Positions 1 to 64,000 of a stretch of 64,000 bases of DNA are shown in pieces. The DNA comes from Leptolyngbyaceae cyanobacterium C42_A2020_001 (GTDB taxonomy: Bacteria; Cyanobacteriota; Cyanobacteriia; Leptolyngbyales; Leptolyngbyaceae), in the NCBI GenBank assembly GCA_015272515.1, contig JACYLN010000111.1:62001-126000 (forward strand). The letters run 5' to 3'. Both the position numbers and the translations under genes were made by a program. A model generated the notes under the pieces. That model was not told where the DNA came from and ran no database searches. It saw nothing but the letters and a program-made list of their open reading frames with translations. Numbering within the stretch: the stretch's first letter is position 1; each line of letters starts with the position of its first letter.

Positions 1-1230
1 TTCCAAATCCAGCCCAGCAAACGCATCTTCCTCGGCGGTCAGGTCTAGCGGTGGCAAGTCTTCGGTTGCGCTCAGGGTTAGATCTGGCAGGGGTTCTTCC
101 TCCGCCATCAAATCCAGGTCGATCACGCCCTCCGTTGGCTCCAAATTGAACGCCTTACCCGTGTCAGTCTCCTCAATAATCAATGGCTCAGTGTCATCAT
201 CTGCATCATCCAGGGTGAGTTCGGGTAGGGGTGGGGCAGGGCGATCGCTAGCAGATTCCAACTCAGATAAGGTGAAGGCTTCCGGCAGCGGATCGGCATC
301 CAACGTTGCTTCATCCAGCGCTGAACTAAGATCAAAAGAATCCACTGTCTCCGTGGATTCGTCGCCCATCATCTCATCAAAAGCTGCCCACTCATCTTCT
401 TCGGACTCTGCCGGCGCGGTATCCAGATCCGCCAGGGTGTAGGCTTCTGGCAAAGGCTCGACATCGGTGGATTCCATGTCGCTGGCTGCGCCGAAATCCA
501 GGCTATCTATGAGGGAAAACTCATCAAGCGATCGCGCTTCGTTGGGCATCTCCAGTTCAGATAAGCCACTATCGGATAACTCTTCAAAGGAAATATCTTC
601 CTCTGGCTTCTGTGATAGCTCCAAGAAATCGAGATCATCCTGAGACTCGGATACTGGCGCAGGTGCCTCAAGCTCTAATGAGGCTGCTGATAAGAAGTCG
701 TCGCTTGTAAAGGAGACATCTTCAGCAGGCGACTCCATCACGTCGAGGCTAAAGTCTGGACTCGGCTCAACCACTGGTGCAGGAGGGACTAAGGTGACTG
801 GTGGAGCAGGGGTGGATGTGGCTGGAACGGTTGAGCTGGCGACGGAAAAAGATTCTTCAACCGGACGGGGGGGCTGCACCAGGGTTTCGTCATCTGGCAG
901 TAGATATTCTGGCAAAAAGCGAACATCTGCCTTTGTGATGTCCACAAAAACCGATTGGGTTTGAACGCTCACCTTGCGAATTCGCCGTCCATTAAGCAAA
1001 ACGGATGGTTGTTGCCCCTGTTCATCGGGCTGAGAAATAACCAGATTGAGTTGATGCCCCGCGTCTAGAATCAGATCGCTAATCTCACCAATCGGCTGTC
1101 CTAGCTCGTCGATGACCGTAAAATTCTTCAGTTTCCCTCTTAGGTTATTGAGGTTATCTAGTAATGTCTTGAGGCGATCGGTTTCTGACTCTGAGGGGTC
1201 ATCCGGTCTTGCAGAAGATTGATAGTACAT
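1..1230 (-). CDS. PRC-barrel-like protein with long acidic repeat tail (partial, 3' end outside window)
   Basis: The reading frame is open from an ATG at 1230 to the window edge, giving 410 codons without a stop, so the C-terminus is missing. Residues about 30-110 resemble a PRC-barrel: a strand with KNFTVIDELGQPIGEISDL, then a second half about VDITKADVRFLPEYLLPDD. The rest is a long low-complexity tail very rich in Glu, Asp, Ser, Leu and Pro, with recurring short blocks such as EPLPEAYTLADLD and DPLPEAFTLSELE, so it is probably extended and made of degenerate repeats. It follows the DUF2382 gene by 50 bp on the same strand, and the two domain types are commonly linked in cyanobacteria. A surface-binding or scaffold role is only a guess. 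The call of a gene is firm; the function is unknown. Confidence 0.75.
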   Translation of the reverse strand, partial: MYYQSSARPDDPSESETDRLKTLLDNLNNLRGKLKNFTVIDELGQPIGEISDLILDAGHQLNLVISQPDEQGQQPSVLLNGRRIRKVSVQTQSVFVDITKADVRFLPEYLLPDDETLVQPPRPVEESFSVASSTVPATSTPAPPVTLVPPAPVVEPSPDFSLDVMESPAEDVSFTSDDFLSAASLELEAPAPVSESQDDLDFLELSQKPEEDISFEELSDSGLSELEMPNEARSLDEFSLIDSLDFGAASDMESTDVEPLPEAYTLADLDTAPAESEEDEWAAFDEMMGDESTETVDSFDLSSALDEATLDADPLPEAFTLSELESASDRPAPPLPELTLDDADDDTEPLIIEETDTGKAFNLEPTEGVIDLDLMAEEEPLPDLTLSATEDLPPLDLTAEEDAFAGLDLE

Positions 1231-1280
1231 TTTCCTGCACAGCTAAGGGACAGTAATTGGCTCACGATAAGCCGATAGGT

Positions 1281-1514
1281 TTAGGGCTGCAAATCAGCCG
1301 ACTCTTGAGTCGAGATTTTTTTAATCTGGACTTTTTCTCGAACCACTGTTTCTCGATTCAACTTGGGAACTTCTTCGTACAGTTCAATCCGAATTACTTC
1401 CCCTTCAGCGAAGGGAGCACTCCTATTATGAGCATCCAAATTTGTCCCAGAAGCCTCTGAGGTTTGACCTTGTAGCTCATGGTAAAACGGTTCTGAAGAA
1501 GGAGAATTATCCAT
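1281..1514 (-). CDS. short DUF2382 (YsnF/AvaK-type) domain protein
   Basis: This 77-residue protein carries the core of a DUF2382 domain near its C-terminus: EGEVIRIELYEEVPKLNRET followed by VVREKVQIKK, matching the family pattern of two beta strands with a conserved LYEE and a Val-Arg-Lys strand. The family domain is usually about 110 residues, so this copy is short or lightly truncated. The N-terminal 40 residues are polar and look disordered. It starts with ATG, has no strong ribosome binding site, and precedes the PRC-barrel gene on the same strand, suggesting an operon. DUF2382 proteins are often stress-related, but the biochemical role is not established. Confidence 0.6.
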   Translation of the reverse strand: MDNSPSSEPFYHELQGQTSEASGTNLDAHNRSAPFAEGEVIRIELYEEVPKLNRETVVREKVQIKKISTQESADLQP

Positions 1515-1815
1515 ATCGGCACGTTGCTTTCGTTACGTTTAAGGATTTCAAGCGGAGACTTTCAGGAGTTTTTTACAGGCAGGTCTTAAAAATAAAGAAT
1601 CACCCTTGCTTTAAAGTTTCTGTAGTTGAGATACCAGGCGTTGGATGTGCCTACCATAATATTAAAGATTTTCTGATTAGGCGTTTTTTCTGGCAGTTTT
1701 CCAGGGCAATCACCAAATGGGAATTTGAATTCAAGGGTTCCCACTTTGCAGTAACGTTCCAACTTTTTCACAAATAATTACAAACAGTAACGGTGCTTGC
1801 ACCTTTGTTAGAAAA
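1515..1815. other. intergenic region, no gene recognised
   Basis: About 300 bp between the divergent DUF2382 and aldolase genes. Reading frames exist on both strands here, but they have atypical composition, no family resemblance and no good ribosome binding site. It presumably holds the two divergent promoters, but I could not pick convincing -35/-10 pairs. Confidence 0.4.
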
Positions 1816-2469
1816 ATGTTACCGATCCACATTGATTCAAGTATGCAATCTTGGCGAGCAACCATTCAGCGATCGCCCGTCATTGCTGTTATTCGTGCAC
1901 CTCATCTCAGGCTAGGATTATCGATGGCAAAGGCAGTTGCTGCTGGAGGCTTGCGACTGGTAGAAGTAACCTGGAATAGCGATCGCCCGGCTGAACTGAT
2001 CCGGCAACTGCGCGAAACCTTACCAGAATGTTTAGTGGGTGCTGGTACCCTGACAACACGAGAGCACGTCTTGGACGCGATCGCGGCAGGTGCACAGTTT
2101 TTATTTACACCCCACGTCAATCCTGTCCTGATTCAAACCGCCGTGAAGCGCGATGTTCCTTTAGTCGCAGGGGCACTCACCCCCACCGAGATTGTCTCAG
2201 CCTGGCAGGCAGGAGCCGCTAGCGTTAAAGTGTTTCCAATCAAAGCGGTGGGCGGCGTAGAGTATATCCGCTGCTTACGGGAGCCATTGGGTGAAATTCC
2301 CCTCATCCCAACGGGAGGTGTCACGGTAAACAATACTCGCTTGTTTTTGCAGGCAGGCGCGATCGCCGTAGGGTTGGCAGGCGATTTGTTTCTGAAGCAG
2401 GCAGTTCAGGCAGAAGATTGGGACACGATTACCAACCGGGCGAGGGCGTTAATGGCAAGTTTGGTTTGA
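1816..2469 (+). CDS. eda: bifunctional KDPG / 4-hydroxy-2-oxoglutarate aldolase
   Basis: A class I aldolase of 217 residues that cleaves 2-keto-3-deoxy-6-phosphogluconate to pyruvate and glyceraldehyde 3-phosphate in the Entner-Doudoroff route, and usually also 4-hydroxy-2-oxoglutarate. The (beta/alpha)8 motifs are all visible: LVEVTW with the general acid/base Glu (about E50), VGAGTL, FTPHVNP, the Schiff-base lysine in SVKVFPIKAVGG (about K138), and the phosphate-binding strand IPTGGV. Length is normal for the family. The ATG at 1816 is used here; the internal ATG nine codons on (MQSWRATI) is an equally possible start because neither has a clear Shine-Dalgarno sequence. It stands alone, about 170 bp before the next gene. 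Confidence 0.92.
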   Translation: MLPIHIDSSMQSWRATIQRSPVIAVIRAPHLRLGLSMAKAVAAGGLRLVEVTWNSDRPAELIRQLRETLPECLVGAGTLTTREHVLDAIAAGAQFLFTPHVNPVLIQTAVKRDVPLVAGALTPTEIVSAWQAGAASVKVFPIKAVGGVEYIRCLREPLGEIPLIPTGGVTVNNTRLFLQAGAIAVGLAGDLFLKQAVQAEDWDTITNRARALMASLV

Positions 2470-2639
2470 TGAAAGACAGGGAGGAGCCAGAAGGCGCGGG
2501 AGTGGGTGAGTAAAATGTTGTCCATCCATCTAGCCGTCGGCTGCTCCCATCAAGAAAAGTTTATAAATCTTAAGGTTCATGTCGAAGGTGGCTCAAATTC
2601 CTACAGCACAAGCGTAGGATTGAGCATTAGGAGTAATGC

Positions 2640-3158
2640 ATGAACAATCATTCTTTATTCAAGTTGGCAGTTTTCACTGCTCTAGCCAGTTCATTGGGTG
2701 TGTGGGTAGAGACGAGCTATTACGTAAAAACGGGGCGATCGCAGCCTATCTTCATTGCTCAAGGAAAAACGATTACTGCATCCATCGCCAACTATAAACT
2801 TTCGAGGCAGCGGTGGATTCAGATCGATCTCTCAAAACAACGGCTCTATGCATGGGACGGCGATCGTCCAGTGTATGCCATTCTGGTATCCACTGGAAAA
2901 GCCTCTACCCCCACCCCAACAGGCGTTTTTGCCATTCAAACTCGGCACCGTTATGCTCGGATGCAGGGCTACGACTACGATGTACCCGATGTTCCTTACA
3001 CGATGTATTACCATCGAGGATACGCCATTCACGGAGCGTACTGGCATCACCGATTTGGCACTCCTGTCAGTCATGGATGCACGAATGTTGCAGTTAATCA
3101 CGCTCGCTGGCTATTCAACTGGGCACGCGTAGGAACCCCTGTTGTAGTGCATGATTAA
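2640..3158 (+). CDS. L,D-transpeptidase (YkuD domain), exported
   Basis: A 172-residue protein with an N-terminal hydrophobic segment (residues about 6-22) acting as signal peptide or anchor, then a YkuD L,D-transpeptidase domain. The catalytic signature is present: H131 in YAIHGAYW and the SHGC motif with the nucleophile at about C147, followed by TNV. Such enzymes make 3-3 cross-links in peptidoglycan or attach proteins to it, acting outside the cytoplasmic membrane. The start is supported by AGGAG seven bases before the ATG. It is about the minimum size of the family, with no LysM or other binding domain. The neighbouring genes are not cell-wall genes. Confidence 0.93.
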   Translation: MNNHSLFKLAVFTALASSLGVWVETSYYVKTGRSQPIFIAQGKTITASIANYKLSRQRWIQIDLSKQRLYAWDGDRPVYAILVSTGKASTPTPTGVFAIQTRHRYARMQGYDYDVPDVPYTMYYHRGYAIHGAYWHHRFGTPVSHGCTNVAVNHARWLFNWARVGTPVVVHD

Positions 3159-3183
3159 TTGGAGTGATGGATGAACTTAACAA

Positions 3184-3256
3184 CGGGCTCAACAGGATTC
3201 GAACCTGTGACCGATCGCTTAGAAGGCGATTGCTCTATCCTCTGAGCTATGAGCCC
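3184..3256 (-). tRNA. tRNA-Arg (anticodon UCU)
   Basis: Read on the minus strand, the sequence folds into a normal cloverleaf. There is a 7-bp acceptor stem (GGGCTCA/TGAGCCC), a D arm with AGCTCAGAGGATAGAGC, an anticodon arm ATCGC-CTTCTAA-GCGAT with anticodon TCT, and a T arm with GGTTCGAATCC. The discriminator base is G and the CCA end is not encoded, as is usual in cyanobacteria. It reads AGA codons. Confidence 0.96.
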
Positions 3257-3662
3257 AAAACCAAGTAGAAGCAAATGGATGTGGCGTTCTTGACTATCCT
3301 AGTCAAACGTTCAATAACAAAGCGGTTCCAATCTTAAAGTTCTAAGTTACTCTGAACCATAGCCCCTAATTGAGAACACCTCTGCTGACATCAACTTCCC
3401 CACAAGCTATAAGCTTACAGTATCAGCGCCCTGTTTGTCCGGTGAACTCGCAGGTTCGCCTTCCTAGCGGAGGAGTTGATGCTTGTATAGTCCGAGTTTC
3501 TGGGACTCCAATGTGCAATCAATCCCTAAAATGGGAATTTCTTAAGGTAGGGATGGCAAAAATTCCATATCACTCATCGTTTTCCGTCTCTTCAGTTCTG
3601 GTACACTTCCCTCTACCGTTTAGCGATCGCGACCACGCCTAACAGGAGAAATTGCTGGTGTC
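3257..3662. other. intergenic region without recognisable gene
   Basis: About 400 bp between the tRNA and the next gene. A frame of about 90 codons at 3370-3642 has no recognisable similarity and no good ribosome binding site, so I do not call it. No strong terminator or repeat was seen. Confidence 0.4.
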
Positions 3663-4334
3663 ATGTTTATTTTGAAACGTCAGGATGTTGAGATTTCGAG
3701 CATTCAGCACCCAAAGCGGGATCAACAAATCCCGATCTTGACGTATCAAAGCCAAACATTCCGTTTGATCAGCGTCTTCAGCGCCGCTCAAGAGGAAGAA
3801 GCCAAATCGTTTTGGCGCGACCTGACGGATAACCAGGGCAAAGCCTGCGTGCTGCTGGAGGAGCCTGACCGCTACAGCGTATGGGGCAAGATTCGACTGG
3901 AGCAATTTGCCAACGAAGCCGAAGCACTTGCTCACGATACTTCCACCAATCCGGCTTTAATCAAGGGTTGCATTCTCATGCTTCAGGGAGTCTTTATTGA
4001 CATTGAAGACTTGCTTGGCAATCGACAAGCAGGACTGTTTCAAAAAGATATCTCCGAAGTATTCAAACAGTGGCGGTTTCCTCAGGCAGACACGCCCGAT
4101 GCTGTTAAGTATGTATTGACGATGGACCTGCTCGGTTCGGCCCAGCTGCCTGCCTGGCAAGAACACCATCTCAACACGCTGTTACAAGAACTGCATCGAA
4201 TTGGCAAATCTTATTTTGGCAATACCAGCTTTGCCCCGCGCGCTGTAGATGCGTTGCAAGACCTACCTGGGGCTGAACAAGCTCAATTCAAAAGTTGGCT
4301 AAATCAGTCTCCTCTGGGCAAGCTCTGGCGTTAG
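3663..4334 (+). CDS. cyanobacterial conserved protein (Npun_F0813-like)
   Basis: A soluble protein of 223 residues with no signal peptide or membrane segment. The N-terminal stretch (MFILKRQDVEISSIQHPKRD, then TYQSQTFRL and SVWGKIRLEQ) resembles a cyanobacterial family I remember under the name Npun_F0813, whose function is unknown; the name is from memory. The middle part, RFPQADTPDAVKYVLTMDLLG, looks like a helical domain. It begins with ATG, and an AGGAGA lies slightly far upstream (about 14 bases). It is a single gene, transcribed in the same direction as the membrane protein after it. Confidence 0.7.
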   Translation: MFILKRQDVEISSIQHPKRDQQIPILTYQSQTFRLISVFSAAQEEEAKSFWRDLTDNQGKACVLLEEPDRYSVWGKIRLEQFANEAEALAHDTSTNPALIKGCILMLQGVFIDIEDLLGNRQAGLFQKDISEVFKQWRFPQADTPDAVKYVLTMDLLGSAQLPAWQEHHLNTLLQELHRIGKSYFGNTSFAPRAVDALQDLPGAEQAQFKSWLNQSPLGKLWR

Positions 4335-4448
4335 CTTAAAGAATTGTGCAACATCTGTTTCGCTTCCTGCTAAGTTGTGCCACTCTTGCTTGAGGCTTTC
4401 TCCGTCAAACCATTTCCATTTCTCCGCAGCTACCTCACCTTCTAACCT

Positions 4449-5429
4449 ATGAGCAGTGTAGATAAATCTCCCAGTTCCAAGTCGTTGCTTTCAGTTCAGA
4501 ATATCGTCCTGGCTCAGATTATCTGGGCAGTTGCCGCGTTGCTGTTTTTCGCGCTGTTTGGGATTACTGCAAAAGGAGAATCCCATCCCCTGTGGTACTC
4601 CATCGGAACTTCGATCTTTGAGGCGACCGCTTACTTGGTAGCAGCCTTGCTTTGCTTTAGAAACTGGGGTAGTTCTCAAATTGTGAGCGGACGCAATGTT
4701 TGGTTGGGGATTGGGCTGGGGATGTTGTTTTATTTCCTGGGCAATATTGTCTTCAGTTATTGGGAACTGGTTTTAGGATTGGAGCCTGCGGTTTCACCAG
4801 GGGACTTTTTCTTCATCCTGACGTACATCTTTCTCCTTTGGGGGATGGTGCAAGCGGTTTTCACGCGGCGCTTAAATTTGGAACTGTGGCAGAAGGGTGT
4901 GGTGGTAGGGATTGCCGTTGTGGGGATTGCGATCGCGATCGCCCTTGCCAGTAAACCTGCTGAAACTACTGCGACCCAACTGCTGGCAACCCCCGCCGCT
5001 TATGCCCAATCTCCTCAACCCGCCCAAACTACAGCACCTGCTGCCCCAGCACCAGCCGCTGATGATGACCAGAAACCCCAACCACCAGAATGGGCACTCA
5101 ACCTGGAACAACAGCTTAAACCCTTAGAAGGACCAGTAACGCTGTTTTATTTGGTGTGCGACACATTGCTGCTCGTATTTGCAACAACGTTATTGCTGGC
5201 ATTTTGGGGTGGGCGCTTCTCCCAATCCTGGCGCATGATTGCGATCGCTGCGTTTTTCCTGTACTTAGGGGATGTGTGGTTCAAGTACGCCACTCGCGAT
5301 CCTAACTATCAAAGTGGCAGCTTACCCGAAGTTGCCTGGGTATTTAGCGGCGTGTTGTTCGGCATTGGAGCCGCCCTAGAATACGATTTGTCCAGCCGTT
5401 CTCGTCGGGCTAGCTCTCGTCGTAGGTAA
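4449..5429 (+). CDS. multi-pass membrane protein of unknown function
   Basis: A 326-residue protein with about seven or eight hydrophobic helices: roughly residues 18-40, 50-70, 82-105, 115-135, 148-168, then after a loop 235-260, 265-285 and 295-315. Between the two helix blocks is a loop of some 70 residues rich in Ala, Pro and Gln (PQPAQTTAPAAPAPAADDDQ), probably exposed. The C-terminus is a short arginine/serine tail (SRSRRASSRRR) likely to lie in the cytoplasm. I do not recognise a catalytic or transport motif. It resembles hypothetical cyanobacterial membrane proteins; no function is proposed. Confidence 0.75.
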   Translation: MSSVDKSPSSKSLLSVQNIVLAQIIWAVAALLFFALFGITAKGESHPLWYSIGTSIFEATAYLVAALLCFRNWGSSQIVSGRNVWLGIGLGMLFYFLGNIVFSYWELVLGLEPAVSPGDFFFILTYIFLLWGMVQAVFTRRLNLELWQKGVVVGIAVVGIAIAIALASKPAETTATQLLATPAAYAQSPQPAQTTAPAAPAPAADDDQKPQPPEWALNLEQQLKPLEGPVTLFYLVCDTLLLVFATTLLLAFWGGRFSQSWRMIAIAAFFLYLGDVWFKYATRDPNYQSGSLPEVAWVFSGVLFGIGAALEYDLSSRSRRASSRRR

Positions 5430-5521
5430 CATGATCTGAATCCGAGCGATTCAATGCCAGAGACCGACTGTTCGACATACAATAAATCAGCCTACTGTCG
5501 TGTTCTGGTGTCTGCGCTGTA

Positions 5522-6508
5522 ATGATCGCTCGAAAACTCTCGGATCCCGAAAAAGAAACCATTTTACGCCTCTACCGCACGACTGGGGAGACTTCTTCAA
5601 CCCTGGCAGTTCGGTATGGTGTCAGTACTTCAACAGTCAGCCGTATTCTTAAAAGTACCTTGCCAGCGGATGAATATGAAGCGCTGATTCAGCAGAAGCG
5701 GGGAATGCGGACAGCCGAGCCAGTTGCCGAAGAAACCGAGGAGTCAGGCGATCGCGCCGTTTCCGCAGTACCAGCAGCCCTTGATGACTCCGAAACTCAA
5801 CCAGAACTGCCGGAGGAAGTACCAACCACGGCTGTTCGCGAAGAACCACCAGCACCACCAGAACGCGCCAAACCGATTCTTCGACGTTCTCGCAGACGTT
5901 CTGGAACCCAGTCTGATGATCTAGACACCGACAACGAACAACTCGAAGTTCCCCTTTCTGCATCAGAGCCAGCGGCTGAGGCAAACGTGGAGCCTGATGA
6001 TTTTGCTGAGGGAGAAGTTTTAAAGGAAATTTTGAGCGAAAGCTTAATTGAGACAGACGAAGAAGAACTGTCGGGCGACCTTGATGATGATCTCGATGAC
6101 CTCGACGACGATGAAGATGACGAGGATGACGAGGATGACGGCGACCTGTCTGATAAACCGTTGCTAGCTCGGAATCGCCTGAAGGATGGCATTGCCGTCC
6201 AAATTTTGCCTCTGTCAGATGCACCAATCCCTAGAACGTTTTACCTGGTGGTTGATCGTGCCGCTGAATTGATTGCACCGCCGCTACAAGAATTTGGCGA
6301 CTTGGGTGAAATTCCGGAGGAGGAATTTCAGGCAAAAACCTTGCCAATCTTCGACAACCACCGTATTGCCAAGCGCTATTCCAATCCTCGAACCCAACGG
6401 GTAATCAAGTTGCCGGATGGACGGGTGTTATCGAAAACCTCATCTCACCTTCAAGCAAAGGGGATTACTCGCTTGCTGATTGACGGGCGCGTGTATTCAC
6501 TGACTTAA
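5522..6508 (+). CDS. HTH protein with polyacidic linker and conserved C-terminal domain
   Basis: A protein of 328 residues in three parts. Residues 1-60 form a helix-turn-helix like those of transposases and Hin-type recombinases (LSDPEKETILRLYR, then LAVRYGVSTSTVSRIL). Residues about 60-225 are disordered, starting Pro/Glu-rich and ending in a run of Asp and Glu (DLDDDLDDLDDDEDDEDDED). Residues about 230-328 are a folded domain beginning LKDGIAVQILPLSDAPIPRT and ending KGITRLLIDGRVYSLT. No nuclease motif is seen, so this looks like a domesticated DNA-binding protein, not a transposase. It starts at ATG 5522 and overlaps the convergent LapA-like gene by four bases. Function unknown. Confidence 0.7.
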   Translation: MIARKLSDPEKETILRLYRTTGETSSTLAVRYGVSTSTVSRILKSTLPADEYEALIQQKRGMRTAEPVAEETEESGDRAVSAVPAALDDSETQPELPEEVPTTAVREEPPAPPERAKPILRRSRRRSGTQSDDLDTDNEQLEVPLSASEPAAEANVEPDDFAEGEVLKEILSESLIETDEEELSGDLDDDLDDLDDDEDDEDDEDDGDLSDKPLLARNRLKDGIAVQILPLSDAPIPRTFYLVVDRAAELIAPPLQEFGDLGEIPEEEFQAKTLPIFDNHRIAKRYSNPRTQRVIKLPDGRVLSKTSSHLQAKGITRLLIDGRVYSLT

Positions 6509-6738
6509 TCTTCATCCTCTGAGCCAGCGTAGGGGTTGATCAGAAGCGGCGCGATCGCCATGCCCACGGCTCCCAATCCGGCACTAAACGCCAACACCAC
6601 TCCAAATGGCACCTCAATAGACTGAAAAGTCAAAATTTTGAAAGAGACTGCGGTAAAATTCTGCACCGCTAAGATCGCCGCAGTCCCCATCCAGCCTGCC
6701 AGGATCAGGGAGGTTAGAATCGTTGCTAGCGTTCTCAT
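6505..6738 (-). CDS. small membrane protein with LapA (DUF1049) domain
   Basis: A 77-residue protein with two hydrophobic helices: residues about 5-27 and 40-65. The pattern AVQNFTAVSFKILTFQSIEV then PFGVVLAFSAGLGAVGM is the typical LapA/DUF1049 signature (a membrane segment, a short beta-like loop with Asn-Phe, then a second membrane segment). Related proteins act in lipopolysaccharide assembly in proteobacteria; the cyanobacterial role is not known. The ATG start at 6738 is clear. The 3' end overlaps the convergent HTH gene by four bases. Confidence 0.78.
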   Translation of the reverse strand: MRTLATILTSLILAGWMGTAAILAVQNFTAVSFKILTFQSIEVPFGVVLAFSAGLGAVGMAIAPLLINPYAGSEDED

Positions 6739-6787
6739 GATTCAGCCAATCTGGAAGTTACCTCTTCAGGCTAGCTCGTTTTGCCAG

Positions 6788-6817
6788 TAAAAAACCCGCC
6801 AACTAATGTCGCGGGTT
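6788..6817 (-). terminator. Rho-independent terminator downstream of the 6878-8569 gene
   Basis: On the minus strand the sequence reads AACCCGC, an 11-base loop, GCGGGTT, then a run of T. A perfect 7-bp GC-rich stem followed by six T residues, about 60 bp after the stop codon of the upstream minus-strand gene, is a typical intrinsic terminator. Confidence 0.75.
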
Positions 6818-6877
6818 GGGTGTACCTATGAGTGCTTCTCTTTTAACCACACATTCAAATCGCTGCACTCCGCAAAT

Positions 6878-8569
6878 TTATTCAAAAAGATTGGAACTAA
6901 ATTCTAAGCTCGCATGAAGGGTTAGCATTCCAGGATTCCAGTCATGGCTTCTCGTCAGCCACTCTACTGCTACTCCCTGCATCAGCAACGCAATTTCTGG
7001 TGCAGTTGCTTGAATCGATTGTAGTAACTGAGCCTGCAATGACTGAATCAATAGCGGCTCTGGAAAGGCAGACGAGCCGTGAATTTGAGCGATCGCGATC
7101 GCATCCATCCCACTACCTTCACTTTCCACAAACCGCCCTGCTGCCAAATCAATCAGCCATCGCTCCGCCGCCGCCTTCAATTCCAGAACAACCATCAGCC
7201 GCAAAGTACCGATCTTCCAATCCACAGTCGGTTGCAAAATCGTAGCAGGCACTCCACCCAGCCACTGCATTCCTAAATAGGAGCTACGGCTGATATGCCA
7301 CAGTAGTTTTGGCAACAGTTCATCGATTAACAATTCTGGCTGTAGCAGGCTAAAATTAGAACTTGCAGAATGGTAAGTCAATTCGGAGAGGCGATAGGCT
7401 TGCCGCACAACTTGCCCCACGCAGTCTTCCGCTGGCTGGATCAGCGGAAGCAAACGTAGAAGGTTCACAGATTTTGCCAATTCCCGTTGGGTTGCCAGTC
7501 GAGCAATGGTTTCTCGGGTGTCTGGATTTGCCAATTGCACGATGGTTGTCGTCATCAAAGCAGGTAGGGGCATTTCTACCACGGCAACGGGCGTTAAAGG
7601 AGGGTTCTCAAGCCGCAAGGAGTCTGCAATCTCGTGCTGTCCAGTTGCGGTTCCCGGCTCATCTAATAGTTCTGCATCGATCGCCTGAGAAAACGCCGCT
7701 ACACCCATTAATGGCAAATCGTCCAGTTCATAGGGCACAAACTCAAACCCTAACTTCAACCGTAATTCGCCTGATTGCCAATAACCTCCCGGTAACATCA
7801 GTTCAACAGACAACCCTTGAAGCCAGGATTGCAGCACAGGCGTTGTAGAAATCAGAGTTTCCGTCAATGTTTGAAGCTGAGTCGTGAGCCAGGGTAAGGG
7901 TTGGCTGGCTGGTTCTGCCAAAAGCAGTTCTGCTTCAGAAGAGGTCTGCAAAAACCAATCTTCTTCTAGCTGAATCTGGCAATTCTCCTCTACAAATTGT
8001 TGGGGTGGGTGCCCCATCGCCAGATCCAAACACCATTCTGCCGTTTCAGTCTTGACTGCTAGCAAAACCGCTAACCGCAGAATTCCAGAAGTCCAGGAAT
8101 TTTCTGTCTGGCTAGCTTGCGCCCTCACGCCTTCAATTAACTGCATAGTGGGATAGGCACTCCGGGCAATACACCACAGCAATTCAGGCATGAGGGTTTC
8201 GATTAAAACCGGTGGTGATGGAGTTGGCTCTTGCTGCGGGTGGAGAGATGGGTTTTGTTGCAACAGCGTTATCAGGTCGTGGGCTTCGTCGCTAGAGTAA
8301 GGAATTAGCGCTTCTGGACTCAGGGGATGGTTGGAGTTCCAGCCTTGCTCCGGCGATCGCAGCATGCGAATTAATTCCACCAATTGTTGCATCGCTCTCA
8401 ACACATCTTCTGAAATCGTTGGAATCTGAGTCAGGGAGTGGAGCAGCGTGCGATCACGAAAAATCACCACCCCTTGCCGCATCGTTTCCCAGGGGTGAGG
8501 GATTTGCCCCTGATCTGGAATCGATGCAGGCAACGTAGACGCTGCGATCGCTTGAGATGGAACTCCCAT
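6878..8569 (-). CDS. hypothetical protein with an internal duplication
   Basis: A soluble protein of 563 residues starting at ATG 8569, chosen because GGAG lies six bases upstream; a TTG four codons earlier would also keep the frame. It has no signal peptide or membrane segment. Two segments of about 160 residues align with each other: LIETLMPELLWCIARSAYPT (near residue 126) with LIDELLPKLLWHISRSSYLG (near 410), then GILRLAVLLAVKTETAEWCL with GTLRLMVVLELKAAAERWLI, and finally LQSWLQGLSVEL with IALLMQGVAVEW. The family is not one I know; it looks cyanobacterial. A terminator follows at 6788-6817. No function is proposed. Confidence 0.75.
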   Translation of the reverse strand: MGVPSQAIAASTLPASIPDQGQIPHPWETMRQGVVIFRDRTLLHSLTQIPTISEDVLRAMQQLVELIRMLRSPEQGWNSNHPLSPEALIPYSSDEAHDLITLLQQNPSLHPQQEPTPSPPVLIETLMPELLWCIARSAYPTMQLIEGVRAQASQTENSWTSGILRLAVLLAVKTETAEWCLDLAMGHPPQQFVEENCQIQLEEDWFLQTSSEAELLLAEPASQPLPWLTTQLQTLTETLISTTPVLQSWLQGLSVELMLPGGYWQSGELRLKLGFEFVPYELDDLPLMGVAAFSQAIDAELLDEPGTATGQHEIADSLRLENPPLTPVAVVEMPLPALMTTTIVQLANPDTRETIARLATQRELAKSVNLLRLLPLIQPAEDCVGQVVRQAYRLSELTYHSASSNFSLLQPELLIDELLPKLLWHISRSSYLGMQWLGGVPATILQPTVDWKIGTLRLMVVLELKAAAERWLIDLAAGRFVESEGSGMDAIAIAQIHGSSAFPEPLLIQSLQAQLLQSIQATAPEIALLMQGVAVEWLTRSHDWNPGMLTLHASLEFSSNLFE

Positions 8570-8801
8570 ACAACACTCCAACTTTTGAAATGGTGACCGT
8601 TTCTACCGGATCTGCACAGCCAGCAGGATATCTGCCCATTGCAGCGTAGACTATTGAAACTCCTTAGCTAAAGGGTTCCCACTTTTTGCCATTTGCAGGA
8701 AAGTTCAGTATGGAATCTTCAATTTTGGCAACCCCCCTTTCCCAAGCTTTCCCCAAGCAGCCTAGAATCAAGTCTGTGGCGATTCGTTTTTAAAGCCTGT
8801 G

Positions 8802-9689
8802 ATGACCTCGCTTCTCTTTCCAGCGTTTCAGTTTACCTCGCCGGGACCTCAAGTTCCGTTTTTAAGTTGGGGTTTCTTCTCAGTGCGGTGGTATGGTTTG
8901 TTGATTGCTTCTGCGGTGCTGATCGGTGTCACGCTATCTCAGCAGTTAGCACGCCGTCGCAACGTCAATCCTGATTTGGTCAGCGATTTGGCAATTTGGT
9001 TAGTGGTTGGAGCCATCCCCTGTGCGCGGCTCTACTACGTTTTGTTTCAGTGGCAAGAATATGCCCAGCGCCCAACCGATATTTTGGCAATCTGGAAGGG
9101 TGGTATTGCGATTCATGGAGCAATTATTGGCGGGCTGGTTGCCGCGTTGATCTTTTGCCGCCTACAAAAAGTGTCGTTCTGGCAAATGGCGGATCTGATT
9201 GCGCCTTCTCTGGCGTTGGGGCAGGCGATCGGGCGTTGGGGCAATTTCTTCAATTCCGAAGCCTTTGGGAGACCCACTGATCTGCCCTGGAAACTTTACA
9301 TCCCTTATCAAAACCGTCCACCTGAGTACACAGGCTACGAGTACTTTCATCCCACCTTCTTGTACGAGTCTCTCTGGAACTTGGCAGTATTCGTCCTCTT
9401 GATGGTGCTCTTTTTCCGAGACTTGAAAGGAAAGCCCAACCTCAAAGTTGGAACCCTATTTCTGGTGTATATGGTGGCCTACGGTTGTGGGCGTTTCTGG
9501 ATTGAGGGGTTGCGGACGGATAGTTTGATGCTGGGGCCGTTACGAATTGCTCAGGTTGTGAGTTTAGGATCGATCGCGATCGGTATTCTGGGAATGGTTT
9601 ATCTTTACCGGTTTCAGCGCCCTTTACCCGATGTCGTTGATCCTGTGTCATCCCCACCCACAGATCCCGCTCGTTCATCCCACAAGTAA
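8802..9689 (+). CDS. lgt: prolipoprotein diacylglyceryl transferase
   Basis: Integral membrane enzyme that moves diacylglycerol from phosphatidylglycerol to the lipobox cysteine of prolipoproteins, the first step of lipoprotein maturation at the cytoplasmic membrane. Family marks are clear: [14 protein letters not shown] in the first helices, the HGAIIGG motif with the essential histidine, the lgt signature [20 protein letters not shown], and [12 protein letters not shown]. About seven hydrophobic helices are present and the length (295) is usual. ATG 8802 follows an in-frame GTG at 8799; either could start translation. The C-terminal tail is Pro/Asp-rich and dispensable-looking. Confidence 0.96.
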
Positions 9690-9833
9690 CCTTAAAACTA
9701 GAAAACCCCAGAGGGTTAACTCTGAGGCTAAATCAGGGTGCATCTACCACTTCACTCTTCTAGGCTACCGTGCCCTCTCCGGAGAAATTTTCCCAGAGAA
9801 GGCTGAAATTTTCAGGACAATCGCAGAATCATC

Positions 9834-10676
9834 ATGACCGTCTTCCCAATTCCATCCCAGCCATCATCGTTATTACCCGCTGTTTACATCGTTGGTGCAG
9901 GACCAGGTGACCCTGAACTACTAACAGTCAAAGCCCAAAGGTTACTTGCTCAAGCAGATGTAATTTTGTTTGCCGATTCGCTGGTGCCCAGGCAGGTTTT
10001 AGAGCAAACACGAGCCGATGCAGAAGTTATTTGCACAGCCAACAAAACCTTAGAGGACATTTTGCCCCTGATGATTGAGCGAGTCCGGGCGGGCAAGTCG
10101 GTTGTGCGGCTGCACTCAGGCGACCCATGCTTGTATGGAGCCGTTCAGGAGCAAATGCACGCTCTGTTAGCTTCAGACATTCCATTTGAAGTTGTTCCCG
10201 GAATCAGTGCGTTTCAGGCCGCCGCCGCCCGCCTCCGAGTGGAATTGACCCTGCCGGGGTTAGTACAGTCGATTATCTTGACCCGCATTAGTGGGCGAAC
10301 GCAGGTGCCAGATGCTGAAGAGTTGGAAACCTTAGCTGCTCACCAGGCAAGTTTGTGCCTATATCTGAGTGCGCGCCATGTAGACGATGCTCAAGCAAAG
10401 TTGATGCAGCACTACTCTCCCTCGACCCCAGTTGCCATCTGTTTTCGCTTAGGGTGGCATGATGAGAAAATCTGGTTGGTACCTCTAGCACAAATGGCAG
10501 CGGTGACCCGTCAGGAAAATTTGATTCGCACCACGCTATATGTCATCAGCTCGGCGTTAGCGGCAGCCACAGTGCCCGCAGAAATTGCTCGTTATGGCGA
10601 ATTGTCCGATTTGGCAGAAACGCGATCGCGCCTCTACAATCCTGACCACAACCATCTCTTTCGTCCCGCGCACTGA
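9834..10676 (+). CDS. cobM: precorrin-4 C11-methyltransferase
   Basis: SAM-dependent methyltransferase of the cobalamin (corrin ring) pathway that methylates C-11 of precorrin-4 (or the cobalt form, as CbiF). The tetrapyrrole methylase fold is plain: VYIVGAGPGDPELLTVKAQR at the N-terminus, LHSGDPCLYGAVQEQM, and VVPGISAFQAAAARL, which are the SAM-binding loops. Length 280 is slightly above the usual 250-260 because of an N-terminal extension. The next gene follows after 14 bp, so both may be one transcript. No cobalamin riboswitch was recognisable in the 144 bp upstream. Confidence 0.95.
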   Translation: MTVFPIPSQPSSLLPAVYIVGAGPGDPELLTVKAQRLLAQADVILFADSLVPRQVLEQTRADAEVICTANKTLEDILPLMIERVRAGKSVVRLHSGDPCLYGAVQEQMHALLASDIPFEVVPGISAFQAAAARLRVELTLPGLVQSIILTRISGRTQVPDAEELETLAAHQASLCLYLSARHVDDAQAKLMQHYSPSTPVAICFRLGWHDEKIWLVPLAQMAAVTRQENLIRTTLYVISSALAAATVPAEIARYGELSDLAETRSRLYNPDHNHLFRPAH

Positions 10677-10690
10677 GGTGACAGCCACCG

Positions 10691-11344
10691 ATGCACGTCT
10701 ATGCTCTGCTCAAAACGCCAACCTTCCCGCTGAATTTACCCAAGGGGGTCGTTAGTGCTTTGGAATTAGTGGTGTGTGAGCAGTTAGCCGCAGTTGTAGA
10801 GCGTGAACTGGGGTTGGAAGAACTTCAAGAGAATGATGCAACCTTGCTACAAGCAGTACTGGCGCACGATCGCGTGATTCGAGAACTCTTCGGACAAACC
10901 ACTGTCTTACCGCTGCGTTTTACCACCTTTCCAGCGTTGGAGGAGCTAACGAACGACCTCCAAACCCGGCAGGCAAATTACTTAGAAACAATCACTCAGC
11001 TAGAAGGAAAAGCAGAGTACACCATTAAGTTATCACCCATTGCGCGAGAGACTACTCCAATTCCTTCTGATCTCAAAGGGAAAGATTACTTTCTGGCAAA
11101 GAAACAGCAGCATCAAGAACAGCAGCATCAGCAAGCATTGCAATCTCAAGAGTTGGCTCAGATCTACCAGGCGATCGCACAGCGATACTCAACTCAAACA
11201 AATCCTGATCTTCAGCAAATTCATATTTTGACTGATAGGAGCAATTCACCCCAGTTACAACAAGAAGTTGCCATTCTGCAAAATTGCTTCAAATCCTGGG
11301 AGATTCTGCTGTCTGAAGCACTCCCGCCTTTTCACTTTGTATAG
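10691..11344 (+). CDS. GvpL/GvpF family gas-vesicle protein (orphan)
   Basis: A 217-residue protein of the GvpF/GvpL family, accessory proteins needed for gas-vesicle assembly. The family signature is very clear: the start MHVYALLKTP, then LEELQENDATLLQAVLAHDRV, VIRELFGQTTVLPLRFTTF, and GKAEYTIKLSP. After about residue 140 there is a Gln/His-rich charged segment (KKQQHQEQQHQQ), probably helical. No gvpA or other gas-vesicle genes are visible in the window, which is unusual for this family; its partner here is cobM, 14 bp upstream. It may be a relic, or the rest of the set may lie elsewhere in the genome. Confidence 0.9.
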   Translation: MHVYALLKTPTFPLNLPKGVVSALELVVCEQLAAVVERELGLEELQENDATLLQAVLAHDRVIRELFGQTTVLPLRFTTFPALEELTNDLQTRQANYLETITQLEGKAEYTIKLSPIARETTPIPSDLKGKDYFLAKKQQHQEQQHQQALQSQELAQIYQAIAQRYSTQTNPDLQQIHILTDRSNSPQLQQEVAILQNCFKSWEILLSEALPPFHFV

Positions 11345-11424
11345 CTTTACACAGTCCCCAACCATCAACGCATCGCTTACATTCAGTTGCGCCAATGCAG
11401 TGTCATTGCTTGAACCAATCCACC

Positions 11425-11874
11425 TTAGGTAAGCAAAGGCATTCGAGAAGAGGATCTCACTTGTTTGCAGAGACGTAGTTCTGTGCCGTGGCGGTTCCAT
11501 TGAACCTTATCAAACACCTGATGCAAGATGTAAAGCCCACGCCCACATTCCCGCTCACAACAGGCGATCGTTTCCTCAAGATTAGAATTACAACCTTCAA
11601 CTGGTTTAAACCCGTTGCCCTGGTCCGAGATTACCCACCAATATTGATCAGCAACAACTGAAAACCTCACCAACACAGTCTTTGTTGGGTCAAGCTTATT
11701 TCCATGCTTTGCAGCATTCACCAATGCTTCTTGCAATCCCAACCTTACCTCTGGTCTCCATTGCGAAGGAATCTCTGCGAGGAGCAAATCCAAAACGGGA
11801 ACCAGGTAAAGAGTGGAAGCGAAACTAACAGTATTCCAACTGCGTTTAGCCGGACGGGACGAGACTGCTATCAC
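11425..11874 (-). CDS. anti-sigma-factor-like serine/threonine kinase (HATPase_c domain)
   Basis: A protein of 149 residues made of one GHKL/HATPase_c domain of the RsbW/SpoIIAB type, normally a kinase that phosphorylates an anti-sigma antagonist or holds a sigma factor. Motifs: the N box in LGLQEALVNAAKHGNKLDPT, the G1-like box in WWVISDQGNGFKP, and the lid/G2 region with ECGRGLYILHQVFDKVQW. The first codon is GTG; no ATG is available earlier in frame. It converges on the GvpF/L gene. No sigma factor or STAS gene is adjacent, so its partner cannot be inferred. Confidence 0.85.
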   Translation of the reverse strand: MIAVSSRPAKRSWNTVSFASTLYLVPVLDLLLAEIPSQWRPEVRLGLQEALVNAAKHGNKLDPTKTVLVRFSVVADQYWWVISDQGNGFKPVEGCNSNLEETIACCERECGRGLYILHQVFDKVQWNRHGTELRLCKQVRSSSRMPLLT

Positions 11875-12208
11875 TCAAAAAAACCCCGTAGCTTTACAAG
11901 TGGTGTGTAGGCTTTAATAAATCGCTTTCTCTAACGACAAGATTGTAGAACCGAAAGCTCAGGTAGAGCTTTGATGAAAAGTGTTTTCTATAATTGGATT
12001 ATTCAAATGTCTGCGTGAGGGCAGAACCCTACACATTAAAGAGCAAGCAGATTCCAGAAACCTGTAACCTCTCTTTACTTAGAATATAACAAAGGATTTG
12101 TGGGAAAAACACCCCTGATACGAATTTTCAATGATTCCAGTCATTTCTCATCTCAGAACTCAATCGTACTGAAGGGGCAAACAACAAGGAGGAAATAACA
12201 AGGGGTCG
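11875..12208. other. intergenic region upstream of the anti-sigma-like gene
   Basis: About 330 bp, AT-richer than its surroundings, between the 3' end of the J-domain gene and the start of the anti-sigma-like gene (both on the minus strand). I found no gene, no clear repeat and no terminator that I would defend. Confidence 0.4.
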
Positions 12209-12823
12209 TTAAACAGTCTGCTCCAATGATCGAAAATCTTTTTCAACTTCTGCCCAGAGCGATCGATTATGCGGATCGGTACGGAGTGCTTTCTTCAAAT
12301 ACAATCGGGCTTTGTCTGGTTGCTGTTGCTGGATTAAATACCGTCCCCATTGTTGGTAAACGATCGCTTGCCATTGAGAAATTTCTGAGTCGTTGGGGAG
12401 GCGGCGGGCAAGTCCTTCAATCAGCGCGATCGCTCGAGGAAACCGCTGCCCCTTCAGCAAATGTTGCAGTTGTTGATAGGCATTGCTTTTAAGCTGCTGT
12501 TCCAGCGGCGAGAGATTCGGGTTGACCTGTAGCGATGTCGGCTTCCGCCCAGTTTCCTGGGAAATAGGTGGGGCAGTTGCCTGACGAGCAGATTGAGTTT
12601 TCACGGCGTAATCTGGACGTTTACCCAGGGTAGAGTCTGCCAGGGTATTGAGCAGGAACTTATAAGCTGCCGTTACCTCAATGAATTTGTCTTTCGCTCG
12701 CTGGTCGCCAGAACTTACATCAGGATGATAGCGTCGCGCTAACTGACGATAAGAGGCTTTGATGGCATGAAAGGAAGCCCCGGACGGAAGTCCCAACACT
12801 CGGTAACAATCGACAAGGTTCAT
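12209..12823 (-). CDS. J-domain protein with TPR-like C-terminus
   Basis: A 204-residue protein. Residues 1-65 are a J-domain (DCYRVLGLPSGASFHAIKAS, then YRQLARRYHPDVSSGDQRAK) with the HPD tripeptide that stimulates DnaK ATPase. A polar linker follows, then residues about 110-204 form helical repeats resembling TPRs (RAIALIEGLARRLPNDSEIS, WGRYLIQQQQPDKARLYLKKA). It lacks the Gly/Phe and zinc-finger regions of true DnaJ, so it is a specialised Hsp70 co-chaperone with a protein-binding domain. It lies 70 bp downstream of clpP on the same strand, so it may be co-transcribed with the protease genes. Confidence 0.9.
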   Translation of the reverse strand: MNLVDCYRVLGLPSGASFHAIKASYRQLARRYHPDVSSGDQRAKDKFIEVTAAYKFLLNTLADSTLGKRPDYAVKTQSARQATAPPISQETGRKPTSLQVNPNLSPLEQQLKSNAYQQLQHLLKGQRFPRAIALIEGLARRLPNDSEISQWQAIVYQQWGRYLIQQQQPDKARLYLKKALRTDPHNRSLWAEVEKDFRSLEQTV

Positions 12824-12892
12824 GAAAAAGCGATGGACAGAGGTATAAGAATTCTGCCATCGCTGGGTTAATTTAGTGAACTATTCCAAGAA

Positions 12893-13492
12893 TTACTGCG
12901 GATTCATCGTTTCGATCACTTGATCGATCAAGCCGTACTCTTTGGCTTCTTGAGCTGACATGAAGTAATCGCGATCGGTATCTCGCTCAATCTTCTCTAG
13001 AGGATGCCCGGTTCGATCTGCCAAAATTTCGTTCAACTGCTGCCGAATCCGCAGAATCTCTTTCGCTTCAATTTCGATGTCGGTTGCTTGCCCACGACTA
13101 CCGCCCAACGGTTGGTGAATCATAATGCGGGCATGGGGTAGCGCCAGCCGTTTGCCTTTGCTACCAGCCGCTAACAGGAATGCACCCATTGAGGCTGCCA
13201 AGCCCACGCAAATCGTCACCACCTCAGACTTGATGTGCTGCATAGTGTCATAAATCGCCATACCAGCTGTCACCGAACCACCGGGCGAGTTGATATACAG
13301 GTAAATAGGCTTGGATTGATCATCTGAGTCCAAATAGAGGAGGTAAGCCACGATCGCGTTAGCAATTCCATCATCAACCTCTTCAGACAGAAAAATGATT
13401 CGTTCCCGGAACAACCGTTCGTAAATATTAATCCACTGTTCGTAGCCACCACCTGGCAAGCGGTATGGCACACTGGGGACACCAATTGGCAT
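12893..13492 (-). CDS. clpP: ATP-dependent Clp protease proteolytic subunit (active type)
   Basis: Serine protease subunit that forms the chamber of Clp protease. All catalytic residues are present: Ser101 in GLAASMGAF, His126 in RIMIHQP, and Asp175 in DTDRDYFMS. The protein is 199 residues, the usual length. The start [11 protein letters not shown] at 13492 is chosen because AAAGGAG lies eight bases before it and because cyanobacterial ClpP begins this way; the frame runs 38 codons further upstream but that part is encoded by the repeat at 13493-13632. It is the last of three clp-type genes on this strand and the only one with an intact triad. Confidence 0.96.
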
Positions 13493-13632
13493 AAGGCAAA
13501 CTCCTTTGGGGAATGAAATGGGGTGATGGGTAGGGGAGTGATGAGGAGTAGGGGATGGGTAGGTGGGTAGACTGGTGGGCGGAATCTCATTCACCCCCTC
13601 CCTCATCTCCTGACTTCTAACTCCTGACTTCT
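13493..13632. repeat. purine-arm/pyrimidine-arm imperfect palindrome
   Basis: A purine-rich stretch (GGGTGATGGGTAGGGGAGTG and so on) is followed by a pyrimidine-rich one (CACCCCCTCCCTCATCTCCT). It lies between two clp genes and belongs to the same sequence family as 18659-18787, 30239-30470, 43818-43970 and 56860-57050. Confidence 0.6.
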
Positions 13633-13638
13633 GCCCCC

Positions 13639-14304
13639 TTAACGCAACACTGTTGCCGCAGGCAGAGAAGTATTCTTAGGACTTTCCAGCACGCGATCGA
13701 TCAGCCCATAGTCTTTTGCTTGTTGGGGAGACATATAGAAGGTGCGATCCATGTCCTTCGCAATTTTTTCCACCGACTGTCCTGTATTCTTAGCCAGAAT
13801 TTCCAGGATGAGGGCCCGTTTGGCAATGACTTCTTGAGCGTTGACCTGAATATCACTGGCTTGTCCACGGGTGCCCGACAGGGTATGGTTCAGCGCGATC
13901 ATGGAGTGGGGTAGGCTACCCCGCTTGCCTTTGGTGCCAGAGGACAACAACACGGCAGACATCCCAATCGCCTGTCCCAAGCAAATCGTCACAATTTCAG
14001 ATTTGATATGCTGCATGGTGTCGTAAATTGCCAAGCCTGCTGCCACTGACATCAACCCCACCGACTCATTGTTCATACCTGCGGCAACTGGGTCACCATA
14101 AGAGTTGATGTAAATGTAAATGGGCTTGCTCTGGTCTTCCGAATCCAAATACAGCAGGGCAGATACGAGAGAATTTGCCAGCCCAGAGGTGACAGGTTGA
14201 TTGAGAAAAATAATCCGTTCTTGGCTTAAGCGTGTGTAGATATTGACCCACTGCCAGTAAGGGCTGCCAGGGACGTTGTACGGAACGCGCATGATTTCAT
14301 CCAT
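13639..14304 (-). CDS. ClpR-like, catalytically inactive Clp subunit
   Basis: A ClpP paralogue of 221 residues that keeps the fold ([40 protein letters not shown]) but has lost all three catalytic residues. The Ser position is Gly in GQAIGMSAV, His is Asn in IALNHTL, and Asp is Thr in MDRTFYMS. It also has an insertion of about a dozen residues after [13 protein letters not shown] ([13 protein letters not shown]). It probably forms mixed heptamer rings with the active ClpP encoded next to it, as ClpR does with ClpP3 in cyanobacteria. ATG start at 14304; 18 bp separate it from the upstream ClpR gene, so the three genes form one operon. Confidence 0.9.
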
Positions 14305-14322
14305 AGAGCAAACCTTTGCAGA

Positions 14323-15009
14323 CTAAGTCAATGCGGGAATTTGTTTGGGCAGGTCTTTGGCACTTTCTAACACGCGATCAATGAGTCCATACTCTTTCGC
14401 CTGCTGAGGAGTCATGTAAAACATGCGATCAGTATCTTTCGAGATTTTCTCCGGTGGCTGTCCGGTGTTTCTAGAAAGGATATCAAGCGTTGCCTGTTTG
14501 TTTTCCAACACCTCTTTCGCTCGGATTTGAATATCTGTAGCTTGGCTACGACCCATACCCATACGAGGCTGGTTTAATACAATCGTTGCGTGTGGCAGAC
14601 TAGCGCGATACCCTTTAGTGCCTGCTGACAGGATCATTGCGGCTGTTCCCATTGCCTGCCCAATACAAATCGTGTGAACGGGGGGTTTCACGTAGTTGAT
14701 CGTGTCGCAGATCGCAAAGGCTTCTGTTTCCTGACCGATCGCGTCACCCGTGTACCAGGAAGTCCCAGTTGAGTTGATATAGAAGAAGATAGGCTTTTCA
14801 GGGTCGTTAAACTGGAGGTAAAGCAGTTGAGCGATGATTAGTTTCGTCACATCGACCCCAAGTTGACGCTTGAAGTCATCCGATGACACAAGAGGCAGCC
14901 CCAAATAGATGATCCGCTCCTTCAACAATAAGGAGGGCAAATCGGGGGGCGGAGTTCTGTAGTATGCGTCTCCGTAGTAAGGAGATTGAGCAGCCTGGAT
15001 CGGTGACAT
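14323..15009 (-). CDS. clpR: ClpR, catalytically inactive Clp subunit
   Basis: A cyanobacterial ClpR-type subunit of 228 residues. The typical N-terminus MSPIQAAQSPYYGDAYYRTP sets the start at ATG 15009; the frame continues 31 codons upstream to a GTG, but that part lacks family similarity. Catalytic residues are replaced: Ser by Gly in GQAMGTAAM, His by Asn in IVLNQPR, Asp by Met in TDRMFYMT. Known ClpR proteins sit in a mixed ClpP3/ClpR core that works with ClpC. It is the first gene of the three-gene clp operon. Confidence 0.93.
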   Translation of the reverse strand: MSPIQAAQSPYYGDAYYRTPPPDLPSLLLKERIIYLGLPLVSSDDFKRQLGVDVTKLIIAQLLYLQFNDPEKPIFFYINSTGTSWYTGDAIGQETEAFAICDTINYVKPPVHTICIGQAMGTAAMILSAGTKGYRASLPHATIVLNQPRMGMGRSQATDIQIRAKEVLENKQATLDILSRNTGQPPEKISKDTDRMFYMTPQQAKEYGLIDRVLESAKDLPKQIPALT

Positions 15010-15187
15010 ATGTAATTTGCCGTTGATTGAAACAAAAGCGCTGTCTATCCATACTAGCGTGACAGGGGGAATGGGGAATGAGGAGTGCGAAGTAGGGATC
15101 ACCGCTATGCTGGGATAGGATTACAGAGCGAGTTGGGTGACGGGTGAATTAATTTACTGTCTTGTCGAGAATGAGGATGAGTTGCCC

Positions 15188-16426
15188 ATGAGAGTTGGAT
15201 TGCAGTTTGCGCTTAGTGATGCCAGTGTGGATGCAACTCAGGCACTGAGTCAGCGCCAGTTGTCCGTATCGATTTCGGCGATCGCGGATGACACCAGTTC
15301 GGCTGCGCCGCTTAACCTAAGCCTGATTCTCGATCACAGTGGCTCCATGAGTGGACAACCCATGGCGACGGTACGGGAAGCTGCCCAGCGATTGGTGGAT
15401 CGGTTATCCCTCGGCGATCGCATCTCTATTATCGGGTTTGACCACAAAGCCAAAGTTATGCTGCCCAATCAAGAACTGGAAAATCCTGCCAGTGTGAAGC
15501 TGCAAATCAATCAACTTAAGGCGGGTGGTGGAACCGCAATCGATGAAGGAATTCGTTTGGGGATTGAAGAGTTGGCAAAAGGGAAACAAGGTACTATTTC
15601 TCAGGGCTTTTTACTGACCGATGGCGAAAACGAACACGGCGACAACGATCGCTGCCTGAAGCTGGCAAAACTCGCTGCCGATTACAACCTCACTATCAAT
15701 ACCCTCGGCTTTGGCGATTCCTGGAACCAGGACATCCTGGAAGCGATCGCGGATGCGGGCGGCGGTACGATGGCATACATCCAGCAACCCGATCAAGCCG
15801 TGGAAGAGTTTGGGCGGTTATTCAGCCGCTTGCAATCTGTTGGCTTAACCAATGGGTACTTGATGATTACTCTGCCTCCAGGCACACGCCTTGCTGAACT
15901 AAAACCGATCGCCCAAGTCGCGCCTGACACCATCGAACTGCCTGTCCTTCACGAAGGCAATCAGTTGATTGTGCGCCTGGGAGATTTAATGGTAGACACG
16001 CCCCGCGTTGTGCTGATTAACTTGTACCTGAGCCAGATGACAGTGGGGCAACACGCGATCGCCCAGCTTCAAGTGCGCTACGACGACCCCGCCACCCATG
16101 CCGAAGGGCTGCTGTCTGAAACACTCTCGGTTTACGCCGATTACGTCAGCAACTTCCAACCAATTCCCGACCCACAGGTGCAGCAACACGTTCTTGCCCT
16201 GGCAAAATATCGCCAAACCCAAATTGCCGAAAACAAGCTAAAACAGGGCGATATGGGCGGAGCCGTGACGATGCTGCAAACCGCTGCCAAAACCGCGTTG
16301 CAAATGGGCGATCAGGAAGCCGCCACCGTTTTGCAAAACACCGCTACTCGCTTGCAATCGGGTGAGGAATTGACCGAGCACGATCGCAAGAAAACCCGCA
16401 TGGTTTCCAAAACCACCCTGCAATAA
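15188..16426 (+). CDS. von Willebrand factor A domain protein
   Basis: A cytosolic protein of 412 residues, divergent from the clp operon. The vWA domain (residues about 40-225) has a complete MIDAS: DHSGSMSG, the Thr in AGGGTAIDEG, and the Asp in GFLLTDGENE. The rest is a beta-rich segment (LVDTPRVVLINLYLSQMTVG in outline) and a helical C-terminus about VQQHVLALAKYRQTQIAEN. This layout is common in cyanobacteria, where these proteins are thought to bind metal-dependent ligands; no partner is adjacent. The start at ATG 15188 (MRVGLQFALSD) fits the family better than the GTG 17 codons earlier. Confidence 0.88.
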   Translation: MRVGLQFALSDASVDATQALSQRQLSVSISAIADDTSSAAPLNLSLILDHSGSMSGQPMATVREAAQRLVDRLSLGDRISIIGFDHKAKVMLPNQELENPASVKLQINQLKAGGGTAIDEGIRLGIEELAKGKQGTISQGFLLTDGENEHGDNDRCLKLAKLAADYNLTINTLGFGDSWNQDILEAIADAGGGTMAYIQQPDQAVEEFGRLFSRLQSVGLTNGYLMITLPPGTRLAELKPIAQVAPDTIELPVLHEGNQLIVRLGDLMVDTPRVVLINLYLSQMTVGQHAIAQLQVRYDDPATHAEGLLSETLSVYADYVSNFQPIPDPQVQQHVLALAKYRQTQIAENKLKQGDMGGAVTMLQTAAKTALQMGDQEAATVLQNTATRLQSGEELTEHDRKKTRMVSKTTLQ

Positions 16427-16478
16427 CTGGACTTCCCACAACCTTTGAGAATTTACTTCTGATCAAAAAAAGATTCAA

Positions 16479-17099
16479 GTGATTCAGGCAAGTAATTTAA
16501 CCCTCCCTCAAGTCAAAGAGCGGTTTCATCTTCAGCAAACATGGGATGAACAATTTTTTCCCGAATGGCAAGAAAAATGGGAACCTCCTACAGACCCAGA
16601 ACAGCAATGGTTAGATCAAATCAAATCGGATTTCTTGAGCATTGCTGAGTACAGTTCCACAGAAGAAGTGGTCAAACTGTTTGTGCTGTCGCCTCTACTT
16701 TCTTTAGCAGGGCTGGCACGTCACCCCTTCGTGCCAATCACAGAACAAGCCATTGAAATTGTCGTGGAAGCAGAAGACGAACTGATTCGCGGCAAAATTG
16801 ATCTGCTGGTTCTACACCAAAATCTGTGGATCATCGTGCTGGAAGCAAAACGCCAAAGCTTGAATGTAACAACGGCTTTACCGCAGGCTCTAGCTCACAT
16901 GATGTCGAATCCAGAGACAACAAACCCCATTTACGGATTAGTCTCCAATGGAACGGAATTCCTATTCCTAAAGTTACAAAGACAAGAAAATCCCTAGTTT
17001 GGATTGTCTCGCTTGTTTTCACTCATTAATCCAGGCAATGATTTGTATGATGTTTTAAGTGTTTTGAAACATTTAAAAACTGTTGTATTGGCTGGATGA
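16479..17099 (+). pseudogene. PD-(D/E)XK nuclease-like protein interrupted by a TAG stop
   Basis: The first 172 codons encode a cyanobacterial protein often annotated as a type I restriction R-subunit relative. The nuclease-like core is visible as GKIDLLVL followed by LWIIVLEAKRQ, a D...ExK arrangement. The frame ends at TAG 16995-16997, but the same frame continues with FGLSRLFSLINPGNDLYDVL and ends at TGA 17097-17099, which reads as the natural C-terminus. A single CAG-to-TAG change would explain it. It starts at GTG 16479, the only usable start. This is a standalone small nuclease, not a full restriction system: no helicase, methylase or specificity gene is near. It may be a recent pseudogene, or the truncated form may still fold. 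Confidence 0.75.
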
Positions 17100-17167
17100 A
17101 GATAGTTGGAAAATCGCGATGGGTCACTTCCTTGAAATGCCAATGAATCCTGAATTCACCTCTGCCT

Positions 17168-17684
17168 TTACCGATTGAATAAATCAGGTCGATATTCTCT
17201 AAATGCCCTCCCTAAGCCTCTGTCAACTTCAACGTTAAAATGACTCAGCGGAATCATTCGGATTGATGCAACGGCTCCAAAAGGAAGCAACTTAAAAAAC
17301 TGTTGAACGGGTTGATGAAAATGAAGCGCTTGTGTGGAGTTCCGACCGATTTGCAACGGAGCGATCGCAGCTACATTACTCCAACCAGACTTCGCACAGA
17401 AGCCAGCCTGATGAAACTCAATGCCTTCAAATGAAGTCACGATTTTTGTACTCGCCAGAGCAAGCTGAAAAGCCCCAACTACCGCCAGTAGAAGCAGAAG
17501 CGGTGAAGCCAGGGAAAGAACCGCGATCGCAAAAAACGGAAGAGCATCAAGCGCATTCGTTGAGAGCCGTGAAAAAAAATAGATTGAGTCCAAGCAGCAG
17601 CAGCAAGCCACCTCCAAAAAGCGTACTTCCAAGCATGAGCAAGACTTGGTGATTGGTTTGATAGTGAGTTTGTTTGTTCAGCAC
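17168..17684 (-). pseudogene. two-helix membrane protein gene with a frameshift
   Basis: The 3' part (about 150 codons) reads as a membrane protein: hydrophobic ALPFFAIAVLSLASPLLLLL, then a soluble domain with IVTSFEGIEFHQAGFCAKSG and IPLSHFNVEVDRGLGRAFRE. The matching N-terminus, with the first helix VLLMLGSTLFGGGLLLLLGL, lies in a different frame starting at GTG 17684. The two join if one base is removed from the A8 run at 17572-17579 (T8 on the coding strand). The joined protein would have about 170 residues, two membrane helices and a cytosolic tail. So this is either a recent pseudogene or a homopolymer error. Function unknown. Confidence 0.65.
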
Positions 17685-17869
17685 GAGAGCAACCGGTAGA
17701 GATGGAGGTGGGAGATACAAAACTCAGGTTGCCCATTATCAGCAACAGCCTATCGCCACTCAACTTGCCCCCAGGAATTTAGGTTGAAGGCTGAACTTGC
17801 TTTGCCTGAAAGCTTAAACTAGGAGTACGATCGCACTCATTCACATCCATCATTTCCAGGACATCAGGT

Positions 17870-18658
17870 ATGGAGTCGCTTATTGCCATCGCTACCCTAG
17901 CAATCATTGGCTACATGGTCGGTTCCGTCAAAGTCATTAACCAGGGTTACGAAGGACTCGTTGAACGGCTCGGACGCTATCAACGCTCCCTCAAGCCAGG
18001 GCTAAATTTTGTGGTGCCGATGCTAGATACCGTATTGGTAGAAACCACCCGTGAGCAACTGCTGGATATTGAGCCGCAGTCTGCCATTACGCGAGATAAC
18101 GTCACCATCACGGTTAACGCCGTTCTTTACTGGAAGATTTTAGATGTGCAAAAGGCGTACTACGCCATTGAAAATCTCGAAGATGCGCTGAAGAGTTTGG
18201 TGCTCACCACACTGCGATCGGAAATTGGGCAAATGGATCTGCGGGAAACGGTTTCATCTCGCAACAAAATTAACCAGGCATTGCTAAAAGAGTTGGATCA
18301 CGCAACTGAGCCTTGGGGCGTTAAGGTAATCCGCGTGGAAGTACAAGAGATTAAGCTCTCCGCAACAATGGAAAGATCCCTTGAAACAGAGCGGGCAGCC
18401 GAAAGTGAACGCCGGGCGCAAATTTCTAAAACAGAAGGAATGGTGGAATCCATTCGACGACTTTCTAAAGCACTGAAGGAAGACAAAGATAATACTGCTC
18501 CAATTCTGCGTTATTTGTTAGCTCAACAGTATGTCGAATCAAACTTTGAGCTTGGGAAAAGTGAGAATTCCAAAATTTTGTTCATGAATCCCCAAAACTT
18601 GACCGAGGCAATTAGTGAAATGATTGGGAACGATCAGAATGAGGGAGGAGGACGGTAG
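17870..18658 (+). CDS. SPFH/band 7 (stomatin-like) membrane protein
   Basis: A 262-residue protein with one N-terminal membrane anchor (residues about 4-22) and a full SPFH domain: KVINQGYEGLVERLGRYQRS, LKPGLNFVVPMLDTV, then ITVNAVLYWKILDVQKAYYA and SEIGQMDLRETVSSRNKINQ. The coiled-coil region with ERAAESERRAQISKTEGM follows but is short, so the protein is smaller than typical members. SPFH proteins form membrane microdomains and often scaffold proteases. The ATG start is clear; the C-terminus is polar and ends just before a repeat. No NfeD-type protease gene is adjacent. Confidence 0.9.
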   Translation: MESLIAIATLAIIGYMVGSVKVINQGYEGLVERLGRYQRSLKPGLNFVVPMLDTVLVETTREQLLDIEPQSAITRDNVTITVNAVLYWKILDVQKAYYAIENLEDALKSLVLTTLRSEIGQMDLRETVSSRNKINQALLKELDHATEPWGVKVIRVEVQEIKLSATMERSLETERAAESERRAQISKTEGMVESIRRLSKALKEDKDNTAPILRYLLAQQYVESNFELGKSENSKILFMNPQNLTEAISEMIGNDQNEGGGR

Positions 18659-18787
18659 GGCAATAGGGAGGAGGAGTAGAAGTGTGAATGGGTAGGTGGA
18701 TGGGTAGGCGGGTGGATGGGTAGGTGGATAAAATTTCACTCACTCCTGCACTCCTCCACCCCTCCATTCCCCCACTCACTCACCCAC
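18659..18787. repeat. purine-arm/pyrimidine-arm imperfect palindrome
   Basis: A GGGTAGGTGGATGGGTAGGC-type purine arm is followed by a CACTCCTGCACTCCTCCACC-type pyrimidine arm. It fills the gap between the convergent SPFH and folP genes and could fold into a long imperfect hairpin. Confidence 0.6.
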
Positions 18788-19651
18788 TCATCCACTCCTT
18801 TCTTCTCTCCAGATTGCATCCGCAACTCGGCATACGTCGTACAGTTCGCGCACATCGTGAATGCGGAGGATATCGCTATGAGCAGCGATCGCCGCACAGC
18901 AGGCAGCCGCCGTTCCCCAAACGCGCTTCTGAGGGTCAGGCTGATCCAGAATGTGCCCAATGAAACTTTTGCGAGAGGGACCAACCAGAATCGGACAGCC
19001 CAAAACTTGAAAATCAGGCAAGCGACGCAGAATTTCCAGGTTTTGATCGTAAGTTTTGGCGAAGCCAATGCCAGGATCGATCGCGATCTTATGCCGAGCC
19101 ACTCCAGCCGCGATCGCAGCATCAATCCGTTGCTTCAAGAACTCTAATAATTCTCCAATCAAATCTTCATAATCGGTCAATTGCTGCATGGTTTCGGGTG
19201 TACCGCGAATATGCATCAGGATAATTGGGACATCTAACGCAGCAACCGTGGTGAGCATCTCCGGATCATAGGTTGCGCCAGAGATATCGTTAATTAGGTC
19301 GGCACCGGCAGCGATCGCGGCTTGAGCAACCGCAGAACGAGTTGTATCTACCGAAATGGGAATATCCATTTCCTGACGAATTACTTGAATAATGGGAACA
19401 ACACGCTCAAGCTCCGCACCGAGGGAAATCGTTTCTGCCTTTGGACGAGTCGATTGCCCACCAATATCGAGCATATCAACTCCTGATTCGAGCAAATAGC
19501 GAGCTTGTGCCAGAGCTGTTTCCAGGGTGTTGAACTGTCCCCCGTCACTAAAACTGTCTGGGGTGACGTTCAAAATTCCCATCAGGTAAGTGCGCTGCCC
19601 CCAGGCAAAGGTGCGATCGCGAATTGTCCACGGAGACAAAATCGGTGTCAT
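18788..19651 (-). CDS. folP: dihydropteroate synthase
   Basis: Condenses p-aminobenzoate with dihydropterin pyrophosphate in folate synthesis. The motifs of the family are intact: LMGILNVTPDSFSDGG (pterin/diphosphate binding), LDIGGQSTRP, ISVDTTRSAVAQAAIAAGAD, LINDISG, and GPSRKSFIG near the C-terminus. Length is 288 residues, normal. The start at ATG 19651 (MTPILSPWT) has AAGGAG just upstream; a much longer frame exists but adds a non-homologous extension. It is divergent from the hybrid kinase gene. Confidence 0.97.
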   Translation of the reverse strand: MTPILSPWTIRDRTFAWGQRTYLMGILNVTPDSFSDGGQFNTLETALAQARYLLESGVDMLDIGGQSTRPKAETISLGAELERVVPIIQVIRQEMDIPISVDTTRSAVAQAAIAAGADLINDISGATYDPEMLTTVAALDVPIILMHIRGTPETMQQLTDYEDLIGELLEFLKQRIDAAIAAGVARHKIAIDPGIGFAKTYDQNLEILRRLPDFQVLGCPILVGPSRKSFIGHILDQPDPQKRVWGTAAACCAAIAAHSDILRIHDVRELYDVCRVADAIWREERSG

Positions 19652-19819
19652 CCTGCTCCTTAATCGAGAATTTAGAAAAATTTTGGGAACAATAATTTTA
19701 AACCATTGCTCCAACCCACGTTGAAGCCACCCGCTAGACACATTCAAGCACCACCAATTACTCAGAAAACGCTGTCTCAGAATCTGATTCAAATTCCCCA
19801 CCCTCATCGAGCGATACCT

Positions 19820-22800
19820 ATGCCAAATTTGCTGAAACGGCTTCCAACCCAGGGAATTTTAGTTAGCTTGTTTCTTCTATTTACAGTGCCATTTGGGGTT
19901 GTGGTTAACCGCTTAGTTGCTGAGATTGATGCCAGTATCGAGTTTGCAGCAAAAGAGCAAAAAGGGTTGGAGTATAACCAGGGGCTACGTCAGTTTTTGG
20001 CTGAACTGATGCAGCAGCAACAGCTTAGTCAGGAATATTTAAATGGACGTACCGAGTTAGCAACGCCTTTACAAAATCAGCAAGCTGCCGTTAATCGCGC
20101 AATTCGAGCTGTAGACCAGATTGATTCTCGGCTAGGCGCTGTGTTGCAAGTCAGCGATCGCTGGAAACAAATCAAAGTCAACTGGCAGCAAATTGCACTG
20201 AATCAGCGGGTGCAGTCGGCTGAAACCAACCGCGAATTGCATATCAGTTTGATGAGTGACATTTTGATGCTAATCGCCCAAGTGGGAGATACCTCGAATC
20301 TGATTCTCGACCCAGATTTGGACTCTTACTACCTGATGGATGGAGTAGTTGTTCAACTGCCAAAGATGCTGAAGCACTCGGCGCAGGTTCGGAATGTGGG
20401 ACAGGCTTTTGTAAGCGTGAATAGAAGGTTGACGCGAGAGCAAGAAATCCAACTCATTGGGTTGTACAACGCAATTAAACTACCGTTGACGAACTTGCAG
20501 CGTGGCATGGACGTGGCAACAAACGATAATCCCTCGCTTGCTCCCATCCTTGAACCTCCCGTTTTAGAATCAACGATTGCTACGAATGCCTTGCTGGAAT
20601 TGACTCAGAGAGCGAGTTCCACAGCAGCTCAAATTTTCGATAGGGAGTTTTATCAAGTCGGTAACGAGGCGATCGCCAAACAGCTTCAACTTTATGACGC
20701 GATCGCTCCGACTCTGCATCAACTACTGCAACACCGCATTCAAAAATTTGAAAATCGCAAGCAGCAAGTTCAAGTCTTTAGTCTGCTCGTGTTTCTGGTG
20801 CTCGTAGCCACGTTGATTGGGTTTTCTCGGAACTTTGGGCAACGTCGTCGCGCCGAGCAGCAGCTTAGTTTGCAATATGCAGTTGGTCGCCTACTGGCAG
20901 AAACCACCCAGTCTGAAGCAGCAATCCGCGAGATTCTGAAATTGCTGGGTCAGGGGTTGGGGTGGCATTGGGGAGAATTTTGGGCCCCGGATCCAACTAT
21001 CAGAGCGATCGCTCTGGTAAGCCATTGGGAGGCTTCCCCGCATCATTTGGAAGCATTTGTTGCGGCAACTAAACGCCTGACCTTTCAACCCGGAAAAGGC
21101 TTGATTGGAAAATGTTGGAGCCAGCGCAAAACCCTGTGGATACCGAATCTGTCACAGGATACGGATTTTTTACGGACTCAATCCGCTATTCAGTCAGGGT
21201 TACGAAGCGCGATCTCGCTCCCCATTCATTGCAACGGCGAAATGCTGGGAGTGATGGCATTCTTCAACCGTCAGCTTCAAAGTCCTGATCCAGACCTGAT
21301 GAGAATGTTAAACACCATCGGGGGGCAGATTGGACAATTCATCCAGCGTCAACAGGCAGAATCGAGGCTCCGGGAGCAAGAAGGACTACTGCGAATGGCG
21401 CTTGAATCGGCTCGCATGGGAGCCTGGGATTGGGATATCCTCACAGGTGAGGAGAACTGGTCAAAAGAAGTTGCCGCAATCTTTGGCGTGGATGCAGAAT
21501 CCGAGCAGTCTACCCAAAAATATGAGGACTTTCTAAAACGAGTCCACCCGGAAGACAAAGAATGTTTGCGGCAAGCAGAAGCTGACACTCTGGAGCGAGG
21601 TAAAGAGTACAACGTTGAATATCGGATTGTGCGAGAAGATGGCACCCTTCGCTGGGTAAACAGTCGCGGCAATGTGCTGCGGGATGCTAGCGATCGCCCC
21701 AGGCTGCTAACTGGCATCACCATGGATATCACTGCCCGCAAGCAAACCGAAGCCGCGCTTCAAGAAGCAGAAGAAAAATACCGCAGCATCTTTGAAAACG
21801 CTGCCGATGGCATTTTTCAAACCACACCCGATGGAGAATATATCAGCGCGAATCCGGCTCTGGCAGAAATTTATGGCTATGATTCACCCGCCGCCTTGAT
21901 GATGGCACTGTCTAACCAGATTGAGCAGCGTTTGTATGTCGATCCGCATCGACGTGTGGAATTCATGCAACTCATCAGCCAATACGACACGGTGATTGAT
22001 TTTGAGTCGCAAGTTTATCGTCAGGATGGCAGCATCATTTGGATTTCCGAAAATGCTCGCGCCGTGAGAGATGAAGCCGGGAATTTACTGCATTACGAAG
22101 GCACTGTTAAAGATATCAGCGATCGCAAACACGCCGCCGATGAACTTTTCAAAGCGAAGGAAACGGCTGAAGCAGCCAACCGCGCCAAAAGCCAATTCCT
22201 CGCCAATATGAGCCATGAACTGCGAACTCCACTCAACGCCATCATCGGCTACAGCGAAATGCTGCAAGACGATGCCAGAGACTTTGGCTATGAAGACCTC
22301 ACCCCCGACCTGGAAAAAATTCGTAGTGCTGGTAAACATCTCCTCGGCTTAATCAACGACATCCTCGACATCTCCAAAATCGAGGCAGGCAAGATGGAAC
22401 TGTACCTGGAAACCTTCGACATCAACCAACTGGTTAAAGAAGTCCAGGCTACGGTTCAACCCTTGATTGCCCAAAACGAGAACACCTTCATCGTGCACTG
22501 CTCTCCAGACATTGGCAATCTGCACGCTGACCTGACCAAAGTTCGGCAAGCCCTGCTCAATCTTCTCAGCAACGCCAGCAAGTTTACGCAAAACGGCACG
22601 ATTACGTTGACGGTGGACAAGCAGGAGATAGGAGATGAGGCAGGTGGGGGAGACATTCAAAATTCAAAATTTGGTTCGGGCTGCGGTGACATTAGTCGAA
22701 CCGCTGACTCACCGGAAGCCAAAATTCCCTTCGGTTCGACTCAGGGAGAACAAAATTCTCCAACTCCTCCCTCGTCAATCTCTAATCTTCAATCTCCGGT

Positions 22801-23938
22801 CCCCGATCCCCGATCCCCGATTCCCTCATCCTTCATCACGTTCGCCGTCTCCGACACAGGCATCGGCATGACCACAGAGCAAATCAGTCGGTTATTTCAG
22901 CCGTTTACGCAGGCAGATGGGTCTACTACTCGTAAGTACGGCGGCACAGGGTTAGGATTGGCGATTACGCAACGTTTCTGTCAAATGATGGGCGGCGAGA
23001 TTACGGTGAAGAGCGTTGCTGGAGAAGGTTCAGTTTTTACAATTTGTTTGCCTGTTGAGGTGAAGGATTTAGCCAACGATGAGATTTCGGTTGAACCCTC
23101 TCCATTAAATCGCGGCAGTTCTGCGATCGCAGATCTCAACCAGTCAACGAAACCACCCGCAACGATTCTAGTCATTGACGATGACGCAATCACGCGGGAT
23201 TTAATGGTGCGCCACCTCAGCAAGGAAGGCTTTCAGGTGGAAACCGCTGCCAATGGGCAAGAAGGCTTGCACCTTGCCAGAAAGCTACACCCAGATGTCA
23301 TCACGTTGGATGTAACGATGAAAATGGGCGGATGGTCTGTATTAACAGAGCTAAAAGCCGATTTGGAGTTAGCCGAGATCCCGGTGGTGGTATTAACCCT
23401 TGTCGATAATCAAGATCTGGGATTTTCGTTAGGGGCAGCCGACTACTTAACCAAACCCATCGACTACAAGCATCTCACGCGGATACTAGACAAGTACCGA
23501 CCAACTCTCAACGGCGATCGCCCCCTCTCTGGACACGCCCTCATTGTGGAGGATGACTTGAGCACTCGCCTCATGTTTCAACGCATCCTGAGTAAGGAAG
23601 GCTGGACGGTTGCACTTGCAGAAAATGGGCGAACCGCTTTGCATTGCTTGAACGAGCAGAAACCCGATTTAATTTTGTTGGATTTGATGATGCCAGAAAT
23701 GGACGGATTTCAATTCATTTCCGAACTCCGGACTCGCCCAACCTACCGCTCAATTCCAGTGGTTGTGGTCACAGCGATGGATCTCACGGCTGCCGACCAG
23801 CAACAACTCAATGGCTGCGTTGAACAGGTGTTGCAAAAAGGCGCTTACAGCCGAGAAGATCTGGTGCGAGAAGTACGTGATGTGGTTTGTGCTCGGACCT
23901 ACTTATCTTGCCGATCGGGAGAAACACCCCATGTCTAA
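19820..23938 (+). CDS. hybrid sensor histidine kinase (TM-GAF-PAS-PAS-HisKA-HATPase-REC-REC)
   Basis: A 1372-residue membrane kinase. Order: membrane helix about 10-30, a helical sensor region about 31-317, a second membrane helix about 318-337, GAF (about 350-510), two PAS/PAC domains (about 515-770), HisKA with the phospho-acceptor H799 in [16 protein letters not shown], HATPase_c with DTGIGM and GGTGLGL, and two receiver domains (DVITLDVTM and [13 protein letters not shown]). A segment of about 73 residues at 933-1005 is a repeat-derived insert between the N box and G1 box. ATG 19820 is preferred over an upstream TTG. It heads a signalling operon with the receiver and Amt-kinase genes. The input signal is unknown. 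Confidence 0.95.
22619..22836 (+). repeat. in-frame coding repeat, copy A (inside a histidine kinase)
   Basis: This is a composite element. A purine-rich lead is followed by CAAAATT-type direct repeats, the conserved core GAACCGCTGACTCACCGGAA with GCCAAAATTC, and a pyrimidine-rich tail. It is read in frame as [20 protein letters not shown] with PEAKI. It adds about 73 residues inside the ATP-binding domain. Confidence 0.8.
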
Positions 23939-24308
23939 AATTTTGTTGGTCGAAGACAACGAGATGAATCGAGATATGTTGTCTCGGCGGTTGGTACGCA
24001 AAGGTTTTCAAATCCTGATTGCGGTGGACGGTGCCCAGGGCATAGCAACGGCGATCGCCGAACGTCCGGATCTGATCTTGATGGATATGAGTCTTCCTGA
24101 AATGGATGGTTGGGAAGCCACACGGCAACTAAAAGCCACGCCAGAAACTCAAGCAATTCCGATCATTGCCCTCACTGCCCACGCCATGGCCGGCGATCGC
24201 GAAAAGTGTTTAGACGCTGGCTGCGACGATTACGATACCAAGCCCATTGAGTTTCCCCGATTGTTAACCAAAATTCAGAGGCTTTTGGGCAGTGAGGTAT
24301 CGGCATGA
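23931..24308 (+). CDS. single-domain response regulator (CheY/DivK-like)
   Basis: A 125-residue receiver domain with nothing attached. It has the acidic pocket in [12 protein letters not shown], the phospho-acceptor Asp in [15 protein letters not shown], Thr in [11 protein letters not shown], and Lys in [10 protein letters not shown]. The start is ATG 23931 ([10 protein letters not shown]), which overlaps the end of the kinase gene by eight bases and shows that the two are translationally coupled; the next gene's ATG overlaps its stop by four bases. It is probably the soluble partner or phosphate shuttle of the flanking hybrid kinases. Confidence 0.95.
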
Positions 24309-27300
24309 ACATGGAAAAATCAACAATAGACATTTTATGGGTCATTGCCAGCGCCAGTCTGGTTTTTTTAATGCAGGCTGGATTCCTCTGTCTAGAATCG
24401 GGTTTAACCCGCAACAAAAATAACATCAACGTTGCCATCAAAAATCTGACTGATTTTGGTGTTTCAACATTGCTATTTTGGGCGATCGGCTTTGGGCTGA
24501 TGTTTGGCGCTTCTGCTCACGGCTGGTTAGGCATCACCCATTTTCTACCCGATTTCAGCCAAAACCAATCCAGCGTCTGGATCATCACGTTTTTCCTGTT
24601 CCAGGTAATGTTTTGCGGCACCTCCGTCACGATTGTTTCTGGGGCAGTAGCAGAACGAATGCGATTCAGCAGTTACTTACTGATCTCTGCCATCATTTCT
24701 GGCGTAATTTATCCCGTGTTTGGGCACTGGGCATGGGCAGGCACCGAAGCAGGAAAACTTGTCGGCTGGCTAGGAAAACAGGGTTTTGTAGATTTTGCTG
24801 GCTCAACGGTGGTTCACAGTGTAGGCGGATGGGTATCGTTGGCTACTCTTGTGATCATTGGGCCCCGCATGGGGCGATTTCGTAAACAACACATTCAGGG
24901 AATCCCTGGCTCCAACTATCCCCTAGCCATGTTGGGAACGCTGTTGCTGTGGTTTGGCTGGTTCGGCTTTAATGGCGGCAGCACCCTGGCAATCAACGCC
25001 CAGGTGCCTTCAGTGTTGGTGAATACAACCCTGGCAGGCGCGAGTGGGTTGCTGATGGCTGTTTTAGTAAGTTGGGTATTGCAGCAGCGAGCCGATGTCG
25101 ATTGGCTAATGTATGGAACGCTGGCAGGGCTAGTTTCAATTACGGCGAATTGCCACGTTGTTTCAACTGCTGCCGCGATCGCAATTGGGGCGATTGGAGC
25201 GGTGCTAACCATCTTTTCAACCTTTCTACTGATACGTTTGCGGATTGATGATGCGGTGGGTGCTATTCCCGTGCACTTAGTGGCAGGAGTTTGGGGAACG
25301 TTAGCAGTGGCGCTTTTTGGAAAGCCAGAGTTGTTAGGCACTGGCTTAGACTTCACCGCCCAACTACGAGTTCAAGTATGGGGAATTGTCTCCTGTGGGG
25401 TTTGGACCTTTGGCGTGTCTTATTTGGTGTTTAAGCAAATCGACTGCTGGTTTCCATTGCGAGTCACGGTAAAGCACGAAGCGATTGGGCTAAACGTTTC
25501 TGAGCATGGGGCAACCAACGACTTGCTTGACCTGTTTCAAGTCATGGATAAGCAATCCAAAACGGGAGACTTAAGCTTACGAGCACCCGTAGAACCCTTT
25601 ACCGAAGTTGGGCAAATCGCTGATCGCTACAATCATGCGATCGCCGCGTTAGAAACTGTTGTTACCAGAACAAATGCGATCGTCAAAACTGCCCGTGATG
25701 GCATCATCACTTTTTTGCAAGACGGGCGTATTGACAGCCTTAATCCCAGTGCAGAAACCATTTTTGGTTACTCCGCCCCTGACCTTCAGGGACAACTCAT
25801 CACTACGCTATTAGATCACCCTGCAAGCAGTCAGCCCACTCCAGGCACAGACATCGTCTCCCAATCCCTGCTCAACCTGATCAAACCTGATACCTACTGC
25901 GAAGTCATCGGTCGCCGTGCCGATGGGTCTACCTTTCCATTAGAAGTCATGGTGACAAAATCCACAGCCGGAGAAACCACCTTCTACACAGGCACCTTTC
26001 GAGACATCACCACCCGCAAACTCGAAGCCCAAGAACTACAAATCGCCAAAGACAAAGCAGAACAGGCAAATCACACCAAAAGCCAGTTTCTTGCCAACAT
26101 GAGTCACGAACTGCGAACTCCACTCAACGCCATCATCGGCTACAGCGAAATGCTTCAGGAAGATGCCGAAGACTCTGGGCAGGAACACTTCGTCCCAGAC
26201 TTGCAAAAGATTCATGGGGCAGGCAAACACTTATTAGGACTAATTAACGACGTGCTAGACCTCTCCAAAATTGAGGCAGGCAAGATGGAGCTTTATCTGG
26301 AAACGTTCAACGTCTCCAGTATGGTGCAAGATGTCGTCAATACTATCCAACCGCTGGTTCACAAACATCACAATTCGCTTGTCGTCAATTGTCCCAGCGA
26401 CATCGGTACGATGCACTCTGACCTGACCAAACTCCGGCAAAATTTGTTTAATCTTCTTAGCAACGCCAGCAAGTTTACTCAGAATGGGACGATTACGTTG
26501 ACGGTAGAGCGGCAGGAGACAGGAGATGAAGCAGGTAGGGGAGAAATTCAAAATTCAAAGTTCAAAATTCAAAATTCAGAAGTTGGTTCGGACTTCGGCA
26601 AGATCAGTCGAACCGCTGACTCACCGGAAGCCAAAATTCAACATTCTCTAACTTCTCAATCTTCAATCTCCCATCCCCCCTCCCCGCTCCCCTATTCCTC
26701 CATCACTTTCACCGTCTCCGATACGGGCATTGGGATGACCGCAGAGCAGTTGGGCAGGTTATTTCAACCCTTTGTGCAGGCGGACACTTCCACAACTCGA
26801 AAATACGGCGGAACAGGCTTGGGATTAACGATTACTCAACGGTTTTGCCAGATGATGGGTGGGGATATTTGGGTGCAGAGCGAGCCAGGGCGGGGTTCTA
26901 CGTTTGTGATGCGCTTACCAGAGAAGGTCCAGAAGGGAGAACCAATCAAGCCTGCTGCAATCGCCTCCGTCCGTCACACCAAACCTATCCCTCCCCATAC
27001 CAAAACCCTACTGGCGATCGACGATGACCCCACCATGCATGATTTGCTCCAGCGCTATTTGGGCAAAGAAGCATTTTGCATCATCAATGCTACCAGCGGT
27101 GAAGAAGGGCTACAGTTAGCGAGAGAACTCCGTCCTAGCATTATTACGTTAGATGTGATGATGCCCAGCATGGATGGCTGGGCAGTACTTTCCAGGCTGA
27201 AATCAGATCCAGAGCTGGCGAGTATCCCGGTTATCTTGCTAACGATGGTGGATGACAAAACTATGGGGTACACCCTGGGTGCGGCTGATTACCTAACAAA

Positions 27301-27736
27301 ACCGATCAACCGCGATCGCCTCCTATCTGTGCTGCATCGTCACCGTTGCCCCCATCCGCCCTGCCCCATTCTGTTGGTGGAAGACGATCCTTCCGCGCGC
27401 GAATTGATGCGAATTCTGTTAGAGAAAGACGGGTGGGCAGTCATTGAAGCAGAAAACGGCAGAGTTGCACTAAACACGCTAGAGAAAACACTTCCAGAGC
27501 TAATCTTGCTGGATTTGATGATGCCAGAGGTCGATGGCTTTTCAGTTTTAGCTGAACTTCAGCAGCGACCTGAATGGCAATCGATTCCGGTAATCATCTT
27601 GACGGCAAAAGACATCACCAGTGACGAACACGCCCGTTTACAGGGTCGGGTAGAGCAGATTTTCCAGAAAAGCGGCTTTGACCGCGAAGAATTACTAAGT
27701 AAAGTTCGTTATTTGGTCTCCCGCTGGAATCTTTGA
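24305..27736 (+). CDS. ammonium transporter-sensor histidine kinase fusion (Amt-PAS-HisKA-HATPase-REC-REC)
   Basis: A protein of 1143 residues. Residues about 1-390 are a complete Amt/Rh-type ammonium channel with some eleven membrane helices; the first pore histidine is in [13 protein letters not shown] with the ammonium-site Asp, and the second is in [13 protein letters not shown]. Then come a HAMP-like linker ([20 protein letters not shown]), a PAS domain (about 455-575), HisKA (H601 in [13 protein letters not shown]), HATPase_c, and two receivers with [11 protein letters not shown] and [12 protein letters not shown] repeat-derived insert of about 62 residues lies at 735-797. Such fusions are known as ammonium sensors. 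It is coupled to the receiver gene by an ATGA overlap. Confidence 0.95.
26510..26697 (+). repeat. in-frame coding repeat, copy B (inside the Amt kinase)
   Basis: It has the same composite build as copy A: four CAAAATTC-type units, the core GAACCGCTGACTCACCGGAA with GCCAAAATTC, and a CT-rich tail. It is read in the same frame as [20 protein letters not shown] and sits at the same place in the HATPase domain as copy A. Confidence 0.8.
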
Positions 27737-27964
27737 AAAGCAGTGCTCAACCTGAAGCATGTCATTTTATTGATAAACAATGCAGACCATTCAACTTTCT
27801 ACAATTCTTTTAAATCAGGCATTTTTGCCGTTAGAAAGGTTAGGGTGAGTCGTTAGGATGTCTAGAGCGGCTTTAGTTTGAACAGCAAATGCAACTAACT
27901 CCGCTTTGGAAACTTTCCTTTATTAAGCAAATCTCCCGATTTTGGCTAAACGTTGAGGTCATGC

Positions 27965-29020
27965 ATGAACCCTGAACTTGGCTCGTTGCTGGTAGTTGAT
28001 GATGTAGAGGCAAACCGAGATTTGCTCACACGTCGGCTACAACGGCAGGGGTATGAGGTAGCAGTGGCAATCAATGGGCGAGCTGCATTGGAAATGATTA
28101 AACAACAGCCATTTGACCTGGTTCTGTGCGACATCATGATGCCGGAGATGGATGGGTATCAGGTGTTGGAGCATCTCAAGGCAGATCCGGGGTTACGGCA
28201 CATTCCAGTCATCATGATTTCGGCGCTGGATGATATGGAAAGTGTGGTGCGCTGCATTGAATTAGGCGCGGAAGATTACTTGTTTAAACCTTTCAATCCA
28301 ACCTTGCTAAAAGCACGAATTGGCGCGTGTTTGGAGAAGAAACGCCTGCGCGATCAAGAGCAGGCATATCTCAAACAGATTCAGATAGAACAGGAGAAAT
28401 CAGAGCGGTTGTTGCTCAGTATTTTGCCGAAACCCGTTGCCGAGCAGCTTAAGCAAGACCAACAGACGATCGCCGAGAGTTTTACCGCTGCTACGGTCTT
28501 ATTTGCCGATATTGTAGACTTCACCAAACTTGCCAGTGCGCGATCGCCAATTGAAACCGTGAGCTTATTGAACGAAATTTTTTCGACCTTTGATCATCTC
28601 GCAGAAAAACACGAGTTGGAAAAGATCAAGACCATTGGCGATGCCTACATGGTAGTAGGCGGAATTCCTACCCCGCGTGCTGATCATGCTGAAGCAGGGG
28701 CAGATATGGCACTGGATATGCAAGACGCGATCGCCAAATTTAATCAGCAAACGGGCGAATCCATTGCCATGCGAATTGGTATTAGCACAGGCCCCGTAGT
28801 GGCGGGAGTGATTGGCACCAAAAAGTTTATATATGACCTCTGGGGCGACACTGTCAATACCGCTAGCCGAATGGAATCACAAGGCATTTCTGGTCATATT
28901 CAAGTCACTGAATCAACCTATGCCTGTTTGAAGCAAACTTTTCAGTTTGAGCCACGCGGCGCGATCGACATTAAAGGCAAAGGCGAAATGGTGACCTACT
29001 TATTGAAAGGGCGATTGTAA
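27965..29020 (+). CDS. receiver-domain adenylate cyclase (class III)
   Basis: A soluble protein of 351 residues: a receiver domain (about 8-122, phospho-acceptor in LVLCDIMMPEMDGY, Lys in EDYLFKPFNP), a coiled linker, and a class III cyclase domain (about 175-350). The metal-binding Asp residues are in LFADIVDFTKLAS, the purine-specificity pair is Lys (EKIKTIGDAYM) and Asp (YDLWGDTVNTASRM), which points to ATP and not GTP, and the Asn/Arg of the transition state are present. ATG 27965 is chosen over a TTG because GAGG lies seven bases upstream. It follows the Amt kinase by about 230 bp and may be its output, linking nitrogen status to cAMP. Confidence 0.95.
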   Translation: MNPELGSLLVVDDVEANRDLLTRRLQRQGYEVAVAINGRAALEMIKQQPFDLVLCDIMMPEMDGYQVLEHLKADPGLRHIPVIMISALDDMESVVRCIELGAEDYLFKPFNPTLLKARIGACLEKKRLRDQEQAYLKQIQIEQEKSERLLLSILPKPVAEQLKQDQQTIAESFTAATVLFADIVDFTKLASARSPIETVSLLNEIFSTFDHLAEKHELEKIKTIGDAYMVVGGIPTPRADHAEAGADMALDMQDAIAKFNQQTGESIAMRIGISTGPVVAGVIGTKKFIYDLWGDTVNTASRMESQGISGHIQVTESTYACLKQTFQFEPRGAIDIKGKGEMVTYLLKGRL

Positions 29021-29021
29021 G

Positions 29022-29750
29022 CTACGCCTGATAGTTCACAATCCGCGCAAAGCTAGCAGGCTGCAAACTGGCACCACCCACTAGTGCCCCATCAATCTCA
29101 GGCTGCGCCATAATTTCATCAATGTTATCTGGCTTCACGGAGCCACCATACTGAATCGGCACGCCAGAATTACTGAGTTGACTGCGAATTAGCCCAATCA
29201 CCCGGTTCGCTTCCTTAGAGTCGCAGGTATCCCCAGTTCCAATCGCCCAAATTGGTTCGTAAGCAATGACTAAATTGGATTGGTCAACGCCTGCTAACCC
29301 CTCCTTCAACTGCCCAACGATTAAGGATTCCGTTTCACCCAGATCCCGTTGTTCTTTGGTTTCACCCACACACAGAATGGGGATCAGCCCTGCCTTCTGA
29401 GCTGCCTTAATTCGCAGATTTGCAGTCTCATCGGTTTCGCCAAAATACTGACGGCGCTCGCTGTGCCCAATGACTACGTACCGCACACCAATTTCTGTGA
29501 GCATCGGTGCTGAAATTTCTCCCGTATAGGCTCCAGCCGTCTCCCAATGAACATTTTGGGCACCCAAACGAATCGCGCTGCCATGCAGAATCTTAGACAT
29601 CAGTCCTAGATCGGTAAAGGGGACGCACAGCACCACCTCCCGGTCATCGGGGGTATCTTCCAGATGGGGTAAAAACCCTTCTAAAAACTCAGAGGCTTCA
29701 GCCTGAGTTTTGTACATTTTCCAGTTGCCAGCAAGAACCTTCTTTCGCAC
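29022..29750 (-). CDS. tpiA: triosephosphate isomerase
   Basis: Interconverts dihydroxyacetone phosphate and glyceraldehyde 3-phosphate in glycolysis and the Calvin cycle. Active-site residues are present: Lys in LAGNWKMYK, His in [14 protein letters not shown], Glu in [11 protein letters not shown], and the phosphate loop in [10 protein letters not shown] and ALVGGASL. The length of 242 is normal. The start codon is GTG at 29750, which reads [10 protein letters not shown] as the family expects. It converges on the cyclase gene, with one base between stops. Confidence 0.97.
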
Positions 29751-29820
29751 GGGTGACTCAATCGGAATGAATAGGTATTAATAGCATCCTACAGTCTACG
29801 TCTTTGTGGGACATTTCTGC

Positions 29821-30225
29821 TTAAAGGTTGGTTGAAATTGCCTGAACTGGGCAGGTTGGAATGCATTGTTCACAGACAATGCAGCGCGATCGCGTAAAGG
29901 TGAGCTTGAACGAAGCGGGATCTAAGGTTAGTGCCTCTGTTGGGCAAACCCCTGTGCACAACCCACAATGAACGCACAGGTCTTCATCGATCGCGATTTC
30001 GCGACTGGAGGAAGACACGCCAATATCCTGCGATCGCATCCAATCAATTGCAGCCTCTAGCGCATCAATATCGCCAGACAATTCCACCACCAGTTTGCCA
30101 ATCTGATTGGGTGCAACCTGGGCCCGAATGATATTAGCAGCCACGTTAAAATCTTTTGCCAATCGATATGTGACTGGCATCTGCACTGATCGCTTTGGAA
30201 ACGTTAGCGTTACTCGCTTTTTCAC
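29821..30225 (-). CDS. NIL domain 4Fe-4S ferredoxin
   Basis: A protein of 134 residues with an N-terminal NIL domain (RVTLTFPKRSVQMPVTYRLA to about residue 75), a small ligand-binding domain also found on methionine transporters, followed by a two-cluster ferredoxin. The clusters are CVHCGLCTGVCP and CIVCEQCIPTCP, each CxxCxxCxxxCP. Such proteins are common in cyanobacteria and methanogens; an electron-transfer role in sulfur or methionine metabolism has been suggested for the architecture but is not shown. GTG start at 30225, preceded by GGAGA. Confidence 0.93.
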   Translation of the reverse strand: MKKRVTLTFPKRSVQMPVTYRLAKDFNVAANIIRAQVAPNQIGKLVVELSGDIDALEAAIDWMRSQDIGVSSSSREIAIDEDLCVHCGLCTGVCPTEALTLDPASFKLTFTRSRCIVCEQCIPTCPVQAISTNL

Positions 30226-30238
30226 ACAAGAAGTCTCC

Positions 30239-30470
30239 CTTTGGAAAGGATACAGGAGTCAGGGGTCAGAAGTCAGGGAGATGAGGAAGGTAGGGGAGAT
30301 GGGGAAGGTGAGGAAGCGGATCGGGGATTGTATCGACGAGTTTTTTCTAGCCTCCATCCCCTCTCCCCCACCCTCTCACTCCATCACCTCCACCCATCAA
30401 CCCTCTCCCTCATCTCCCTATTCCCCACTACCCGTCTACCCATCCTCGATTCCCAATCCCCTGTTCCTGT
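30239..30470. repeat. purine-arm/pyrimidine-arm imperfect palindrome
   Basis: A purine arm of AGGAGTCAGGGGTCAGAAGT type is followed by a pyrimidine arm of CCCTCTCCCCCACCCTCTCA type. It runs into the 3' end of the GNAT gene, whose last dozen residues (QGIGNRGWVDG) are encoded by the repeat. Confidence 0.6.
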
Positions 30471-30943
30471 TTAGCAAAGGGCTGAATGCTTTCGACTGGC
30501 TGATTATGTAACACCATCGTAGTGCTGCTGTTTGGTTCAAAGCCAATCTTTTCGTAAAATGCCTGCTGGTGAGTCGTCATCAAATACACCCGCTCAACGC
30601 AGCACATTTTGGGGTGGCTGAGGACGGTTTGCACTAATTTGCGGCCTAATCCCGCGCCTTGATAGTCAGGATGAATCACCACATCCCAAATCGTGGCGCG
30701 ATAAACACCATCGGAAGTGGCTCTAGCGAAGCCGATCATGCGGTCATTATCCCAAGCGGTGATTACTGGATCGCTGTTAGAAATTGCAATTTGCAGATCG
30801 TCCAACTTACGATCGCGTGCCCAAAACGCCGCAAGTTGAAAGAGTTCTTGAAGTTGATGTAACTGAATGCGCGATCGCTGATCACAAAACTGAATATGCC
30901 GACAATCCATCGCCAAAAATCCACCTCCATCAAGACTTTGCAT
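30428..30943 (-). CDS. GNAT family N-acetyltransferase
   Basis: An acyl-CoA-dependent acetyltransferase of about 171 residues. The acetyl-CoA-binding motif is plain: VIHPDYQGAGLGRKLVQTVL, with a following YLMTTHQQAFYEKIGF. The substrate is not predictable; the family includes enzymes for small amines, antibiotics and protein amino groups. The start is uncertain: ATG 30943 is used here, ATG 30910 is also possible, and an upstream TTG keeps the frame. The C-terminal tail after LHNQPVESIQPFAK is encoded by an interspersed repeat and is probably not part of the ancestral protein. Confidence 0.88.
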   Translation of the reverse strand: MQSLDGGGFLAMDCRHIQFCDQRSRIQLHQLQELFQLAAFWARDRKLDDLQIAISNSDPVITAWDNDRMIGFARATSDGVYRATIWDVVIHPDYQGAGLGRKLVQTVLSHPKMCCVERVYLMTTHQQAFYEKIGFEPNSSTTMVLHNQPVESIQPFAKQEQGIGNRGWVDG

Positions 30944-31160
30944 AGTTGATTCTGATACTAAAGACAATCGCTTAATCGTTTACTCCCCCATTTGAGCGAA
31001 CCGTTTGGATGACTGAATCACCGCACGACCCACTTGCAACGTTAGAATACAGTACGGAACACTTATGTGACTCGCTGATTCGTTTGGTTTACCATCGGGC
31101 ACCTATACGCTAAATCACCAGTCTTGATAAGTATTCCAAGTTCGCGATCGCATATCTGGC

Positions 31161-31817
31161 ATGGCTCATCCGTCAAACCGACATTCTAGATTCAAATATC
31201 GAGCGTCTTCGTATCCTATGCGACGCTCTCAGCCAGAACGTCGCCGCTCTATTCTGGTACTGCTGCTGCTGCTGTTGCTGTGGAGTATTTGCTTAGGAGT
31301 GGGCTTGGCGCAAGCCACTGAACCCCGATCTCCTGGCACGATCGCCCAATCTACTGTTCCAGCCAATAATCCTCCAGCCAGCACTCCGGCGAATGTCGGA
31401 ACAACCAACAGCGACGCGATCGGCACCGTAGACGTTGTGCCACAGCGCTTTCAGCAAGGGCAAACCCTTTACCTCGAAAATTGCGCCACCTGTCACATCG
31501 GCATTCCACCCGCCGTCATGCCCACCCAAACTTGGCGGCAACTGATTCAAGATTCTGAACACTACGGAGTTACCATTCAACCCGTAGGTGTGCCAGAAGT
31601 TCAAATTCTCTGGCAATATTTACGCGAATACTCTCGACCTTTAGCAGAAGGCGAAAGCACCCCCTATCGGATTCAATCGTCCCGCATTTTCGCCACGCTG
31701 CATCCGCGTGTCAAGTTTACCGAAAAGGTCAACCTAAACAGTTGTGTCTCCTGCCATCCCGGCGCAGGAGCTTACGATTTTCGTCGCCTCACGGCTGAAT
31801 GGCAAAACGCACCATAA
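31161..31817 (+). CDS. exported diheme cytochrome c (DHC-type)
   Basis: A 218-residue protein with a positively charged N-terminus and one hydrophobic segment (residues about 30-50) that acts as a signal peptide or anchor, then a Pro/Thr-rich linker and a domain with two haem-binding sites: C108-A-T-C111-H112 and C195-V-S-C198-H199. The text around the first site, IGIPPAVMPTQTWRQLIQDS, matches the DHC diheme family. It would work in the lumen or periplasm in electron transfer. Its first ATG may be too early; MRRSQPERRR at codon 20 is a good alternative. It lies alone before secA. Confidence 0.9.
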   Translation: MAHPSNRHSRFKYRASSYPMRRSQPERRRSILVLLLLLLLWSICLGVGLAQATEPRSPGTIAQSTVPANNPPASTPANVGTTNSDAIGTVDVVPQRFQQGQTLYLENCATCHIGIPPAVMPTQTWRQLIQDSEHYGVTIQPVGVPEVQILWQYLREYSRPLAEGESTPYRIQSSRIFATLHPRVKFTEKVNLNSCVSCHPGAGAYDFRRLTAEWQNAP

Positions 31818-31884
31818 GGGGAAATGGGTAATCGGGTATGGGGTATTGGGGTTTGGGAGAACCGAAGCAATAAAAGCTCCCAAT

Positions 31885-31926
31885 ACTTCCAAACCCTAAA
31901 CCCTAAACCCTAAGCCCTAAACCCTT
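31885..31926. repeat. short CCCTAAA tandem tract
   Basis: About five head-to-tail copies of a CCCTAAA-like heptamer, with one CCCTAAG variant, lie in the gap before secA. It looks like a plant telomere unit, but a tract this short in a cyanobacterium is most simply a low-complexity intergenic repeat. Confidence 0.6.
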
Positions 31927-31964
31927 TCTTCCTTATTCCACCGTAATTTGCAGAAGTTTTTGCC

Positions 31965-34757
31965 ATGTTAAAAGCAATATTGGGCGATCCCAACACTCGT
32001 AAACTCAAGCGATATCAACCAATTGTGACGGAAGTGGCTCTGTTTGAAGAGCAAATCAAGGCGCTTCCAGACCCTGAGTTACAGGGTAAAACGATTGAAT
32101 TTAAGCAACGTCTGGAAAAAGGCGAAACCCTGAACGACCTGTTACCCGAAGCCTTTGCCGTAGTGCGAGAAGCTGCCCGGCGAGTGCTGGGAATGCGTCA
32201 TTTTGATGTGCAAGTCCTGGGTGGGATGATTTTGCACGAAGGGCAAATTGCTGAAATGCGAACCGGGGAAGGCAAAACCCTGGTTGCTACACTGCCTTCC
32301 TACCTAAATGCATTATCCGGCAAGGGGGTTCACGTTGTGACAGTGAACGACTACCTGGCACGCCGAGATGCTGAGTGGATGGGGCAGGTACACCGCTTTT
32401 TGGGGCTAACAGTGGGTTTGATTCAGCAGAATATGACCCCAGCAGAGCGCAAGAAGAATTACGACTGCGACATTACCTACGGCACCAACAGCGAACTGGG
32501 GTTCGACTATCTGCGCGACAATATGGCAACGTCGATGGCAGATGTGGTGCAGCGTCCATTTAACTACTGCGTGATCGACGAAGTGGATTCGGTGCTGATT
32601 GATGAAGCCCGCACGCCATTGATCATTTCGGGACAGGTGGAGCGTCCGAGTGAGAAGTATATTCGCGCTTCGGAAATTGCCAATGCGTTGAATAAAGACG
32701 ACCACTACGAAGTGGATGAGAAACAGCGCACGATTCTATTGACGGATGAGGGTTTTATCCAGGCAGAGGAATTATTGGGTGTGACGGATCTGTTCGACCC
32801 GAAAGATCCCTGGGCGCACTATGTGTTCAACGCGATTAAGGCGAAAGAACTGTTCATTCTGGATGTGAACTATATTGTGCGCGGCGGCGAAGTCGTGATT
32901 GTGGATGAGTTCACGGGGCGAGTGATGCCGGGTCGCCGCTGGAGCGATGGCTTGCATCAGGCGATCGAAGCGAAAGAGGGTGTGGAGATTCAGCCGGAAA
33001 CTCAAACCCTGGCAACCATCACGTACCAAAACTTCTTCTTGCTCTATCCCAAACTGGGCGGTATGACGGGAACGGCAAAGACGGAAGAAGCAGAATTTGG
33101 CAAAATCTACAACCTTGAAGTGACGACGATTCCCACCAACCGCACCAACATTCGGCGAGATTTGTCGGATGTGGTGTATAAGACGGAGGAAGCGAAGTGG
33201 AAGGCGATCGCGCTGGAATGTGCCCAGATGCACGAAGAAGGTCGCCCGGTTCTGGTGGGCACAACCAGTGTGGAAAAATCAGAGTTGCTGTCTCGCCTGC
33301 TGGCAGAGTTGAAAATTCCCCACAACCTGCTGAACGCCAAACCGGAAAACGTGGAGCGGGAATCGGAAATTGTGGCCCAAGCCGGACGAAAGGGAGCCGT
33401 GACCATTGCCACCAACATGGCAGGACGCGGCACCGACATCATCCTGGGTGGGAACGCGGACTACATGGCCCGGCTCAAAGTGCGGGAATATTTCATGCCG
33501 CGAATTGTGCAACCGGAAGATGAGGATGAGTTTGGCATCACCGATGTGGCTGCTGCCCACGGTGGTAAAGGCGGTGGACAGGGTTTTGTTCCCGGCAAGA
33601 AGGTGAAAACCTGGAAAGCCTCGCCCCAAATTTTTCCCACGCAACTGTCTAAGGAAACCGAAAAAGCACTGAAGGACGCGGTGGATTTTGCGGTGAAGCA
33701 ATACGGTGAGCGGTCTTTGGCAGAACTGGAAGCCGAAGATAAGGTTGCCGTTGCCTCTGAAAAAGCACCCACAGATGATCCGGTGATTCAAAAGCTACGG
33801 GCAGTTTACAACCAGATTAAGGAAGAATACGAGGTTTATACCAGCGCCGAACACAACGAAGTCGTAAGCCTGGGCGGCTTGCACGTGATTGGAACAGAGC
33901 GGCACGAATCTCGCCGGATTGATAACCAACTGCGCGGACGGGCTGCCCGGCAGGGTGACCCCGGTTCCACGAAATTCTTCCTCAGTTTGCAAGATAACTT
34001 GCTGCGAATCTTTGGTGGCGATCGCGTGGCTGGCTTAATGAATGCTTTCCGCGTAGAAGAAGACATGCCGATTGAGTCGGGAATGCTGACGCGATCGCTG
34101 GAAGGTGCTCAGAAAAAGGTCGAAACCTACTATTACGACATTCGGAAGCAGGTATTTGAGTACGACGAAGTGATGAACAAACAGCGTCGTGCCATTTATG
34201 CCGAGCGTCGCCGCGTGCTGGAAGGGGAAGACCTGAAAGAGCAAGTGATTAAGTACGCCGAGCAAACGATGGATGATATCGTCAATGCTTTCATCAACCC
34301 CGAACTGCCGCCGGAGGAGTGGGAACTGGAAAAACTCGTGGGCAAGGTGAAGGAGTTTGTTTACCTGCTGGAAGACTTAGAGCCGAAGCAGCTTGAAGAC
34401 ATGACCATCGGCGAGATCAAAGCCTTTTTGCATGAACAGGCTCGGATTGCCTACGACATGAAGGAAGCCCAAATTGACCAAATTCAGCCCGGACTGATGC
34501 GGCAGGCAGAACGGTTTTTCATCCTGCAACAGATCGATACCCTCTGGCGCGAACATCTCCAGCAGATGGATGGCTTACGGGAATCGGTGGGTCTGCGTGG
34601 CTACGGTCAAAAAGATCCCCTGATTGAGTACAAGAGTGAAGGCTTTGAACTCTTCCTGGAAATGATGACCGACATTCGCCGCAATGTGGTTTACTCCCTC
34701 TTCCAATTCCAGCCACAGATTCAACCCTCTGCCCCCGCCGTCACCGAAGCGATTTAG
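31965..34757 (+). CDS. secA: preprotein translocase ATPase SecA
   Basis: ATP-driven motor of the SecYEG translocon that pushes unfolded preproteins across the cytoplasmic and thylakoid membranes. It has 930 residues, the usual cyanobacterial size. Walker A is [13 protein letters not shown] (near residue 101), the DEAD-box-like site is [20 protein letters not shown], the preprotein cross-linking region follows, and motifs [26 protein letters not shown] and [20 protein letters not shown] complete the second ATPase domain. The C-terminal zinc-binding tail of proteobacterial SecA is absent, as in other cyanobacteria. A clear terminator follows. Confidence 0.98.
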
Positions 34758-34784
34758 GCTTGATTCCGTTTCATTAAGTACCTG

Positions 34785-34815
34785 GGGACGTTGTTAGATG
34801 CAGCGTCCCTTTTTT
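34785..34815 (+). terminator. Rho-independent terminator of secA
   Basis: GGGACG, a 13-base loop, then CGTCCC and a run of six T, about 28 bp after the secA stop codon. Confidence 0.85.
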
Positions 34816-34816
34816 G

Positions 34817-34963
34817 ATGAACCAAGTGAATCATGCGATCGCCCTGCGCGAAATGTTGATTCAATACGCAGTTGACACAAAAGACCACACGGTTAGTGAT
34901 TCTTTTATCAAACTGTTGCGTACACGCAGTGCGGTGCTGCTTAACAACACAGGTGTAAAGTAG
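34817..34963 (+). other. 48-codon frame after the secA terminator, possible gene remnant
   Basis: The rest of the 34758-35087 gap holds one reading frame from ATG 34817 to TAG 34963. Its composition is ordinary and includes a HIP1-like site (GCGATCGCC). It reads MNQVNHAIALREMLIQ and so on, with no recognisable family, and has no ribosome binding site because the T-run of the terminator directly precedes it. It may be the end of a decayed gene. Confidence 0.2.
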
Positions 34964-35087
34964 TCATGAAACATAGGCGATCGCGTTAATTTTTTCTCAA
35001 AGCTTGCATAATCTGTTGGATGCCGTCGGATAAGTTAGCAAGGAAAGAAATTTTATCGACACTTTGAGGCATTCAAGGATACGCACG

Positions 35088-36188
35088 ATGAACAAGGCTT
35101 TGTTTGGATTGGGATTGAGTCTGGCAGTAGTGGGCATCACTCCTGCAACAACCTGGGCACAGGCAACCCGTACCCCGCAACAAGTTGCCCAAGAAGGCTC
35201 CCAAGCCGCGAAAACTCGCATTTTAGATTTAGGCGTGAGTGAAGCGCAACTTCAGCAGATGAAGGATTTGCGGATGAAAATGGTGATGCCCAGAACTGTT
35301 CCACCAGGCTTTAAGTTCGCTGGTTTCACCACGCGAGCCGATCAGCGGTTTGGTCCCAGCTACTTGATGGTGTACCGCAAAGGGTCTGCCTGTTTTGGTG
35401 TTGAAGGCACCAGCGGCGGCATTGGCGGAGTTCCGGCTGGCAGTTCTACCCATGTTGTGAAAAATGCCGTGTTGGGACGGGGTGCGATCGAGCAGCAAGC
35501 CAGCGATCCGCAGTTGATTGGGCAATGGATGGGTCGAGGTCCGTTCTACCGATTTGTGGGAGCTAACTACAACTTCGATGGGGGTTCCGACCTGGCAAAC
35601 TGCCAAAACGTGAGTGCGAAGGAAGCGGTTTTTGTATCAGAGGCTCTGCGCTATCTGGATCTGGAGACAGACGTGCTGCTGCCAACCCCCGTCACGGATG
35701 CCAACTCTCCCACTTCTACCGTGTTGAAGTATCCCGATCGCAAAGAATTGAATGCATTCCGCAGCAAGTTGAAATCGGGCGCGTTTGGTAATGGGGTGAA
35801 ACTCTCTGCCGCCGATCGCAGCCAGCGCCAAACCTATCAGACAACCTGGGCAAAAGTGAATCCGACTGGCGCAAAGTTCGCGGGTGCCTGGGTCGCGGGC
35901 GATCGCTACTACTACGTGTATCCCTCCAAAGTCAAAAGCCGGGTTTGCGTCGTCACGCTCAACGACGGCAAATACGAATTTTCCAACGGTCAGTCAATCA
36001 GCCGCGAACTGCGCTACCAGTCTCACGGATTGTTTTGGATCGATCAAGCCGATGTGCTCGCCGCTAGAGATGCTGGCACCGGGCAGCTTTACCCCATCTT
36101 TGCAACTCAGGCAACACCCAATGCCTCAGAACTCGCCAACTTTGATTTCGGCTTCCGCCACGCCGAATGCACCACTGAGTTGCCGTAG
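35088..36188 (+). CDS. exported protein of unknown function
   Basis: A 366-residue protein with a standard signal peptide: MNKALFGLGLSLAVVGITPA then a cleavage site near TTWAQA. The start at ATG 35088 is supported by AAGGAT eight bases upstream. The mature protein has two similar-looking halves of beta-rich character, one around FKFAGFTTRADQRFGPSYLM and one around AKFAGAWVAGDRYYYVYPSK, with four or five cysteines that could pair outside the cytoplasm. I do not recognise the family. It is single, between secA and the M16-like gene. Confidence 0.8.
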   Translation: MNKALFGLGLSLAVVGITPATTWAQATRTPQQVAQEGSQAAKTRILDLGVSEAQLQQMKDLRMKMVMPRTVPPGFKFAGFTTRADQRFGPSYLMVYRKGSACFGVEGTSGGIGGVPAGSSTHVVKNAVLGRGAIEQQASDPQLIGQWMGRGPFYRFVGANYNFDGGSDLANCQNVSAKEAVFVSEALRYLDLETDVLLPTPVTDANSPTSTVLKYPDRKELNAFRSKLKSGAFGNGVKLSAADRSQRQTYQTTWAKVNPTGAKFAGAWVAGDRYYYVYPSKVKSRVCVVTLNDGKYEFSNGQSISRELRYQSHGLFWIDQADVLAARDAGTGQLYPIFATQATPNASELANFDFGFRHAECTTELP

Positions 36189-36408
36189 AGAGAAATAGAG
36201 ACTGAAACCCGAACCATCCCTTTCCCGATTGTGAGCCAAAACCGCGCCCAACTCGAAAACTGGAGGTTCTTCCAGGAATAAAACTACGGGTTTGGGCATG
36301 GACAAGGTTGATTTGTTGCTATGCCCTTGTCTGGTTGCCCCCTGCTTAGGGTTACAGTGGATAATTGGCAAAGGCAGACTCAACATCAAACGGAAAGGAA
36401 CCAAACCG

Positions 36409-37899
36409 ATGCAGGAGAATCGAAAGCAGCGCATTGCGAAGATTGTTGCAGTGGGATTTTCGCTGTTGGCAATCCCACTGATCCTGCTATCGCTAACATT
36501 TGTGCTGCCAGCCCAGAGTGCTACTCCCAAGCACTACACCGATTTGAAGTTTCCACCGTTGCCGGAAATTACCGTTCCCAAGTACACCCAGTTTAAACTG
36601 GCAAATGGACTGTTTGTGTATTTGATGGAAGACCATGAACTGCCTTTGGTGGGTGGAACGGCGCTGATTCGAACGGGCGATCGCTTTGAGCCTGGCGAGA
36701 AAGTGGGGTTGGGAGAAATCATGGCAACCGTGATGCGAACGGGAGGCACCCAGACGCGATCGGGAGATGAAATCAACCGTTTCCTGGAGCGTCGTGCGGC
36801 AGCGGTTGAAACCGGAATGGGAGAAGCCTCAGGTAGCGCTGGTTTCAGCGCCCTATCGGAGGATTTGGAGTCGGTATTTGCGCTGTTTGCAGATGTTTTG
36901 CGAAATCCAGCGTTTCCTGAAGATAAACTGAACCTGGCAAAAATGCAGCAACGAGGGGCGATCGCGCGTCGCAATGATGACCCCAATGGCATTGCCGGTC
37001 GGGAATTTGGCAAATTGATCTATGGCGAAGATAGCCCCTACGCCCGCACAGTAGAATACAGCACCTTAGACAACATCTCACGGGTGGATCTGGTCAAGTT
37101 TTATCAGCAGTACTACGCGCCGCAGAACGTGTTGCTGGGAATTGTGGGTGATTTTGATAGCGCTAAGATGCGTCGCCTGGTAGAGTCTGCCTTTAGCGAT
37201 TGGAAACAGTCCCCAACCGCGAAGCAACCGCTGCCGCCCGTCGCTCAAGCCAAAACCAACGGCATTTTCTTTGTGGATCAGCCGCAACTGACCCAAAGCA
37301 GCATCCAGATTGGGCATTTGGGTGGACAACTGAATAATCCAGACTACGCCGCCCTCTCTGTCATGAATGGGGTGTTGAACGGGTTTGGCGGAAGGTTGTT
37401 TAACGAGGTGCGATCGCGGCAAGGACTCGCGTACTCCGTTTACGCCTCCTGGCGACCCAGCTTTGATTATCCTGGCACCTTTACTGCCGGAGGACAAACC
37501 CGCTCCGATGCCACAGTGTCTTTCGTCAAAAGCATCATTGCCGAAATTGAGAAAATTCGCACCACTCCCATTTCTGCCAAAGAGTTAGCCTATGCCAAAG
37601 ACACCGTGCTCAACTCCTTCATCTTCAACTTTCAAGATCCAGCACAAACCCTTTCTCGTTTGTTGCGCTACGACTACTTTGGCTACCCTAAAGACTTCAT
37701 TTTCCAGTACCGCAAGGGGGTTGAGGCAACGACGATCGCCGATGTGCAGCGCGTTGCCAAAACTTACCTGAAGCCTGAAAATTTGGTGACCCTGGTGGTC
37801 GGCAATTCCAAACAAATTCAGCCGCCCCTATCTAGCCTTAGCCCTGATGCTCGGGTGACCGCGATCGATGTCAGCATCCCACCACCCAAACGGGGTTAG
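36409..37899 (+). CDS. M16-like peptidase homologue lacking the zinc motif
   Basis: A 496-residue exported protein (hydrophobic N-terminus about residues 10-35, MQENRKQRIA start with AAAGGAA upstream) with the two halves of an M16 subunit. The zinc motif HxxEH that should follow KVGLGEI is absent: the text is GLGEIMATVMRTGGTQTRSG. The arginine/tyrosine pair typical of the non-catalytic partner is kept in EVRSRQGLAYSVYAS. M16 enzymes in this class often work as pairs of one zinc subunit and one R/Y subunit, but no zinc subunit gene is next to it. Either the partner lies elsewhere or this one acts as a binding protein. Confidence 0.88.
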   Translation: MQENRKQRIAKIVAVGFSLLAIPLILLSLTFVLPAQSATPKHYTDLKFPPLPEITVPKYTQFKLANGLFVYLMEDHELPLVGGTALIRTGDRFEPGEKVGLGEIMATVMRTGGTQTRSGDEINRFLERRAAAVETGMGEASGSAGFSALSEDLESVFALFADVLRNPAFPEDKLNLAKMQQRGAIARRNDDPNGIAGREFGKLIYGEDSPYARTVEYSTLDNISRVDLVKFYQQYYAPQNVLLGIVGDFDSAKMRRLVESAFSDWKQSPTAKQPLPPVAQAKTNGIFFVDQPQLTQSSIQIGHLGGQLNNPDYAALSVMNGVLNGFGGRLFNEVRSRQGLAYSVYASWRPSFDYPGTFTAGGQTRSDATVSFVKSIIAEIEKIRTTPISAKELAYAKDTVLNSFIFNFQDPAQTLSRLLRYDYFGYPKDFIFQYRKGVEATTIADVQRVAKTYLKPENLVTLVVGNSKQIQPPLSSLSPDARVTAIDVSIPPPKRG

Positions 37900-38012
37900 T
37901 GGGTAAACACCAGGTTAAGGATAGTGGGCAGTTGCAGGTTTGATAGGCATATTGGAGATAGAAAGACGAGTTGCAAAGCCTCTTTCTGTAGCAAAATCCC
38001 CATCGACTGCCC

Positions 38013-40118
38013 ATGCCACCTGCGAACTCTGTCCAGTCAGATCAGCAACCGTCGCACTCCAGGGTTAACCAGCATTCTTTAAACGCTTCCATTTCTTCCC
38101 GTTCTTCTACCGGACGGTTTTTAGTCTGTGGGCTGGGCAGTTTAGGGCAGTTTTGTGTATCGGTGTTGAAAGAGTTTAAGGTGCCCGTCAGTGCGATTAC
38201 GCTGACACGGCCATTAAGCTGGGAAATTCCGAATTTACCCGACCTGGTGGACGACCTGCTGATAGGGGATTGTCGTCAACCTGATTTGTTGGAGAAGGCA
38301 GGAATTCAGGACTGTCGAGCGGTGTTGCTGGTCGCCAGTGATGAACGGGCAAACATTGAGGCGGCGTTTGCGGTACGGTTGCTGAATCCCATAGCCCGAA
38401 TTATTGTGCGCTCGGCAAAAGAGAATTTGAATGAATTGGTGGGCGATCGCTTGGGGAATTTTGTCGCCTTTGAAGCCACCCAACTACCCGCCCCAGCTTT
38501 TGCGATCGCGGCACTTAGTAGCGAAATTCGGGGATTTATTACCCTAGATGACTACACCCTACGAGTCGTCAAAGCTTCCATCACGAAAGACCATCGCTGG
38601 TGCGATCGCCGCCTGTTGCACGAACTCAATACCCAAACACGGCGCATCCTCAGCCATATTCCCTACGGGTCGCCTTTACCAACCGAGTTTTATCAATGGA
38701 ATCCGGATGCCAAAGTACAAGCGGGCGATTTGATTGCGTATATTGAATTGACTGAAACCTTTTCGTCGCCAACAGTTCAAGCCAGTTCCACCCTTGCTTC
38801 CGCCAAAAAGGTTAAGGGTCGCCGTTCATTTGGGAATCGGATTCATCAAGTCGTTTCAACTCAATATTGGAAACAGCGGTTAGCAACATTCTGGCGATCG
38901 ACGGGGCAGCAGCAGTCCAAACGGGTTGCCGTTCTAGTTGGGACTGCCATCCTCACGTTGTTAATTCTGGGAACTGTGACCCTCAAGTTAGCTCAACCAG
39001 AAGCCAGTATTTTTCACACGTTTTATGTAGCAGGCGTAATGCTGCTCGGCTCTTACGATGTGGTGTATGCTGCGCTCAGTCCGCAAGATGCCATGCCACT
39101 GTGGATGCGGTTGATGAACCTGGGCTATATGCTGGCGGGAACAGCCTCGATCGCCGTTTTGTATGCACTCTTAACCGAAACCCTGCTTGCTGCCAAATTT
39201 CAGCTTCCGAAAAAACGTCCACCTGCGCCAGACGAGGATCACGTTGTTTTAGTGGGATTGGGGCGGGTAGGGCGACGGGTAGCCGCCTTTCTTCAACAGC
39301 TTAAACAACCCGTGGTAGGTGTGAGCAATGCGGCTCTAGAACCCACTGTGTTGCCGCAATTACCTGTGGTAGTTGGTGATCTGGCAGGTAGTTTGGCGCG
39401 GGTCAATTTAACGACTGCTAAGAGCGTTGTTGTCGCGACAGACGATGAAATGGCAAATTTAGAAATTGGGTTGATGGCGCATCGAGTCAATCCTAACTCT
39501 GCCCTGGTAATTCGCACCTTTGATCCGCGGTTTAGTGCCAGTGTGGCACGCTTGCTGCCCTATGCCAAAGTTCTTTGTGCCTACGATCTGGCGGCGGAAG
39601 CGTTTGTGGCCGCGGCATTTGGCGAAAATATTTTGAACCTGTTGCGGCTGAATGAACAAACGGTATTGACCACTGAGTATTTTGTGGAAGCCAACGATAC
39701 GCTCAACGGCCGGTTGCTGGGCGAAGTATCTTACGGTTACGGTGTGGTTCCCATTCTGCACGATCGCGCCGATAAACCCATGCGACTAATGCCCTCAGAC
39801 GATACGCGCCTGGAAGTTGGCGATCGCCTGGTGGTACTTGCCCCAATCGAAAGTTTGCAACGGGTAGAGCGGGGCGAACTTTTGCCCAAAACCTACCGAG
39901 TCCAGATTGAACGCGCCCTATCCAGCGATTCCGTGTTTGATGGAGCCAATGCGATCGCCCGGGTGTCTGATTGCGGCATCCAGTTTGCCCGCGACGTGAT
40001 GAATCAGCTTCCGGCTCAATTCCCCCACCCCCTCTACCAGCATCAAGCCCAGCGCCTAGTGCGAGAACTGGCAAAAGCGCAAGTGTCTGCTTGTCTGGTT
40101 GTTTCTGGTAGTGAGTAG
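38013..40118 (+). CDS. TrkA-N/potassium-channel-like membrane protein with degenerate filter
   Basis: A 701-residue protein with two nucleotide-binding TrkA-N-like domains around a small membrane region. The first (residues about 35-165) starts FLVCGLGSLGQFCVSVLKEF; the second (about 405-530) starts HVVLVGLGRVGRRVAAFLQQ; TrkA-C-like segments follow each. Between them are about three hydrophobic helices (LVGTAILTLLILGTVTL, then FYVAGVMLLGSYDVVYAAL, then TASIAVLYALLTETLL). The middle one sits where a potassium channel has a TVGYGD-type filter but here reads LLGSYDVV, so a potassium pore is doubtful. It precedes the PstS-like gene by 24 bp and heads a seven-gene run. Redox or ion sensing is only an inference. 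Confidence 0.8.
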   Translation: MPPANSVQSDQQPSHSRVNQHSLNASISSRSSTGRFLVCGLGSLGQFCVSVLKEFKVPVSAITLTRPLSWEIPNLPDLVDDLLIGDCRQPDLLEKAGIQDCRAVLLVASDERANIEAAFAVRLLNPIARIIVRSAKENLNELVGDRLGNFVAFEATQLPAPAFAIAALSSEIRGFITLDDYTLRVVKASITKDHRWCDRRLLHELNTQTRRILSHIPYGSPLPTEFYQWNPDAKVQAGDLIAYIELTETFSSPTVQASSTLASAKKVKGRRSFGNRIHQVVSTQYWKQRLATFWRSTGQQQSKRVAVLVGTAILTLLILGTVTLKLAQPEASIFHTFYVAGVMLLGSYDVVYAALSPQDAMPLWMRLMNLGYMLAGTASIAVLYALLTETLLAAKFQLPKKRPPAPDEDHVVLVGLGRVGRRVAAFLQQLKQPVVGVSNAALEPTVLPQLPVVVGDLAGSLARVNLTTAKSVVVATDDEMANLEIGLMAHRVNPNSALVIRTFDPRFSASVARLLPYAKVLCAYDLAAEAFVAAAFGENILNLLRLNEQTVLTTEYFVEANDTLNGRLLGEVSYGYGVVPILHDRADKPMRLMPSDDTRLEVGDRLVVLAPIESLQRVERGELLPKTYRVQIERALSSDSVFDGANAIARVSDCGIQFARDVMNQLPAQFPHPLYQHQAQRLVRELAKAQVSACLVVSGSE

Positions 40119-40142
40119 AAATTTTAAGGCTATCGATCTCCC

Positions 40143-41045
40143 ATGCTTAAACCGAAACCGCCTTCTCCGATTCCATACATCGCCCTAGCCCTGGTACTTT
40201 TGGCAAGTGGCTACTGGTGGTTCAATCGCCAATCCCGTTCAGCCAATTCTGTTTCGTCTACGCAAACATTGGGCAAATCAAAAGCATCATCAGCCAGTGC
40301 TTTTCCGCTGCCGCGATCCGTTCCAGCGGGAACTGTGGTAGACATTGATGGCTCAACCAGCATGGTGACCATTAATCAAAACTTAAAACGAACATTTGAG
40401 CAACAGTTTCCTGGTACAGAAGTGATCACAGAAGCGAATGGCTCGAATCAAGGCATTCAAACCTTGCAGGCGGGCATGATTGATGTGGCAGCGTTGTCTC
40501 GTCCGTTAACGATGCAAGAAACAGCGCAAGGGTTAGAAGCAGTGGAAATTACCAACGACGCGATCGCGATCGTGGTCGGCAATACCAACCCCTTCAAAGG
40601 CAGCCTCACCCCCAAACAATTGCAAGGAATTTTTCAGGGTACCCTTGTCAACTGGTCGCAGGTGGGCGGTCCCAACAAAATGATCCGCGTGATCAATCGT
40701 CCGCCAGTTAGCGGCACCCATCAAACTTTCAAAGAATTGGTCTTAAACGGCGGCAACTTTGGCACCACACTCAACATCACTACACTGCCACAAGACGCAA
40801 CTACACCATTGTTACGAGCATTGGGTACAGATGGCATTGGCTACGCGACCAATACTCAAGTACTGAAGCAGAAGACGGTGCGGAGTGTGCCTATTGGGGG
40901 ACTGCAACCAAATCAGCCCAACTATCCCTATCGCCGCACCTTGTTCTATGCCTATCAAACCCCAGCCAGTAAAGTAACTCAGGCATTTTTAGGCTTTGCT
41001 CTCTCGGCACAAGGCAAACAGGCAATTTTAAGGGAGGCACCATGA
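40143..41045 (+). CDS. PstS-like phosphate-type substrate-binding protein
   Basis: A 300-residue exported protein with an N-terminal membrane anchor (residues about 11-26) and a type 2 periplasmic binding fold of the phosphate family: DIDGSTSMVTINQNLKRTFE (SxxxT phosphate-loop region), EANGSNQGIQTLQAGMIDVA, SRPLTMQE, and RPPVSGTHQTF. It lacks ABC transporter genes next to it, so it may be a sensor or an anchored receptor. It is the second gene of a compact operon; its stop overlaps the next start by four bases (ATGA). Confidence 0.9.
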   Translation: MLKPKPPSPIPYIALALVLLASGYWWFNRQSRSANSVSSTQTLGKSKASSASAFPLPRSVPAGTVVDIDGSTSMVTINQNLKRTFEQQFPGTEVITEANGSNQGIQTLQAGMIDVAALSRPLTMQETAQGLEAVEITNDAIAIVVGNTNPFKGSLTPKQLQGIFQGTLVNWSQVGGPNKMIRVINRPPVSGTHQTFKELVLNGGNFGTTLNITTLPQDATTPLLRALGTDGIGYATNTQVLKQKTVRSVPIGGLQPNQPNYPYRRTLFYAYQTPASKVTQAFLGFALSAQGKQAILREAP

Positions 41046-41659
41046 ACAATCGACTAACCCAGGAGCAGTTACGCAAAATTGTGGCGGAAGTGGGCGAACT
41101 CGATCTGCGCCGTCAGCAAGAACTGGAAGCCAACCAGGTAAGAGAGATTTTGATGGAATTGGATCTGCCGCCAGAGTTGTTGGAAGATGCAATGGTTCAG
41201 CTTCGGCGGCGAGAAGCTCTCGCAGTGCAGGAGCGGCGACAACGCTGGATTGCAGGCAGTGCGCTTGCCTGTTTAATCATTGCGATCGCGGGAACGGGAT
41301 TCTGGATGTGGCAGGGGCAGCAATCCCTGAATCGAGTTGCCGCTCAACAAGACCGAATTACGTTGGTTCAAGACGATGGGGGGAATTTGGAGGCTGTGAC
41401 CCGTCCTGCTGAAGTGGTTTATCGCGTCACGCTACGGGATGCACCCGTAGACAAAACCCTATCTTTGCGCTGCGATTGGCTTGATCCCGGTGGGCAGGTT
41501 GTAAAGCAAGTGCAATACGAAACCCGCACGATTACCACAGCCGTTTGGGATACTCGCTGTCGTTACATCATCGGCGCTGAAGCCGTTCCGGGTAATTGGA
41601 TGGTGAAGCTGTGGATGGGCAATCGCCTGTTGAGTGATGCCACACTTGAGGTGAAGTAA
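41042..41659 (+). CDS. single-pass membrane protein of unknown function
   Basis: A protein of 205 residues: an N-terminal charged helical region (LTQEQLRKIVAEVGELDLRR, then REILMELDLPPELLEDAMVQ), one membrane helix (about residues 73-92), and a beta-rich outer domain of about 100 residues (VVYRVTLRDAPVDKTLSLRC, then RCRYIIGAEAVPGNWMVKLW). The two cysteines may form a disulfide. Its start overlaps the stop of the PstS-like gene and it is followed after two bases by the AsnB-like gene. No family name can be given with confidence. Confidence 0.8.
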   Translation: MNNRLTQEQLRKIVAEVGELDLRRQQELEANQVREILMELDLPPELLEDAMVQLRRREALAVQERRQRWIAGSALACLIIAIAGTGFWMWQGQQSLNRVAAQQDRITLVQDDGGNLEAVTRPAEVVYRVTLRDAPVDKTLSLRCDWLDPGGQVVKQVQYETRTITTAVWDTRCRYIIGAEAVPGNWMVKLWMGNRLLSDATLEVK

Positions 41660-41661
41660 CC

Positions 41662-43395
41662 ATGTCGTTTCCCCCCTCCACCACTGTCCTGAAATCCCAT
41701 CACGTTTTGGGCTACTGGGGCTATGGCGATCGCGCAAATCTGCAAGCGCAACTGGCAGGGACAGCGGCAATGTTGGGCACAGGAAACCCCTTGCAGAGAC
41801 AAACGTCCCCGGATGAGGTCAATTTATCCCAATCAAGTTGGAGTGTGGTATGGATTGAAAACGCTGGGGGTGCCGAGATTGAACTGACAGCGGATCGCCT
41901 GATACTGGGGCGGGAAGCCTTTGGGCGATCGCCGCTGTACTGGCTGCAACAGGGGCAGGTGATCTGGTTTGCCTCGCGATTGCAATGGTTGCTGCCCTTG
42001 AGCGATCGCGCCATCCATCTACCAGCAGTGTATGGCTACGCCTGTTTTTCCTATGTACCCACCCCCCTCACACCGATTGCTAACATCTTCAACTTGGCGG
42101 CTGGCACAGAGCAAACGTGGAACCTGTTACCAGACGGCACACTCTCTCAACCCCGCCAGACTCAAGGGCAGGAGTGGCAGGAATCGCTGGAACAACTGAA
42201 GGATGAAGAAGCGGCGATCGCGCAACTGCAAACCCTACTTCAAAATGCCGTCCACACCCAAACCGCCGACCTAGCCGATCAACCTGTGGGCGTGTTCTTG
42301 TCTGGCGGGTTAGATTCTTCCATTGTGGCAGCATTGTTGGTACAGGCGGGGCTAAAGGTGCAAGCCTACACCCTCAACTTTGGAGATCCCGATCTGTCTG
42401 AGCACTGGTATGCCGAACAGGTGGCTCACTTTCTCAACATTCCGCTGCACGTTGTAGATGTAACTCCCAAACGGATTCGGGCTGCCCTATTGCCTACGGC
42501 TCAAGCCCTGGATTTGCCCTTTGGCGATGGAGTGACCGTGCCCCTGTTTTTGTTGGCACAAGCTGCCAGCCAGGAAGTGAGCGTCGTGTTTAATGGGGAG
42601 GGCGGCGACCAATTGTTTGCTGGCTGGACGAACAAACCGCTGATTGCCGCAGGCGTTTACCAAACTGAGCAACCCCAGGCAGAATCTTTCACCCAGCAAT
42701 ATCTCCGCACTTTCCATCGACTCTGGGGCTACGAAGAGCAGGTATTTCAACCCGAGATCTACGCTCAGGTGCAGACGTTTGACCCGCAACAATGGCTAGC
42801 AACCGCCCTCGATTCGGAAAGTTGCCCATCCTTGCTGCATCGCCTGCGGCGCGCCACGCTGATGCTCAAAGGTGCTCAAAATATCCATCCTCGCGCTACC
42901 AACATTGGGTTGGCCCATGGGCTAGACGTGCGATCGCCCTTTTGTGATCTGGCTCTGGCGCAAGCAGCGTTTCGCATTTCCAGTCAACTGCATCTGCAAG
43001 GCTCCTGCGAAAAGTACATCTTGAAGCGGGCAGTGGCAGATTGGCTTCCCTCCGAGATTGTGTGGCGAACCAAACGCGGCATGGGCGTTCCCCTCACCCG
43101 TTGGTGTTTAGATAGCCTCTGGCATGACCTGGGCAAGTGGCTTAGTCCCACCCGTCTGCGGCAAGAAGGGATCTGGCAACCCGCGATCGCCTGCCAAATC
43201 ATATCGGGTCAGCTCGGCACCATTCAGGGGCGACGCATGGGGGAATGCCTGTGGCTGCTACTGATGTGGCAAGCTTGGCGTGAGGTTCATCATAATTGCT
43301 CCAGCTCGGTTTACTCCTTTGACCATCCGTTTTGGCTACCATCCTGGCTCGGACGTTCCTACCTGCGTTTACGTAAAGGCATCAAGCAATGGTAG
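41662..43395 (+). CDS. asparagine-synthetase-like ATP-dependent ligase without glutaminase cysteine
   Basis: A 577-residue protein with the two-domain layout of AsnB. The synthetase domain is clear: PP-loop VFLSGGLDSSIVAALL, then NGEGGDQLFAGW and RGMGVPLTRWCLD. The N-terminal domain keeps the NTN-like strands (RLILGREAFGRSPLYWLQQG) but the protein begins MSFPPSTTVLK, with no Cys at position 2, so glutamine hydrolysis is unlikely. It would need free ammonia or another amine, or make a lactam or amide on a special substrate. It sits in the seven-gene operon and overlaps the next gene by seven bases. The substrate is unknown. Confidence 0.88.
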   Translation: MSFPPSTTVLKSHHVLGYWGYGDRANLQAQLAGTAAMLGTGNPLQRQTSPDEVNLSQSSWSVVWIENAGGAEIELTADRLILGREAFGRSPLYWLQQGQVIWFASRLQWLLPLSDRAIHLPAVYGYACFSYVPTPLTPIANIFNLAAGTEQTWNLLPDGTLSQPRQTQGQEWQESLEQLKDEEAAIAQLQTLLQNAVHTQTADLADQPVGVFLSGGLDSSIVAALLVQAGLKVQAYTLNFGDPDLSEHWYAEQVAHFLNIPLHVVDVTPKRIRAALLPTAQALDLPFGDGVTVPLFLLAQAASQEVSVVFNGEGGDQLFAGWTNKPLIAAGVYQTEQPQAESFTQQYLRTFHRLWGYEEQVFQPEIYAQVQTFDPQQWLATALDSESCPSLLHRLRRATLMLKGAQNIHPRATNIGLAHGLDVRSPFCDLALAQAAFRISSQLHLQGSCEKYILKRAVADWLPSEIVWRTKRGMGVPLTRWCLDSLWHDLGKWLSPTRLRQEGIWQPAIACQIISGQLGTIQGRRMGECLWLLLMWQAWREVHHNCSSSVYSFDHPFWLPSWLGRSYLRLRKGIKQW

Positions 43396-45029
43396 ATATG
43401 CTCAATTCAATTTCCAGTTCCCCTGGTGCATCGCTCATTCTCAGCCCCGAACTGGCAACGGAACTCCTTCAGCTTTACGGGTCTCCGCTGTACGTGTACG
43501 ACGGCGATCGCTTACGCCAAACCATCGATCACATTACCCAGGCATTTCCCTATGCCAACACTCACTTTCATTTTGCCAGCGTCACCAACGGCAACCTTTC
43601 CCTGCTAAAAATCATTCGCGATCGCGGTTGGGGCATCCACGCCAACACCCCTGGCGACATTTACCTGGCACTCCAGGCAGGCTTCCATCCCAGCCAAATT
43701 GTGTACAGCGGCAGCAACCTCAACCGCGACGAAATGCACCAAGTCCTCGATTGGGGCGTAACAACCCTGAATTTGGACAGTTTGGCGCAATTGCAGTTGT
43801 TCTGCGAAGTGTGGCAGGAGGAAGCAGGTGGAGGTGATGAGCGAGGTAAGGAGTGGATGAGTGGGCGTGAAAGTCTGTTTACCCATACCCATCCACCCAT
43901 TCACGCTTCTACCTCCCCTTCCCCATCTTCTCCCCCTTCCCCATTCTCCCCCACCCCCTTTCCCCGCATCGGTCTTCGCCTCAACCACCCCCCACTCACA
44001 GGCGATAGCCGCATTGGCGTGCGCCCACAGGAGTTTGCATCGGCGATCGCTCTAGCACACCAGGCAGAACTCCCAATCAGCGGGTTGCACTTCTATCGAG
44101 GCACTGGAACAAACGCGACAAAAGCATTTACGCAAGTGATTAATGAGGTAATCGCGATCGCGCAGCAACTCCCCGATTGGCGCTATCTCGACTTTGGTGG
44201 CGGGTTTGGTTATCCCTATCATCACGACAGAGTAGCGTTTGACTGGAACGAATTTGGAGTCGCTCTCAGTCACCGCATTAACGAGTTGCCGCAACCCATT
44301 GATCTGATAATTGAACCGGGACGGGCGGCGATCGCAGGCTGTGCCGTATTGCTGTGTCAGGTAGTTTCCGTGAAATGGCAAGACGAGAAACAAATCATCG
44401 GCACCGATACAACCGTCGCCAATCTCTCCGTTCCAGCCGTACATGGGAGCTATCGGGAGATTGTAGTGGTTAAGAGGCAGAAAAATTTGAGATTGTCGAT
44501 TGGAGATTCTGGATTGGAGAAGTTAGAAGTTGGGAGTCAGGAGTCAGAAGATGAGAGAGACCTTCAAAATTCCCTTCGGTTCGACTCAGGGAGAACAAAA
44601 TCCAACATTCAAACTTCAAAATTCGGTTCGGTGTTCGGCGAACTCACACGAGCCGCTGACTCACCGAAAGCCAAAATTCAAACTTCCCCCACTCCCCCAC
44701 TCCCCCACTCCTCCACTCCCCCACTCCCCCACTCCCCCACTCCTCCACTCCCCCACTCCCTCCTCTTCCCCACCGATGTTTGCGGCAACACTACCTATTC
44801 CCGCGATTATCTGGGACGCAACTGCCAACTTCCAGCATTGCAACCAGGAGATGTGCTGGCCGTGCTAGATGTGGGGGCTTATGGCTATGCGATGTCGTCC
44901 CATTTTTTGCACCGTCCCCGCCCGGCGGAGGTCTTGCTAGAGGGAAATACCCATCGGTTGATTCGGCAGCGAGAAGATTACAGCGTGTTGTTGGCAAACC
45001 AGGTTTTTACAGGAGGTGAGGGTGCATGA
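43389..45029 (+). CDS. PLP-decarboxylase-fold protein lacking the PLP lysine, with two repeat insertions
   Basis: Homologue of diaminopimelate/ornithine decarboxylases (fold type III), 546 residues. Family parts: YGSPLYVYDGDRL, YLDFGGGFGYPY, IEPGRAAIAGCAVLL, DVCGNTTYSRDYLG with the dimer-interface Cys, and LAVLDVGAYGYAMSSHF. The segment that should read YAVKAN is FASVTN, so the Schiff-base Lys is replaced by Val65. Two extra pieces, residues about 144-191 and 360-460, are repeat-derived; without them the length is about 400, normal for the family. The start overlaps the AsnB-like gene. It may be a non-catalytic paralogue or a protein using PLP differently. Confidence 0.85.
   Translation: MVDMLNSISSSPGASLILSPELATELLQLYGSPLYVYDGDRLRQTIDHITQAFPYANTHFHFASVTNGNLSLLKIIRDRGWGIHANTPGDIYLALQAGFHPSQIVYSGSNLNRDEMHQVLDWGVTTLNLDSLAQLQLFCEVWQEEAGGGDERGKEWMSGRESLFTHTHPPIHASTSPSPSSPPSPFSPTPFPRIGLRLNHPPLTGDSRIGVRPQEFASAIALAHQAELPISGLHFYRGTGTNATKAFTQVINEVIAIAQQLPDWRYLDFGGGFGYPYHHDRVAFDWNEFGVALSHRINELPQPIDLIIEPGRAAIAGCAVLLCQVVSVKWQDEKQIIGTDTTVANLSVPAVHGSYREIVVVKRQKNLRLSIGDSGLEKLEVGSQESEDERDLQNSLRFDSGRTKSNIQTSKFGSVFGELTRAADSPKAKIQTSPTPPLPHSSTPPLPHSPTPPLPHSLLFPTDVCGNTTYSRDYLGRNCQLPALQPGDVLAVLDVGAYGYAMSSHFLHRPRPAEVLLEGNTHRLIRQREDYSVLLANQVFTGGEGA
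43818..43970. repeat. purine/pyrimidine palindrome inserted in the decarboxylase homologue
   Basis: A purine arm (GGAGGAAGCAGGTGGAGGTG and so on) is followed by a pyrimidine arm (CCCATCCACCCATTCACGCT and so on). It is translated in frame into a Gly/Glu stretch then a Ser/Pro stretch of about 48 residues. Confidence 0.7.
44466..44770. repeat. in-frame coding repeat, copy C (inside the decarboxylase homologue)
   Basis: A GA-rich lead, CAAAATTC-type repeats and the core GTTCGGCGAACTCACACGAG with CCGCTGACTCACCGAAAGCC are followed by a tandem run of CCCCCACTC units (about 44690-44760). It is read as [17 protein letters not shown] then a Ser/Thr/Pro tract, adding about 100 residues. Confidence 0.8.
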
Positions 45030-46276
45030 GATGTATTCGCTGCGGCACCGATAATTCGCGTCGCGATCGCCTTTCGCATCAGGGGCGGTGCAAACACTGC
45101 CACCATCTCTTTGCCTTCGACCCTCAGACCATGATGTCACCCCGCTTCACGGATCGGTATTTTCAGAGCTTAATCAACAAGCTCTCGGCAAGTAACACGC
45201 TCTATTTCACGAAACGTCAATTTCTGTACTGCTTTCAGCAACGCTACTATGGTCGTCCTCGATTTCCATATTTTCGTCCGGGCTTAAGTCGGACGTTGCC
45301 ACCTATGGAGATATCAGGAAAGGTTGGCGTTAGTTTGCTCATCATTGGTGTGCTGTTGGCATTTCTAGCTTTCAATCGTCTCATTTCTCCCCTGTTTGGG
45401 GTGGGTGCGTTCTTAGTGTTTCCGGGCTTGTTCCTGATGAGGCAAGATTTGAGTCAGCGCAGACGGCTTCAGGCTGAACGCCAGCGCGTGGCAAACCGGG
45501 AATGGGAGGAGCAACAGCGGCGACAAAAGCCACCAGCAGCCTCATTGCAAGTTTCAGAGGGTCAGATTGAGGGATGGTTGCGGCGCTGGCAGGAGGTGAA
45601 TGGCGCAATTGAGAAATTACTAGCACCACCCAAAGGAATTGCGGAACCTGTTGCGGTTGAGCCGGATGTGACCCAATACAGTTTTGATCGGCTGGTGATT
45701 TGCGATCGCGATAGTATTGCCCAGTTGTTAATTGCCAACAATTTTCACTTTGAGCGGAATTGTGCCATTGTCAGCATCAATGGCTATCCACCCCGAATTT
45801 TTGACACCGTGATGGACATGGTGCGGCGCAATCCAGCGTTGAAGGTGTATGTGTTGCATGATTGCACCGCTACCGGAATTGCCTGTGTGGAGCAAATTAG
45901 AACTGAGCCAAATTGGTTTCAAAATAGCCCAGTCTCAATTGTGGATGTAGGGTTAGTACCTGCTCAGGTGAGCCAAAGTCAGGCATATTTCTATCTATCA
46001 GTCGCAGCTCGCCAGGAGGTAACTCCTTATTTAGATGCGATTCGTTCGCGCCTAACGGAAGCAGAATTGGATGATATTGTATCGGGTCGCTATGTAGAGT
46101 TGGAAGCATTTACACCACGACAGTTAATTCAGATTTTGAATCGAGCAATTCAAGCAAGTGAAAGAGGAGATTCCAACTTAGCAGAATCTAACTTACCTAA
46201 TTTAGTGGTTTTAGAGGAGCGCGATCGCTTCCGCATAACAGACAGAACATTTTTGGAAATTGAAAGTTTTGGTTAA
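45026..46276 (+). CDS. zinc-ribbon membrane protein with TOPRIM-like C-terminal region (paralogue 1)
   Basis: A 416-residue protein. The N-terminus is a zinc ribbon, MRCIRCGTDNS then CKHCHHLF (CxxC...CxxC). Residues about 90-140 hold two membrane helices, then comes a charged coiled-coil-like segment (RRRLQAERQRVANREWEEQQ). The C-terminal half (SFDRLVICDRDSIAQLLIAN, then VYVLHDCTATGIACVEQIRT) has the strand-DxD-like layout of a TOPRIM or small hydrolase domain; this is an inference. The ATG start has AGGAGG upstream and overlaps the previous stop (ATGA). The next gene is its paralogue. No known family name. Confidence 0.82.
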   Translation: MRCIRCGTDNSRRDRLSHQGRCKHCHHLFAFDPQTMMSPRFTDRYFQSLINKLSASNTLYFTKRQFLYCFQQRYYGRPRFPYFRPGLSRTLPPMEISGKVGVSLLIIGVLLAFLAFNRLISPLFGVGAFLVFPGLFLMRQDLSQRRRLQAERQRVANREWEEQQRRQKPPAASLQVSEGQIEGWLRRWQEVNGAIEKLLAPPKGIAEPVAVEPDVTQYSFDRLVICDRDSIAQLLIANNFHFERNCAIVSINGYPPRIFDTVMDMVRRNPALKVYVLHDCTATGIACVEQIRTEPNWFQNSPVSIVDVGLVPAQVSQSQAYFYLSVAARQEVTPYLDAIRSRLTEAELDDIVSGRYVELEAFTPRQLIQILNRAIQASERGDSNLAESNLPNLVVLEERDRFRITDRTFLEIESFG

Positions 46277-46292
46277 TCCAACCTGAAAGTGT

Positions 46293-47612
46293 ATGAAATG
46301 TATTCAATGCCAGACTGATAACACCTTAAAAGACCGGACAGATAATCACGGTCGTTGCAAGCAATGTCAGCATCCGTTTGTGTTTGAGCCAACCAGCATG
46401 GGCGCAACCAAAGTGACGGATATGATGTTCGCAAAAGCGATCGCCGATCTATCTGCGAACGACACCTTATTTTTCACACCCAAACAGCTTTTTTATCTCT
46501 TCAATAAGCATCTACAAGGGCGGGGAATGCTGCAACCAATCGGTCTTTTAATATTGAGTGGATTTGCGACCGTATTTGCCCTCGTGACGATTGTTCTACC
46601 TGGTTTAGAAAAAGGATATTGGGGATTTCTGCTGATTCCAATTGTGATCAATGGACTGTGTTTATGGGAGCTTTGGCATCGTAGTCAATCTCAAAGAGTG
46701 TCTAGCCAAGAACGAGGATATGCATCTCGGTGTTTGCAAGTGCATGGATGGGCAATCCTGGTGTTTGGGATGATTTTTGGACTGAATTTGAACCTGTTTC
46801 CTTTCTTTGCTGGGAGCGTAGTGGTTGGGTTGGCGGCTGTCTACTGGGGTAGACGGGGATGGATCAATCGAGCGGCAATCTCTTCTGTGGCATTGCTGGA
46901 ATGGGCGAAGTTTCAGGAATGGCTAACTTCCTGGCAGACAGTAAACCCGATAACCAAGATACTTGAGCCTCCAAAGGAAACGCAGGTTGCTTTGAATGTT
47001 AATCCGGATGTAACAGCCTATAGCTTTGATCGGTTGGTGGTAACTGATAGTGCCGCGATCGCCCAACTGCTGATTGCTAACAACTTTCACTTTGAAAACA
47101 ATTGCGCCATCCTCAGCGTTACTGGGTATCCCCAGGGAATTTTCTTGACTGCTATGGAAATGCTACGCCGCAACCCAGAGTTGAAAGTGTATGCCTTTCA
47201 TGATTGCAGCGGTAAAGGCATGGGTTTAGCGCATCACTTGCGAACCAGCCCCCAATGGTTTCAAAACAGTCCAGTTGAGATTGTGGATGTAGGCTTGTTG
47301 CCGCGCCAAATCCTCTCAATTCCCAGTGTGTTTGTGCAGCAATCAACAGAATTTGCGGGTGCCTCTAAACGACTGACCGATCTCGAACGGCGACAATTTA
47401 CCGCAGATGAACTGGCATGGCTGGATGAAGGCAATGCGGTGTTGCTGGAGTCGTTTACACCGCAGCGATTGATCCAGGCACTCAACCGAGGGATTGCTGC
47501 CAGTCGCGAGTTTCTGGAGAAAGACAGCAGTAGTGGCGGCAGCGACGGCAGCGACTCTATTTTCATCGGTGATGGTGGCAGTCCGCACTATTCGGTCGAA
47601 AGTTTTGGGTAA
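46293..47612 (+). CDS. zinc-ribbon membrane protein with TOPRIM-like C-terminal region (paralogue 2)
   Basis: A 439-residue paralogue of the preceding gene with the same order. It has a zinc ribbon (MKCIQCQTDNT, CKQCQHPF), a helical part (SANDTLFFTPKQLFYLFNKH), four hydrophobic helices instead of two, and a conserved C-terminal half (YSFDRLVVTDSAAIAQLLIA, VYAFHDCSGKGMGLAHHLRT). Both proteins end with ESFG. A Gly/Ser/Asp-rich stretch (SSGGSDGSDS) precedes the C-terminus. It follows paralogue 1 by 16 bp. They may form a membrane heterodimer that works with the ligase and decarboxylase homologues upstream, but nothing in the sequence proves it. Confidence 0.82.
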   Translation: MKCIQCQTDNTLKDRTDNHGRCKQCQHPFVFEPTSMGATKVTDMMFAKAIADLSANDTLFFTPKQLFYLFNKHLQGRGMLQPIGLLILSGFATVFALVTIVLPGLEKGYWGFLLIPIVINGLCLWELWHRSQSQRVSSQERGYASRCLQVHGWAILVFGMIFGLNLNLFPFFAGSVVVGLAAVYWGRRGWINRAAISSVALLEWAKFQEWLTSWQTVNPITKILEPPKETQVALNVNPDVTAYSFDRLVVTDSAAIAQLLIANNFHFENNCAILSVTGYPQGIFLTAMEMLRRNPELKVYAFHDCSGKGMGLAHHLRTSPQWFQNSPVEIVDVGLLPRQILSIPSVFVQQSTEFAGASKRLTDLERRQFTADELAWLDEGNAVLLESFTPQRLIQALNRGIAASREFLEKDSSSGGSDGSDSIFIGDGGSPHYSVESFG

Positions 47613-47762
47613 CGTTTTGCCGCGATCGTCCTGAAATGGCATCCGCATAAATGAAGGGAAAGGGATATCGTTTTTTCCGCATTTATGCTGCTTGATGAAA
47701 ATCCGCTCACTGTAAACAACCAAGTCGTGTACGCTGAAGGCGTTCCCTTTTCATCCTTTGGC

Positions 47763-49013
47763 ATGGCTACAAGCACCTGGACACGTCGTCACATTCTGTC
47801 TTTGGCTGACTTTACCCCATCCGAATACAACACGGTTTTGCAAACAGCAGTCAGTTTTCAGGAAGTGCTCTCTCGACGAACAAAAAAGGTTCCCACCTTG
47901 CAAGGATTGGTGGTGACCAATCTGTTTTTTGAATCTTCAACTCGCACCCGCAGCAGCTTTGAATTGGCAGCAAAACGCCTGTCTGCGGATATTCTCAACT
48001 TTGCGCCGGGTACATCCTCTCTGACAAAAGGTGAGACAATTCTAGACACGGCAAAAACCTATCTGGCAATGGGCACCGATATGATGGTGATTCGCCATAA
48101 AGAAGCCGGAGTACCGCAGGCGATCGCTGCCGAAATGGATCGATTAGATGTGAAAGTTGGCGTACTCAACGCCGGCGATGGACAACATGAGCATCCCTCC
48201 CAAGCCTTGCTCGACCTGTTTACTATCTGCACCCTGCTCGATCCTGAACGTCCCCAATTGTCGTTACTTGAAGGCAAAAAAATCGCGATCGTTGGAGACG
48301 TGCTCCATTCTCGTGTTGCCCGTTCCAACATCTGGAGCCTCACCGCCAGCGGAGCGGAAGTTCATTTGGCAGGACCGCCCACGTTATTACCAAAGTGGTT
48401 TAGAGAGTTTGCGAAAGGGAAGGAGTTAGGAGTCAGGCTTCCCAGAGCGTCAGCCGACGGGAGTCAGGAGTCAGAAGATAGGGAGGGTAGGGGAGATGGG
48501 GAAGATTGGGGAGAAATTCAAAATTCAAAATTCGGTTCGGTGTTCGGCGAACTCACACGAGCCGCTGACTCACCGGAAGCCAAAATTCCCTTCGGCTCGA
48601 CTCAGGCTTCCCAGAGCGTCAGCCGACGGGGAGAACAAAATTCTCCAACCTCTCAATCCTCTATCCCCTATCCCCCTCTGGTCCGAAAGCTCTTCCTGCA
48701 TTGGCATTTGGAGCCTGCTTTGAAAGATGCGGATTATGTGATGACGCTGCGGTTGCAGAAGGAGCGGATGACGAGCCATTTGCTGCCGAGTTTACGGGAA
48801 TATCATCAACTGTTTGGAATTACGCGCGATCGCCTAAATCTATGTCAGCCTAATGTGAAAGTGCTGCATCCAGGTCCGGTGAATCGAGGCGTGGAGATTA
48901 GCTCCGATTTGATGGATGATCCGCAGTTCAGTTTGATCTCGCAGCAAGTGACGAGCGGTGTGGCAGTGCGGATGGCGTTGCTGTACTTGATGGGCGTGAG
49001 TCGCGGTTTGTGA
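47763..49013 (+). CDS. pyrB: aspartate carbamoyltransferase catalytic subunit with repeat insertion
   Basis: Makes carbamoyl aspartate in pyrimidine synthesis. Carbamoyl-phosphate site [20 protein letters not shown], the active-site loop [29 protein letters not shown], and [11 protein letters not shown] and [11 protein letters not shown] of the aspartate domain are all present. The 416 residues exceed the usual 335 or so by an insert at about 221-300, which is repeat copy D. The start at ATG 47763 ([17 protein letters not shown]) matches the family; an ATG at 47685 would add 26 residues. The insert lies in the aspartate domain before [16 protein letters not shown], so folding may still be possible, but it should be tested. 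Confidence 0.93.
48421..48672. repeat. in-frame coding repeat, copy D (inside pyrB)
   Basis: It contains a GA-rich lead, CAAAATTC-type units and the core GTTCGGCGAACTCACACGAG with CCGCTGACTCACCGGAAGCC. A CTTCCCAGAGCGTCAGCCGA sequence occurs twice (near 48439 and 48608), and a CT-rich tail ends it. It is read in frame as [20 protein letters not shown]. Confidence 0.8.
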
Positions 49014-49019
49014 AGCAGC

Positions 49020-49829
49020 TTACGGGTTGAAGTTCAAAATTGGGTTATCCAGTGCGGAGGGTGACGCAGGATTTGCAGTCGCCGCTTCGGATCTCGGACT
49101 GCTGCCATCGGCGATTGGGGGTTGGGCAGCAACATTGGCTGATGCTGGGCGATCGCTCAAGTTCGGAGCTTCCCAGGGTTCTGATTTCTCTTGCGAAGGC
49201 TCACCAGCTTTGGTCGCAACCTGGGTTTCTTTCTGGGTATTGGTTGGTTCCGGTGGTCTAACGGCGACGAAAGCTTCCACGGCTTTCACCTGCGCTGCCG
49301 GATCAATAGGAGTAAAATCATCGCCTTCTTTTCGCAGCAGCTCAAAATGTAGATGAGGTCCCGTTACGCCGCCCGTACTGCCCACTTTGCCGATCACCTG
49401 TCGGGGACGAACGGCTTCCCCATCTCGCACCAAAATTTCCGATAGATGGGCGTACAAGGTTTGATACTTGCCGTCGGCGTATTCCACAATCACCATCTTG
49501 CCGTAACCATCGCCCCAATCTGCATAGCGCACGTAACCAGAGTGGGCTGACAACACCGGCATTCCTTCGGGTGCGCCTAAATCCATGCCAGAGTGCAACC
49601 GACGGCTTCCATAAAGTGGATGAATGCGATACCCAAACGGACTGGTCGTTTCAACCACTTCTGGCAAAGGGTAGTAGAAGTTGATGTCTTTTGGATCAGG
49701 AACATAGCCAGAGAGCTTGGGAGCCAAATCCCAAACCCATTTGCCAGCTTGAGTGCCCGCGCTCCAGGCTGCACCAACCCCAACCAGCAACACCGCACTG
49801 ATTCCAATTAGCAAAGGCTTTAACTGCAT
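49020..49829 (-). CDS. M23 family metallopeptidase (LytM-type)
   Basis: A 269-residue exported protein with one N-terminal anchor (residues about 5-25) and an M23 peptidoglycan endopeptidase domain (about 60-175). Zinc ligands are present: H79 and D83 in RRLHSGMDLG, and the HxH pair in TGPHLHFELL (H159, H161), with a further His in LYAHLSE. The C-terminal 90 residues are disordered and Pro/Glu/Ala-rich. It could cut peptide cross-links or act as a regulator of other hydrolases. ATG start is clear. It converges on pyrB with six bases between stops. Confidence 0.95.
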   Translation of the reverse strand: MQLKPLLIGISAVLLVGVGAAWSAGTQAGKWVWDLAPKLSGYVPDPKDINFYYPLPEVVETTSPFGYRIHPLYGSRRLHSGMDLGAPEGMPVLSAHSGYVRYADWGDGYGKMVIVEYADGKYQTLYAHLSEILVRDGEAVRPRQVIGKVGSTGGVTGPHLHFELLRKEGDDFTPIDPAAQVKAVEAFVAVRPPEPTNTQKETQVATKAGEPSQEKSEPWEAPNLSDRPASANVAAQPPIADGSSPRSEAATANPASPSALDNPILNFNP

Positions 49830-49993
49830 CGGTTCTATCTAACGAAGCGATCGCGCCAGAATTGCTGAGACCCTTGAAGAACAAGCAGCTCAACATCATG
49901 CTCAGCTAGTATAGAACATCAGTACTATATTTGGACGAGAAAAATCTAGCAAATTGGAGGAATATTGGTGAAATACTCCTCCAGTCAAACACT

Positions 49994-51043
<1,050 letters not shown>

Positions 51044-51181
51044 TTAACTGGCTTCCTGTTAAGACAAACGAGGATCGCCACAGACAAAGTAAATTGACCA
51101 TCAGAGCGAGGACTCAAAACGTTGGCACCCTTTTTGCTGCCAGCTTTCTCACGAGGCAAACAATTTAGCAAAGTAGAACAT

Positions 51182-51210
51182 ATTTACTAAATTTTGCGAT
51201 TAAATATAAT
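51182..51210 (+). promoter_or_regulatory. sigma70-type promoter for the small gene at 51309
   Basis: TTTACT and TATAAT separated by 17 bases; the -10 matches consensus exactly and the -35 matches four of six. The predicted start of transcription is about 90 bases before the ATG. Confidence 0.5.
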
Positions 51211-51260
51211 ATGGAAACAGTGTTCCTGTCGGTGTAGTTAGGCATCAATTAATCGTCATC

Positions 51261-51288
51261 AAGAGGCAATTTCGCATTCACGCCTCTT
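51261..51288 (+). promoter_or_regulatory. leader hairpin before the ribosome binding site
   Basis: AAGAGGC and GCCTCTT form a perfect 7-bp stem with a 14-base loop, ending eight bases before AGGAG. It may influence translation of the small gene at 51309. Confidence 0.4.
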
Positions 51289-51308
51289 CCAAATCAGGAG
51301 TATTCCCT

Positions 51309-51464
51309 ATGGAGATTCTGGCAATTCTGGCTTTTTCTGGAGTTCTATTTGCTTTGCTCGAAAGTATCAAACCTGCTGCTCCCAAAAGTGCTGAGCAAGA
51401 ATTGGGAGATGCGATCGCCAAATATCTCTCACAAGGAGTGAAGGGACGGAGTGAGAAAGACTAG
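51309..51464 (+). CDS. 51-residue single-helix membrane protein
   Basis: A small gene with a good ribosome binding site (AGGAG eight bases before ATG) and a promoter-like sequence upstream. The protein has a hydrophobic helix at residues 2-16 (MEILAILAFSGVLFALLES) and a charged cytosolic part with AEQELGDAIAKYL and a basic end KGRSEKD. It contains a HIP1-like site and codon use like its neighbours, which supports a real gene. It is divergent from por but not a known photosystem subunit. Function unknown. Confidence 0.6.
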   Translation: MEILAILAFSGVLFALLESIKPAAPKSAEQELGDAIAKYLSQGVKGRSEKD

Positions 51465-51530
51465 GAACAAACAGGGTGCAGAAACGAGAAAATTGATGTT
51501 CAAGCACTTAAGCTGATGAACAACATTATA

Positions 51531-51743
51531 GCCGTAGCCATCTGTAACGGGGCTATGGCGAGTCAGAACGCCTACCCAGCATTGGCTTTGCCACTTTTTC
51601 CTATCCTAAGCGTTCTGACCAAAGCTATAATTCCAAGTTTCGAGATCTATCTCGTTAAAAAGAGTCTCGTTAAAAAGAGGGAACTTTTTATATTTTGCTT
51701 AATGAGAAACTCCCAAGCTGAATGGCAGTCAGGAGTTTCTCAT
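51531..51743. ncRNA. hairpin-rich intergenic segment, possible structured RNA
   Basis: Three inverted repeats follow one another: 51531-51559 (9 bp, one G-U, GCCGTAGCC/GGCTATGGC), 51562-51619 (10 bp, GTCAGAACGC/GCGTTCTGAC, with a small inner TGGC-TTT-GCCA hairpin), and 51702-51743 (12 bp, ATGAGAAACTCC/GGAGTTTCTCAT followed by an AT-rich tract). A direct repeat TCTCGTTAAAAAGAG lies between. The last hairpin resembles a terminator. This may be a small RNA, or the 3' UTR of the 51309 gene. The strand is uncertain. The flanking parts of 51465-51875 hold nothing else I recognise. Confidence 0.4.
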
Positions 51744-51875
51744 TATTGTTTGATTAAATTTTTAATTTGAGATTTTAGAATGTCATCTTCAAAAGAACCC
51801 ATGACTACTTCATTAATTTTCAGTCTGAGTTCTCTTGAAGGTAATGCTTTTACAGTTCTTTTACTGAGGAACCAA

Positions 51876-52277
51876 TTATTCCCACGGAGTAGCAAGTTTG
51901 GGATTGTTCGTCAGGTTGCTAGGGTTCATTCCATTGGGCATGGTAGCTCCGCGCAAGTAAGTTTGGCTTAGATTGGCATCTTCTAAGTTCGTATTACTTA
52001 GGTCGGCATCAGTTAAATTTGCTTTTGCCAGGCTTGTTTCAGTTAGATTGGCTCCACTCAAAATTGCGCCTGTAAGATTTGCATGACTGAGATTGGTTCT
52101 AGTGAGATTTGCTTTGGTTAAATTAGCACCCTTAAGGTTGATCCCGCTTAAGTTCATATTTCTTAGATTGGCTGCCATCAAATTCAGGTTACTAAAGTCT
52201 CTCTGTCCGGCTGTGTAGCGACTTAAGAGTTCTTTAGTGTTCATAGAATTTAGAGGAGTTAATGGGTTACGTAACAT
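51876..52277 (-). CDS. pentapeptide-repeat protein (paralogue 1)
   Basis: A protein of 133 residues. After an N-terminal part, it consists of about 14 pentapeptides of A(N/D)LXX type (LKGANLTKANLTRTNLSHAN, AILSGANLTETSLAKANLTD), which fold into a right-handed quadrilateral helix. It ends with LRGATMPNG, a common closing motif in cyanobacteria. ATG 52277 is preceded by GGAGG about 11 bases upstream; ATG 52244 (MNTKELLSRYTAG) matches the start of the paralogue at 53159, so either is possible. Such proteins often act as DNA mimics or structural partners; no specific role is shown. Confidence 0.85.
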   Translation of the reverse strand: MLRNPLTPLNSMNTKELLSRYTAGQRDFSNLNLMAANLRNMNLSGINLKGANLTKANLTRTNLSHANLTGAILSGANLTETSLAKANLTDADLSNTNLEDANLSQTYLRGATMPNGMNPSNLTNNPKLATPWE

Positions 52278-52414
52278 CTAAGAATTAGCCTCCATTTAGT
52301 GGCAGATGAGTGTTAATTGAATTTGATTTCGACTTAATTTAGTCTGTTGAGTTGCAGTAATGTTGAAGTGTGGGCAGAAACAACCACGCGATCGCGCTTG
52401 AAAAGCCCTTAACA

Positions 52415-52603
52415 CTAGTAGCGAAACCTTTTCTTACGCTGCTTGTGCATCGCGAGAACTTTGCGCTTCCGCTTCTCAATCGGAGTTTCAAAGTGGCGAT
52501 GTTTCTTCATATCTGAAAAAACACCTGCTTTAGAAACTTCTCGCTTAAATCGACGCAACGTTGATTCAATTCCTTCGTTTTCACCAGGAATGACTTGAGT
52601 CAT
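52415..52603 (-). CDS. rpsU: 30S ribosomal protein S21
   Basis: The protein has 62 residues, the normal length. Sequence marks are the start [40 protein letters not shown] and the basic tail [19 protein letters not shown]. It binds 16S rRNA in the small subunit. AGGA lies seven bases before the ATG. It is about 100 bp downstream of the RNA-binding protein gene on the same strand, an arrangement known as the rbpA1-rpsU pair in Anabaena, where the two are cold-induced together. Confidence 0.97.
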
Positions 52604-52710
52604 CTAATTTCCTCATCAATTAACTAGATCAGCCTGGATGAAAACCTCATCCGGCAGCAACCTCTAAATCACGCTTCTAATTCGAGATTGCAAGATTGGA
52701 GCTAATTTGC

Positions 52711-53016
52711 TTAATAACGTCGAGAGGAACCACCCTTACTCCCCCAACCTCCTCCGGAGGAGCCTCTGTTGTCTTCGCGGGGTCTTGCCTTATTTACCTT
52801 AAGGTCACGTCCCATCCATTCAGCTCCATCAAGTGCTTCAATGGCCTTGTCTTCTTCGGCATCTGTCTCCATCTCAACAAACGCGAAACCGCGCAGCCGA
52901 CCTGTTTCTCGATCAGTAGGTAACTGGACTCGTTTGACGGTGCCATATTCTGCGAAAGCTTGAGTCAGATCATCGGGCTTAACGTCATAAGACAAGTTAC
53001 CAACATAAATTGACAT
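52711..53016 (-). CDS. glycine-rich RNA-binding protein with one RRM
   Basis: A protein of 101 residues. RRM residues 1-80 have the RNP2 motif IYVGNLSYDV and RNP1 in RLRGFAFVEMETD. A Gly/Ser/Arg-rich tail follows (SSGGGWGSKGGSSRRY). This is the cyanobacterial Rbp type, induced by cold and thought to be an RNA chaperone. The ATG has GGAGAG upstream. It is placed immediately before rpsU. Confidence 0.95.
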   Translation of the reverse strand: MSIYVGNLSYDVKPDDLTQAFAEYGTVKRVQLPTDRETGRLRGFAFVEMETDAEEDKAIEALDGAEWMGRDLKVNKARPREDNRGSSGGGWGSKGGSSRRY

Positions 53017-53158
53017 AAATGCTCTCCAGAATCAGGAATGTAGAGAGTTAGATTCGGAGAAACGCTCGTAAAACGAATTACACAGCCGAATATAAGCCTT
53101 ACCAAGACACTAGCACAGGTTCAAGCAAAGTGGGAAAAATTACGCTAGAGTTAGCATC

Positions 53159-53443
53159 ATGAACACTACTGAATTTCAAATGCTGTATGCAGCAGGAGAA
53201 AGAGATTTTCAGAATATTGATCTTTGTTCAACCAATCTTTGCTACGTCAATTTGAGGGGAGCAAACCTGACGAGAGCTAATCTACGCCACGCAAACTTAC
53301 GTTGGGCAGATTTGCAGCAGACAACTTTATGTTGGGCAGATCTTAGAGGCGCTGATTTGAGCTGGGCGAATTTGCAGGGTGCGGATCTGAGCGCTGCCAA
53401 CTTAAAGGGAGCAAAAATGCCAGATGGAGCCATTCACGACTGA
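53159..53443 (+). CDS. pentapeptide-repeat protein (paralogue 2)
   Basis: A 94-residue protein that begins MNTTEFQMLYAAGERDFQNI and then has about 10 pentapeptides (LRGANLTRANLRHANLRWAD, LRGADLSWANLQGADLSAAN), ending with LKGAKMPDGAIHD. It is a close relative of the protein encoded at 51876-52277, with which it shares the N-terminal cap. They are separated by rpsU and rbp, so the pair may come from a local duplication. It lies about 125 bp before the IF-3-like gene. Function unknown. Confidence 0.88.
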   Translation: MNTTEFQMLYAAGERDFQNIDLCSTNLCYVNLRGANLTRANLRHANLRWADLQQTTLCWADLRGADLSWANLQGADLSAANLKGAKMPDGAIHD

Positions 53444-53567
53444 ATCCGTATGGATGGGTTAAAAAAATCGAAGGTTAGCATCTCATAAATTTTAATAGCA
53501 GTTCAAGCAGACTTTCGTTACCCTGGTATTGTTACGCAAACCAAGTATTCCATTTTTAGAGGAAACT

Positions 53568-54056
53568 ATTATCGTTACAAAACAACTGATTAATCGGCAA
53601 ATCAAATCTGCTCACGTCCTTTTGATCGACCATGAAAATAACAATCGTGGTTTGACCGATACTCGTGAAGCTCTCAAACTGGCTGAAAGTGAAGATCTTG
53701 ACCTGGTAATCGTCTCTGAGGATAAGGAGGTTCCAGTTGCTAAGATCTTGGATTACGGCAAGCATCAGTATCAGCAGAAAAAGCGCCAGCATCAAAGTGC
53801 TAGAACCACAGTTAAGGAAGTAAGGCTGCGCCCCAATATTGGCGAATCGGATTACGGATTACGGATTGGTAGAGCAACTGAATGGCTAGAAAAGGGTGAT
53901 TCAGTTAAGTTTCAGATTCGTCTACGGGGACGGGAGCATCAAAATCGAGAGCGCGCCATCGAGCTACTAGAGCGAATCGTTACAGACCTGGCTCAAGTGG
54001 GTAAGGTGCAATCCTTAGATAGGCGATCGCTCATTGTACAAATAGCTCCAGCTTAA
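53568..54056 (+). CDS. translation initiation factor IF-3 paralogue with probable ATT start
   Basis: Two-domain IF-3 family protein: the N-domain INRQIKSAHVLLIDHENNNR and LKLAESEDLDLVIVSEDKEV, then VAKILDYGKHQYQQKKRQHQ and the C-domain VKEVRLRPNIGESDYGLRIG, FQIRLRGREHQNRERAIELL. No ATG precedes the conserved part in frame; the frame opens with TTG 53529. A good ribosome site (AGAGGA) is placed five to eight bases before ATT/ATC at 53568-53573, and IF-3 genes are known to use ATT (AUU) as start. I take ATT 53568 as start, giving 162 residues. It differs from the main cyanobacterial infC product and is a paralogue. Confidence 0.85.
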   Translation: MIVTKQLINRQIKSAHVLLIDHENNNRGLTDTREALKLAESEDLDLVIVSEDKEVPVAKILDYGKHQYQQKKRQHQSARTTVKEVRLRPNIGESDYGLRIGRATEWLEKGDSVKFQIRLRGREHQNRERAIELLERIVTDLAQVGKVQSLDRRSLIVQIAPA

Positions 54057-54075
54057 ATAAATCACAGCCTTAAGT

Positions 54076-54167
54076 GTGGATTAAATAACGTGGAATAACA
54101 ATGCTCTGCCTGTTTGAGGCAGGCAAGATTTCCCTGATTCGGGAGATGCAAAAGTTATTTAATCCAC
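54076..54167. other. long inverted repeat with two inner hairpins
   Basis: A perfect 14-bp outer stem, GTGGATTAAATAAC (54076-54089) and GTTATTTAATCCAC (54154-54167), encloses two small hairpins, CTGCCT-GTTTG-AGGCAG and TCCC-TGATTC-GGGA. It could be a three-way-junction RNA, a bidirectional terminator or a small palindromic element. It lies between the IF-3 paralogue and the methyltransferase gene. Confidence 0.65.
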
Positions 54168-54186
54168 TCAATTACTCATTTTAAAG

Positions 54187-55056
54187 ATGTCACAAATTAA
54201 ATCATTTTCGATTTCCAAACCCGCTCGTTATCAAAATGCAGCGTTGGAATACTATTTAGGCTTAACGAATTCTCCTTATTTGCATTACGGATATTGGGAG
54301 CCGTTGCCAACATCTCTCGATGAACTAACTCCAGCCCAACTCCGTATTGCTCAACAAGCTTATGCTGATCGCCTACTAGCATTCATTCCACCAGAGGTTA
54401 AAACCATTCTGGATGTAGGTTGCGGTATTGGTGGCAATGCGGCTCAACTTTTGGCTCACGGGTTTACAGTCGAAGGGTTAGCTCCCGATCCGTTTCAGCA
54501 AGAACAATTTTTGCATCGAACTCAGGGAAATGCTCTCTTTCACCTGACCCGCTTCGAGGATTTCAAAGGAACGGCTGCTTACGATCTCATATTATTTAGC
54601 GAAAGCAGTCAATATATACCGAGTACAGAAATTGCTCAAGGCAGCAAGCGATCGCTGCGTTCTGGTGGATATTTATTGATTGCTGATATGTTTCGCAAAA
54701 ATGCTGATTATCAGCAAGGCATTTTCTCAAATTGCTTGGTCGTCAGCGAGTTAGAAGCAGCATTGACTCAGCAAGGCTTTCAACTGGTTAAAGTTGAAGA
54801 CATTTCGACTCATGTCGCGCCGACGATTGATATTTGTGTCTACTATTTTCAAACCTTTGGGCTAACGACTTTAAAGTACATTGCTCAACTGGTTGCGATC
54901 GCAGTACCACTCTTGCATAAAATTGGTCGGCGTTTGTTTAACCGCTGGCTGAAAAAACCAATTGATGAAGCGATGCAAGCCCATGCCGTATTTGACCAAC
55001 ATCTTTGTTACCAGATTCAACTTTGGCATCTGCCTGCCGAGACTGAAGTGAAGTAG
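54187..55056 (+). CDS. class I SAM-dependent methyltransferase
   Basis: A 289-residue protein with the SAM-binding loop TILDVGCGIGGNAAQLLAHG and the acidic residue in a following strand (FTVEGLAPDP), then FKGTAAYDLILFSES and LRSGGYLLIADMF. The C-terminal 60 residues include a hydrophobic stretch (KYIAQLVAIAVPLLHKIG), perhaps membrane-associated. The N-terminal part (ALEYYLGLTNSPYLHYGYWE) resembles small-molecule or lipid methyltransferases. The substrate is not known. It is preceded by the long inverted repeat. Confidence 0.88.
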   Translation: MSQIKSFSISKPARYQNAALEYYLGLTNSPYLHYGYWEPLPTSLDELTPAQLRIAQQAYADRLLAFIPPEVKTILDVGCGIGGNAAQLLAHGFTVEGLAPDPFQQEQFLHRTQGNALFHLTRFEDFKGTAAYDLILFSESSQYIPSTEIAQGSKRSLRSGGYLLIADMFRKNADYQQGIFSNCLVVSELEAALTQQGFQLVKVEDISTHVAPTIDICVYYFQTFGLTTLKYIAQLVAIAVPLLHKIGRRLFNRWLKKPIDEAMQAHAVFDQHLCYQIQLWHLPAETEVK

Positions 55057-55062
55057 AAATAA

Positions 55063-55377
55063 TTAGGCAACGATCGCTAAAACATCTTTCTCAGCTATCA
55101 AGATATATTCTTCAGCCCCAAGCTGAATCTCAGTACCCATGTATTTAGAATAAAGAACTTGATCGCCCACACTGACATCTACTTTTTGGCGTGAACCATT
55201 TTTGCGAAATCTTCCAGGACCGATTGCTGCAATCACTCCAATTTGAGGCTTTTCTGAAGTTCCACGAAACAGAAACAATCCTCCATCTGTTTTGTCATCT
55301 GGAACCGTCACTTTAATAAAAATTAGATCGCCAAAAGGCTGAACAACAGTAGAACTATTCAAAGTTATGAACGCCAT
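55063..55377 (-). CDS. GroES-like co-chaperonin (orphan)
   Basis: A 104-residue co-chaperonin 10 family protein: VVQPFGDLIFIKVTVPDDKT, the mobile loop region GGLFLFRGTSEKPQIG, IAAIGPGRFRKNGSRQ, VGDQVLYSKYMGTEIQLGAE and LIAEKDVLAIV. It keeps the fold, but the mobile loop that binds GroEL is unusual (GGLFLFRG in place of GGIxLPxx). No groEL gene is near, while normal groES is co-transcribed with groEL1. It starts with ATG and has GGAG six bases upstream. It may be a diverged partner of another chaperonin. Confidence 0.9.
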   Translation of the reverse strand: MAFITLNSSTVVQPFGDLIFIKVTVPDDKTDGGLFLFRGTSEKPQIGVIAAIGPGRFRKNGSRQKVDVSVGDQVLYSKYMGTEIQLGAEEYILIAEKDVLAIVA

Positions 55378-55496
55378 TTCTATGCTCCAAAATAAATATT
55401 TAAGCTACACTTTCGCATACTAGATTTAGCAAGATTTTGCAGCAGGGATTCAGATTTTCTAGCTCTAATTAAGCACCTAAGGGGAGCATGTCACCT

Positions 55497-55603
55497 TTGC
55501 GCCCTCACCCTAAATTCCTCTTCCAAACTTAGGAGAGGGACTTTAAGCTTTAACTCCCCTTCTCCCAAGTTTGGGAAAAGGGGTTGGGGGATGAGGGCAA
55601 ATG
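55497..55603. repeat. cyanobacterial intergenic palindrome with nested hairpins
   Basis: Outer arms GCCCTCACCC and GGGGGATGAGGGC enclose two hairpins, CCTCT...AGAGG and the strong CCCCTTCTCCCAA-GT-TTGGGAAAAGGGG. Such GGGATGAGGGCA-type elements are frequent in cyanobacterial intergenic regions. The rest of the 55378-55700 gap holds nothing else I recognise. Confidence 0.75.
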
Positions 55604-55700
55604 CAGAGACTTGCAAAACTGACATGTTCCCAAGCAAACAAAGCGATTGGTCGTTCTTCTTTCATAACTACCAACCGCTTCTTAGTTCAAAGGCGACAAG

Positions 55701-56030
55701 TCACGAAGGTTCAGGACAATCATTGATGCTGCGACTTGCGGACTTGGCATAAAGTTCGACTAAGGCATTCCGTTGAAATCGAACCACGCGTGAAATTGAA
55801 TTTCGAGAATGCTCGGAAGTAGATACAGATAAGCTAACGTTTACCTGATCTGGCTCCAAAATATACTTCACTGTGCAGATCTGCATTTTATTGTTGCAGT
55901 AAGCAAAGATGCGATCGCCAGCCTGGATATCAAGTGCTTGAATTTTCAATGGCAACTCAACTTTGCAAATAGATTGTCTTACAGCAAACCTCAATGCTTC
56001 ATAAACGGTCAGCGTGAACATCGCACTCAT
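55701..56030 (-). CDS. short hypothetical protein
   Basis: A frame of 109 codons with ATG at 56030 (or MFTLTVYEALRF three codons on). It contains a HIP1-type site and a plausible beta-rich pattern (LDIQAGDRIFAYCNNKMQIC then TVKYILEPDQVNVSL), so it may be a small regulatory or PilZ/Sm-like domain, but I recognise no family. The C-terminal part FQRNALVELYAKSAS is helical. The ribosome binding site is weak. The call rests on composition and on the absence of a competing frame. Confidence 0.4.
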   Translation of the reverse strand: MSAMFTLTVYEALRFAVRQSICKVELPLKIQALDIQAGDRIFAYCNNKMQICTVKYILEPDQVNVSLSVSTSEHSRNSISRVVRFQRNALVELYAKSASRSINDCPEPS

Positions 56031-56189
56031 GCACAGGCTAGATACTCACTCTGATTTTTAAAAAGAGATTCGGACTGCTGTAGGTGTTTTGCTTACTATA
56101 CACTAAAAGCAAGAAGATAGACTTATCAAAATTGGAATTTACCATCAAAGCCCCTTATAATTAAAGTATGATTAAACTCAGGTTTTAAT

Positions 56190-56390
56190 ATGAATCGTTT
56201 ATTAGCCGAACCCAAAAACTTACTACCACTCTTTCCAATCAGTTTTAAGCGCGCTCTGATTCCGATTATTGAGCAACCCATGACTGAACGGCATACCTGC
56301 CTGTGTTGCTCCCGAATTTTGCTGCGACACATTAATTTAGAAGGAATCTACTGGCGCTGTAGCCATTGCTATCAAACCATGCCAGTCTAA
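56190..56390 (+). CDS. small zinc-ribbon protein
   Basis: A protein of 66 residues, ATG at 56190 with AGG about seven bases upstream. The C-terminal 35 residues are a zinc ribbon, CLCCSRILLRHINLEGIYWR then CSHCYQTMPV, with four cysteines in two CxxC pairs; the ending CxxCYQxMPV is found in small cyanobacterial proteins and I recognise it as a family without known function. The N-terminal half is less conserved. It stands alone with no clear partner. Confidence 0.65.
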   Translation: MNRLLAEPKNLLPLFPISFKRALIPIIEQPMTERHTCLCCSRILLRHINLEGIYWRCSHCYQTMPV

Positions 56391-56490
56391 ATTCCCTAGC
56401 AACAGTCCAGGCAGAGAGACGAGCTTTTAGAAACTGGGAGCAAAAGTGAGGTTGCATTAAGCAACGCAACCTGATCACGCTTCTAATCTG

Positions 56491-56949
56491 TCATCGGGCA
56501 ACTGTTACATCGTACACGAGGCGAAACGGCTGGAAATTTCCTGAAGTCTTCGGCGAACAGTTCAATTCCAGTTGGTATAACCCAACCTTTGGAAACGTTA
56601 CAGTTGCTCCAGGAATTCCCCGGTAGCGTTCTGCATTGATAGCACTTAAGACTGGCTGCACCAAAGGTTTGTCGCCAGCTTTTCGTGGTTGATTAAACAC
56701 GCTCATTCGACAACTTGCCTGATTTAACGGCAAAATTTGCCCTCCCCGTCGCGTCAGTGCTACCCATATGCGGGCACTTTCGCCAGCTTTGGGGTTGTGG
56801 TTGGGGTCAATGTGCCATACGCCTGCCACATCCCCTGCAACCTGCGTTTTATGAGCATAGGCAGGTGGCAGAAGGGAGAGAAGACAGAGGGCAGACGAGA
56901 GGAAGAGTCCAGGGGAGAGGGAAGGATGACGAAGAGGGCAATGGGTCAT
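56491..56949 (-). CDS. exported protein next to a DsbD-like transporter
   Basis: A 152-residue protein with a signal peptide: MTHCPLRHPSLSPGLFLSSA followed by a hydrophobic stretch and a cut site near PPAYA-HKTQ. The mature domain begins HKTQVAGDVAGVWHIDPNHN and contains ESARIWVALTRRGGQILPLN, two cysteines (one in QASCRMSVF, one in LNCSPKT), and GATVTFPKVGLYQLEL, which suggests an Ig-like beta sandwich of the copper-binding or FixH type; that is only an inference. ATG 56949 is used; the region upstream is a purine-rich repeat. It lies downstream of the DsbD-like gene on the same strand and is probably co-transcribed. Confidence 0.7.
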   Translation of the reverse strand: MTHCPLRHPSLSPGLFLSSALCLLSLLPPAYAHKTQVAGDVAGVWHIDPNHNPKAGESARIWVALTRRGGQILPLNQASCRMSVFNQPRKAGDKPLVQPVLSAINAERYRGIPGATVTFPKVGLYQLELNCSPKTSGNFQPFRLVYDVTVAR

Positions 56950-57050
56950 CGGGGATGGGCACGAGGCGGGGTTAGAGGAGCGGGAAGATACGTCCCTTCT
57001 GCCTTCCGGCTTCTGGCTTTTGCCCTCTATCTCCTGACTACTTACTCTTA
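56860..57050. repeat. purine-rich repeat with short pyrimidine arm
   Basis: A long purine-rich stretch (GAAGGGAGAGAAGACAGAGG and so on) is followed by a pyrimidine-rich one (CTTCTGCCTTCCGGCTTCTG). It forms the junction between the two minus-strand genes and encodes part of the signal peptide region of the upstream-extended frame. Confidence 0.5.
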
Positions 57051-58252
57051 AGTGGCGCGACATGGTACTTCTCAAGCGATAACAACGACCAAAACCAGGG
57101 GTACCGGATGAGCAGGGTAAGCAGCGCGATCGCACTCAGTATTCCCGTTGCCAACCAGTTCATCCATGACCATTCCAACGCCCCTAAAAACTCAGACCCC
57201 AGCAGAATTGTATGCAGGACTGCCAACAGAAAGGCTGGAATGCTGAGGAGATGGAGTAAACGCCAGCGATCGCCCAACCAGCGCTGCATTCTGTCAAAAC
57301 TAGTAATGGTTAGAGGCACCAGCAAGGCTAAAGCACCCATGCCTGCCCACGTCCCAATCTGCATGGATGGCACCAAAAACGGCAACGCCTGAATATCCCA
57401 GCCCATCGTTATCAAATGGGCTACATGCGCTACTGCCAGCCCAAATCCGCTGACCCCAAATACTCGGCGGCAAGGCAACAAAAACGATAGCAGGCGATTG
57501 AGAGGACGGGCAACCAGCGCCAAAAGTAAACAAACCAGCGCTGCATAACCAGTGTAGTCCTCCATAGTGCCCGATCGCAGGAGCGTCAGAACTCCAATCA
57601 GCAGCGTGATCCACCCGCCCAACCGAAACAGTTGGTTGCGTCGCTCGGCACTCACCATCGCCCCGCCAACCCCCACCAGAAGCATCATCGGCAGCGTTCC
57701 GATGCCAAATGCCAGCATGGTTAAGCCACCCTGCACAACGCTAGCAGTTTCAGCCGCTTTAATCTGAGCCGTATATAAAAAACCGCAGGGAATCAGCCCC
57801 CATACCAACCCTAACAAGGCAGGAGTCCACCAATAGTGCTGCAATGAGAGAGATACCATGCCGCTGCTGAGGCGGTTGTGCCATTTGCCTTCTACCAATG
57901 GATGGAAAATTGGAATGCGGGGCAGCAACTTGGGCGCAATTTGAATCAAACCCATCCAGATTAAAAGTAAACCCAGGACGATCGCCATTCCTTGCCGCAG
58001 GGCGCTACCAATGCCTGCCAATTGCCCCCCCGCAATCACCACAGACCCAATTGCACCCACTCCCGCCCCCACTAACGCATAGCTAGCAATGCGTCCTGCA
58101 TTCAGCAGCAAATGAAACCAGAACGGATGCGATCGCGGAGCCGATTTCTGCTCAGATAGGGAGAAGGCGATCGCGATCGGACCGCACATTCCGGCACAAT
58201 GACCAAAACTTCCCAAAAACCCCAGGCTTGCAATTAGCAGTAAATCAAGCAT
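57038..58252 (-). CDS. DsbD_2/TauE-like and ferric-reductase-like membrane protein fusion
   Basis: A 404-residue membrane protein with about 11 helices. The N-terminal half is a DsbD_2-type domain (the sulfite exporter TauE/SafE-annotated group): LGFLGSFGHCAGMCGPIAIA has the GHC...CGP motif, later LGLVWGLIPCGFLYT. The C-terminal half resembles a ferric reductase-like or YedZ-type transmembrane domain with helix histidines (VAHVAHLITMG, LLHLLSIPAFLLAVLHT). It may move electrons or metal, for instance in cytochrome or copper handling. The downstream exported gene follows closely. ATG 58252 is clear. Confidence 0.85.
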   Translation of the reverse strand: MLDLLLIASLGFLGSFGHCAGMCGPIAIAFSLSEQKSAPRSHPFWFHLLLNAGRIASYALVGAGVGAIGSVVIAGGQLAGIGSALRQGMAIVLGLLLIWMGLIQIAPKLLPRIPIFHPLVEGKWHNRLSSGMVSLSLQHYWWTPALLGLVWGLIPCGFLYTAQIKAAETASVVQGGLTMLAFGIGTLPMMLLVGVGGAMVSAERRNQLFRLGGWITLLIGVLTLLRSGTMEDYTGYAALVCLLLALVARPLNRLLSFLLPCRRVFGVSGFGLAVAHVAHLITMGWDIQALPFLVPSMQIGTWAGMGALALLVPLTITSFDRMQRWLGDRWRLLHLLSIPAFLLAVLHTILLGSEFLGALEWSWMNWLATGILSAIALLTLLIRYPWFWSLLSLEKYHVAPLKSK

Positions 58253-58382
58253 CCGAATTGGTTAAGCGGTACACCAAATGACCTCAGATCAAGCTAGCGT
58301 ACAACGGCTCAGTCTTTCAAAAGACAGGCTGTAAAAGTTGGTGCTCTTTCACTTCCCGCCTACAATGACACGGAATTCTTCA

Positions 58383-58709
58383 ATGAGCCAACTCCTTATG
58401 GCAACCAAGCTAATTCGACTGGAAGATAACACCCTGGTTGAGGTAGAAGTCACTGCTGACCAGGTTCAACCTATTTCTGGCGGGTTTGCCGATCGCGTCA
58501 ATGCCACCTTCGACAAAATTCGCCCGATTTTGATTAATACCTGTCGCCCGATCGCCAGCACCTGGGCAGAACTCAACCAGGACATGAATATTGAATCAGC
58601 CGAAGTTGAAATCGGGTTCAGCTTTGAGGCAGAAGGTAATCTCTATGTAACCAAATCCAAAGCGGGAGCCAACTTGACGGTTAAACTGGTGTTAAAGCCC
58701 AAAACGTAG
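58383..58709 (+). CDS. Trypco1 (CU044_2847)-type small protein of a conflict operon
   Basis: A protein of 108 residues starting at ATG 58383 (MSQLLMATKLIRL; ATG 58398 is an alternative). It has the trypsin-co-occurring domain 1 pattern: ATKLIRLEDNTLVEVEV, then GGFADRVNATFDKIRPILIN and VEIGFSFEAEGNLYVTKSKA with GANLTVKLVL at the end. It is small and soluble, and is found beside trypsin-like proteases in bacterial conflict systems. It is the first gene of the operon and is followed after 20 bp by the protease gene. Function in the system is not known; it may control the protease. Confidence 0.8.
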   Translation: MSQLLMATKLIRLEDNTLVEVEVTADQVQPISGGFADRVNATFDKIRPILINTCRPIASTWAELNQDMNIESAEVEIGFSFEAEGNLYVTKSKAGANLTVKLVLKPKT

Positions 58710-58729
58710 AGAAAAGTCCTCCCCCAACT

Positions 58730-60076
58730 TTGCAAGACTCCGTTGTACTGATTACCAGTAGCGATCGCGACAACAATCGATTCGGCACAGGCTTTGTTTT
58801 AAGGCAGGCTGGTGGCGTTGCCTACATTTTGACCTGTCTCCATGTTGTGAAAGATGTGGGCGGCGTAGAACAGGCTTTAGTGGATGGCATCCCGGCGGTG
58901 ATGGCTGCCTCTGGAGAAGCCAAAGGGTTAGATCTGGCAGTGCTGAGAGTTGAAGGACTATGGCACAAACCCGCCCTCCCCTGGAATATTAGTGGCGAAA
59001 AAGGCAGATCTTTTGCAACGGCTGGGTTTCAGCTTTTCGGTAAAGATCATTTGATCCGCTCTTTACGTGGAACATTGGGAGATCAAGGCGGCTTACAAGC
59101 GGGAGCAGACCGGATCCCAGTGTGGGATTTGCGGATTACTGACGATTACACTCTGCAACCTGGCTATAGCGGCTCCCCCTTGCAAGATGAACTCACTGGA
59201 AATGTGATTGGGATTGTTAGCCATCGTCAAGGGGAAGGCAGAAGTGGCTTGGCGATTTCCATCGCAGCTTTAGAAAAGGTCTGGAAATTTGTTGATAGTC
59301 GCCAGCTTTACGAAGACCTGATGACGTTGGGATTTGAGAAACAAACGCGATCGTTCCGTCGCTTCATTCAGGCATCCAAAGTAGGCGCATTCCTCGTCCA
59401 CGGTCCTTCTTATGAATACGGGCAGCGCTGGCTCGTCAATCGGTTGGTGCAAAAGTTCATCACCTACTGCCTGACAGCGGGCAAAGTAGTTCAAGTGAAG
59501 TTGTATCGAGCAAGCCGAAGTAGTGATGTGAATGCCGTGTGGCGCGAGCTGAGTAAGAAGGTGGGATGTCAGCCCGACCCAGCGCTAATTGTCGATCGCG
59601 TCTGGCGCTGGTGGAAAACCCAACACGTATTGCTGGTGTTTGAGGATGTGAACTGGTTATCTCCTGAGATGCTACGTGAATTAATTCAGCACTTCTGGCT
59701 CCCCCTCGCCCGACAAGCCAAAACCCTGCAAACTCCGGATGTAAAATTCATGCTGCTGTTGTTTTTAGTGGATTACGAAGATTCCACAGAAATGATCAGC
59801 GATGTGCAGTTTGCGGAAGAGTTGGATGCAGCGTGGGAACCAACCATTCCAGTGCGATCGCCGCGCATTACTGAGTTCTCAGACGATGATTTAATTCGCT
59901 GGATTGACGAACGATTTGACCGTCTCCCGATGGAGCTGACCCAGGATGTGGATCGAACCGTGAAAGTAATTTTAGACAACACCGACAATGGCGTGCCAGA
60001 ACCCACCCTGCGAGACATTTGGAAACGCTGCGGCTGTGATTGGGACGAGGAGCTAGAGCCATGTTTGAAACTGTAA
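58730..60076 (+). CDS. trypsin-like serine protease fused to a degenerate STAND-like region
   Basis: A 448-residue soluble protein. Residues 1-190 are a trypsin-like protease with the triad H38 (ILTCLHVVKD), D68 (GLDLAVLRV) and S147 (QPGYSGSPLQ). Residues about 200-448 resemble a P-loop NTPase-like sensor of the STAND class without intact Walker A: FLVHGPSYEYGQRWLVNRLV, followed by a Walker-B-like LLVFEDVNWLSPEML and a region with winged-helix character. The start is TTG 58730, as the frame holds no ATG or GTG; coupling to the Trypco1 gene 20 bp upstream may help. It overlaps moxR by 16 bases. It is probably activated by an infection signal. Confidence 0.85.
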   Translation: MQDSVVLITSSDRDNNRFGTGFVLRQAGGVAYILTCLHVVKDVGGVEQALVDGIPAVMAASGEAKGLDLAVLRVEGLWHKPALPWNISGEKGRSFATAGFQLFGKDHLIRSLRGTLGDQGGLQAGADRIPVWDLRITDDYTLQPGYSGSPLQDELTGNVIGIVSHRQGEGRSGLAISIAALEKVWKFVDSRQLYEDLMTLGFEKQTRSFRRFIQASKVGAFLVHGPSYEYGQRWLVNRLVQKFITYCLTAGKVVQVKLYRASRSSDVNAVWRELSKKVGCQPDPALIVDRVWRWWKTQHVLLVFEDVNWLSPEMLRELIQHFWLPLARQAKTLQTPDVKFMLLLFLVDYEDSTEMISDVQFAEELDAAWEPTIPVRSPRITEFSDDDLIRWIDERFDRLPMELTQDVDRTVKVILDNTDNGVPEPTLRDIWKRCGCDWDEELEPCLKL

Positions 60077-60981
60077 CGGAGAAATTGCCCGTGTACACAG
60101 GCACCAAGCAGCCCGATCCGGATGAACGCGATGCAAACGGGCGATCGCGTCTGCCCTATTTGCCCAATCCTGAACTGGTGGAAGCAGTGAATCTGGCAAT
60201 CTACCTGGAACGTCCGCTGTTGCTGAAGGGGGAACCGGGCTGCGGCAAAACGCAACTTGCACCTGCGGTTGCCTATGAGTTGGGATTACCCCTGGAAGCC
60301 TGGTATGTGAAATCCACCAGTCGTGCCCGTGATGGGCTGTATACCTACGACGCGGTGGGGCGCTTACGGGATGCCCAGCTTGCAGCGTCGGGTCGGCTCT
60401 CGGCAGAGCAACTGCTTGCTTCCGAAAATCCTGCCAGTTACATCCGTTGGGGACCGTTGGGGCGGGCATTTTTGCGAGAAAGGCGCACGATTGTTCTGAT
60501 TGACGAAATTGACAAAGCCGATATTGATTTTCCCAACGATCTGCTGTTGGAACTGGATGAACGCCGTTTTGTGGTGGAAGAAACTGGGCAGGAAGTGCAG
60601 GCGATCGCGCCGCCTATCGTCTTTATCACCAGCAATGACGAAAAAGACTTACCCGATGCCTTCCTGCGGCGCTGTTTGTTTCACTATGTAGAATTTCCCA
60701 AACGCGATCGCCTGATCGAAATCATCCATGCCCTGTTTCCTGCCACACCCGCCGCGATCGTCGATCAAGCCATTACTCGCTTTGAAGCATTGCGCGAAGA
60801 AATGCGAAAAGATAAAGGCGAAGCAGGAAAAAAAGTCAGCACTAGCGAACTCATCGACTGGGTGAGGGTACTCCGCCGCTACCCCGAAGACGAAGCCCTC
60901 GCCAAACTGAATAGCAAGCTGCCCTATCCCGGTGTGTTGCTCAAGAGTTGGGAAGACCACATCCGCTATTTGAAAAAATAA
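60061..60981 (+). CDS. MoxR-family AAA+ ATPase
   Basis: A 306-residue AAA+ ATPase of the MoxR group. Walker A GEPGCGKTQ (residues 57-64), Walker B TIVLIDEIDKADID, sensor-1 FITSNDEKDLPDAFLRR, and a C-terminal lid domain with VSTSELIDWVRVLRRYPEDE. The start is ATG 60061 (MFETVTEKLPVYTG), with GAGGAG about ten bases upstream inside the protease gene. MoxR ATPases act with vWA proteins as chaperones that insert metal or remodel complexes. Its vWA partner follows after 11 bp. Overlap with the protease gene shows co-translation. Confidence 0.93.
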   Translation: MFETVTEKLPVYTGTKQPDPDERDANGRSRLPYLPNPELVEAVNLAIYLERPLLLKGEPGCGKTQLAPAVAYELGLPLEAWYVKSTSRARDGLYTYDAVGRLRDAQLAASGRLSAEQLLASENPASYIRWGPLGRAFLRERRTIVLIDEIDKADIDFPNDLLLELDERRFVVEETGQEVQAIAPPIVFITSNDEKDLPDAFLRRCLFHYVEFPKRDRLIEIIHALFPATPAAIVDQAITRFEALREEMRKDKGEAGKKVSTSELIDWVRVLRRYPEDEALAKLNSKLPYPGVLLKSWEDHIRYLKK

Positions 60982-60992
60982 ACGCCGCTCCC

Positions 60993-62492
60993 GTGAACCC
61001 TGATTTGCCACTACTGGACTTGTTTAATCGCCTGCGAGAGGCAGGGGTGCCGCTTGGTATCGCCGATTATCAGGCAGTTTTGCGATCGCTCCAGGGGGGC
61101 TTTGGCGTTGGCGATCGAGAAGCCCTCGCACGGCTGTGTAAAACCGTGTGGGTGCGATCGCCCGATGAACAACGCCTGTTTGACTTTTACTTTGATCAAC
61201 TCTTTGGAGAACCGCCGCAAACTCTACCCGACGAATCATCCCTGCCCCCAGCCCACTCCGCGCCATCTCCCTCCAACCCCAAAGTTCGCCGCCTCACCCA
61301 GAGACTCGCCCTTGCCGTGATCTCAGGCTTTCTCTGGTTGGGTCTTTCCGAGGCAATGCTGCCACCTCAAAGCCCTTACAAACTCTCCACCCTGCTTTCC
61401 AGGCTCTTTCAGCCACCGCCAGTCCCTCCCTCCCCTTCCCCCTCACCAACCCTCTCACCCTCACCCTTCCCTTCCCCCTTCCCTTCTGCTTCCCCCTCCC
61501 CCAGCCCCACGCCCGCGCCTGAAATCAGCCCGCCCTCCGAACAATATCCCTGGCTCAGATACGTCATCGTTGCGATCGGCGTGATTCCACCCATCTGGGT
61601 TGTCATCTTGGCGCTTCAACTGAATGCAGCTTTGAAACAGCAGCGGCATGAACGCTCCCATCAACCGGATCGCCCACCCCAAGCCCCACCCGCCCCGCTC
61701 ACGCCCCAAATATTAGCCGATTTGCAAGATGAAATTCAGGCAGCGCAAGCAGTCCGAGAAACCATCAGTCACGATGAAGAACCTGTCAGCAGTCGCTTTC
61801 TGCTCTCGTCCGATTACCTGCCCGTAACCCAGCGACAAATGAAACAATGCTGGCGACACCTGCGGCGCATGGTGCGACAGGGCATCCCGACGGAACTGGA
61901 TGTGGATGCGACTGTCTACCAGATCGGACGACAGGGAGTGTTGTTGAGTCCGGTGCTGCTGCCGCGCCGCGTCAACCGAACCGAACTCCTGCTCCTGATC
62001 GATCAGGATGGCTCCATGGTGCCATTTCACTCGCTCTCGGTTCGCTTAGTCGAAACCGCGATTCGAGGGGGACGGTTGGGTGGTGCCGGGGTGTATTACT
62101 TGCACAATGCGCCCAGTGAGCACTTGTATCACGACCCACTGCATCAAGAAGCCGAAGCGATTCAAGACGTGCTGGGGCGGTTACATCCAGATCGTACCGT
62201 CGTTCTGATTTTCAGCGATGCTGGAGCGGCACGGGGCAGCTATAGTTCAGAACGGCTTGAATTGACCAACGAGTTTCTAGAACGCTTGCGGCAATCCGCC
62301 CGACGAATGGTTTGGCTGAACCCCATGCCCCGATCGCGATGGGACAACACCACAGCCGCCGCGATCGCTCAGCGCATTCCCATGTTTGAGGCAACTCGTG
62401 AAGGCTTAGATAACGCGATCGATACACTGCGAGGGCGATTGAGCCATCCCGCCATGAGCGGGCAAGCGTCCAGGGAGCAGATTCGCCCATGA
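60993..62492 (+). CDS. membrane-anchored vWA domain protein
   Basis: A 499-residue protein. N-terminal 90 residues ([20 protein letters not shown], then [20 protein letters not shown]) are the CoxE/vWA helical part, followed by a membrane helix (about 100-120), a Pro/Ser-rich linker ([20 protein letters not shown]), a second membrane helix ([20 protein letters not shown]) and a vWA domain with [16 protein letters not shown]. The two helices put the linker outside the membrane. The GTG start at 60993 is chosen; an upstream TTG is inside moxR. Its stop overlaps the next start by four bases (ATGA). The vWA-MoxR pair is typical of ternary conflict systems. Confidence 0.88.
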
Positions 62493-64000
62493 TGATTGCA
62501 TTACCCCAAGAGCGCCAAGCGTCATTCCGTCAACGGTTTGGCGATGGACACTTTTATCTGGCGTGTCATGCTGCCTTGCCGATCGCCCTCACGCCCGATT
62601 TGCTCTACTGCCTCTGGGCAAACTTTCAGCGCGACATGCAGGGAAACGTTCTCGATATTCCCTGGATTGCCGTATCGGATATTTTGTTGCATCTCTGTGA
62701 TGAGATTGGGCACGAACTGTATGAGATCGAACCAGAGATGCGGCATCAATTGCTGCAATCGTTGCAGAATGAGCCACGGCTGGGGCAAAAGCGGTTGCAT
62801 GAACTGTGTGATTTTCTCCTGGCTTACGTCAGCAATGATCTGGAGTATGGAGATATTGATGCTCGTGAACTAGCCGAGACTCAACGCTGGCAAGCGATCG
62901 CCTACCAAGATCCTGATGCCGCTGCCCGTGAAATTGCGGTGCGTCTGCAAAATCTCTCTTTTACAAACCACCCTGAATGGCTACGAATGGCTGTTTTGGT
63001 AGATGCGCTCAAAGCTCCGCTGGCAGACCATCAACCGCTGCTGCTCTACACCCGTGCAATGGCAGACTACATGCGCGGACGTTTATCGGCAGCGGCTAGC
63101 AAAATTCAGCAGGCAGTCAACGCTGCCAACGAAGTTCAGGTCACCGACGTTACGCTGCCCATCCCAGAGGCACTCCAAGCCACCCTGCCCCCTCCAGAAT
63201 CCCCCCCTCCAGTTAGCAAAAGAGCCGCACTCCTCAACTACCTGAAACAGCATCCCTGGCAAATCGGTGGAACCGCGATCGCCTCTTTCGCACTGCTCTT
63301 TGGCATCTTTTACCTCCTGCGTCCCACCCCAACGCCGCCTCCCACTGATCTCAGTTCAACCTCACCCACGCCTTCACCCACTTTATCTCCCACGCCTGCC
63401 CCTTCTGCTGAAACTCCTTCACCCAGCCCTTCAGCACTCGCCACACCCACTGCCACGCCCACCCCTCCCACTCCTCAACCCACCGCTACCGCGCCGCAAC
63501 CTACTCCCAATCCCACGACCACCCTCCCATCTGGAACGGGTACGGGTGCTCCAAGCGCTCAATCTCCCAACCCTGGTCAAACTCCTGCCCCTACTCCTGC
63601 CCCGACGACGACAACCACCCCAACCCCGCCAAGGGCAACTCCCAGCCCAACCCCCACCACTGCTGCGCCCAGTCCCAGAACGCCAGAGAGCGATCGCCGT
63701 GCTTTAGAATCTGTGCAGCGATCGCAGCAGGAACTTGCCGCTGAATTAGCCACAACGAGGGGAAGAACCGATGCCTTAGAAGCCCGTGTTGCAGAAGTGG
63801 AAGCCAATCCTTCCAGCGGTGCTCGGCAAGAAGTGAACGCGATTGGCACCGAGTTGACTTCGGTAAAACAACAAATACCCAGTATGGAGCGATCGCTAGA
63901 GTCTTTACTGCAATCAATCCAAACGCTACAAAACACTCCCTCGACCGTTTATACCTCCAACGACGTGAATACATTACAACGCCTGAACGAGGAGTTTGCC
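62489..64000 (+). CDS. membrane protein with conflict-system N-domain, Pro/Thr stalk and coiled coil (partial)
   Basis: The frame runs from ATG 62489 to the window end without a stop (504 codons), so the C-terminus is missing. N-terminal 160 residues ([60 protein letters not shown]) match a domain that I have seen at the start of cyanobacterial proteins near vWA-MoxR and NACHT genes; the name of the family is unknown to me. A membrane helix ([20 protein letters not shown]) follows, then some 130 residues rich in Pro, Thr and Ser ([17 protein letters not shown]), then a coiled coil with [15 protein letters not shown]. It is coupled to the vWA gene. The effector part is likely beyond the window. 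Confidence 0.85.

Follow-up and report, generated by a model that had tools for sequence, protein, structure and literature searches.

A conserved cyanobacterial gene set of Cys-less AsnB-type ligases, a LysA-fold protein without the PLP lysine and zinc-ribbon membrane proteins that end in -FG

Four protein families form a conserved core in cyanobacteria in the gene order TM-Asn1-Dec-ZnR, where TM is a membrane protein, Asn1 an AsnB-like ligase, Dec a LysA-fold protein and ZnR a zinc-ribbon membrane protein, usually accompanied by a second Cys-less AsnB, Asn2. We favour, tentatively and with less than even confidence, the reading that TM, Asn1, Dec and ZnR, together with Asn2 elsewhere in the genome, make up one ancient functional module in which ligases would work with a membrane scaffold, because the genes co-occur, keep their order, are under purifying selection, show fixed residue losses, retain their ATP motifs and, in ZnR, end in an invariant -FG. 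The probable role of the module is to attach something to a protein or a small molecule at the membrane, the ligase chemistry being suggested by sequence.

The locus lies in a window of 64,000 nucleotides, the whole stretch of DNA analysed, on contig C79 of a 5.55 Mb host genome that its relatives mark as cyanobacterial (Table 1). The original prediction described seven tightly packed genes, and both the spacing (in gene order +24, -4, +2, -7, -4 and +16 bp) and the open frames were recovered when ORFs were called mechanically. TrkA-N/TrkA-C, PBP_like_2, Asn_synthase and Orn/DAP decarboxylase domains all scored above their Pfam cut-offs, in agreement with the earlier naming of a TrkA-N protein, a PstS-like binding protein, an AsnB-like ligase and a decarboxylase-fold protein.

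Table 1. Features of the seven-gene locus (window positions 38013-47612), all frames open
Feature	Position	Strand
TrkA-N/2TM/TrkA-N-TrkA-C protein, degenerate pore motif LLGSYD; accessory	38013..40118	+
PstS/PBP_like_2 binding protein, N-terminal anchor; accessory, lineage-restricted	40143..41045	+
TM: helical N-terminus, one TM helix (~residues 69-94), C-terminal Ig-like beta sandwich	41042..41659	+
Asn1: AsnB-like ligase without glutaminase Cys2	41662..43395	+
Asn1 PP-loop SGGLDSS	42301..42321	+
Dec: LysA-fold protein, pocket remodelled	43389..45029	+
Dec Val65 codon, at the PLP Schiff-base lysine position	43581..43583	+
Dec insertion: in-frame dispersed repeat and low complexity; not in the congener's Dec	44529..44756	+
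ZrA: zinc-ribbon protein with two TM helices, a pseudo-Toprim domain and an acidic tail that ends -ESFG	45026..46276	+
ZrA C-terminal ESFG	46262..46273	+
ZrB: ZrA paralogue, four predicted TM helices, pseudo-Toprim, disordered tail, -ESFG end	46293..47612	+
ZrB C-terminal ESFG	47598..47609	+

Relatives were recovered with the Dec alignment as query of genome contigs; the same search with ZrA alone returned none. We clustered orthologous loci from relatives with 80 named cyanobacterial loci (from Nostoc, Calothrix, Scytonema, Microcoleus, Okeania, Moorena, Crocosphaera and Leptolyngbya relatives), giving 83 loci with Dec. The recurring families were Dec (83 loci), ZnR (80), Asn1 (73), TM (70) and Asn2 (48). 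Dec adjoins ZnR in 77 loci and Asn1 in 69; in 61 of the 83 all four genes stand in the order TM-Asn1-Dec-ZnR, several of the misses being contig ends. Asn2 is often found behind the core in convergent orientation. In the host it lies on another contig (C76), and Asn1 and Asn2, both Cys-less, are the only Asn_synthase matches in that genome. TM travels with Asn1; many beta sandwiches match its Ig-like domain, so we draw no function from it.

The TrkA gene occurs in 5 and the PstS gene in 3 of the 83 clustered loci, and these two genes are local additions outside the conserved core. The idea of a seven-gene unit therefore has to be given up, since TrkA and PstS stand beside the core in few loci and Asn2, on a different contig, belongs to the set. 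The degenerate filter ascribed to the TrkA-N protein was borne out by its orthologues, which read LLG(S/A)YD where the Trk pore motif TVGYG is expected. We found no description of the gene set in the open literature searched, a weak absence given that most subscription journals fell outside that scope.

Presence and absence were scored in one even sample of 194 genomes of the cyanobacterial phylum. Asn1 and Dec occur in an identical set of 21 of the 194, even where they are unlinked; were the genomes independent, which they are not, an identical draw would have a probability of 1e-28, and the co-occurrence counts carry no correction for phylogeny. ZnR is present in those 21 genomes and in two more, one of the two copies being a remnant, and Asn2 in 20 of the 21 and four more, one of the four being broken. 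The module spans at least seven families and is absent from other members of the same families. In one complete genome its parts are dispersed, with Dec-ZnR at 0.19 Mb, Asn2 at 3.49 Mb and TM-Asn1 at 4.44 Mb.

The gene set also extends beyond this group, to a different class of the same phylum, represented by G081, that is probably Sericytochromatia, with GC content and gene content among the grounds for the assignment. One genome of this class has Dec-Asn1-ZnR-Asn2 consecutively, one further genome has Dec-ZnR-Asn2, and three have ZnR-Asn2 only. The deep genomes without Asn1 contain no better Asn1 elsewhere in the genome, and the two that were checked for LysA relatives (G060 and G245) contain no Val-type Dec. 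We take ZnR plus Asn2 to be the minimal pair, because three deep genomes keep only these two genes, without a better Asn1 elsewhere and, in the two checked, without a Val-type Dec; the deepest partner of ZnR is Asn2. The module would be older than the split between photosynthetic cyanobacteria and their non-photosynthetic sister class, or it has been passed between them.

Selection on the genes is purifying: against the congener L033, dN/dS (NG86) is about 0.07-0.18 for all seven, next to 0.06 for the M16 peptidase gene and 0.10 for pyrB, both of which flank the locus, and this upholds the original view that the genes are preserved and not decaying. That view came with a proposal to analyse the neighbourhood of the AsnB-like and decarboxylase genes, on the argument that orthologues with lysine and cysteine intact and no shared neighbourhood would point to an accidental group; what we found is a pair that is adjacent in 69 loci and orthologues that lack both residues. 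That the genes are chance neighbours or are decaying has next to nothing to recommend it: broken or fragmentary copies do exist in G057, G161 and G163, but selection, co-occurrence and the invariant substituted residues speak against the idea, and it is refuted by the conserved neighbourhood and an invariant valine in Dec.

This valine (Val65 in the host) sits where LysA has its PLP-binding lysine. It had been predicted for the one protein, together with an alignment to see whether it is constant, and it is found in 83/83 cyanobacterial orthologues and in both deep Dec proteins (YAIVCN and YAVVCN). When Dec is compared with the true LysA of the same genomes, further positions differ: Tyr replaces the ring-stacking His, Thr the phosphate Ser and Val the substrate Arg, and the catalytic Cys-Glu pair has become Thr-Tyr (Thr-His in deep Dec). 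The phosphate cradle motifs GGGFG, EPGR and GAYG are kept. Dec shares with LysA (TIGR01048; PDB 2p3e, 3n2b, 1knw) the fold, the GGGFG loop, EPGR and the C-terminal AYG and RPRPAEV segments, whereas the PLP lysine, the ring-stacking His, the catalytic Cys and Glu and the substrate Arg are intact in LysA. Against TIGR01048, Dec scores 244 bits and its orthologues 230-259, below the cut-off of 297.9. The tree places all Dec sequences in a single clade (100/99) that is distinct from LysA, and a separate LysA above the curated cut-off was present in 11/11 genomes tested. On these sequence comparisons we read the Dec pocket as remodelled and not decayed, because catalytic and substrate residues are replaced while the cradle motifs are kept, Dec has its own clade, and a true LysA stands alongside it.

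AsnB homologues amidate diaminopimelate (DAP) in some bacteria. This precedent, together with the kinship of Dec and LysA, would fit a role in DAP or peptidoglycan amidation with a DAP carboxyl as the group that the ligases amidate and Dec as the DAP-binding protein; we consider this highly improbable, given that the residues by which LysA contacts DAP (Arg, Tyr, Cys and Glu) are Val, His or Tyr, Thr, and Tyr or His in Dec.

The synthetase domain of Asn1 has intact SGGLDSS, NGEGGD, SPFCD and WRTKRGMGVP motifs, and SGGLDSS, NGEGGD and the lysine of a late R-x-K-x-GM motif are near-invariant in both Asn1 and Asn2. None of 76 Asn1 and 49 Asn2 sequences starts with Met-Cys, and deep Asn1 begins MSGICG. 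An AsnB-like ligase that lacks Cys2 and keeps its PP-loop, as originally described, is thus what the alignments contain. The PP-loop, GEGxD and late-lysine synthetase domain is shared with AsnB and AS-like ligases (TIGR01536; TsrC, ScdTA and PesC; lasso cyclases; TIGR03108); Asn1 and Asn2 differ from these in lacking Cys2, in falling below every family cut-off and in occurring as two paralogous families together. Asn1 scores 190.3 bits against 267.1 for asparagine synthetase B (TIGR01536) and 54.4 against 525 for lasso peptide cyclase (NF033535). The closest solved relative is 7ylz, a hydroxyamidotransferase, with CarA listed too. Five AS-like enzymes, including peptide C-terminus amidases, are reported to share a Glu-Tyr carboxylate dyad (PMC13060819). 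At this position, mapped through the E. coli motif, Asn1 has Gln...Trp and Asn2 has Pro...Pro, and the two must therefore handle their substrates differently.

PADLOC matched the PP-loop ligase to QueC with an E-value of 2.7e-6. With the patchy distribution, this similarity is what speaks for an anti-phage defence system that, as in Qat or type IV CBASS, has a PP-loop ligase at its centre. We judge such a system very unlikely, since PADLOC returned nothing beyond the QueC match, no defence or mobile genes recur beside the core in the clustered loci, and the gene order is long conserved. A phage origin was set aside, the PHROGs matches being merely generic AsnB/QueC.

ZrA and ZrB, the two ZnR paralogues of the locus, had been described as zinc-ribbon membrane proteins. 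Their ribbons (both CX2C-X15-CX2C) stand as predicted; the description missed a Toprim domain and the -ESFG ends. In the ZnR layout the ribbon is followed by membrane helices, of which ZrA has two and ZrB four, and then by a Toprim domain like that of TopoVI-A/Spo11/JetD. PF21180 matches 46 of 50 members with E-values up to 0.05, the AlphaFold2 model of the ZrB pseudo-Toprim has a pLDDT of 87.7, and VIA-align aligned the ZnR model with 9o0g and 1d3y at Z 12.2 and 12.0 (~167-168 residues, rmsd 3.9 A), the Z of 12.2 being with TopoVI-A over 167 residues. The fold assignment rests on Pfam and the model, as a profile search of solved structures with ZnR gave a chance match only. The fold search with ZnR also listed 14-3-3 and designed helical repeats; these rows align with the TM helices, and we regard them as common helical arrangements. 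While the fold is shared with TopoVI-A/Spo11/JetD Toprim domains (PF21180), in ZnR it is fused to a preceding zinc ribbon and 2-4 TM helices, and the acid residues are gone. Cys or Thr replaces the catalytic Glu; at the second Asp of DxD, motif-matched members have Ser, Asn, Thr or Ala and never Asp. The loss of active-site residues noted at the outset is real, and it goes further than was noted, to His, Cys, Glu, Arg and Tyr in Dec and to Glu and DxD in the Toprim domain.

Loss of ancestral catalytic residues from three components would suit a sensing or regulatory complex of non-catalytic pseudoenzymes, in which the Asn proteins sense ATP and Dec senses a phosphate ligand, be it PLP or a different one. 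We think this unlikely, as the PP-loop, GEGGD and late lysine are near-invariant in both ligases, which points to ATP chemistry.

The even number of helices places the ribbon and the tail of ZnR on one side of the membrane, which in the predicted topology is probably the cytosol. The last ~25 residues are disordered in the model and variable, except that they close with [MI]Y(V)(V)[DEQ]SFG. An -FG end is present in 90/96 ZnR ORFs, as against 5/1084 other ORFs, and the six ZnR ORFs without it are fragments (contig ends, N runs, frameshifts). Deep ZnR proteins end in GGDFG, DDDFG, DSDFG or GGDSFG, and a 106-aa paralogue keeps the ribbon and the tail with the TM/Toprim middle gone. LysW-type amino-group carriers have a zinc ribbon, an acidic tail and a fixed C-terminus, EDWGE. 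We treat this shared combination as a lead; ZnR differs in ending [SNTCG]FG and in being membrane-anchored, and the NCBIfam search gave no LysW match.

In the module as we picture it, the zinc-ribbon/Toprim protein would be a membrane-anchored scaffold that presents its tail to the PP-loop ligases, most directly to Asn2. The ligases would use ATP to activate a carboxylate, possibly that of the terminal Gly, and couple it with ammonia or an amine, and Dec, devoid of PLP chemistry, would use its kept phosphate cradle to bind or read the product or a phosphate ligand. The more specific proposal, that the Cys-less AsnB-type ligases conjugate ammonia, an amine or a small molecule to the C-terminal Phe-Gly of ZnR while the PLP-free Dec reads or supplies the attached group, is drawn from analogy and is rather doubtful. 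TsrC, ScdTA and PesC, which are AS-like, adenylate peptide C-termini (PMC13060819). QueC-like Cap9/Cap10 and QatBC target flexible N-terminal tails, in QatB a glycine motif has been shown to be essential, and Cap10 has an enzyme fold that has been remodelled for product binding (PMC11996544, PMC13279940); by analogy with Cap10, Dec could be a reader. Type IV CBASS Cap9/Cap10 and QatBC thus have in common with the module a PP-loop ligase, a flexible glycine-motif tail and a remodelled enzyme, but here the tail is a C-terminus and not an N-terminus, the ligase is AsnB-type and not QueC-type, and the sequence relation is limited to the PP-loop. The XrtA/PEP-CTERM pair of TIGR03108 amidotransferase and TIGR03099 decarboxylase likewise brings AsnB-like and LysA-like families into one system; the proteins studied here score far below those families (188.5 against a cut-off of 816.9 for TIGR03108, 107.7 against 478.5 for TIGR03099).

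The replacement in Asn1 and Asn2 of the Glu-Tyr dyad of known C-terminus-amidating enzymes counts, at the level of sequence motifs, against amidation of the tail. Docking of the tail without modification fits almost as well as a role as ligase substrate, and the conserved ZnR C-terminus may be merely a docking peptide. A possible but less than likely alternative is that the -FG tail only docks soluble enzymes to the membrane, that the product of the ligases is a small metabolite, an amide or a peptide, of which Dec binds an intermediate, and that the membrane proteins organise this metabolite or export it. Small molecules are frequent products of AS-like enzymes, with 7ylz the closest solved relative and CarA also listed, docking explains the invariance of the tail equally well, and a solute-binding and an ion-channel-like protein adjoin the core in some lineages; against this, the clustered loci contain no recurring transporter, precursor or further biosynthetic gene beside the core, and the deepest form is only ZnR plus Asn2.

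Within the module, three enzyme folds (LysA, AsnB glutaminase and Toprim) are fixed without their classical catalysis, and the annotations LysA and asparagine synthase would be wrong for the Dec and Asn genes. Since relatives of Nostoc and Calothrix carry the module, it is amenable to genetic tests in cyanobacteria. If the ligases do act on the invariant C-terminus, this would be a new protein-tagging chemistry, and it would offer an explanation for the repeated pairing of PP-loop ligases with remodelled metabolic enzymes.

We noted a dispersed repeat, with a core of about 75 bp and low-complexity sequence, that lies in frame both within Dec, the LysA-fold protein, and within pyrB, where the copy is 97% identical to that in Dec. 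The Dec of the congener does not have the repeat.

Features and their locations (L numbers denote loci)
Feature	Location
Repeat in Dec	window 44529-44756
Repeat in pyrB	window 48516-48588
Further repeat copy	window 22653-22745
Further repeat copy	window 26556-26702
Further repeat copy	contig C108, near LysA
Second TrkA-type protein	L059 (G000:C145) 8671-10788
Short ZnR paralogue	L093 12629-12946
Tandem ZnR paralogues	L044 9291-13337
Tandem ZnR paralogues	L129
Tandem ZnR paralogues	L132
Asn1-Dec frame	L143 (G163:C191) 10106-11959

The second TrkA-type protein (52% identical) has a likewise degenerate pore motif, LLGGYS, and its gene neighbours nitrate-transport-like and molybdopterin oxidoreductase genes. 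Upstream of the single-helix TM gene, 19 loci within the Nostoc range L065-L091 encode a divergent 343-aa protein, judged by eye to be possibly of glyoxalase/VOC fold.

Tandem paralogues of the zinc-ribbon membrane proteins (ZnR) number two or three per locus and all end in -SFG. The short paralogue (106 aa), which adjoins a full-length copy, comprises only the zinc ribbon, the following helix region and an -ESFG tail.

In L143, a deletion has joined the Cys-less ligase Asn1 to Dec's C-terminal half in a single 618-aa frame, and Asn2 is absent from this genome, which represents either joint decay or fusion.
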